Shown: positions 1 through 33,129 of the stretch, in pieces
Layout of the letters: each line of letters opens with the position of its first letter
Position numbering within the stretch: the stretch's first letter is position 1
Made by a program: the position numbers and the translations under genes
The notes under the pieces: model-generated
What the model was told of the DNA's origin: nothing
Seen by the model: the letters and a program-made list of their open reading frames with translations, nothing else
Database searches by the model: none
Assembly (NCBI RefSeq): GCF_015244565.1
Contig: NZ_JABCQG010000023.1
Coordinates: 1-33,129 of the forward strand
Length of the DNA: 33,129 nucleotides
DNA from: Gluconobacter vitians
GTDB taxonomy: Bacteria; Pseudomonadota; Alphaproteobacteria; Acetobacterales; Acetobacteraceae
Reading direction: 5' to 3'

Positions 1-1
1 C

Positions 2-112
2 AAGACCCTCAGTGGCCTTACCCCTTACGAATACGTCTGCAAAATCTGGACTTCAGAGCCAGAAAGATTCATCATCAATCCAACCCATCAAATCCCGGGA
101 CTAAACACCTAA
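2..112 (+). CDS. IS481-type transposase, C-terminal end (cut by window edge)
   Basis: A frame already open at base 2 runs 36 codons to a TAA stop. It encodes the tail typical of IS481/IS3-like integrase-fold transposases: a Gly-Leu-Thr-Pro-Tyr-Glu-Tyr stretch, then Trp-Thr-Ser-Glu-Pro-Glu-Arg-Phe and a short Pro/His/Gln end. In this family that region follows the DDE core and directs asymmetric DNA cutting and joining at the IS ends. Only the C-terminus lies in the window, so whether the gene is whole upstream cannot be judged. I could not fix the terminal inverted repeat that should follow within about 100 bases. The family call comes from recalled sequence similarity. Confidence 0.7.
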   Translation, partial: KTLSGLTPYEYVCKIWTSEPERFIINPTHQIPGLNT

Positions 113-260
113 TCTATGTTTTTTGCCGTTAAATGGACTGAGCATGATGGACGCCGTTTGACGATTATAGTCAGCTTCCGAACTTGACTTGCCATCTCGT
201 AACCAGATGAGAGATAATCGAATTTATTTGATTATCTCAGTTTTAAAGGCCCTAACCCAG

Positions 261-2720
261 ATGGAATTACCACCAGCGACTACGATTGAAACCGGCACAT
301 CTATCCTGTTTCTAGGGGCTGGCTTTTCCGCCGAAGCCACCAATACGAGGGACGAAGATATCAAGGATGTTTCGGCGTTAATTATCCATTTACTCAACCA
401 AATAGATGTTACCTCATCAGATGGGTATGATCTGGACACAGCGGCGGAAGAATTTCAAAAAGCATACGGCGATGAGGCGACCGTTTCTGCTCTACATTCC
501 AACTTTCGGACGAAGGCATACACGGACGATCAAGCAACCATAGTTACCCAGCCTTGGAGAAGGATTTACACGACTAACTACGACGACGTTATCGAGACAA
601 TTTGCTCTGACAATCGTAAGCCGATTACAACGCATGGCGTACAGGACCCCGTAAGCGAGCCAATGCCTGGAACGACGCAACTTTTGCACATCTATGGCAA
701 CATAGGCAGAGCATCTGCCTCAGAGTTCTCTAAAACATTTCTCTTAACGGAGCGGCAGAGAGACAACTCACCTTTTTTAAAATCGCAGTGGATGCGTGCC
801 TTTCACAACGACGTGCTCGCCGCTTCGAGTCTTATCTTTGTCGGCTTCTCGCTCACTGATATCGATATCCGCAGGCTTCTTAACCTCATGCCTCCTGAAG
901 TCCTGCAAAAGATTCATTTCGTGACTCGCCCGAGCACCAGACAACCGATCCTCACGCGCTTGGGCAAGTTCGGGACACCGCATCCCATCGGACTTTCGGC
1001 TTTAGCCGCCCATTTGGGAACGAAGCGCGCGGGAGCCCCTTTGATATCCTACCCGACTCTTCCCATTTCGATGCAGGAAATATTTTTTACCCCGAAGTTG
1101 GAAGCCTCAATTTCGGCGCTAGACATTGAACGCCTCTTCATCTCCGGATCAACGGATCTGAGCAAACTGTCCCAAGCCGACATATCGGCCAATGCGGGAG
1201 CCTATACAATATCTCGCAGCCGGAACGCTTATACTCGCGCAGGAAACAATGCGTCCGGTACGATGCCGATTTTGGTCAATGGCGACATCGGTAATGGCAA
1301 AACGATTTTTGCAGATCAAGTCGGATATCTTTACGCTCAGAAGAACTACCGCGTTTTCAAGTTCAAGCGCGAGTCAGATAATATTGGTGAGGTCTTAGCC
1401 TACCTACAAACACTAGACGATCCTACGTTACTGATCTTCGATGATGTCATGCGTTTTCCACAATTGCCGACGGCAATCCTGGAGATGAGAAAGAGTAATC
1501 TCGTCATCCTGGCTACAGTCCGAACAAGTTTTCTCGACATATCGCCACTCACGGTTAAGTCCCGTCTCGGGAACATGACATTTATCCAAATCGACCTTGA
1601 CAGTCCGGCACGCGACGAAACTCAACGAATTGTCGCTTATCTCACACTTAACGGCCTTTTGGGAAAGTATTCAGACCTATCGGATTCGGAAAAGTTGAAT
1701 TTTATCGAGCGTACCTGCGGCGGACAGATCCGCGATATTGTTCTTAGTCTCTACGAGACAGGTGTCTTACACTCCAAAGTGGAGGAGCTTCTGGTTAATA
1801 TACAGAAACTCGACAAGGACGCGCAAAGCATCATCATCTTCAGTGCGGTCCTAACCATTGCAGGATTTCAGGAGTTTTCGGAGATCTGGCTTCTCACAAA
1901 CTTGCTCGATTATTCAGGCGCTTTTGAAGACCTCAGGGAGGCGTTAAACAATAACGGGCTTGGTAAGCTCGTCCAGATCGACAAAGGTAATCTCAGCATT
2001 CGGTCGCCGGCACTCGCTGAATTTATTCTAAAACATGTCTTCAATCTTGAGGCTGTTCTTAACGTAGTAAAGCGTGCCCTGTACTCAATCAATAGTCATT
2101 TTTCCAGCGAAGATGATCTCGTGAAAATGGCGAGGGTTCTTCTAAAATTTTCGGTTTACGGAAGACTCATCAAGAGCAATCGTGAGAATGCGATTATCGA
2201 AAATTTTTATGACGATTGCCGCTCGCTGACATTTGCCGCCAACGATCCGCTGTTTTGGATACAGCGGTCAATATGTCTGATGCACAACAACCAGTTTGAC
2301 ATTGCGTTTCGATTTATCGATACCGCCTATAGCTTGGCGCGCCGACGCATCAACTGGGACACTTACCAGATCGATAATCACAAGGCCCGGGTGCTACTAA
2401 CACAGTCTCGGGAGACCGGTGTCAGCCCGGATGGAAACCGAGAACGAGAGGCTATCTCATTGCTACAATCGGTATTGGCTAGAAGAAACGACGATCTCTA
2501 CCATCCGCTTTCCGTAATGAGGCTATATGTGGAAATTGTTGATAAGTACTTGAATGATATTTCACAAGAGCAATCGCTTTCTCTAAAGCAATCTATCGAT
2601 ACTGCCATTCGGAGCATCAAAAGCTTCAAGCACGCTGGCCGATTTAAAAACTTGCCCGAATTGCGAAATCGGCTCTCAAGCGCGGCTAAAGCGCTGCAAC
2701 GACGTGACGGAAAACTTTAA
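261..2720 (+). CDS. SIR2-STAND NTPase, probable Avs-like antiphage protein
   Basis: This 819-aa protein joins an N-terminal SIR2-like domain to a STAND-type P-loop NTPase. SIR2 marks are G19-A-G-F-S, T105-N-Y-D-D, H143-I-Y-G and a later F-V-G-F-S-L-T-D near residue 194, which together give the NAD-binding loop and the Asn/His pair of NAD hydrolases. Walker A is G-D-I-G-N-G-K-T at 341-348, and the hydrophobic L-L-I-F-D-D-V near 390 is Walker B. The remaining ~400 residues are alpha-helical in character and probably form the sensor. In known SIR2-STAND proteins (Avs5-like), phage protein recognition drives oligomerisation and NAD depletion; that role is inferred here. The ATG at 261 has AAAGG 11 bases upstream. 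A TTG at 189 and an ATG at 207 are in frame but lack a Shine-Dalgarno sequence. The gene is visibly more AT-rich than the copper genes and sits between transposase remnants, suggesting transfer. Confidence 0.8.
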   Translation: MELPPATTIETGTSILFLGAGFSAEATNTRDEDIKDVSALIIHLLNQIDVTSSDGYDLDTAAEEFQKAYGDEATVSALHSNFRTKAYTDDQATIVTQPWRRIYTTNYDDVIETICSDNRKPITTHGVQDPVSEPMPGTTQLLHIYGNIGRASASEFSKTFLLTERQRDNSPFLKSQWMRAFHNDVLAASSLIFVGFSLTDIDIRRLLNLMPPEVLQKIHFVTRPSTRQPILTRLGKFGTPHPIGLSALAAHLGTKRAGAPLISYPTLPISMQEIFFTPKLEASISALDIERLFISGSTDLSKLSQADISANAGAYTISRSRNAYTRAGNNASGTMPILVNGDIGNGKTIFADQVGYLYAQKNYRVFKFKRESDNIGEVLAYLQTLDDPTLLIFDDVMRFPQLPTAILEMRKSNLVILATVRTSFLDISPLTVKSRLGNMTFIQIDLDSPARDETQRIVAYLTLNGLLGKYSDLSDSEKLNFIERTCGGQIRDIVLSLYETGVLHSKVEELLVNIQKLDKDAQSIIIFSAVLTIAGFQEFSEIWLLTNLLDYSGAFEDLREALNNNGLGKLVQIDKGNLSIRSPALAEFILKHVFNLEAVLNVVKRALYSINSHFSSEDDLVKMARVLLKFSVYGRLIKSNRENAIIENFYDDCRSLTFAANDPLFWIQRSICLMHNNQFDIAFRFIDTAYSLARRRINWDTYQIDNHKARVLLTQSRETGVSPDGNREREAISLLQSVLARRNDDLYHPLSVMRLYVEIVDKYLNDISQEQSLSLKQSIDTAIRSIKSFKHAGRFKNLPELRNRLSSAAKALQRRDGKL

Positions 2721-2906
2721 AATTTTCTGGAGATTGAACTGATATGGAAACGATCGAGAGAAATGTTTTCATCTCGAGTATTCATTTCAGCTTTCAGGAA
2801 ACCCATATCGTCTCGATTATGACCGAGATGAGGGCGACTGCCGCCTGTCTGGTTCCATATTACTGGGCAGACAGGCAGTTCAGGGGCCTGATAGTCGCCA
2901 TTCATA

Positions 2907-3059
2907 ATGGCGGCCAACCGCATCGAGCGCATGTTGAGTCGGCTCAAGCAGATATACCGAATTGCCACTATCTACGACGACACTGCCCAGTTACTCATTA
3001 GTTTGACCAATATCGCCGTTGCCAAGCTCTGGATAATGTCTTTTGTCGCCGCGCTCTAA
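2907..3059 (+). pseudogene. IS5-type transposase, C-terminal remnant
   Basis: The 50-codon frame encodes an Asn-Arg-Ile-Glu-Arg-Met segment followed by Arg-Leu-Lys-Gln, Arg-Ile-Ala-Thr-x-Tyr-Asp and a final Ala-Lys-Leu-Trp-Ile. This is the last part of IS5/IS427-type DDE transposases, containing the final catalytic Glu. The frame is closed a few codons upstream of the ATG by a TGA at 2889 and the catalytic core is absent, so this is a dead fragment. It is a different IS5 subgroup from the element at 13239-14529. The ~185 bases between the SIR2-STAND gene and this remnant show no recognisable gene. Confidence 0.65.
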
Positions 3060-3061
3060 CC

Positions 3062-3430
3062 TTAAAATAATATACCAAATATTTCACTTATTCTGTTTAG
3101 GGTCAACTGGAAATCACACGTTCCATAGTCAATATGCCCCTTAAATCTATCATAAATACCCTGGGTTATTTGTCCAAAAAATATACAGCTTCTGATTCTG
3201 TGGTAGTCGTCTTCGTTGAATATATTATGGTAATTTGGAATATCTCTTCTTATTGTTGAGTGTATCTTATTTGATGTCAATAGTATCTCTTCTACTGAAA
3301 TATAGCCTATAGCCTCCATCTCAACGGCACTGTCTGCCTCAAGTACGGTTGCTATCATAAAGCTTCTCAATGAGGCCATTTCATCAAATGAAAACGAAAC
3401 ATCCGAAAAAAGATTAGTAAATTCTTCCAT
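3062..3430 (-). CDS. hypothetical protein, AT-rich
   Basis: This 122-aa leftward gene has no family I recognise. It is acidic in its first half, rich in Ile, Phe, Ser and Glu, and looks soluble with mixed alpha/beta character; no signal peptide or membrane segment is visible. The codons are strikingly AT-rich beside the rest of the window, pointing to an origin outside this genome. The ATG at 3430 is preferred; a TTG at 3451 would add seven residues. Neither has a strong Shine-Dalgarno sequence. It abuts a transposase remnant three bases past its stop. Small AT-rich genes beside defence genes are often immunity or anti-defence factors, but nothing in the sequence shows this. Confidence 0.5.
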   Translation of the reverse strand: MEEFTNLFSDVSFSFDEMASLRSFMIATVLEADSAVEMEAIGYISVEEILLTSNKIHSTIRRDIPNYHNIFNEDDYHRIRSCIFFGQITQGIYDRFKGHIDYGTCDFQLTLNRISEIFGILF

Positions 3431-3765
3431 TATATTACTTAAGCGCCTCAAAACATTTCCGACCAGCTATCGGCCTGAAGGTTGGAACTTACGAACATAC
3501 CCAAACGGTGGATGCGATGACACCCTACGGCAAGACATGTAGTGTGAAGCGGAGGATAAACTGGAAATAAGTGGCGAGAGCTATGTCCGCTTTCGGAATG
3601 CGGGTGATAGCGTCCTATGGTCGGCATGGAGGGCGTAAGCGGACCTGCTGCTTACGCCTTCGTCTCGGTCGTTCGGATGCCCAGATCACATTCCCGACTC
3701 CGGACATTGGCCCTACCCAATCCTGCTTTAGGCGGCAGGCGCCCGATAAACACGTCAGTAAGGTG
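3431..3765. other. intergenic region, no recognised gene
   Basis: About 330 bases lie between the AT-rich gene and the ISL3 element. They hold the hairpin at 3632-3658 and the short leftward frame described at 3615-3770. No RNA gene or known protein family was recognised. Confidence 0.5.
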
Positions 3766-3770
3766 CTCAT
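3615..3770 (-). pseudogene. small leftward reading frame split from its promoter by the ISL3 element
   Basis: If the ISL3 element and one target copy are removed, the flanks join so that GGAG (complement of 5569-5572), five bases and an ATG line up on the minus strand. That ATG is duplicated at both IS edges (3768-3770 and 5561-5563). The frame then runs 51 codons: a Cys-containing start, a Gly/Pro middle and a strongly basic Arg/Lys tail, ending at 3615. The product matches nothing I know, and the frame runs through the hairpin at 3632-3658, so it may be an already damaged gene or a leader. What is visible is that the insertion separates this start codon from a good ribosome site and the promoter at 5641-5681. 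Confidence 0.4.
3632..3658. terminator. perfect 9-bp hairpin, terminator-like
   Basis: GGCGTAAGC at 3632-3640 pairs perfectly with GCTTACGCC at 3650-3658 around a nine-base loop. There is no clear T-run on either side, so intrinsic termination is uncertain. Confidence 0.4.
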
Positions 3771-3771
3771 G

Positions 3772-3818
3772 GTGTTGATTTTCGTTGAGAACTGGGTTCT
3801 TCCGCACTTTTCGTGATG
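3772..3818 (+). repeat. left terminal inverted repeat of the ISL3 element
   Basis: The 47-base end matches the reverse complement of 5512-5558 except at three adjacent positions. The inner 32 bases, beginning GAGAACTGGGTTCTTCC, are identical; ISL3-family ends commonly carry such a GGGTTCTTCC-type block. Confidence 0.85.
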
Positions 3819-3886
3819 GGTATCTTGTACTGAGGTTCCGGAACTGGGAAATCCAGAAAGTCGTTCACTTTCATGGATATTCCCCA

Positions 3887-5500
3887 GTGTCACGCCTTCG
3901 GTCTCTTGATCTTCCCCGTTCCCTCGTCGTTCGTCGTGTTGTTGCACTGGATAACAGAGTGGAGATCGAAGTCGGTCTGCGAAAACGGAGTGCAGTGTGT
4001 CCGGACTGTCAGTGCCCGACACAACGCATTCACAGTTTCTATCAGAGAAAACTCGCGGATCTTCCATGGCAGGGCCGTCCAGCCACGCTGATCGTTTCTG
4101 TGCCGCGCTTTTTCTGCCAGACGATGCTTTGTCCACGTCGGACGTTTGTCATGCCCATCGAGGGGATAACCGTGCGTCATGGCAGACAGACCACACGTCT
4201 TGCCGATCTTCATTATTATATCGCCCACACCCTGGGCGGTTCCGCTGGAGCACGAATGACCGTGCGCCTGTGTTGTCCCATCAGCGTGGATACTCTTGTC
4301 CGCCGTCTTCTCTCACGTGTGCAGAACACCACAAAAGGCACGGCCCTTACACGTGTGGTGGGGGTGGATGACTGGGCATGGCGGCGGGGACATCACTATG
4401 GAACGATTGTGGTCGATCTTGAGAAAAATGATGTCATTGACCTCCTGCCAGATCGGGACGCTGATACCCTTGCCCGATGGCTGCAGGTCCACCCCGGTAT
4501 TGAAATCATTGCCAGAGACCGTGCCGGTACTTATGCAGACGGATGCCGCAGAGGCGCACCATCCGCTCTTCAGGTGACAGACCGCTGGCATCTGCTGAAG
4601 AACCTGTCAGACGCTTTTGTCAGCATTCTGGACCGTTTTACGACGACTGTCAGGACCCTGACACGACAGATGAACGTATCAACGGTCGTAAGCAAAATAT
4701 CTGAAACAATCAGAGCGCATCCAGAAGAGGCGCAGGCGGTCGTCAGGTCAGCCTCTGGGGAACGGCGTGACATTCTTTTCAAGGAAGCTCTTGCCCTGAA
4801 AGCAGCGGGACACAGCATTCAGGCTATCGCCACAACGATCGGGGTAGAGAGAAAAACCGTGCGGCGCTGGTTTCAGCGGGGCCATGCACCACCATGGAAA
4901 AGAACGGTTCCGTCACGCAGCATACTCGTGCCTTACACAGCCCACCTGGAAAAGAGATGGTCCGAAGGATGTCGCAATAGTCGTCAGCTATGGCGGGAAC
5001 TCCTGGAGCAGGGCTTTGCAGGACAATATGGCACCGTCTGGAAATGGGTGGCGACGCGACAGGGATGTTCCGCGAAACCCGTTCCTTCCGCGCATGTCGT
5101 TGCACCTCGGGGACGCAGACTTGCGCGGCTTCTTCTCGCAGAGGATCCGTTATCTGCCGGACAGGAGGGACTGCTGGTTCCTGCCCTTCTGGAAGCTGAA
5201 CCGCACCTTGCCGTCACACTCTGCTGGCTCAGGAAAATGCAGACCCTGCTCTGTAAAAGGGGTGACACCTGCACGGGAGGCGATCTGAAGGCTCTGCTGG
5301 AAGAAGGAAAGACGACGCTGCTGTCACGTCTGATTCCCGCGCTTGAACGGGATGCGGCTGCCATTGAAGCGTCTCTTGTCACACCTTGGACAACCAGCCC
5401 GGTTGAAGGACAGATCAGCCGACTGAAAATGATCAAGCGAACCATGTTCGGAAGAGCAGGCTTCGAACTCCTCAGGGCGCGTGTCCTTCAGCCCGCATAA
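3887..5500 (+). CDS. ISL3-family transposase
   Basis: The protein (537 aa from the GTG chosen here) shows the ISL3 order. An N-terminal zinc-ribbon has a C-P-D-C knuckle followed by R-x-H-S-x-Y. The DDE core contains V-V-G-V-D-D-W-A-W-R-R-G-x-x-Y-G-T, then a D-R-A-G-x-Y-A-D-G motif and D-R-W-H-L-L-K-N-L. The C-terminal part carries an HTH segment (A-x-x-I-G-V-x-R-K-T-V-R-R-W) and ends with the S-P-V-E-G-Q-I-S-R-L-K-x-x-K-R motif holding the final acidic residue. The frame is open from 3785, but that start would lie inside the terminal repeat. GTG at 3887 fits the family's usual beginning better. It is the only gene of the element and is undamaged. Confidence 0.9.
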   Translation: MSRLRSLDLPRSLVVRRVVALDNRVEIEVGLRKRSAVCPDCQCPTQRIHSFYQRKLADLPWQGRPATLIVSVPRFFCQTMLCPRRTFVMPIEGITVRHGRQTTRLADLHYYIAHTLGGSAGARMTVRLCCPISVDTLVRRLLSRVQNTTKGTALTRVVGVDDWAWRRGHHYGTIVVDLEKNDVIDLLPDRDADTLARWLQVHPGIEIIARDRAGTYADGCRRGAPSALQVTDRWHLLKNLSDAFVSILDRFTTTVRTLTRQMNVSTVVSKISETIRAHPEEAQAVVRSASGERRDILFKEALALKAAGHSIQAIATTIGVERKTVRRWFQRGHAPPWKRTVPSRSILVPYTAHLEKRWSEGCRNSRQLWRELLEQGFAGQYGTVWKWVATRQGCSAKPVPSAHVVAPRGRRLARLLLAEDPLSAGQEGLLVPALLEAEPHLAVTLCWLRKMQTLLCKRGDTCTGGDLKALLEEGKTTLLSRLIPALERDAAAIEASLVTPWTTSPVEGQISRLKMIKRTMFGRAGFELLRARVLQPA

Positions 5501-5511
5501 TCAAAAAACAT

Positions 5512-5558
5512 CATCACGAAAAGTGCGGAAGAACCCAGTTCTCGGTGAAAATCAACAC
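5512..5558 (-). repeat. right terminal inverted repeat of the ISL3 element
   Basis: This is the partner of 3772-3818 in inverted orientation, starting 12 bases after the transposase stop codon. Its outer 12 bases, GTGTTGATTTTC read inwards, are identical to the left end. Confidence 0.85.
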
Positions 5559-5640
5559 CTCATGGTTTCTCCAACACGTCATCATCCTCGGCAAAGCGCA
5601 TACCGACCCATTTTCCGGACGTCGTCAGGAATAAGAAATT

Positions 5641-5646
5641 ACTATA
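5641..5646 (-). promoter_or_regulatory. candidate -10 box (TATAGT) of the IS-separated promoter
   Basis: On the minus strand TATAGT lies 21 bases beyond the perfect FNR-type box at 5668-5681. That spacing puts the box near -41, as in class II FNR-activated promoters. The predicted transcript would enter the ribosome site and ATG at 5572-5561 and then the ISL3 element. Confidence 0.4.
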
Positions 5647-5655
5647 CGGGGGTAT
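5644..5655. promoter_or_regulatory. G-tract palindrome resembling a CsoR/RcnR operator
   Basis: ATAC and its complement GTAT flank a run of four G. CsoR/RcnR-family repressors bind G-tracts bordered by AT-rich inverted arms. It overlaps the candidate -10 box of the leftward promoter, a good position for a repressor. A csoR gene lies 4.5 kb away in the same cluster. The match is short and could be chance. Confidence 0.3.
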
Positions 5656-5667
5656 GGCATATTTTCC

Positions 5668-5681
5668 TTGATCTCGATCAA
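5668..5681. promoter_or_regulatory. perfect FNR/CRP-family box
   Basis: The sequence TTGATCTCGATCAA is an exact TTGAT-N4-ATCAA palindrome, the consensus for FNR-type oxygen-responsive regulators. It lies just past the cytochrome c stop codon and 21 bases upstream of a TATAGT on the minus strand. FNR homologues are known in acetic acid bacteria. The gene it served is the frame now cut off by the ISL3 insertion. Confidence 0.5.
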
Positions 5682-5696
5682 TTATCGCAGCGGCAT

Positions 5697-6260
5697 CTAC
5701 GGTCGGGGCATCGGCATATCCATGTCGTGATGCGTATGATGTCCGCCAGCTGCTCCTGCCTGGGCGACCAGCGCCTGGTAGTCAGAACTGTTCATTCCCG
5801 GAAGGCTCCCGAGAAACGCAACGATGTTCCAGAGATCATCATCACCATGATCCGCCCAGGACGGCATGCCCGACATCTTGATGCCATGCTTGAGGATCCA
5901 GAACAGTTCGCCCGGTGTATAGCGTTGCGCCACATCCTTCAGAACCGGTGGCTTCGGATACATCCCCTCCGCCATATCCTCGGCCTCGACGCCCGGCGCC
6001 GAATGACATGAGGCGCAATGCATCGAAAAATGCGATGCACCACCGACGAGCCGTGCCTGCGTCTCAAGATCGACAGGTGCGGTAATGCCCTCGGCGTGAT
6101 GCCGGATTGAATGGAGGCGTGCCGTTTCCAGAACACGATAGGTCAGCCGCCAATGCGGCGAGGTGGCGCCCACATCATACAGACCACCGAAAGCGACGGT
6201 CGCTCCTACGCCGATCCCAAACAGCAGGATACCGGCGAACCCCCAGATCAGTCTTGTCAT
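5697..6260 (-). CDS. membrane-anchored cytochrome c with His/Met-rich tail
   Basis: This is a 187-aa protein with one N-terminal hydrophobic segment (about 4-26) serving as signal or anchor. A single haem c site, C82-A-S-C85-H86, is present, and M132 in S-G-M-P-S-W is the likely distal haem ligand. The last ~20 residues alternate His and Met, a pattern that binds copper. The size and single CxxCH fit a class I periplasmic cytochrome c. It is the last gene of the leftward copper run, 66 bases after the Met-rich protein, so copper-related electron transfer is likely but not proven; for example, it could accept electrons from cuprous copper or from the neighbouring oxidase. The end of the gene abuts the FNR-box promoter of an unrelated leftward unit. 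Confidence 0.85.
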   Translation of the reverse strand: MTRLIWGFAGILLFGIGVGATVAFGGLYDVGATSPHWRLTYRVLETARLHSIRHHAEGITAPVDLETQARLVGGASHFSMHCASCHSAPGVEAEDMAEGMYPKPPVLKDVAQRYTPGELFWILKHGIKMSGMPSWADHGDDDLWNIVAFLGSLPGMNSSDYQALVAQAGAAGGHHTHHDMDMPMPRP

Positions 6261-6326
6261 ACGTGCCTCCCTTGGCCTTTCCAGGCGCGACGCTGATGGC
6301 GCCGCCCCGCTCCGGTCAGGACCCGA

Positions 6327-6719
6327 TCAGCGCTGATGAACCGCGTCAGGCATGCCCTGCGGCCCCATTGGCATCTTCATGCCGCTTTCCTTGTCACCGC
6401 AGCCCATTTTCATCTTGTGATCTGACGGCGCCATGGCGTGGCCGTTCGACATATTCATGCCCTTCATCTTCATACAGTCTCCCATCTTTCCCTTCATTTT
6501 CATGCCCTTCTCCATGCCCTCCATGCCGGAACCGGACATGCCGTCCATTTTCATCTTGTCGTGGTCCATCCCCGACATGCCGGACATGCCCTGCATCCCG
6601 GACATATCCTGACCCTGCGGCTGGGCCGGTGCCGGAGCGGGGGTCTGGGCATGCGCAACCGAGACCGTGGCCAGAAGTGCGGCCAGAGCGGCCGAGAACC
6701 TGAAATTGATAGTCAGCAT
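6327..6719 (-). CDS. Met-rich periplasmic copper-binding protein
   Basis: This 130-aa protein begins with a clear signal peptide: a short charged start, then an Ala/Leu-rich core, with cleavage predicted after A-H-A near residue 24. After a Pro/Ala/Gln linker, most of the mature chain is built from Met-Ser-Gly-Met, Gly-Met-x-x-Met and Lys-Met-Lys units, with a few His, Asp and two Cys. Such Met clusters bind cuprous copper and silver in oxidising compartments, as in the Met-rich parts of CopA, CopB and PcoE-like proteins. It lies between copB and the cytochrome c gene in the same direction. Its low complexity makes family assignment impossible; a copper sponge or chaperone is the inferred job. 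Confidence 0.8.
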   Translation of the reverse strand: MLTINFRFSAALAALLATVSVAHAQTPAPAPAQPQGQDMSGMQGMSGMSGMDHDKMKMDGMSGSGMEGMEKGMKMKGKMGDCMKMKGMNMSNGHAMAPSDHKMKMGCGDKESGMKMPMGPQGMPDAVHQR

Positions 6720-6799
6720 TTGTAAGTTCTTTATCTTTTGTTATCTGAAACGGGGCCGCACGGAGCGCCCCGCAACGACTTCACATCGGGCAGGAGCGG

Positions 6800-7606
6800 T
6801 CAGAACCACGTCCTGATCCCGAAGGTGAAATTCAGGTCATGGACACGCTCATTCCTTGAACGCGCCATGTCGGCGGCCTGACCGAACGTGCCGGAGTAAC
6901 TCACGCCGATATAAGGCGCGAATTTCCGATGCCATTCGTAGCGAAGCCGCAATCCCGTATCGATATCGGACAGCCCGGTTCCGACGCCGCGCGCACGATC
7001 GGACGCGGAATAGAAGTTCATCTCGACCTGGGGTTGGAGAATCAGGCGATTAGTCAGCAGGATATCGTATGAGCCCTGCAGACGCCCCGCCGCACCCCGG
7101 TCGCTGAAATAGGCCGTGGCCTCCACATTGAAGAAATATAGAGCCAGTCCCTCGACCCCGATCGCGCCCCAGGCCCGTGTGGGGCCGTTGTCAATATCGA
7201 GACGCACGCCGGTCTGGACATCGAAATACCGGGAGATAGCACGATCATAAAGGGCCTCATGGTCTCCATCACCGAACTTGCCGTTTGTGCCGACCGTGCC
7301 TTCGGATTTCAGCCAGAGCTTGTCGTAGTCGGTGCCGAACCAAGCCTGCCCATCGTAACGGAACTGCCCGCCATCGGCACCAAAGCGCGCCTCGAACTGG
7401 TCGAGCAGCGCATGCATGTAGATGTTATGGTCCATGACCGGCTGGATGCCGTTGATATAGACCACGGGCGCGGGAGCCGAGGCGGTCTGCGCTTCCTGGG
7501 TTCCTTCGCTCTGGCGTGCCGGGACTGACTGGGCGCGTCCCGTGCCAGGTACCGCGGTAGCCAGTCCAGCGGCAAGGACCGCGCCCCCTATCAGACCCCG
7601 GATCAC
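6800..7606 (-). CDS. copB: copper resistance outer-membrane protein CopB
   Basis: This 268-aa protein belongs to the CopB/PcoB outer-membrane barrel family. It starts at a GTG whose last two bases begin the copA stop codon (GTGA overlap), indicating translational coupling. Earlier in-frame codons lie wholly inside copA. Residues 1-26 form a signal peptide ending G-R-A-Q-S. The mature part begins with a short Ala/Pro/Gln linker, then N-G-I-x-P-V-M-D-H-N-I-Y and a succession of amphipathic strands with aromatic borders, ending in Trp-Phe, the usual C-terminal signal for barrel assembly. The Met/His-rich N-terminal extension of many CopB proteins is missing; the separate Met-rich protein downstream may take its place. 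Its role in the family is copper handling or export at the outer membrane. Confidence 0.9.
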   Translation of the reverse strand: MIRGLIGGAVLAAGLATAVPGTGRAQSVPARQSEGTQEAQTASAPAPVVYINGIQPVMDHNIYMHALLDQFEARFGADGGQFRYDGQAWFGTDYDKLWLKSEGTVGTNGKFGDGDHEALYDRAISRYFDVQTGVRLDIDNGPTRAWGAIGVEGLALYFFNVEATAYFSDRGAAGRLQGSYDILLTNRLILQPQVEMNFYSASDRARGVGTGLSDIDTGLRLRYEWHRKFAPYIGVSYSGTFGQAADMARSRNERVHDLNFTFGIRTWF

Positions 7607-9435
7607 GACACCACCACCGTGCGGAACATGCCCACCTCCATGTGGTAGAGCAGGTGGCAGTGATACGCCCACAGCCCGGGTTCGTCCGCCGTGACCAGGT
7701 AACTCAGCCGCTCACCCGGCTTGACGGTAATCGTGTGCTTGTAGGGTCGGCACTCGCCCTGCCCATTTTCCAGTTCACTCCACAACCCATGCAGGTGGAT
7801 CGGATGCTCCATCATCGTGTCGTTGATCAGGACGAAGCGCACCCGCTCGCCCAGGGTGAGACGAATGGGCTCCGCTTCCGAGAACTTCTTGCCGTCAAAC
7901 CCCCAGATGAAGCGTTCCATGTTGCCGGTCAGATGCAGGGTGATCTCGCGCGATGGCGGGCGCGGGTCCGCGCCCGGGATCGTCGCCCGCAGATCGGCAT
8001 ATGTCAGAACGCGGCGACCATTGTTCTCCAGCCCGTCGCCCGGTTCCGCCAGCCGGTTGATCGGCATCATGGCGACACTCTGCACCGCGACGCCGGGCTT
8101 CAGCTCTGTTTTATGCCGCGACGCAGCCGCCATGCCCGGCATATCCATCGCAGCGGCTCCGGGTCTGTTGGCCTCCTTCATGTCCATGTGATCCATGTCC
8201 ATGCCGCCGCTGGCAGGGGCTTCACCGGGCTTCCCCGGCGAACTCCCCATCTCCATGCCCGCCATGCCGCCCTTCATGTCCATATTCCCCATGCCCATGT
8301 CGGTCATGGTGCGCAGCGGGCGCGGGTCCATGGGCGGGACCGGACCGGCAAGGCCCGGACGGGTGGCGAGCGTGCCGCGTGCGTATCCGGTACGATCCTC
8401 AGCCTGGGCAAAGACCGTGTACGGTCCATCGGCGGTGGGCTCGACAATCACATCGTAGGTTTCCGCAGTTCCGATGCGGAATTCATCGACAGGGATGGGC
8501 TCCACGTCATTACCGTCGGCCTGAACGACGGTCATCGTCAGGCCGGGAATGCGCACGTCGAACAGCGTCATCGCCGATGCATTGATGAAGCGCAGGCGTA
8601 TGCGCTCGCCCGGTCGGAACAGGCCCGTCCAGTTTGCAGCAGGCGACTGGCCGTTGATCAGGTAGGTGTAGATGATGCCCGACACATCCAGAATGTCGGT
8701 CGGCGCCATGTTCATGGCACCCCATTGCAGGCGATCTCGGATCGTCGCACCCAGCCCCTGCCGATGTGCGTCACGGAAGAACGTGTCCACCGTACGCTGG
8801 CGGAAATTGTAGTAATCGCTCTGGAATTTGAGGTTGGAGACGATGTCCTCAGGATCGACGTCGGTCCAGTCGGACAGGACCATCACATAATCGCGGTCGA
8901 AATGCTGCGCGTAACCGTCTCTCGGGTCGATGATCAGAGCCCCATACAGGCCCGTCTGCTCCTGGAAGCCGGTATGGCTGTGATACCAGTAAGTGCCGCT
9001 CTGATGCAGCGGGAAGCGATAGGTGAACGTGTCACCCGGCGCGATCCCGCCAAAGCTCAGACCGGGCACGCCGTCCATGTCGGCCGGCACCCGGATTCCG
9101 TGCCAGTGGATCGAACTGGGCTCATCCAGCCGGTTGGTGACATTCAGTTCGACTGTGTCGCCCTGACGCCACCGCAGGATCGGCGCGGGCGTGGAGCCGT
9201 TCACACCCACCGCGTGCATGCGCGCACCGGTGATATTGACCGGCACAGAACCGACCGTAAGGTCGAAACGGGTGCCAGGCAGCGGGTCGGGCCGACCCGA
9301 CGCCGGTGTATAGACCGGAGCGTAGGCGCCCGCGCTGCGCTGCGGGACGGCCAGCGCCGCCCCCCACAGGCCCGTCCCGATGACGAAACGGCGGCGCGTG
9401 ATCGCGCCCCGTCCCGTAAGTGATCGTATTGACAT
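7603..9435 (-). CDS. copA: multicopper oxidase CopA (copper resistance)
   Basis: This 610-aa periplasmic multicopper oxidase has a twin-arginine signal (R-R-R-F-V-I-G-T at 14-21), so it is exported folded. All four copper-ligand motifs are present: H110-W-H112, H152-S-H154, H544-P-I-H547-L-H549 and H592-C593-H594...H598...M603, giving complete type 1, 2 and 3 centres. A Met/Asp/His-rich insertion at about 375-435 resembles the cuprous-copper-binding region of CopA/PcoA and CueO. The expected activity is oxidation of cuprous to the less toxic cupric ion in the periplasm using oxygen. Translation is coupled to copB by a 4-base overlap. It lies 76 bases after the Cys/His-rich gene, and no strong promoter is evident in that gap. 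Confidence 0.95.
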   Translation of the reverse strand: MSIRSLTGRGAITRRRFVIGTGLWGAALAVPQRSAGAYAPVYTPASGRPDPLPGTRFDLTVGSVPVNITGARMHAVGVNGSTPAPILRWRQGDTVELNVTNRLDEPSSIHWHGIRVPADMDGVPGLSFGGIAPGDTFTYRFPLHQSGTYWYHSHTGFQEQTGLYGALIIDPRDGYAQHFDRDYVMVLSDWTDVDPEDIVSNLKFQSDYYNFRQRTVDTFFRDAHRQGLGATIRDRLQWGAMNMAPTDILDVSGIIYTYLINGQSPAANWTGLFRPGERIRLRFINASAMTLFDVRIPGLTMTVVQADGNDVEPIPVDEFRIGTAETYDVIVEPTADGPYTVFAQAEDRTGYARGTLATRPGLAGPVPPMDPRPLRTMTDMGMGNMDMKGGMAGMEMGSSPGKPGEAPASGGMDMDHMDMKEANRPGAAAMDMPGMAAASRHKTELKPGVAVQSVAMMPINRLAEPGDGLENNGRRVLTYADLRATIPGADPRPPSREITLHLTGNMERFIWGFDGKKFSEAEPIRLTLGERVRFVLINDTMMEHPIHLHGLWSELENGQGECRPYKHTITVKPGERLSYLVTADEPGLWAYHCHLLYHMEVGMFRTVVVS

Positions 9436-9511
9436 GAATAATAGTCCGCAAAAGAGAGAAGGCGGAACCTGTCATAGGTCCATGACCAGCCCTGAAACTG
9501 TCAGAACAGAA

Positions 9512-9919
9512 TCAGGCCATCTGTCTGGGCGGCGGCAGGGCGGGCGCGAACGCACGGCCGACCATGCGATCCGAGCGAGACAGGCCGAAAGGCGCGGTAA
9601 CACCTGAGTAATCAAACGCCCTGGTCACGGAGGGCGGCATCAGCCAATTGGCGACGCAGGCACCCTGGGCGCAGCAATCGCCGCAATGATGACATGGATG
9701 ATGGTCGTGGCACGGTTCATGATTGCAATGTGCGGTCGTCGTATCCGCACGGGATGGCATCTGCATCCCTGGCATGTCGGCCATCGGCTGGGTAACCACA
9801 GCAACTGTAGAGGGCAACGTGGCGGCATGACCCGGCATGACGGATGCCAGCATCAGCCCCACCTGCAGAAGCAGGCAGGCCAGCAACCGTCCCAACCGTA
9901 TCGCGCCGATCTCTTGCAC
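9512..9919 (-). CDS. exported Cys/His/Met-rich small protein, DUF2946-like
   Basis: This 135-aa protein starts at a GTG two bases after the csoR stop codon, with GGGG just upstream inside csoR. A hydrophobic signal segment (about 9-33) ends near G-H-A-A. The centre carries M-x-x-M-P-G-M-Q-M followed by a dense Cys/His cluster, H-C-N-H-E-P-C-H-D-H-H, then C-H-H-C-G-D-C-C and one more Cys. This should bind several copper ions in the periplasm. Small proteins of this style occur in Cop clusters, where some (CopL-like, DUF2946) affect copper tolerance or regulation; the family link is tentative. A longer frame extends upstream into csoR but is composed of csoR codons in another frame, so the GTG is chosen. 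Confidence 0.65.
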   Translation of the reverse strand: MQEIGAIRLGRLLACLLLQVGLMLASVMPGHAATLPSTVAVVTQPMADMPGMQMPSRADTTTAHCNHEPCHDHHPCHHCGDCCAQGACVANWLMPPSVTRAFDYSGVTAPFGLSRSDRMVGRAFAPALPPPRQMA

Positions 9920-9921
9920 GT

Positions 9922-10194
9922 CTACCCCGTCATCTTGCTGACCGTTTCGATCAGTTCCCCGATTTTTTCCTGACGCTCCACCGGATCGCCGGATTCGATC
10001 GCCTCTACAACGCAGCCCGCGATATGTTCGCGCAGAACAAGCCCCTCGAGCCGATGCAACGCCGCCTTGGCGGCCCGAAGCTGAAGCAGAACATCCACGC
10101 AATAGCGGTCTTCGTCCACCATTTTCTGGATGCCACGCACCTGACCTTCGACCCGTTTCAGGCCCTGCGAAATCTTTACCCGTGACTGCCTCAT
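9922..10194 (-). CDS. csoR: CsoR-type copper-sensing repressor
   Basis: This 90-aa, all-helical CsoR/RcnR/FrmR-family regulator has the R-V-E-G-Q-V-R-G-I motif in helix 1. The ligand triad C32, H57 and C61 shows the exact C-x24-H-x3-C spacing of cuprous-copper-sensing CsoR, which separates it from nickel/cobalt RcnR and formaldehyde FrmR. In the family, copper binding releases the repressor from operators with G/C tracts. The ATG at 10194 matches the family start; codons further upstream run into the divergent ATPase gene. It heads the leftward copper run and is divergent from the ATPase, with a palindrome between them, so it probably controls both arms. Confidence 0.92.
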
Positions 10195-10198
10195 TGCG

Positions 10199-10219
10199 CT
10201 ATACCCTACAGGGGCATAC
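10199..10219. promoter_or_regulatory. probable CsoR operator between csoR and the copper ATPase
   Basis: Within these bases TATACCC and GGGGCATA form an interrupted palindrome, with TAT-x-CCC paired to GGG-x-ATA across a five-base centre. A TTGAAG that could act as a -35 box for the rightward gene begins two bases later at 10221. C-tract/G-tract palindromes with AT-rich arms are the normal CsoR target. Its place, five bases from the csoR start codon, suits autoregulation plus control of the ATPase. Confidence 0.55.
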
Positions 10220-10285
10220 CTTGAAGTGCAAGCGATTATGGCATACTTCGACGCCGCGGCTGGCGGCCACAAGCAAGGGGGCTTC

Positions 10286-12664
10286 ATGACGAACGACAAT
10301 ACAGCAGCTTGCGCGTCCCATCTCCATGGAGAGGGTCCCACCCCGGCAGCGACCGGAGTTGACGCGCACCTGGTCAAGGATCCTGTGTGTGGCATGACGG
10401 TCGATCCCGCGACGGCGACGCATCATGCCGACCATGATGGCCGGACCTGGTATTTTTGCAGCGCGCACTGCCAGACAAAGTTCGAGGCCGCCCCCTGTCA
10501 TTACCTGCACAAGGCGGACACGACGCCCATCAAGCCTCAGCCCAGGCGGGCCGGGATGATCTGGACCTGCCCGATGCACCCCCAGATCCGACAGGATCAC
10601 CCCGGCTCCTGCCCCATCTGCGGCATGGCGCTGGAACCGGAGGAGCCATCCGACGCCGACATGCCCAACCCGGAACTCGTGGATTTCAGCCGGCGCCTAT
10701 GGGGAGCGAGCATATTGGCGGTCCCGCTCGTCGTCATCGCCATGGCGGCGGATATGGGAGGGCTGGCATTTTTCGATGGCGGCCTGACGAACTGGATTCA
10801 GTTGGCGCTTACGGCACCAATCGTGCTGTGGGCCGGCTGGCCGTTCCTCGAACGCGGCTGGATGTCTCTCCGCACCCGGCATCTGAACATGTTTACGTTG
10901 ATCATGCTGGGCGTCGGCGCGGGCTTTCTCTACAGCATCGCCGCGACAGTAGCCCCTGGCCTGTTCCCTGCTGCCTTCCGCATGCATGACGGGTCGGTCC
11001 CAGTCTATTACGAAGCCGCAGGTGTTATCGTGGTCCTGGTGTTGGCCGGGCAGGTCCTGGAACTGCGCGCCCGCGCCCGTACCAGTCGCGCCATTCGCGC
11101 CCTGCTGGATCTCGCACCGAAAATCGCACACCGGGTCGGCGCGCAGGATCGCGAGGACGACGTACCGCTGGCCCAGATCGTGCCCGGCAATCGGCTCCGC
11201 ATCCGGCCGGGGGAAAGCATCCCGGTGGACGGCACCGTCATGGACGGGCGCTCCAGCGTGGACGAAGCCATGCTGACAGGAGAGCCAGCACCTGTCGCCA
11301 AGGGCCCGGGTGACAAGGTGACGGGCGGAACCATCAACGGCACCGGCAGCCTGCTGATGACGGCCGAGGCCGTTGGCTCGGACACGATGCTGGCCCGAAT
11401 CGTCAGCATGGTGGCGGCTGCGCAGCGTACACGGGCACCGATCCAGGCGGTGGCGGACCGGGTCTCCGGCTGGTTCGTGCCGCTGGTCGTGCTTGTGTCC
11501 CTGCTGACCTTCGTCGTCTGGCTTCTGGTCGGTCCGCAACCGCGCTTCGGACACGCACTGCTGAACGCCATTGCGGTCCTGGTGATCGCCTGCCCGTGCG
11601 CGCTGGGCCTGGCCACTCCGATGTCGATCATGGTCGGCATGGGACGCGGGGCGCGAGCCGGCGTGCTGGTTCGCAACGCCGAAGCACTGCAGGCGCTGGA
11701 TACGGTCGATACGCTGGTGATCGACAAGACCGGCACCGTAACGGAAGGCAAGCCCCGGCTGATCGCGACCGAAACATCAGGTGCATGGGATTCCAGCATC
11801 GTCCTGCGGTTGGCGGCATCACTGGAAACGCAGTCCGAGCATCCGCTGGCCCAGGCGCTGGTCGCCGCGATGACGGCGCAGGGCCTTCAAGCCGCATCGG
11901 TCGGGGATTTCGCCTCTCAGACCGGCCTGGGCGTGACCGGCACCGTGGACGGGCATGCCGTCGTCGTCGGAAACCAGGCCCAGATGCGGCAGCAGGGCAT
12001 CGATGCGTCAGCATTGATCCCTGTCGCGGACAGCCACCGGGCGGAGGGCGCGGGCGTCATGTTCGTCGGCATCGACGGACAGGCCGCTGGGTTGCTGGTC
12101 GTGGCCGATCCGTTGAAGACCGACGCGAAGGAGACCATCGCGGCACTGCACGCAGTCGGCATGCGGATCGTGATGCTGACGGGCGACAACGCCCGGACTG
12201 CGGAAGTCGTCGCCCGTCAGGCGGGGATCGACGAGGTGCATGCCGACCTCAAGCCTGAGGACAAGGCCGCAATCATTCGTGACATGCAACACAAGGGAGC
12301 CCGTGTCGCCATGGCGGGCGACGGCGTCAACGACGCGCCGGCCCTGGCCACCGCCGATATCGGAATCGCCATGGGCACAGGCACCGATGTCGCGATCGAA
12401 AGTGCTGGGATGACACTGGCACAAGGCAGCCTCGCCGGACTGGTACGCGCCCGCCGCCTGGCACAGGCAACGATGCGCAACATCCGGCAGAATCTGGCAT
12501 TCTCCTTCCTGTTCAATGGGATCGGCATTCCACTTGCCGCAGGAGTCCTGTATCCCGTCTTTGGCCTTACGCTGTCGCCCATGTTCGCGGGAGGCGCGAT
12601 GGCCCTGTCATCCCTGGCCGTCGTGACAAACGCACTGCGGCTCAATGCCCTGAGACTTCGATAA
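10286..12664 (+). CDS. P1B-type copper-exporting ATPase with YHS and heavy-metal-binding N-terminal domains
   Basis: This 792-aa cytoplasmic-membrane ATPase should pump cuprous copper outwards. In place of the usual HMA domain, the N-terminus has a YHS-type domain (D32-P-V-C35-G-M, with further Cys at Y-F-C-S-A-H-C) and a short heavy-metal-binding motif C95-P-M-H98-P...C109-P-I-C112-G-M. The core is complete: T-G-E-P near 331-334 in the actuator domain, the transport motif C436-P-C438 in the membrane, the phosphorylated D480-K-T-G-T, S-E-H519-P in the nucleotide domain and G678-D-G-V-N-D. Hydrophobic segments fit eight membrane helices. The ATG at 10286 has AAGGGGG five bases upstream; a GTG at 10226 in the same frame overlaps the promoter. 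It is divergent from csoR across a candidate operator. CPC plus the neighbours makes copper or silver far likelier than zinc or cadmium. Confidence 0.93.
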
Positions 12665-12756
12665 AAGCAGATTGCCTATTTCGTTCGGAAGGCATGCCTA
12701 TCCGCGACAGGAACCCACACGAAGCGATGACCCGTTCATTACAAGAGCATAGATTT

Positions 12757-13237
12757 TCACGCAGGGATCAGCAGATGGGATATAGCTTGAATGGGTTTCA
12801 TACCCTGCCCAAAGCGCTCAATGGCCTTACGATCCTTCTCAAGCGCCCCGTAAGGCAGATACTGGACTTTCAGATCGGCAATCCTGCTGAAAGCCGGTCG
12901 CCGCAGTTGTTCCCGCACATCGGCTTCCCGCTTATCCGGCGCAACAAGGAACAGTCCCTCCAGGGCCTGCGCCTCTGACCCGAGAGCAAGATCCAGCATC
13001 CGCACGATGCCGGAATAGATGGTCGTTGAATGCTCAACCTCGAAGGCTGCCACAATCCTGTGGCTTTCCCGACCGAGCCACAGAACATCGATCAGGCGCA
13101 CGGATTCCGCTCCCTGCGTTTCCGTCGTGAACCCCGGCAACATCGACAGACAGCCATCTCCCAATTTACCGTCCTGCCATGGACGGCCACGATCATTGGC
13201 AGCAATCCAGACATCATACCCTAGGGAAAGTCCCAGA
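12757..13237 (-). pseudogene. C-terminal part of a PD-(D/E)XK-like nuclease gene, cut by IS
   Basis: A leftward frame is open from the edge of the IS5-family element to a TGA at 12757. It reads L-G-Y-D-V-W-I-A-A-N-D-R-G-R near its start, then R-L-I-D-V-L-W-L, A-A-F-E-V-E-H-S-T-T-I-Y-S-G and F-L-V-A-P-D-K-R. The I-D...F-E-V-E arrangement is the core of a PD-(D/E)XK-fold nuclease family that occurs in restriction/defence proteins; I recall the pattern but cannot name a family. There is no start codon with a ribosome site before the IS edge, so the 5' part is lost. An ATG-less downstream start would remove the first motif. It follows the ATPase gene on the opposite strand with 92 unremarkable bases between. 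Confidence 0.6.
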
Positions 13238-13238
13238 T

Positions 13239-14529
13239 GGAGGGATCGAAGAACCGTTAATTGATACGCTTGGCTGATGATTTCAGGCTTTTGGCGATTT
13301 GATTGACTACTTTTGGGTTCGTTTTCGGTCTGCGTTTTGAGCAGATCGGGGACTGCTCCCCGCTGGATTGCTATGCATTCGCGCTGATCCGCTCCAGGAA
13401 GAGGAAGCGGCGCATATTGTAGACGATATTGGCCAGGCCGATCCGCATGGTGGCCCGGGTGATACCGACAGTTCGGACGAACAGACCCATTTGCGATTTC
13501 TGATCGGCAAAGACGTGCTCAACACGGGATCGGATCACGGACTTTCCGGCATTCGATTTCTGGATATGCCGAGGCATAGGTTTGAGATGCGGCTTCTTCC
13601 TGTGAACCTTTGAGACAAAACCCTGCTTTTCCATGAAGTCTTCATTGGCTTTGGAGCGATAGGCGGTATCCGCCCAGACGCCTGAGGCCGTATTGGTTTT
13701 ATCCAGCAGCCCTTCTCTCAATCGCGCGCCATCATTGGCGGCGGCATCCGTCGTCTTCCATTTCCGGATGAACCGAAACTTCCGGTCGATGGAAATGTGG
13801 GATTTGTATCCAAAGAACGGGATGGCGAGATCACTCGACGGCATGGTTCCATCATCCTGCCGCTTCGCTTTCGTGAACTTCAGCGTCCAGCGCGCATGGC
13901 GATCCTTGTGGGACAATTTGGATGGCTTGTCCTGCCAGTCTTCAGGAATACGTCCTGCCCGGAGATCCGCTTTCTCAGCGTTGGTATTGCGCTGCTTCGG
14001 AGCCGCTACGAGCGTGGCATCCAGGATCTGGCCTGACATCGGCAGATAACCGGCGTTTCGCAGAGTTGCATCAAACCGGTCAAACAGTCTTTCAATGGCT
14101 CTCGCCTGTGTCAGGCGTTCACGGAACAGCCAGACTGTTTTGGCATCAGGCACCCGATCTGAAAGTCCCAGACCAAGAAAGCGCATAAAGGAGAGGCGGT
14201 CGTTGATCAGATATTCCGTCCGTTCATCAGACAGGTTGTTCAACGTCTGGATCACCAGGATCTTGAACATCAACACCGGATCGAACGGCGGTCGTCCGCC
14301 TTTGCTTCCATCTGAATAGGCCAGAGACTTCTCCAGATCAGGACGGAACACCTCAAAATCCACAGTCCGGGAAAACGCTTCGAGCTGATCGCCAAGCCCG
14401 CTTAACCGGGCCAACCGCTCTTCAACATCAAAGAAACCAGCCTGCTTCATAGCGCCATTCCCTCAGTCAGAACCAGACAAATGGAATCACAGAGACAGAC
14501 TCAAAACCAGAGGGTTTTTCGATCCCTCC
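13239..14529 (-). mobile_element. IS5-family insertion sequence, complete copy
   Basis: The element is about 1.29 kb with ends GGAGGGATCGAA. Read inwards, the two ends match in 16 of the first 17 bases, then diverge. It holds one intact transposase gene reading leftward. The edges are confirmed by the second copy entering at 32956 with the same end and nearly the same leader. The flanking bases (CAGAT on the left, ACGTT on the right) show no target duplication, and unrelated truncated genes lie on the two sides. This suggests recombination between copies after insertion. Confidence 0.88.
13371..14450 (-). CDS. IS5-family transposase
   Basis: This 359-aa DDE transposase has an N-terminal DUF772-type domain (G-G-R-P-P-F-D-P-V-L-M-F-K-I-L) followed by the DDE_1 core. 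The core has D-A-T-L-V-A-A-P with the first Asp, G-Y-K-S-H-I-S-I-D, then W-A-D-T-A-Y-R-S with the second Asp. The last is in R-S-R-V-E-H-V-F-A-D-Q-K, holding the final Glu. It ends with N-I-V-Y-N-M-R-R-F, usual for the family. The ATG at 14450 is about 80 bases inside the IS end. No frameshift or stop is present, so the enzyme should be functional. The same start (32 of the first codons visible, two differences) recurs at 33035. Confidence 0.93.
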   Translation of the reverse strand: MKQAGFFDVEERLARLSGLGDQLEAFSRTVDFEVFRPDLEKSLAYSDGSKGGRPPFDPVLMFKILVIQTLNNLSDERTEYLINDRLSFMRFLGLGLSDRVPDAKTVWLFRERLTQARAIERLFDRFDATLRNAGYLPMSGQILDATLVAAPKQRNTNAEKADLRAGRIPEDWQDKPSKLSHKDRHARWTLKFTKAKRQDDGTMPSSDLAIPFFGYKSHISIDRKFRFIRKWKTTDAAANDGARLREGLLDKTNTASGVWADTAYRSKANEDFMEKQGFVSKVHRKKPHLKPMPRHIQKSNAGKSVIRSRVEHVFADQKSQMGLFVRTVGITRATMRIGLANIVYNMRRFLFLERISANA

Positions 14530-14736
14530 ACGTTCACCGACAGCGGTCATGAGCAGTGGCGCTATGCGTTCACTAACGCCTCGTCTGACGCTGCCAATTT
14601 TATTCCGCTCTATGGCGATCTGCATCAGGGCACTCATGGCACGGAAAAGACGCTGACCGTGATCTTCAACGGCGATGTCGTCTGGCATCACACCATGAAT
14701 GCCTCCGCTGTCAAAACCGGCAGCGGGCTGTTCTGA
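14530..14736 (+). pseudogene. C-terminal fragment of an unknown gene, truncated by IS
   Basis: A frame open across the IS edge gives about 68 residues and a TGA at 14734-14736. It reads F-T-D-S-G-H-E-Q-W-R-Y-A-F-T-N-A, then I-P-L-Y-G-D-L-H-Q-G-T-H-G and V-I-F-N-G-D-V-V-W-H-H. It is rich in aromatics, Gly, Thr and His, which suggests a beta-rich and possibly exported protein, but I recognise no family. A stable hairpin follows 15 bases after the stop, as expected for a real gene end. The front of the gene is missing. Confidence 0.5.
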
Positions 14737-14750
14737 GGTTACAGGAGAAA

Positions 14751-14780
14751 GCCCCTCTGCTGTTGAAGGCAGAGGGGGGC
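14751..14780. terminator. hairpin between converging genes
   Basis: GCCCCTCTGC at 14751-14760 pairs with GCAGAGGGG plus GC at 14769-14780, around an eight-base loop and with one bulged G. It sits between the stop of the rightward fragment and the stop of the leftward operon. The T-run is weak on both sides, but the place suits a shared terminator. Confidence 0.55.
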
Positions 14781-14797
14781 GTTCAAGGAAAAGGCTG

Positions 14798-15460
14798 TCA
14801 GGTTTCCTTTTCCTGGTCCGCTGTAAAAACGCGGTCAGCCGTCATATTGCACCAGCCGGACATTCCGCTCAGCGGTTCCTCCTCTGGTGGCGGAGGAACA
14901 GCCAGGCTAGACATCGCAACCAGTCGGTTCACTGGAAGTCTGGCCAGCAGGACATCCAGCAGGGTTTCGGCAGAGGCGAACCGGGCTTGAGGCCCGGACC
15001 TAGTCATCAACGGAATGTTTTCCGGCACCAGCTCGATGGCGGATAGCTGCAGCCCGAAGTCAGCCACCCACGGGCAGAGTTGCCGAAGGCCTCTGTAGAG
15101 ACACAGATTAAACGGGGGCCGGTCATGAGGCCCACCCAGTATGCGCCTCAGAAAGCTCATGTGATAGCCTGCCAGAACCAGAGGCACCGGGCGTCCGACA
15201 GGCATCAGACTACGAAAGAGCCTGTCACTGATTGTCAGATGAGGACGGCCGTTCTCATCAAGACTTTCTTCGAGATGTCCCTGTCGGCAGGTGACGTCCG
15301 TGAGCCACGTCATCTCTGCGCCCTCCTCGAAGAAGCCTTCGCGAAAACACAGGGTGATGGAGGCGCCGTGATACGGCACCTCCCATGCTGCTGGTGTGAG
15401 ATCCACGAGACAGATCCGGCCCGCGGGCCAGCGCGGCAGCCGGATCGGACCCTGGGTCAT
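14798..15460 (-). CDS. hypothetical protein, last gene of a four-gene leftward unit
   Basis: This 220-aa protein has no recognised family. It is rich in Pro, Leu and Arg, with a run of Pro then Glu near the C-terminus (P-P-P-P-E-E-E), and appears soluble with no signal or membrane segment. Its ATG overlaps the stop of the preceding gene (ATGA), so the two are likely made together. Phrases such as R-I-C-L-V-D-L-T-P-A-A-W near residue 15 and L-V-L-A-G-Y-H-M-S-F around 95 may be core strands. The function is unknown; the coupling to a possible nuclease gene is the only clue. Confidence 0.6.
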   Translation of the reverse strand: MTQGPIRLPRWPAGRICLVDLTPAAWEVPYHGASITLCFREGFFEEGAEMTWLTDVTCRQGHLEESLDENGRPHLTISDRLFRSLMPVGRPVPLVLAGYHMSFLRRILGGPHDRPPFNLCLYRGLRQLCPWVADFGLQLSAIELVPENIPLMTRSGPQARFASAETLLDVLLARLPVNRLVAMSSLAVPPPPEEEPLSGMSGWCNMTADRVFTADQEKET

Positions 15461-16107
15461 GACCTGACTCCCGCGCGCAACTGCGCCACAAGAGCGAGGA
15501 AACGCTTCTGTAACTGCGCTGGCTCAAGAAGATCGTTGAGATACCAGATCTGGGGCGTAAGGCGCTGCTGCCGGTAGACTTCCAGACGCCTGTCGAACTG
15601 CGCCAGCAGATGCGCTTCCCAATCGTTTCGCACGACCCGGTCCGTACCGCAGCACCCCGCAACTTCGACATACCGAACCCGATCCTGCAACCGGATCCCG
15701 AGGTCGGAGAAGAAGAGTGCCGGTGCCGCGATCTGGATGCGGGGCTCGACGTCCAGTGTAATGTCGGAGGGGGTGATCGGACGCAGGGCTTCCCAGACGA
15801 TCCGCTCGGGTGTGGAGTTGAGCTGCGTCCCATCTTCGGCAATTTTCCCCCTTGTCGGCAGATCATGCCACTGCGCCATGGCCGCTTTGATGACTGCCGC
15901 CCAGGCCCAGGTTCCGCAGTCGCCAAGCCGGGTCAGGTGTTGCCCGGCCGGTGTCGGAATATAACGAAACAAGGAGCTGGGCGGCTGAGTGCGCAGACGC
16001 AGGCTCAGCTCGCGGTAAAGACGGAGGTCGTCTGGTGTCGGCTCGAAGAAAGAGCGCACGTGACGGGGCACGGTCGCCGCAGCGACCGGAGTTTTTGTGA
16101 GAAGCAT
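15457..16107 (-). CDS. hypothetical protein, possible PD-(D/E)XK nuclease
   Basis: This 216-aa protein is of no known family to me. The central part, however, resembles a PD-(D/E)XK fold: a helix with E101 and E106 (S-T-P-E-R-I-V-W-E-A-L), a strand with D135 (F-F-S-D-L-G-I-R-L) and a next strand with E148 (R-Y-V-E-V-A-G). A helix with Tyr/Arg and a final strand, P-Q-I-W-Y-L-N-D, follow. The usual Lys of the E-x-K motif is replaced by Ala, as in some variants, so activity is uncertain. Its stop overlaps the next gene's start by ATGA. The ATG at 16107 has a weak GGA nine bases upstream. A stable hairpin separates it from the gene before it. Confidence 0.6.
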   Translation of the reverse strand: MLLTKTPVAAATVPRHVRSFFEPTPDDLRLYRELSLRLRTQPPSSLFRYIPTPAGQHLTRLGDCGTWAWAAVIKAAMAQWHDLPTRGKIAEDGTQLNSTPERIVWEALRPITPSDITLDVEPRIQIAAPALFFSDLGIRLQDRVRYVEVAGCCGTDRVVRNDWEAHLLAQFDRRLEVYRQQRLTPQIWYLNDLLEPAQLQKRFLALVAQLRAGVRS

Positions 16108-16143
16108 GAAGCATCCAGATTTTTGTAGGGAGAAAATGAGAGG

Positions 16144-16167
16144 ACAGGCCGGAGCTGTCCGGCCTGT
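16144..16167 (-). terminator. perfect 10-bp hairpin, terminator or attenuator
   Basis: ACAGGCCGGA at 16144-16153 pairs perfectly with TCCGGCCTGT at 16158-16167 around a four-base loop. Read leftward, it is followed by CTCTCATTTTCT, a weak T-rich stretch. It lies in the 72-base gap inside the four-gene unit and could reduce read-through from the first two genes into the last two. Confidence 0.5.
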
Positions 16168-16179
16168 TCGTGTCAGGCG

Positions 16180-16770
16180 TTACAGGCGATACTTGAGGCC
16201 GAACTCGGGGACCTGGCCGGTGCAGATCGCTTCAATCAGCCGGGCTGCGGCATGAATACGGACGAGATCGGAAGCCGGATGAACGCCCGAGCGGTCTTCC
16301 GCGATAAACCGGGCCAGAAGTCTTTCCGGATCATCTCCAATCCCTGCCAACTCTGGCGCAAGCCGGTGCATCAGATCGCCCAGGGTCATGACCTGCGGCG
16401 TTTTCGTTGAGCAGGGGCCGAGCCAGGCCATCTCCTGTCTACCCATGAGCAGAACGAGATCCGGAAGCAGGACAGGAGAAAGAAAAGCGCCATCTTCAGT
16501 GTCCTCCGCTGCACCGACTGGTGACGGCATGGGCTGCTGCAGGATCTGCTCCCGCAGAGCCTGTCTGTTGGCCGGATCCTGATCGGCCTCCTGACAGGGA
16601 AACCACAGGCCCAGGCGTTCAGCCACAGCGGACGGTTCGGACCGGGACAGAACAAGATCGTACAGACAGACCGCTCTCCCGGTCGGCCGGACCGAAACGT
16701 CCGGACGATCGCGGGAGGAGACAAGACCCATCAGGCGGACAGCCAGATCCGTGCACAGGAAGGACGTCAT
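16180..16770 (-). CDS. hypothetical protein, second gene of the leftward unit
   Basis: This 196-aa protein is of unknown family, rich in Leu, Arg, Pro and acidic residues, and apparently soluble. The ATG at 16770 overlaps the stop of the preceding small gene (ATGA), which decides it over a start at 16812 lying inside that gene. The C-terminal half has helical, Leu-rich segments (L-G-D-L-M-H-R-L-A-P-E-L and R-I-H-A-A-A-R-L-I-E-A-I). No catalytic motif is visible. Its function is unknown. Confidence 0.6.
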   Translation of the reverse strand: MTSFLCTDLAVRLMGLVSSRDRPDVSVRPTGRAVCLYDLVLSRSEPSAVAERLGLWFPCQEADQDPANRQALREQILQQPMPSPVGAAEDTEDGAFLSPVLLPDLVLLMGRQEMAWLGPCSTKTPQVMTLGDLMHRLAPELAGIGDDPERLLARFIAEDRSGVHPASDLVRIHAAARLIEAICTGQVPEFGLKYRL

Positions 16771-16973
16771 GTCCGGTCTCCTGCGTTCTGCGTCAGTGCC
16801 CGGTTCAAACAACGGACCGTCTGCGCCAGAACGATCAGCGTGCCCTCAAGCCGGGTGTCGCTGGTGAAGGCTCCGGGCTGTGCGATCACATCGCGTAGTG
16901 TGGGAAGAACGACGCCGGCAAGCACGGCATGGGCATCAAAAAGCGTGTCGAGTTCGGTGACTAATCTGGTCAT
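16767..16973 (-). CDS. small helical hypothetical protein, first gene of the leftward unit
   Basis: This 68-aa protein is probably all alpha-helical, with regularly spaced Leu and Val and a net charge near zero. GGAG lies 11 bases before the ATG at 16973. Its stop overlaps the next gene's ATG. An upstream extension of the frame to 17219 would run through the hairpin array and is not believed. The size, helicity and first place in the unit would fit a small DNA-binding or partner protein, but no helix-turn-helix is evident. Confidence 0.55.
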   Translation of the reverse strand: MTRLVTELDTLFDAHAVLAGVVLPTLRDVIAQPGAFTSDTRLEGTLIVLAQTVRCLNRALTQNAGDRT

Positions 16974-17003
16974 TGCGAAAGGCTCCAAACAGAGGGAAGC
17001 CCC

Positions 17004-17022
17004 AGAGAGAGAGAGAGAGAGA
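17004..17022. repeat. (AG)n microsatellite
   Basis: Nineteen bases of uninterrupted alternating A and G lie about 30 bases upstream of the start codon of the 68-aa gene, within its likely 5' leader. Read on that gene's strand it is a CT run. Its length could vary by slippage. Confidence 0.9.
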
Positions 17023-17023
17023 A

Positions 17024-17347
17024 CGAGGGAGAAAACCCTCGCTCTGGTCGCACTGCGACCATTCCAGCTCACGCTCTGCGTGAGCCCTCTGGGGTGAGGA
17101 CCAGCCCGGTCCTCCCTCGCGAAGCCAAAAAAAACGACAGAACCTGTCTGATCATTTCCCGTCCTAAGAGAGGGACAGAGGCCGAGTTCTGCACCGCCGC
17201 CCTCAGGGCGGCGCGACACCAGAAGGTGGCGCGTGCATCAAGAGTGACGCGCCCGAAGGGCGCCGACGCCCCCGGCAGGGCACGTAGGAAAACATAAGCG
17301 TAAGTGTTTGTTTTCCGGGGTTTTTCGGAGCTTTGCTCCAAAAACCC
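17024..17347. repeat. array of eight short perfect or near-perfect hairpins
   Basis: Stems in order are: CGAGGG/CCCTCG 17024-17041; GGTCGC/GCGACC 17046-17060; GCTCACGC/GCGTGAGC 17067-17085; GCCGCCC/GGGCGGC 17196-17212; GGCGCGT/ACGCGCC 17228-17253; GCGCCC/GGGCGC 17249-17263, which overlaps the previous one; GGAAAACA/TGTTTTCC 17287-17316; and GGGTTTTT plus GGAGC against GCTCC plus AAAAACCC, 17318-17347. Most have three-base loops. The stems differ in sequence, so this is not a dispersed repeat family. The region has no credible gene. Such density suggests structured RNA, a replication or transfer origin, or stacked terminators. Confidence 0.75.
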
Positions 17348-17695
17348 AGTATCGTGCCTTCAAGCTATCTTTTCAGTCTAAAGGTGAATCTTTTGAACGT
17401 GTCTTTTTATTCTGTATCTGTTTCGCGTTCACTCCAGACCTCCCTAAGACTGAAAATTATGCGGTTTTCAGGGGTTTTTTAGGCCCGTATGAGGGATCTG
17501 AGGGCCTTCTGGAATCCTGTATCGGTTGGCCCGGGGCGTAGCCCTGAGGGCTTAAAATATGGCTGTTTTCTGCGGCTCTTTTTTCGGGTTTTTTGGTTTT
17601 ACTGATTTTTCTCGAAAAGCTCGCGTAAATGGCGATTATGTGTCGATTTCTGGCTGTTTTTGAAAGAAGTCCTGTTTTGAGGCTTTTTATGACCA
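17348..17695. other. T-rich non-coding stretch
   Basis: These bases are T-rich on the plus strand and hold only short frames with unlikely protein composition. No promoter, RNA gene or repeat was recognised, apart from loose resemblance of its last 60 bases to the tandem repeat that follows. Confidence 0.4.
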
Positions 17696-17717
17696 GCTTC
17701 GGATTTCAGCAGCGTTG

Positions 17718-18127
17718 TTGAATGTCGGCACTGGTTTCTGAGATTTTACATGAAGATTCGGAAAACGACCGTTGATTCTCGACGTGTGTGTGTTTTGCCC
17801 TGCACATTCATGCACACGTCATGTTTCTGCTGTTTTGTTGAATGTCGGTACTGGTTTTTGAGATTTTACATGAAGATTCGGGAAACGGCCGTTGTTTCTC
17901 GACGTGTGTGTGTTTTCGGCCCTGCATTCACAGATACGTCAGGTTTTCGCTGTTTTATTGAATGTCGGTACTGGTTTTTGAGATTTTACGTGAAGATTCG
18001 GAAAATGACCGTTGTTTCTCGACGTGTGTGTTTTTTTGGCCCTGCATTCACGGATACATCAGGTTTCCGCAGTTTTGCTGAATGTCGGTACTGGTTTTTG
18101 AGATTTCGGATGAAGATTCGGGAAATG
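17718..18127. repeat. 120-bp tandem repeat, about 3.4 copies
   Basis: Units begin at 17718, 17838, 17958 and 18078 with exactly 120-base spacing; the last is cut after about 50 bases. Shared blocks include GAATGTCGGTACTGG, GAAGATTCGG and TTTCTCGACGTGTGTGT. Units 2 to 4 are closest and unit 1 is more diverged. Because 120 is a multiple of three, a plus-strand frame stays open through the array and would encode a 40-residue repeat rich in Cys, Phe and Arg. Its composition and lack of a ribosome site make translation doubtful. Confidence 0.9.
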
Positions 18128-18291
18128 CTATGCTTGGCTTAGCGTATTCGGATTTGCGGGTTTTTCTGAACGCTGTCTGGATTTCGACAGTGATGCTGAA
18201 GGCGTATGGTGGTTTCTGTCGTATTTGCGATGCTTCGCGATCTGGCTGAAGTGGTAAGCGTTCGACGTGTTTTTTCGTGTTTGTGTATGTA

Positions 18292-18315
18292 TTCAAAAAC
18301 ATGGCTGTTTTTGAA
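18292..18315. other. perfect 9-bp hairpin
   Basis: TTCAAAAAC pairs with GTTTTTGAA around a six-base loop. It lies between the tandem repeat and the terminator at 18393 and has no gene near it. Confidence 0.6.
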
Positions 18316-18392
18316 CGCTATGGTTCAGCCGGGGTCGGGACGATTTCGGCTGTGATTGGAGTGGCGGCCTTGGGGAAGGGACGCCGCTCCAA

Positions 18393-18425
18393 AAAAAATC
18401 CCGTGCCAGATGGCGCGGGATTTTT
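18393..18425. terminator. strong bidirectional rho-independent terminator
   Basis: An A-run, the stem ATCCCGTGCC, a four-base loop, the complementary GGCGCGGGAT (one T-G wobble) and a T-run form a classic terminator readable in both directions. It separates the repeat region from the small leftward gene at 18480. Its presence implies that the repeat region, or something ending there, is transcribed rightward. Confidence 0.85.
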
Positions 18426-18479
18426 CTTTTTTGAGGATGGCCGAAGAGAGTATCTGAAGGATCTGATCTGAGGGTGTGA

Positions 18480-18662
18480 TTACCAGAGCGGCATCATGGG
18501 ACGTGATGGCGTGGTTGCGACATACCCGTTGTTGACCACGTGGGGTGTGACGCGGTGGAGATTACCGGCGGCATCGACGGTGGTGTAGGTTGTGGGCTGT
18601 CCGGGATATTGGCCGTACTGATTGACGAGACCGTATCCGCCTCCCATTCCGTAGCCATTCAT
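18480..18662 (-). CDS. small Gly/Tyr-rich hypothetical protein
   Basis: This 60-aa product opens with M-N-G-Y-G-M-G-G-G-Y-G and has a middle rich in Tyr, Gln, Thr and Pro, then V-D-A-A-G-N-L-H-R-V and a Pro/Met end. The ATG at 18662 is preceded by GGAAAAAGGG, giving a usable Shine-Dalgarno. The frame continues upstream to 18821, but that part has no convincing start. It may be either a free-standing small gene or the tail of a larger truncated one. Low complexity prevents family assignment. The terminator at 18393-18425 lies downstream in its direction, which supports a real transcript. Confidence 0.4.
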   Translation of the reverse strand: MNGYGMGGGYGLVNQYGQYPGQPTTYTTVDAAGNLHRVTPHVVNNGYVATTPSRPMMPLW

Positions 18663-18992
18663 CCCTTTTTCCGGCCACGCCGGTTCGCAGGCGCCGTCAA
18701 GCGCGCTCCACGCGCGCAATTTTTCGTTGATCAGACCAACAGGATAACTTCTGCCCGGAGGTGATGTCGTCCATCCGGACACTTTGTTCCGGCTTCTAAC
18801 TCCGGATCTTGAATCGGACATAAATTTTCTTGAAAACCCCTTTACGCTAATTCTCCGAAATTATTTTGTGCAAATCTTTCCCAGATCAAAAAGATACAAA
18901 CCAAAATCCCTCATAACTTCGCAAGCAAATCTGTGACTGCATCGTTTGATGTAAGTCACTGTAAGTACAATGTTGGTTTGACTATCCCGCCG

Positions 18993-19022
18993 TTATGACA
19001 GATGTTATTTTGAAATTATAAT
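18993..19022 (+). promoter_or_regulatory. candidate promoter of the hsd operon
   Basis: TATAAT at 19017-19022 is an exact -10 box, with TTATGA 18 bases upstream as a weak -35 box. Transcription would start about 13 bases before the GTG of hsdR, just enough for its AAAGG ribosome site. The surrounding 200 bases are AT-rich and hold no other feature. Confidence 0.4.
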
Positions 19023-19041
19023 TAGGGTAAAGGTCTGACAG

Positions 19042-22000
19042 GTGAAGGAGATGGCGGAGCAGACAGGTAATTTCGCCTTTCTGGCAAAAGACGCGCCAGA
19101 ACTGACCAGACTGGGCCGACTCGCCGAACATTTCTTTCTTCTCGACCCGCCGACATCTCTGATCAAGACGCGGCAGTTCGCGGAACTGACGGCCAAGGAT
19201 ATCGCCGCTAGGCATGGTGAACTGCCCGACACGCGCGCTACCTTTGACGACGTCCTTCGAGCTCTTCAGAGACGCGGATTACTGCAACGTCAGATTGCCG
19301 ACCTGTTTTTTCATATCAAGCGCGTCGGCAATACAGCCGTCCATGAAAACGTAGGCACACGCTCTGAAGCGCTTGAAGCGCTTAAAATGGCCCGCCTGAT
19401 CGGCATCTGGTTCCATCAGGTTTACAATCAGGCCCCCAATTTCCGCGCAGGACCTTTCGTCCCGCCAAAGCCTCCGGCAGACGCGACACCGGCTCTGCGT
19501 GAGGAAATCGAAGCCTTGCGCAAAGTCGTTTCTGATAGTGCCGACACCGAAGCCAAGGCCCGTATGGCCGCGCAGGAAGCCATCGCAGCACAGATAACCC
19601 TCCAAGAACGCGCGGCCAGGGAAGCCGAAGACCGTGCATTCTGGGAGAACTATGCTGCCGAGGCGGACCGGGAACGTCAGACAGCCGAACGCACTCTGGC
19701 GCAGGTACAGGCTCAGGCCGTCGCCTCGCCTGTGACAGAGCTTTCGGATCTGGCACGGATGGCCGATCAGAAAGCGCAGGAACTAGAGATCGATGAGGCG
19801 ACCACGCGCGTACTCATCGACGCGCAGCTTCGTGCCGCAGGCTGGGAAGCGGATAGCAGGACACTCCGCCACGCCAGAGGCACGCGCCCCGAAGCCGGGC
19901 GGGCGATCGCCATTGCGGAATGGCCGACCGAAAGCGGTCGCGTCGATTATGCGCTCTTTATTGATGGTCAGGCCGTCGGCGTCATTGAGGCCAAGCGCGC
20001 CATCAGGAACGTGGCCGAACGCCTCGGCCAGTCCAGACGCTATGGTCGGGACATTATCCTGACGCCCGAACAGAAACTGACCTTCACCTCATCGGAAGAC
20101 GCCACAGCGTTTCGCGTTCCGTTTGTATTTGCGACCAATGGCCGCCCCTATTTCAAACGGCTGGAAACCCTCTCCGGTATCTGGTTCTGGGACGCCCGAA
20201 CCGGGGAGCCACAACGCGCCCTGATGGACTGGTTTTCGCCGTATGATCTGACCGCAAGACTGGAGCAGAAGTTCGATCTCGCAGTCCTGGAAGATCCCGA
20301 CCGCCAGCTCGGCGTCACGGGCCTGCGTGATTATCAGGTTGATGCGATCCATGCCGTCGAGGCGGCCATCGCCAATGGGCAACGGCGCCTTCTCATCGCC
20401 ATGGCGACCGGAACCGGGAAAACCCGCCTAGCCATCGCGCTGATGTACGAGCTTCTTCGCGCCCAGCGGTTCCGGCGCATCCTGTTTCTGGTCGACCGGA
20501 AAGCCCTCGGTATCCAGACGCTGGATTCCATGAGCAATACCGAAACCGCCAGCCTGCTCAAATTCGATAAGATCTTTCCGATTGCCGGAATGGACAAGGC
20601 GATCCCCGACCTTGAGGATCGGGTTCAGGTTTCCACCGTACAGGCCATGATCCGTCGCCTTTTCGACAACCCGGACGGCCAGCATCCGACACCGGGCAGC
20701 TACGATCTCATCATCGTCGATGAGGCGCATCGTGGCTATGTGCTGGATGCCGAATTGCGGGATGACGATCTTGGTTTCCGCAATCTGGACGATTACCTCT
20801 CTGCCTATCGGCGTGTCCTCGATTATTTCGACGCCACCCAGATCGCCCTGACGGCAACTCCTGCTCTGCACACAAGGGAGATTTTCGGCGCACCGGTCTT
20901 TCACTACAGCTATCGTCAAGCCGTCATCGCGGGGCATCTCATTGACCATCGCCCGCCACGCCGCATCACGACAGCTCTCAGCCAGACGGGCATTCACTTT
21001 GACGCGGGCGAGGAAGTCGCCGTCGTGGACTCCCGCACCAATCAGGTCGACCTCTTCGATCTTGAAGACGAAGTCGATTTCGAAGTCGCCGAGTTCAACA
21101 AGAAGGTCCACACGGAAGCCTTCAACCGTGCGGTGGCCACCGCCGTCGCGCTGGAATGCCCGCCGGACAAGCCCGGCAAGACCCTGATCTTCGCGGCCCG
21201 CGATACGCACGCCGATATTCTGGTCAAGGCGCTGCGTCAGGCGTTAATCGAAGAATACGGTCCCCAGCCACATGACATGGTCGAGAAGATCACCGGCGAG
21301 GTGGATCGCCCGAACGAACGGATCAAGGTCTTCCGTAGTGATCCTCGTCCGAAATATGTCGTGACCGTCGATCTGCTGACCACGGGGATCGACATCCCCT
21401 CCATCGTCAATCTCGTCTTCGTGCGGCGCGTCAACAGCCGTATCCTGTATGACCAGATGATCGGACGCGCGACACGCCGGTGCGATGAGATCGGCAAGGA
21501 ATATTTCCGCATTTTCGATGCGGTCGATATTTACGCCAATCTGCAAACCGTCACCGACATGAAACCGGTGGTGGTCAATCCCTCGCTCAGCTTCGCGACC
21601 CTTCTTAGTGATCTGAACCGCGCCACCACGGATGAAGACCGCACCTGGGTCCGCGATCAGATCATCGTAAAACTGCGCCAGCGCGTCCGTCACATTGACC
21701 CCGAATACGCCGCACCGCTTGAAGCCGTGCTTGGCCCGCTGGCCGCCCTGCCAGACCAGCTCCGTGACGCACCACCATCGGCGACGGCGGACCTTTTCGC
21801 CCGGCATCCTTCCCTCGCGACCATCCTCGGCCACGCGGGAAACCGCCCACGCCCGAACGGTATCTATATCTCGGAGCATGAGGACGAGCTTGTCTCCATC
21901 ACCGATACCTTCGGGAAACAGGCCAGCCCCGCCGATTACATCGAAAGTTTCGAGGCCTATATCCGCGCCAACATGAACGCGCTTCCCGCCCTGATCGCGG

Positions 22001-22449
22001 CAACACAGAAGCCCCGCGATCTGACACGGCAGGACCTCAAGGACCTCGCCACCGCACTGGATGAACACGGTTTCTCCGAAGCCAGTCTCCGCCGTGCTTA
22101 CGGCACCGCACGCAACGCCGACATCGCCGCCCACATTCTCGGCTTCGTCCGTCAGGCTGCTCTCGGCGATCCACTGGTGCCTTACGCAACCCGCGTGGAA
22201 AACGGCGTGCAGAAGATCCTTGCGTCCCGAAACTGGACACCCAGACAGACACAATGGCTGAACCGTATCGGCCGCGCCCTGAAAGACCAGCCCGTGGGCG
22301 ACCCAGCCTTACTGTCCGACCCGCTATTTGCACAACAAGGTGGCTTTGACGTAATCAACCAGACCTTTGATTCTGGCCTGAGTGATATATTGAAGGATCT
22401 CAATGCTGCCATCTGGTCCGACGGATCAGAAGGAGGCCGAGCCGCGTAA
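19042..22449 (+). CDS. hsdR: type I restriction enzyme, R (motor/endonuclease) subunit
   Basis: This 1135-aa protein starts with a DUF4145-like helical domain and an Ala/Glu coiled coil (about 155-240). The PD-(D/E)XK nuclease follows: D302 in R-V-D-Y-A and E316-A-K318. The SF2 motor has A-T-G-T-G-K-T ending at T461, D560-E-A-H, L603-T-A-T-P and Q805-M-I-G-R-A-T-R-R. In type I systems this subunit joins M and S, translocates DNA with ATP and cuts far from the site. The GTG at 19042 is preferred over ATG 19051: AAAGG lies eight bases before the GTG, whereas AAGGAG directly touches the ATG. It opens a rightward operon; hsdM begins 17 bases after its stop. Confidence 0.95.
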   Translation: MKEMAEQTGNFAFLAKDAPELTRLGRLAEHFFLLDPPTSLIKTRQFAELTAKDIAARHGELPDTRATFDDVLRALQRRGLLQRQIADLFFHIKRVGNTAVHENVGTRSEALEALKMARLIGIWFHQVYNQAPNFRAGPFVPPKPPADATPALREEIEALRKVVSDSADTEAKARMAAQEAIAAQITLQERAAREAEDRAFWENYAAEADRERQTAERTLAQVQAQAVASPVTELSDLARMADQKAQELEIDEATTRVLIDAQLRAAGWEADSRTLRHARGTRPEAGRAIAIAEWPTESGRVDYALFIDGQAVGVIEAKRAIRNVAERLGQSRRYGRDIILTPEQKLTFTSSEDATAFRVPFVFATNGRPYFKRLETLSGIWFWDARTGEPQRALMDWFSPYDLTARLEQKFDLAVLEDPDRQLGVTGLRDYQVDAIHAVEAAIANGQRRLLIAMATGTGKTRLAIALMYELLRAQRFRRILFLVDRKALGIQTLDSMSNTETASLLKFDKIFPIAGMDKAIPDLEDRVQVSTVQAMIRRLFDNPDGQHPTPGSYDLIIVDEAHRGYVLDAELRDDDLGFRNLDDYLSAYRRVLDYFDATQIALTATPALHTREIFGAPVFHYSYRQAVIAGHLIDHRPPRRITTALSQTGIHFDAGEEVAVVDSRTNQVDLFDLEDEVDFEVAEFNKKVHTEAFNRAVATAVALECPPDKPGKTLIFAARDTHADILVKALRQALIEEYGPQPHDMVEKITGEVDRPNERIKVFRSDPRPKYVVTVDLLTTGIDIPSIVNLVFVRRVNSRILYDQMIGRATRRCDEIGKEYFRIFDAVDIYANLQTVTDMKPVVVNPSLSFATLLSDLNRATTDEDRTWVRDQIIVKLRQRVRHIDPEYAAPLEAVLGPLAALPDQLRDAPPSATADLFARHPSLATILGHAGNRPRPNGIYISEHEDELVSITDTFGKQASPADYIESFEAYIRANMNALPALIAATQKPRDLTRQDLKDLATALDEHGFSEASLRRAYGTARNADIAAHILGFVRQAALGDPLVPYATRVENGVQKILASRNWTPRQTQWLNRIGRALKDQPVGDPALLSDPLFAQQGGFDVINQTFDSGLSDILKDLNAAIWSDGSEGGRAA

Positions 22450-22466
22450 CAGGAAGTGTCTGACGT

Positions 22467-23945
22467 ATGAATCCCGCTGCCGATCTGGTGAATAAACTCT
22501 GGCGCCTCTGCGCCCTGCTCCGCAAAGATGGCGTCACCTACCAGCAATACGTCACGGAACTGACCTATCTGCTCTTTCTGAAAATGGCGTCCGAGCAGAA
22601 GGACGAGACGCGTATTCCCGCACAATACCGCTGGAAAGTCCTGAAAACCGCGAACGAAACCGAAGTTCTTAAACTCTATCGGCAAGCCCTGATTGACCTT
22701 GGAGACGGGGAAAAGGTTTCTGATCGCGCCATCGTCTCCATTTTCCAGAATGCCACGACCATCGTGCGCGATCCGGCCAACCTGCGAAAACTCATCAATG
22801 CCATCGACGAACTGCACTGGTTCACGGAAGAGCGGGATTCTTTCGGTGACGCCTATGAAGGCCTGCTCCAGCGTATGGCGGAAGAGACCAAACGCGGCGC
22901 TGGCCAGTATTTCACCCCCCGCGCCCTGATCGACGTCATGGTCCGTCTGATGCAGCCGGAAGCCGGCGAGATTATTGAAGACCCGGCCTGCGGCACCGGC
23001 GGCTTCCTGATCGCCGCCAATCTGCACATGAAAGCCGAAACGGACGATTACTTCACCCTGTCTCCCAAACAGCAGGCCTTCCAGCTTCAGGATGCCTTAC
23101 GCGGCGTCGAGAACGTCCCCGACACCTATCGCCTGCTGCTGATGAACCTCTATCTGCACAGCATTGACCCGAACAACGTCCTGCTCGGCGACACGCTCAG
23201 TCCGACCGGTGCACGGGCTCAGTTCAAAACTGTCGATCTGATCCTGACCAACCCCCCTTTCGGTCCCGCAGGTGGTCCGCCGACACGCGACGATCTGACG
23301 ATCACCTCAGCCGTCTCCTCCTACCAGCTTCCCTTCGTGGAACACTGCATTCGCGCCTTAAAGCCGGGCGGCCGCGCCGCCGTTATTATCCCGGATAACG
23401 TGTTGTTCGATGACGGGCGCGGCAAGGCTCTGCGCAAAATGCTGATGAACTGGTGCGACCTGCACACGATTTTGCGCCTGCCCGTCGGCATCTTCTACGC
23501 GCAGGGCGTGAAAACAAACGTGCTGTTCTTCACCCGTTCGGAAGACGAGGCGCCGGTCACGGACGCCACGAAAGCCGTCTGGATCTATGACGCCCGCTCC
23601 GGCGCGCCGTCCTATGGCAAGACCAACCCGTTCCGCATCAGCGATCTGGATGATTTCGTCAAAGCCTTCGGCTCGGACCGTAATGGACGCGCAAAACGCA
23701 AGGATCAGGGCGAGGAAGGCCGCTTCCGTCGCTTCACACGCGAGGAGATCGCGGCAAGAGGCGACAACCTCGATATCACCTGGCTGAAAGACACAACCGA
23801 TCAGGCCGAAGACGGGCTGGAAACACCGGAGGATATCGCGGCGGCTATCGAGGGGCATCTAAAATCGGCTCTGGAAGAAATCGCGGCGCTAATGGCGGAG
23901 CTTGAGAGGGATGCGGTAGATACTGGCGCGGAGGCAGCAGAGTGA
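22467..23945 (+). CDS. hsdM: type I restriction enzyme, M (adenine methyltransferase) subunit
   Basis: This 492-aa subunit has the HsdM helical N-domain (L-W-R-L-C-A-L-L-R-K-D-G-V-T-Y near the start) and then an N6-adenine methyltransferase core. G-Q-Y-F-T-P precedes motif I, D172-P-A-C-G-T-G-G-F180, which binds S-adenosylmethionine, and the catalytic motif IV is N262-P-P-F265. Both are intact. With HsdS it methylates host sites and gives the R complex its specificity. AGGAAG about ten bases before the ATG serves as ribosome site. The last four bases overlap hsdS (GTGA). Confidence 0.96.
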   Translation: MNPAADLVNKLWRLCALLRKDGVTYQQYVTELTYLLFLKMASEQKDETRIPAQYRWKVLKTANETEVLKLYRQALIDLGDGEKVSDRAIVSIFQNATTIVRDPANLRKLINAIDELHWFTEERDSFGDAYEGLLQRMAEETKRGAGQYFTPRALIDVMVRLMQPEAGEIIEDPACGTGGFLIAANLHMKAETDDYFTLSPKQQAFQLQDALRGVENVPDTYRLLLMNLYLHSIDPNNVLLGDTLSPTGARAQFKTVDLILTNPPFGPAGGPPTRDDLTITSAVSSYQLPFVEHCIRALKPGGRAAVIIPDNVLFDDGRGKALRKMLMNWCDLHTILRLPVGIFYAQGVKTNVLFFTRSEDEAPVTDATKAVWIYDARSGAPSYGKTNPFRISDLDDFVKAFGSDRNGRAKRKDQGEEGRFRRFTREEIAARGDNLDITWLKDTTDQAEDGLETPEDIAAAIEGHLKSALEEIAALMAELERDAVDTGAEAAE

Positions 23946-25219
23946 TGTTGCCGCAGGGATGGGTTGAAGCAACAATTAATGATTTAGGGGATTACCTCAA
24001 TGGAATGGCGTTCAAACCATCCGATTGGGAAGATCAAGGTACGGGTATTATACGAATTCAAAATCTAACTAACCCCAAAAAACCACTCAACAGGACTCGT
24101 CGAAATTTCGATGAAAAATATCTTGTAAGGCGAGATGATATACTTGTTAGCTGGTCGGCTACCCTTGATGTGTTTTTTTGGGATCGTGAGGACGCGGTTC
24201 TGAATCAGCATATATTCAAAGCAATCCCCTCTTCGGTTGTAGACAAGCGCTTCTTATTTATTGCTCTCAAAAAAGCGATTTATGAGATGATGAAATCTGA
24301 ACATCTTCATGGCTCGACTATGAAACATATTAACCGAGGCCCTTTCCTCGCGCATAAAGTATGGCTTCCCCCTCTCGCCGAACAACGTCGCATCGTCGCC
24401 AAACTGGACAGCCTGACCGCCCGCATCGCCCGCGCCCGGGCAGAGTTGGAGCGTGTTCGAGTGCTTTCTTTTAGGGCCTGGAAATCGGCAATCAATCAGT
24501 CTTTTCAGAAGCTCAAGTGTGAAAATGTACCTTTAAAGCAGATAGCCCAAATTACGGGAGGACTTACCAAAAACGCCAAGCGCCGCTCACTTCCATTGCA
24601 GGTTCCATATCTCCGTGTTGCAAATGTTTATGCCAATGAACTGCGTTTAAGCGATGTGGCTCGAATAGGATGCTCGGAAAAAGAATATAAAAAAACCAAA
24701 CTGGAAAAGAACGATATTCTAATAGTTGAAGGAAATGGAAGTATCGATCAGGTAGGAAGGGCAGCTCTATGGGACGGCGAAATTGGCGGGTGCACGCACC
24801 AAAATCATCTAATTAGAATTCGTCCCAGCGAATCAATATCATCTGAATTTTTGCTGCTTTTTTTAGAATCTTCACTGGGGCGAAAATATATCGAGACATC
24901 CGCCTCATCAACATCGGGCCTCCATACTTTGAGCATATCAAAAGTTGGTAATTTTTCATGCCCGCTCCCGAGCCGCCTATTACAAGACGCTACGGTGAAA
25001 TATTTGAATTTGTGTCGTGATCGCCTTTTGGCAAAGCGAATAGAAATTGATCGTGCCCTGACCCTCCTCGACCGCCTCGAATTTTCCCTTCTCGCCAAAG
25101 CCTTCCGGGGCGAACTCGTTACGCAGGACCCAAATGACGAACCCGCCAGCGTGTTGCTCGACCGCATCCGGGCCGAACGTGCTGCGGATACGAAACCGGG
25201 ACGGAAACGCCGGGCATGA
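23942..25219 (+). CDS. hsdS: type I restriction enzyme, S (specificity) subunit
   Basis: This 425-aa subunit has the usual duplicated plan. Target-recognition domain 1 covers about 1-140, and the conserved helical spacer begins L-A-E-Q-R-R-I-V-A-K-L-D at about 145. Domain 2 spans about 190-345, and the C-terminal conserved helix has L-L-A-K-A-F-R-G-E-L near 385. Each domain half reads one part of a split DNA site. The two recognition domains are clearly AT-richer than the spacer, the C-terminal repeat and hsdM, as expected if they are exchanged between alleles. It starts with GTG overlapping the hsdM stop; ATG at 23945 is an alternative. The stop overlaps the next gene's ATG (ATGA). Confidence 0.94.
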   Translation: MMLPQGWVEATINDLGDYLNGMAFKPSDWEDQGTGIIRIQNLTNPKKPLNRTRRNFDEKYLVRRDDILVSWSATLDVFFWDREDAVLNQHIFKAIPSSVVDKRFLFIALKKAIYEMMKSEHLHGSTMKHINRGPFLAHKVWLPPLAEQRRIVAKLDSLTARIARARAELERVRVLSFRAWKSAINQSFQKLKCENVPLKQIAQITGGLTKNAKRRSLPLQVPYLRVANVYANELRLSDVARIGCSEKEYKKTKLEKNDILIVEGNGSIDQVGRAALWDGEIGGCTHQNHLIRIRPSESISSEFLLLFLESSLGRKYIETSASSTSGLHTLSISKVGNFSCPLPSRLLQDATVKYLNLCRDRLLAKRIEIDRALTLLDRLEFSLLAKAFRGELVTQDPNDEPASVLLDRIRAERAADTKPGRKRRA

Positions 25220-25572
25220 CCGACGAACCGTTGCTGCCGCCGGACAAATGGCTCGCCATGGGTGGAGACCTGACAAACTGCCTGTGGGACAGCACCGGCG
25301 ATCTGGCGTTTTACGAGGATCTTCCGATCACCGATGCGCTTAAGGCACGTCTGGAAGCATGGGAAAGATGGGCAGGCGACTATGAGGACTTTTTGCCACG
25401 CGAAAAGCGAGCGCCTTTCGATCTGAAGGGCTTCACAGCCTCGGGCCTCGAAATCGCGTGTGCCCTGAAAGCGGAACTTCCCGACTGGACCATCATCTAT
25501 CGCGACGAGTTCAGGTGGCAGTACCAGAAGGAACTCGGGCTCACACCCGCCGAATGTGAATACGAGGTTTGA
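25216..25572 (+). CDS. acidic 118-aa hypothetical protein inside the restriction operon
   Basis: This protein is unrecognised. It is strongly acidic, with roughly twice as many Asp/Glu as Lys/Arg, rich in Trp, Leu and Pro, and without signal or membrane segment. Features are W-L-A-M-G-G-D-L-T-N-C-L-W-D at about 12-25, W-E-R-W-A-G-D-Y-E-D-F at about 49-59 and P-D-W-T-I-I-Y-R-D-E-F near 88-98. Its ATG overlaps the hsdS stop, so it is translated with the specificity subunit. An acidic partner of a restriction complex could be a regulator or DNA mimic, but this is conjecture. Its stop overlaps a possible TTG start of the Mrr-type gene. Confidence 0.65.
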   Translation: MTDEPLLPPDKWLAMGGDLTNCLWDSTGDLAFYEDLPITDALKARLEAWERWAGDYEDFLPREKRAPFDLKGFTASGLEIACALKAELPDWTIIYRDEFRWQYQKELGLTPAECEYEV

Positions 25573-25580
25573 TCCAGCTC

Positions 25581-26510
25581 ATGGCCGTTCCTGATTACCA
25601 ATCTCTCATGCTCCCCGTCCTGCGCCTCGCCGCCACTGGCATTCGTCGCGTGCCGGAAATCGCGGAGGCAATTGCGGACGAGTTTGCGTTGTCATCGGAA
25701 GACCGGACTGCATTGCTTCCCAGCGGTAAGCAAAGATTGCTACCCAACCGCGTTCACTGGGCCAAAACCTATCTGATGAAGGCGGGTTTACTGTCTTCTC
25801 CCGCGCGAGGGCAGTTCACCATCACGCCAGCGGGTAATGACCTTATTGCCTCCAACCCGTCTGCCATTACGCGCACTATGCTCGAGCAGTATCCGTCGTT
25901 CGTCAGCTTTGTAAGTGGCAAGTCAGAGGGGACTACGGAACAGACAACCCTCTCTATAATGACCGATGCTACTGCGGCAGCCAACCAGACGCCCGAAGAG
26001 CGCATTGAGGCAGCTCACACGGAACTGATGTCCGAATTGCGCTCGGACCTTCTGGAACAGATCCTGCAACAGAGCCCCGCCTTCTTTGAACAACTGATTG
26101 TCGATCTGCTGGTCGCTATGGGTTACGGGGGCAGCCACGAAGATGCGGCAAAACGCCTTGGCGGCACGGGTGACGGCGGCGTGGACGGTGTGATTAACGA
26201 AGATCGCCTTGGGCTGGATCGGATCTATGTGCAGGCGAAGCGTTATGCCGCTCATGTCAGTGTCGGGCGCCCCGACATACAGGCGTTTGTTGGCTCGCTT
26301 GTGGAACATGGATCGAACAAAGGCGTGTTTGTCACCACCTCATCCTTCAGCGCCCCGGCAATGGACTTCGTCCACCATCTGAGCCAGCGCGTCATTCTGA
26401 TCGATGGAGCAACCCTGGCTGACCTGATGATTGAACATGGCGTAGGTGTGCGTGTCAGCCGCGCGGTAGAGATCAAGAAGCTCGATCTGGATTTCTTCGA
26501 TCCGGGCTGA
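25581..26510 (+). CDS. mrr: Mrr-family restriction endonuclease
   Basis: This 309-aa protein has an N-terminal winged-helix Mrr_N domain (about 1-90; contains W-A-K-T-Y-L-M-K-A-G-L and a beta-wing ending I-T-P-A-G). A linker follows, then the Mrr catalytic domain (about 150-290). Catalytic residues are D202 in G-T-G-D-G-G-V-D-G and Q218-A-K220, the Q-x-K version of PD-(D/E)XK usual for Mrr. F-V-T-T-S-S-F-S and I-L-I-D-G-A-T-L-A are later core strands. Mrr enzymes cut methylated DNA, so beside a type I methylase its specificity must spare the HsdM mark. The ATG at 25581 has GAGG 11 bases upstream; TTG at 25569, overlapping the previous stop, is possible. Confidence 0.9.
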   Translation: MAVPDYQSLMLPVLRLAATGIRRVPEIAEAIADEFALSSEDRTALLPSGKQRLLPNRVHWAKTYLMKAGLLSSPARGQFTITPAGNDLIASNPSAITRTMLEQYPSFVSFVSGKSEGTTEQTTLSIMTDATAAANQTPEERIEAAHTELMSELRSDLLEQILQQSPAFFEQLIVDLLVAMGYGGSHEDAAKRLGGTGDGGVDGVINEDRLGLDRIYVQAKRYAAHVSVGRPDIQAFVGSLVEHGSNKGVFVTTSSFSAPAMDFVHHLSQRVILIDGATLADLMIEHGVGVRVSRAVEIKKLDLDFFDPG

Positions 26511-26618
26511 ACGATCTTGCGCGGCCAGATATGTGCCGTCGCGCAGATGGCGCTGTCGATCGCCTGAAGATCACTTGAAAATCACGCTCTGATCCCCGAC
26601 AGTCTTCTGTAACGAAGT

Positions 26619-29600
26619 ATGGATTTTCTTCATATTGCGCTCAACGAGATCACAGGCGCATGTGTGAGATTATTGAGCGTTGTGGAGATTTCAGTGACAG
26701 CCGACCATGAACAGACTGCTGAGGACGTTGAGATCACCACAGAAGAAAAAAAGCCCGAACTTCGGATCGTCTTACAGGAAACAGTCAACGCTAGCCTGTG
26801 GGAGAATAGTGTCCCGATCCTTGAAGAGTTGGAATTCGACAACAGAAGCGAAAATACATATCCGGTTATTGAAATAACCATTACCAGCGAGCCGCATTTT
26901 CTGACGCCTCGGTCGTGGATGCTCCAGCAGATCGGTCCCGATGAACTTCGGGTTCTGAACGATCGTGACCTGACACTGGATGGCTCATTGCTTTCGGCCC
27001 AGACCGAGGCATCAAGGGCCGTCGTGACCATTGTCGCCCGTGCGGGAGAACAGGAACTTGCGAGGGTAACACGCGATGTCCGGATGCTTGCCCGCAATGA
27101 ATGGGGTGGCCTGTCCGGTATCCCCGACATCCTCGCCGCCTTTGTACTTCCCAATGACCCCGCTATTGCCCGTATCCTGCGCAGCGCATCCGAGATCCTC
27201 CGGCAAGCGGGGCAATCCCCTTCCCTGGAAGGTTATCAGGGGGACAAGGCACGCGTATGGGCGCAGGCTCAGGCGCTGTGGTGCGCTATCTGCGCCCTTG
27301 ATATCACCTACATCAATCCACCTGCATCTTTCGTTGAAAACGGCCAGCGTATCCGTCTTCCAACACAGGTTGTCGAGGAACGTCTGGCGACCTGTCTCGA
27401 TACGACCGTTCTGTTCGCCGCATGTCTCGAAGCCATTGGTCTGCGTCCCCTGATCGTTCTGACGCGCGGGCACGCTTTCGCGGGCCTGTGGCTGGCCCAG
27501 CAGGATGCGGGTTCTTCGGTGGTCCAGGATCTGCCTGGCATTCGCAACCGCTTGAAGCTCGACGATCTACGTGTCTTTGAAACAACTTTGGCGACGGCAG
27601 CACGCAAACCCAGCTTCGCCGCAGCATGCGAGCGGGGCGAGGCCCATCTGCGCGACATAGACGATGACGATCCAGATGCGTTCCGCGAAGTTATCGATAT
27701 TCACCGGGCACGCCTGCGCCGTATCCGTCCCCTCTCCACCTCTGCTGCCTCGCCAGGGAACGAAGCGGCAGAAACCGTATCTAATGATTCAGCGGGACAA
27801 CCGACATTCGAGGCCCCTCCCCCATTGCGTGAGGAGCGTGAAGAAGAGCGCCTGCCAGACCGTCCGGCAGATCGCGTGCAACGATGGTGCAATCGTCTGC
27901 TCGACATGTCCGCGCGGAACCGATTGCTGAACCTCCCCAAGTCAGATCGGCAACTGATTGAACTCGACTGCCCTGATCCGGCGTCATTGGAAGACATGCT
28001 GGCGGAGATGCGCTCGGGCAGCAATGCCAGGCCGCTTCGTTTTGTCGCAGCGCCCGGGCTCATGGACGACGATGATCCCAGAAACAAAGCACTCCATCAG
28101 GGACGACATCATGAGGATGCGTCCAGAGCGTATGCGCTGGAAGCCCTTAAAAGACGCGAGATCGTCGTCCAGCGGAAAGAGGACAAACTTCAAACCGCAC
28201 TGACCGAAATTTATCGTCATGCCCGAAGCTCCGAGCAGGAAGGCGGCACGAACGTGCTTTTCCTGACGATCGGGGCGCTGGCCTGGACATCGCAGGATAA
28301 ATCCAAGCCGTATCTCGCTCCCCTCATTCTCGTTCCGGTCATTCTGGAAAGAGCGAGCATCAAATCGCCCTTCACACTACGGGCGCACGGGGATGAAACC
28401 CGTATCAACACAACGCTGCTGGAAATGCTGCGTGCCGAATACGATATCCGGATTCCCCTGCTAGAGGGGGAGGCACTTCCGGAGGACGACGCCGGCCTTG
28501 ATGTTCCAAAAATCATCGAAGCCTTCCGGCTGCACCTTCGACACATTCCCGGATGGGAAATTCGCGAGCATGTCAGTCTGACGACATTGAGCTTTGCGAA
28601 ATTCCTGATGTGGAAGGATCTGCTGGAACGGAAAGAGCATCTTGCCACGAACGACGTCGCGAGCCGCCTGCTCAACGGAGTCAAGGACGGCGAGCAGACA
28701 GGTTCTGCCCCATCGAACGGTTTTGATCCTGCTGGTGACCTCGACGACGCTCTCGCCAAAGCCGATCTCGTCTGCCCGATGGAAGCCGACTCATCTCAGC
28801 TCAAGGCCATCGCACGCGCGGCAGCGGGCGAAAATTTCGTCCTGATCGGGCCGCCCGGCACAGGAAAAAGCCAGACAATCGGCAACATTATTGCCAATAC
28901 GCTCGCACAGGGTCGTACGATCCTTTTCGTGGCTGAAAAACGGACAGCGCTTGAAGTGGTCCGTGCGCGTCTGGCCAAACTGGGCATTGCTGAATTCTGT
29001 CTGGATCTGTTCTCGCCCAAGGCGAACAAGATGGCGGTGCTGCAACAGTTTCAGACAGCGCAGGCTGCGCTTGAGGATTTCCAGCCTGAGGAATATGCAC
29101 GGACAAAACAGACACTGGATACCATTCGCACTGAACTGAACGCTTACGTCCGCGATCTCCATACGCCGCGTCGCAATGGCTGGACGCCCTATCGCGGAAT
29201 TGGCGTCACTCTTCGTGCTCAGGAAACATCCATCGTCCGCATTCCTCTGGAATGGGCCAATGCGGATGTTCATTCAAAAGCCGATTACGATACATTGGTT
29301 CAGTCCGTTGAGGATCTGTCGACCCTTTATGCCCGTATCGGAGATATTGTCGTCTCACCCAGACTGGCAGGTCTTGAGCAGACGGACTGGTCACCACTGT
29401 GGGAAGGCAGACTGCTTGACACCGCCAATGGAGCCCTCTCCGCCCTCGACAAACTAAGAGAGGCGGCGTTGAGTGTTACCAAGGCGCTTTCGCTGCCTCA
29501 GAACAATCTTTCCTATCAGCGGCTTGAGCAGATCAGAGCGCTTTGCTCCCATCTTCTGTTGCCCCACGCAGCGGCATGGAGCTTCACGGAAAACGCCCGC

Positions 29601-32600
29601 GAAACACGCGATGCCGTATTACTGGAACAGGCATCTGTTACACGGTGCCACGCTCTGACAGCAGATCTTGATACCCGCTGGAAAGACAGCGTACGCGCTC
29701 TTCCTTTGGCTGAAACCCTTGCAGAATGGCGTACCATCAAGGAAAAGTGGCTGCTGGCCCGTTCCATGGGGCAGAAGGCGATCCGCAAACGGCTTGAACC
29801 TCATGCCATCGCTCTGCCTGAAGACTGCGAAAACGACCTTGAAGCTCTTGTCGAACGTGCGGCCCTTCTTGAAAAGCTCGGGAATGCTTCTCACAAGACA
29901 AGCATCGGTCCGATGTGGCGGAGTCTGGATACTGACTTCGACGCAATCAACGCCGCATTTGACTGGGGACAGGAAACACGCACCCGCCTTGCGGGCTGCA
30001 CAGCCGAAACGGGAGAGCTGCTCACTGCCCGCACTCATCTCAGGACTCTGCTGGTAGAAGGTCAGGATCTTCTGGCACCTGGCGGAACAATCCACGCATC
30101 CCTGACCCGTTATCTCGCGGCATTTGCCGAGCTTGATGCCGCCCTGACAACACTGGGAAATTGTAGTGCCAGCGACGTTACCCGGCTGGTTCCCCCCGAA
30201 AATCCCAGTTGGCTCGAACAAACCACGGACAGGCTGCGGAACTGGAAAGAGGCCACTCGCGAATTGCGCGACTGGTGTTCATGGCGCCGCGCCTGCCATC
30301 AAGCCGCGCAACTCGGTCTGACACCCATGATCGAAGCCATCGAACACGGGTTAGTCGCGCAAGATGACGTACCGGCCGTTTTCGAAGCAAATTATGCGCG
30401 CTGGTGGACCATGCACGCCGTCAGTGATTCTGCTCTGCTGAGTAGTTTCGTGGCTGCAACCCATGAAGGGCGCATCATCAGATTCCGCGAACTGGACGAA
30501 AAGCTGAAAACCCTGGCCATTCGTCTGATCCGTGCACGCCTTGCCGGACGTATTCCCGGCGAGGCCGCGCGGCAGCACGATCCGGAATACAAAGTCCTGA
30601 CGCGCGAGATTGCCAAGAAAACCCGTCATCTTCCGGTCCGTCAATTGGCCGAAAAGATGCCAGGCGCCCTTCGGACCCTCACGCCTTGTCTCATGATGAG
30701 TCCGTTGTCAGTCGCCCAGTACCTGCCTGCTGATGCTGCTCCGTTCGACCTTGTTATCTTCGACGAAGCGTCCCAGATCGCAACATGGGACGCAATTGGC
30801 GCAATCGGTCGTGGCAAGCAGGTCATCGTGGTTGGCGATCCCAAGCAGTTGCCACCCACGGATTTCTTCACGGCGGGTCGGGCAGCGGCTGATGCTGATA
30901 CATCCGATGAGATGACCGATCTTGACTCGATCCTTGACGAATGCCTCGGAGCAGGTGTCCCGGCCATCAGTCTGGAGTGGCATTATCGCAGTCGTCACGA
31001 AAGCCTGATCGCTTTTTCAAATCAGGCTTATTACGGCGGCGATTTGGTTACCTTTCCGTCACCGGTCACGGCGGATCAGGCAGTCTCTTTCCGCTTTGTC
31101 CCGAAAGGGATTTATGAACCCGGCAAAAATGGGTCGCACACCAATCCTGCGGAGGCGCGGATGGTGATCGCCGAGGCTGTCCGGATCATGCGCGATGGTA
31201 CCGATCGCTCGGTTGGTATCGTCACGTTCAACGGAGAGCAGCAGAAACTGATTGTCGATCTTCTGGATGCTGAAGTCCGAAAAGACCCTGCGCTTGAAAG
31301 ATTCACAGGCGAGCAGGCTCATGAAGCGGTGCTTGTAAAAAATCTGGAAAACGTGCAGGGCGAAGAGCGTGATGTCATGCTGTTCTCGCTCACTTACGGG
31401 CCTGACATCGCAGGCAAAATCTCCATGAATTTTGGCCCCCTGAACCGTGATGGCGGGGAACGTCGTCTCAATGTGGCGATCACCCGTGCTCGTGAACAGT
31501 TAATCGTGTTTGGGTCGCTGCGGGGGGATCAGATTGCGATAGAACGAACACGCGCCGCAGGTGTTAGGGATCTGCGCCGCTTCCTGTTGTTCGCTGAACG
31601 AGGCCCAATGGCTCTGGCCGGCGCACATGAAGGGTCTGTCGGAGGATATGACAGTCTCTTCGAAGTCGAAGTTGCGACGATGCTTCAGACAAAAGGATGG
31701 GAGGTCACCACACAGGTCGGTGTTTCCGGATTCCGCGTGGATCTTGGCGTCATTGATCCCGATTTACCCAGCACGTTCCTCGCAGGCGTCGAATGCGATG
31801 GCGCCACATATCACCGGAGCGCAACGGCGCGCGACCGAGACCGCCTGAGACAGGCTGTTCTTGAAAATCTCGGCTGGAATATTCTGCGCATCTGGTCCAC
31901 GGACTGGTGGACGAATGCCCCGCGCGAGGTTGAACGGATTGATGCTGCTCTACAGAGCTTTCTGGAGATTGCCCGTCAGAAGCGCATTGATCAGGCAGAG
32001 CGGGATGCTGCAAAAGCTGAAGCACTGCTAAACGCGACTGTGAATGAGCGCGAAGAGAAACCTGCTGTTTCGACCGAAACCCCGAAGGTTGAATCTGTCA
32101 CTGACGAACCCTTCTCAGAGCCGTCACCTGAAGAGATCACGAATTTAGAGCTCCTTTACGCAAAGGCCCCCGAACATATTCCATCAGATGACACGACCAG
32201 TTCTGATGTCGAGGCCGATCCATCCAAATTGTCGCAGGACGATTATTTGCCGACATTGGCGCGCCTTGTCGTTCGCACAATCGATCAGGCAAAGGTCATT
32301 CGGGAAGATGTTCTTATTCAGACTCTGTCACGGGCACATGGCTTCAGTCGCGTCGGTCGTGAGATTCGTGAACGCGTCCAACGCGCTATTCCCTCATCAA
32401 TGGCACGCACCGAAGAAGATGTTGGCACTTTTCTGTGGTCGGATCGACAGCCTGTCGTTCCACGGCTGTCCCTGACATCATTAACGGCTGAGAAATCCTT
32501 GGACCCGGCGCAGGTCCCTCTTGCGGCCCTCGTAGACCTTGCCTGCCGCGCTATCGCCATCGACTGCCCGGACGAGGATGCTATTGCGAGAATGCGCGCT

Positions 32601-32705
32601 GCCTGCGGCATGAGCCGTATGGGACAGGCAACGCGCGCTCGCTTCGCCACGGCTCTGCATGAAGCGCGTCGTATGAAAGATGGACATGACACGCCTCATC
32701 TATAG
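26619..32705 (+). CDS. giant DUF4011 / SF1 helicase / Vsr-like nuclease / DUF3320 defence protein
   Basis: This 2028-aa protein is probably one antiphage machine. Residues about 1-160 look beta-rich. A transglutaminase-like segment follows, with C259-L-D and G-H285-A-F-A-G-L-W. A DUF4011 region lies at about 420-650. The SF1 (COG1112) helicase has G744-P-P-G-T-G-K-S751, D1382-E-A-S-Q, G1406-D-P-K-Q-L-P-P and a final R-L-N-V-A-I-T-R-A-R. The nuclease is Vsr/MTES_1575-like, with E1682, D1708 and E1725-C-D1727. DUF3320 closes the protein (about 1870-1925). The order matches the DUF4011-helicase-Vsr class reported as antiphage (called Hhe, from memory). The ATG at 26619 has only a weak GAAG; a later start would remove part of the N-domain. 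It lies 108 bases after the Mrr gene, likely in the same transcript. Confidence 0.85.
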   Translation: MDFLHIALNEITGACVRLLSVVEISVTADHEQTAEDVEITTEEKKPELRIVLQETVNASLWENSVPILEELEFDNRSENTYPVIEITITSEPHFLTPRSWMLQQIGPDELRVLNDRDLTLDGSLLSAQTEASRAVVTIVARAGEQELARVTRDVRMLARNEWGGLSGIPDILAAFVLPNDPAIARILRSASEILRQAGQSPSLEGYQGDKARVWAQAQALWCAICALDITYINPPASFVENGQRIRLPTQVVEERLATCLDTTVLFAACLEAIGLRPLIVLTRGHAFAGLWLAQQDAGSSVVQDLPGIRNRLKLDDLRVFETTLATAARKPSFAAACERGEAHLRDIDDDDPDAFREVIDIHRARLRRIRPLSTSAASPGNEAAETVSNDSAGQPTFEAPPPLREEREEERLPDRPADRVQRWCNRLLDMSARNRLLNLPKSDRQLIELDCPDPASLEDMLAEMRSGSNARPLRFVAAPGLMDDDDPRNKALHQGRHHEDASRAYALEALKRREIVVQRKEDKLQTALTEIYRHARSSEQEGGTNVLFLTIGALAWTSQDKSKPYLAPLILVPVILERASIKSPFTLRAHGDETRINTTLLEMLRAEYDIRIPLLEGEALPEDDAGLDVPKIIEAFRLHLRHIPGWEIREHVSLTTLSFAKFLMWKDLLERKEHLATNDVASRLLNGVKDGEQTGSAPSNGFDPAGDLDDALAKADLVCPMEADSSQLKAIARAAAGENFVLIGPPGTGKSQTIGNIIANTLAQGRTILFVAEKRTALEVVRARLAKLGIAEFCLDLFSPKANKMAVLQQFQTAQAALEDFQPEEYARTKQTLDTIRTELNAYVRDLHTPRRNGWTPYRGIGVTLRAQETSIVRIPLEWANADVHSKADYDTLVQSVEDLSTLYARIGDIVVSPRLAGLEQTDWSPLWEGRLLDTANGALSALDKLREAALSVTKALSLPQNNLSYQRLEQIRALCSHLLLPHAAAWSFTENARETRDAVLLEQASVTRCHALTADLDTRWKDSVRALPLAETLAEWRTIKEKWLLARSMGQKAIRKRLEPHAIALPEDCENDLEALVERAALLEKLGNASHKTSIGPMWRSLDTDFDAINAAFDWGQETRTRLAGCTAETGELLTARTHLRTLLVEGQDLLAPGGTIHASLTRYLAAFAELDAALTTLGNCSASDVTRLVPPENPSWLEQTTDRLRNWKEATRELRDWCSWRRACHQAAQLGLTPMIEAIEHGLVAQDDVPAVFEANYARWWTMHAVSDSALLSSFVAATHEGRIIRFRELDEKLKTLAIRLIRARLAGRIPGEAARQHDPEYKVLTREIAKKTRHLPVRQLAEKMPGALRTLTPCLMMSPLSVAQYLPADAAPFDLVIFDEASQIATWDAIGAIGRGKQVIVVGDPKQLPPTDFFTAGRAAADADTSDEMTDLDSILDECLGAGVPAISLEWHYRSRHESLIAFSNQAYYGGDLVTFPSPVTADQAVSFRFVPKGIYEPGKNGSHTNPAEARMVIAEAVRIMRDGTDRSVGIVTFNGEQQKLIVDLLDAEVRKDPALERFTGEQAHEAVLVKNLENVQGEERDVMLFSLTYGPDIAGKISMNFGPLNRDGGERRLNVAITRAREQLIVFGSLRGDQIAIERTRAAGVRDLRRFLLFAERGPMALAGAHEGSVGGYDSLFEVEVATMLQTKGWEVTTQVGVSGFRVDLGVIDPDLPSTFLAGVECDGATYHRSATARDRDRLRQAVLENLGWNILRIWSTDWWTNAPREVERIDAALQSFLEIARQKRIDQAERDAAKAEALLNATVNEREEKPAVSTETPKVESVTDEPFSEPSPEEITNLELLYAKAPEHIPSDDTTSSDVEADPSKLSQDDYLPTLARLVVRTIDQAKVIREDVLIQTLSRAHGFSRVGREIRERVQRAIPSSMARTEEDVGTFLWSDRQPVVPRLSLTSLTAEKSLDPAQVPLAALVDLACRAIAIDCPDEDAIARMRAACGMSRMGQATRARFATALHEARRMKDGHDTPHL

Positions 32706-32713
32706 GAAAATGT

Positions 32714-32743
32714 AGCCTGCTAACTTTAAGCTGGCAGGCTTTC
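32714..32743 (+). terminator. terminator of the defence operon
   Basis: AGCCTGC at 32714-32720 pairs with GCAGGCT at 32734-32740, followed by TTT. It begins nine bases after the helicase stop codon and overlaps the end of the leftward VapC-like remnant. Confidence 0.6.
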
Positions 32744-32954
32744 AAAGGGATCAAAGGCTGTGACACCCGTTCCCTGAAAATGTCGCCGGTTGCGGGTGAG
32801 CACGACGTAGCCCTTCACCATCGCTGGCGCCGCGATCAACAGATCAACCATTTCGGGCATGCGGCCTACCTGACATACAGTCCGTGTCATACGCCAAGTT
32901 CGGGTGCTGATAGCGGTAAAGAAGCATTTCGAGCCGTGCAGACAGGCGTCCAGC
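32726..32954 (-). pseudogene. VapC-like PIN-domain toxin, C-terminal remnant
   Basis: Read leftward, the frame ends with M-V-D-L-L-I-A-A-P-A-M-V, V-L-T-R-N-R-R-H-F, G-T-G-V and F-D-P-F-E. This is the C-terminal half of a PIN-domain VapC, holding the later acidic residue(s) and the T-R-N-x-x-x-F motif. Upstream, another frame continues the similarity (R-L-E-M-L-L-Y-R-Y-Q), which suggests a frameshift. The IS5-family copy then cuts off the N-terminus and first catalytic Asp. No VapB antitoxin is visible. It is converging with, and overlaps the terminator of, the helicase gene. Confidence 0.6.
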
Positions 32955-33129
32955 TGGAGGGATCGAAAAACTCTCTGGTTTTGAGGCTATCTTTGTGATT
33001 CCATTCGTCTGGTTCTGACTAAGGGAATGGCGCTATGAAGCAGGCTGGTTTCTTTGATGTTGAAGAGCGTCTTGTCCGGTTGAGTGGGCTCGGTGATCAG
33101 CTCGAAGCATTTTCCTGGACTGTGGATTT
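32955..33129 (+). mobile_element. IS5-family insertion sequence, second copy (cut by window edge)
   Basis: The end GGAGGGATCGAAAAAC at 32956 and the leader up to the transposase start match the element at 13239-14529 almost base for base, in opposite orientation. Only the first 174 bases are inside the window. With the first copy it brackets about 18.4 kb. Confidence 0.88.
33035..33129 (+). CDS. IS5-family transposase, N-terminal part (cut by window edge)
   Basis: Thirty-one full codons are visible, beginning M-K-Q-A-G-F-F-D-V-E-E-R-L. They match the transposase at 13371-14450, except Val for Ala in L-V-R-L and Trp for Arg in F-S-W-T. The two copies are therefore close but not identical and have had time to diverge. 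Whether this gene is intact cannot be seen. Confidence 0.88.
   Translation, partial: MKQAGFFDVEERLVRLSGLGDQLEAFSWTVD

Follow-up and report, generated by a model that had tools for sequence, protein, structure and literature searches.

A predicted CdiI-type immunity gene in an exchangeable slot of a type I restriction operon of Gluconobacter vitians

We identified a gene for a predicted CdiI-family immunity protein, here named p118, inside a type I restriction-modification operon of Gluconobacter vitians. The operon lies in a stretch of 33,129 nucleotides (contig NZ_JABCQG010000023.1), which is referred to as the window. p118 is found between hsdS and mrr, at a position where different alleles have replaced one another. 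We consider it somewhat probable (roughly 0.57) that the locus is an hsdRMS operon with a 3' add-on tail, in which p118 is an orphan immunity gene and each module is independent.

Gene content of the operon

The earlier note had placed six ORFs here, tightly packed in one direction and with GTGA and ATGA overlaps. An ORF check of the window recovered all six on the + strand at the same positions, and the coordinates bear out this layout:

19042-22449, + strand: hsdR, type I restriction endonuclease subunit, 1135 aa
22467-23945, + strand: hsdM, N6-adenine methyltransferase subunit, 492 aa
23942-25219, + strand: hsdS, specificity subunit, 425 aa
25216-25572, + strand: p118, acidic CdiI-family (BWH57 type) immunity-like protein, 118 aa
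25581-26510, + strand: mrr, type IV modification-dependent endonuclease, 309 aa from its ATG
26511-26618, + strand: mrr/ProA spacer, 108 bases
26619-32705, + strand: gene for a ProA-family giant anti-phage protein, 2028 aa
32714-32740, + strand: weak terminator-like hairpin (z -1.08)

Neighbouring genes overlap by 4 bases at hsdM/hsdS (GTGA) and hsdS/p118 (ATGA), and gaps of 17, 8 and 108 bases separate hsdR/hsdM, p118/mrr and mrr/giant gene, respectively. The mrr frame could also be opened by an upstream TTG at 25569. The host is an acetic acid bacterium.

Domain searches agreed with the names first given to these genes (hsdRMS, Mrr and DUF4011-helicase-Vsr), and the expected catalytic motifs were present. 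HsdR carries an N-terminal DUF4145, HSDR_N, an SF2 helicase and EcoEI_R_C (Pfam) with the motifs GVIEAK, GTGKT and DEAH, and scored 1377 bits against NCBIfam NF008521 (cut-off 729). HsdM matched Pfam N6_Mtase (E 6.6e-68) and HsdM_N as well as PADLOC MTase_I (E 1.1e-186) and contains an NPPF motif, while HsdS has two stretches of Pfam Methylase_S. With domains and motifs intact, hsdR, hsdM and hsdS have the predicted make-up of a type I restriction-modification gene set. G+C content falls to 44.9% over 24001-25000, in hsdS, a gene that is strongly variable among otherwise near-identical operons; between the window and G. kanchanaburiensis, hsdS is 42% and hsdM 98% identical.

The product of mrr is assigned to the Mrr family of type IV restriction enzymes by its winged-helix Mrr_N domain (E 1.4e-27), Mrr_cat (E 2e-34; both Pfam) and a QAK active-site motif (QxK); it also matched PADLOC mREase_IV (E 6e-131). 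In 18 of the 20 fetched regions mrr occurred without hsdRMS. The coupling of Mrr with type I restriction is not limited to one lineage, and genome comparisons showed mrr attached to hsdRMS in several Acetobacteraceae.

The giant protein contains DUF4011, a split SF1 helicase (AAA_11/AAA_12), an MTES_1575 Vsr-like nuclease and DUF3320 (Pfam). Its score against the NCBIfam model for ProA, an anti-phage protein (NF058533), was 2115.6 bits, where the curated equivalog threshold is 1500, and the alignment covered the whole profile (1-1903 of 1903); against PADLOC PDC-S37 it scored 1204 bits. ProA is a known stand-alone anti-phage protein family, and it lacked mrr or type I neighbours in 17 of the 19 genomes examined (one of which could not be judged upstream). 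Its membership of the DefenseFinder system Prometheus was not confirmed from the accessible portions of PMC11718236 and PMC12390725.

The sequence of the 108-base spacer before ProA is conserved in N. vanlangensis and G025, and its 3' end is recognisable in G014, where no mrr was found. The spacer may hold a ProA promoter; a consensus scan found no consensus promoter in it. That scan returned 3 promoter-like sites (shuffle mean 6.6) and 14 terminator-like sites (14.4 in shuffles); one promoter-like site, at 18995-19022, lies before hsdR, in a scan that found fewer such sites than shuffled sequence. Of the hairpin terminator claimed in the earlier note, the G+C-rich hairpin after the last stop stands. 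Its role as a terminator is doubtful: at most three T follow, the terminator scan did not list it, and it folds no better than shuffles (30 of 200 as good).

The p118 protein and its relatives

The earlier note described the 118-aa protein as acidic and unknown. The first holds (computed net charge -13, pI 4.2) and the second does not. Single-sequence searches of Pfam, NCBIfam and PADLOC with p118 gave no match, and its identity was obtained only from a profile search of solved structures, in which a 16-row family profile matched a solved CdiI at E 2.8e-10, and from a predicted fold that structure comparison equated with the CdiI fold. By profile and model, p118 is a CdiI-family immunity protein of the BWH57 type.

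We mapped onto p118 the four alignable toxin-contact residues given in the accessible portion of PMC8616854 (K5, D9, Y10 and W16). D9 and W16 are kept, whereas K5 is replaced by A and Y10 by L; the K5 and Y10 positions are kept or conservatively changed in most other family members. Window-type p118 has thus lost two of the four alignable contacts and may have a partner other than a BWH57-like toxin.

At E 0.001, p118 is the sole such gene in the host genome. It is not part of a complete CDI locus (cdiB-cdiA-cdiI), as hsdS and not a toxin gene lies directly upstream, and no cognate toxin was identified. A search for TPS-domain CdiA found none in the one host genome and was equally silent in all 14 control genomes; T6SS VipB had no match in the host, with the control responding in 1 of 14 genomes. 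More distant family members in another Acetobacteraceae genome (G065) sit immediately 3' of toxin-like ORFs arranged in tandem, one of which has a Deam_C deaminase domain (E 1.2e-54). No p118 relatives were found in phage records, and IMG/VR yielded one relative locus (L152). A literature search, mostly at title level, turned up no title that links CdiI genes with type I operons.

In Bombella favorum (L024), p118 forms the N-terminal part of a 358-aa ORF. The C-terminal part looked HEPN-like by eye, and a relative (L146) reads LRNQIMHGG; it had no Pfam or PADLOC match, phmmer gave E 0.62 or worse, and structure comparison of its model (pLDDT 67.8, 3 rows) gave no confident match. With weak matches only, a HEPN RNase was dropped as a candidate.

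We favour orphan immunity because of the CdiI homology by profile and predicted fold, because the solved CdiI acts by binding a BECR-fold toxin and blocking it (PMC8616854, accessible portion) and lone orphan CdiI genes are known (PMC9086364, accessible portion), and because the G065 relatives adjoin toxin-like ORFs. Under this explanation, HsdRMS would methylate the cell's own DNA and cut unmethylated incoming DNA, Mrr, by fair analogy with its family, would cut DNA with foreign methylation, and ProA, which joins a helicase to a Vsr-like nuclease, would act as a separate anti-phage protein. p118 would be made by translational coupling with hsdS and would bind and block a nuclease toxin from competing bacteria, so that the operon would combine phage defence with protection against rivals, its modules working separately. 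Counted against this explanation are the lost K5 and Y10 contacts, the lack of a cognate toxin, and two patterns described below, the frequent type I neighbours and the pairing of mrr state with p118 allele.

Exchange at the p118 slot and alternative roles

All six relatives with this operon keep the hsdS/p118 overlap seen in the window, across both alleles. Between the window and K. melaceti, hsdM is 96% identical with a dS of 0.27, whereas p118 is 43% identical with a dS above 2; in L026 and G047, identity drops at p118 and recovers at the 5' end of mrr. Given this contrast and this drop, the comparisons showed p118 in a cassette slot between conserved hsdS and mrr ends, where different alleles replace one another. 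Conversely, p118 is 99% identical in G. kanchanaburiensis, which shares a nearly identical 400-base tract at 25166-25565 whose flanks are about 6-14% diverged. Since dN/dS within the alleles is 0.07-0.14 and 0.16-0.23, p118 is judged to be under purifying selection in both.

An unlikely alternative is that p118 was co-opted as an inhibitor of Mrr, holding a potentially self-toxic methyl-directed nuclease inactive until foreign or aberrant methylation appears. The toxicity of Mrr with certain methyltransferases is established in the accessible portion of PMC12707154, p118 ends 8 bases before mrr, neutralising a nuclease-fold toxin is the family's known job (PMC8616854, accessible portion), and the contact residues of window-type p118 are altered. 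The window-type allele accompanies an intact mrr in four of four operons and the other allele a broken mrr in three of three, a pattern from only two lineages that hints at a p118-Mrr link. However, hsdRMS-mrr occurs without p118 in G015 and G025, mrr without p118 in the other 18 fetched regions, and no mrr lies within 20 kb of the window-type relatives in Bombella (L024).

It is less probable still that p118 regulates the type I enzyme as a DNA-mimic or restriction-alleviation factor on HsdS or HsdR. Besides the acidity of p118 and its retained overlap with hsdS, this would fit the type I genes beside it at 10 of its 20 loci. Their arrangements are of at least three kinds and their systems belong to different families (L032, L024, L018), and such neighbours are commoner than expected for a random passenger. 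Against it, no type I gene was found beside p118 in half of the loci, p118 tracks neither hsdM in K. melaceti nor hsdS in G. kanchanaburiensis, and its fold is that of CdiI, with no Ocr/ArdA or any anti-restriction protein among the structure matches listed. On a p118 tree whose deep forks lack resolution, 5 changes (3-5 over bootstraps) are needed to account for the type I neighbours; a count as low arose in 87 of 500 shuffles, so these neighbours show no clear clustering. A further reading, of low probability, is that the operon has taken over an interbacterial-toxin immunity protein as its own dedicated inhibitor of a nuclease: window-type p118 with its changed contact face would restrain Mrr (or the type I nuclease), and mismatching swaps in the hsdS-p118-mrr slot would lead to loss of mrr.

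The earlier note had proposed a composite system made up of the six genes; that they depend on one another as a single defence system now appears very improbable. N. vanlangensis, of a second genus, has all six in this order, at 88-92% identity apart from hsdS (33%), so the order is not due to chance. The 118-aa gene occurs with hsdS and an intact mrr in G. kanchanaburiensis, Gluconacetobacter sacchari and N. vanlangensis, and the association is thus not confined to one site in close relatives, as would have counted against the earlier note. Also in favour of a composite are the conserved mrr/ProA spacer and the traces of mrr that precede ProA, both in G025 and on a conjugative plasmid of Gluconobacter albidus. 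Nevertheless, every boundary is broken in some relative, and the composite was dropped as the main reading: p118 is absent from G015 and G025, ProA from the G. kanchanaburiensis and G. sacchari operons, and p118 persists after hsdS with a broken mrr in L025, L026 and G047, as ProA does elsewhere. Of 195 relatives, 46 have a ProA relative and 7 an hsdM relative, and the comparisons showed the ProA gene appended in two genera and elsewhere without the rest of the operon. Because hsdRMS-mrr, p118, mrr and ProA each occur without some of the other parts, we prefer independent modules.

Exchange at hsdS, a recombination hotspot, could also have carried p118 along as a passenger without function. 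This would suit the shared 400-base tract but is scarcely credible given the purifying selection and retained hsdS overlap in both alleles.

Implications and comparison with known systems

An "unknown" gene of a restriction operon thus becomes a testable protein, of CdiI type and in a swappable slot. If p118 is a plain orphan immunity gene, phage defence and anti-rival defence share one operon and recombination hotspot. If it restrains Mrr, it would illustrate how a methyl-directed nuclease can be tolerated in a cell that has a DNA methyltransferase of its own, and if it was recruited as a nuclease inhibitor, polymorphic-toxin immunity would be tied to keeping self-toxic restriction enzymes in check. 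The order of the six genes is not to be taken for a single machine; the cluster looks mix-and-match.

The giant protein is distinct from Hhe (NF042953), a ProA relative, against which it scored 850 bits (cut-off 2000). ProA relatives rarely trail a restriction operon among those examined, whereas here ProA does. In the enteric immigration control region (hsdRMS with mrr, mcrBC or gmrSD; PMC12707154, accessible portion), type I genes likewise adjoin Mrr-type restriction with variable content; here, by contrast, mrr follows hsdS in the same direction, 8 bases past p118, there is no mcrBC, and CdiI-type and ProA genes are added. Unlike CdiI of Serratia marcescens BWH57 (PDB 7M5F), p118 lacks an adjoining toxin gene, is embedded between hsdS and mrr, and has K5 and Y10 replaced. 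The orphan CdiI of Salmonella Typhi (PMC9086364, accessible portion) is, like p118, a CdiI gene kept without a CDI locus, but it sits in an islet, whereas p118 is a cassette inside a restriction operon.

Gene content of the operon and its surroundings

The six ORFs of the operon (window 19042-32705, + strand) agree with the earlier note in their extents, overlaps and gaps, and can be assigned to hsdR, hsdM, hsdS, p118 (encoding an acidic 118-aa CdiI-family immunity-like protein), mrr and a giant gene. HsdR exceeds the NCBIfam cut-off for type I endonuclease PRK11448, and HsdM, HsdS and Mrr each match their own family. The giant protein corresponds to NF058533, "anti-phage protein ProA" (2115.6 bits; cut-off 1500), also matches PADLOC PDC-S37 and scores below the Hhe cut-off. 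Catalytic motifs are all in place in HsdR, HsdM, Mrr and ProA. A hairpin, proposed as the terminator, is present at the operon end, with weak support.

One further gene in the window resembles defence genes:

189-2717, + strand: encodes 843 aa, SIR2_2 domain (E 9.1e-16)

This is likely a second defence gene of the window; it also has an nSTAND-type NTPase region slightly under the cut-off and a weak match to Thoeris ThsA models (E 2.4e-11). A copper-resistance block (6800-12661; CopB, multicopper oxidase and heavy-metal P-type ATPase) is flanked by transposase genes of the ISL3 (3785-5497) and DDE_Tnp_1 (13371-14447) types. At about 32740-33129, 3' of the operon, a minus-strand fragment that by eye resembles a VapC/PIN C-terminal end, like the PIN gene of locus L010, is followed by the start of a transposase-like ORF.

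The exchange slot between hsdS and mrr

Compared with Komagataeibacter melaceti or genome G047, the window has 96% identical hsdM (dS 0.27) and only about 43-44% identical p118 (dS >2). Compared with G. kanchanaburiensis (L021), p118 is 99% identical (dS 0.026), with flanks at dS about 0.2 and hsdS only 42% identical. By these contrasts, p118 tracks neither hsdM nor hsdS. Profiled in 50-base steps, identity is 40-46/50 in two steps at the hsdS 3' end (25066-25165), drops to 21-35 per 47-50 bases across p118, and stands at 48, 41 and 38 of 50 (L026) or 40, 45 and 36 of 50 (G047) in successive steps at the mrr 5' end, which is absent from L025. Over ~400 bases (25166-25565) that take in p118 and the end of hsdS, the window almost matches L021 between more diverged flanks, a sign of recent local exchange.

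Within the two p118 alleles dN/dS is low (0.07-0.14 and 0.16-0.23). All four operons with the window-type allele have an intact mrr, and all three with the other allele have a broken mrr, a suggestive linkage drawn from two lineages only.

Distribution of p118 and separability of the modules

Close relatives of p118 occur in six of 195 relatives of the genome, in 15 loci in genome contigs and on three plasmids; none was found in the phage records searched. With overlaps removed, these contigs and plasmids, G047 and the window give 20 loci. Type I genes neighbour p118 in ten, and none was seen beside it in the other ten (L019, L020, L027-L031, L033-L035). The same operon surrounds p118 in the window, L021, L022, L023, L025, L026 and G047 (the contigs of L022 and L026 cover the hsdS end only), and the hsdS/p118 stop-start overlap is kept in all seven. 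The remaining type I settings are L032 (Niveispirillum; hsdR/hsdM 47/54%), L024 (Bombella; a different hsdM-S-R lies downstream) and L018 (an Acetobacter ascendens plasmid; convergent with hsdR). For loci as rare as these type I systems, finding p118 next to them so often looks more than random. Other settings include a Neokomagataea cobalamin gene cluster and a cas gene neighbourhood, and two copies are damaged (L020, internal stop; L027, frameshift).

In L024 (9992-11068, Bombella favorum) a 358-aa ORF has p118 at its N-terminus, and its C-terminal domain is predicted to be helical and gave no match in Pfam or PADLOC. Tandem toxin-like ORFs in L139 (G065, 6094-10979) share the start MQLVGEV; one has a Deam_C deaminase domain, and the array includes two CdiI-family genes.

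Relatives of hsdM were found at E 1e-120 in seven of the 195 relatives (eight loci) and, at E 1e-130 in a class sample of 385, in two further genomes, a third match being the window's own. These ten operons differ in their tails.

Tails of the ten hsdM-type operons
Window: p118-mrr-ProA
G010: p118-mrr
G047: p118 and broken mrr
G015:C1, G025: mrr alone
G100: 1072-aa gene
G015:C2, G209: ATPase and HNH-like pair (by eye)
G054, G382: nothing evident

A p118 profile search across all collected loci found none adjoining hsdS in L091, L092, L142, L143, L144, L153 or L154. In L144 (G015:C2, 9035-11742) and L154 (G209, 3791-6321), related hsdM-hsdS pairs precede the ATPase and small HNH-like genes; these are Septu-like by eye and are further cargo at the type I operon 3' tail.

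Mrr relatives occur in 29/195 genomes, with hsdRMS accompanying mrr in two of 20 regions examined, several of which end early at contig ends. ProA relatives (E 1e-30) occur in 46/195; among the best 19 of these 46, an mrr remnant lies upstream in one (G025) and a type I system adjoins in one (G092), the contig of G019 beginning at the ProA gene. The G. albidus conjugative plasmid pGS1191_1 (L149, 12001-18477) carries a 94-codon mrr remnant and intact ProA, near other defence- or toxin-type genes (FRG domain, HNH, RelE/ParE, VapBC). The mrr/ProA spacer is similar in the window, N. vanlangensis and G025, with its 3' end recognisable in G014; given this conservation, ProA may carry its own promoter. 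The complete six-gene order, which the earlier note had suggested to be a composite system, recurs in N. vanlangensis, and no further case was found.

Proposed mechanism and relation to known systems

Homologies, gene order, slot exchange, separability and selection constitute the demonstrated part of the mechanism. HsdRMS would restrict unmethylated DNA, Mrr would cut foreign-methylated DNA (from family knowledge and the available text of PMC12707154), and ProA, going by its family name, could act as an independent anti-phage helicase-nuclease. p118 would neutralise a nuclease toxin that competitors deliver, the role ascribed to lone orphan CdiI genes in the available part of PMC9086364. In the chief alternative, p118 restrains Mrr. 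G015, G025 and 18 further regions have mrr but no p118, which argues against a general need for p118 but not against a partnership confined to the window-type pair.

Every operon part belongs to a known kind. Among the titles and abstract openings listed by the literature searches, none described a CdiI-type gene in an hsdS/mrr exchange slot. The adjacency of hsdRMS and mrr is itself already known, and in this the window operon resembles the enteric immigration control region, as described in the available text of PMC12707154.
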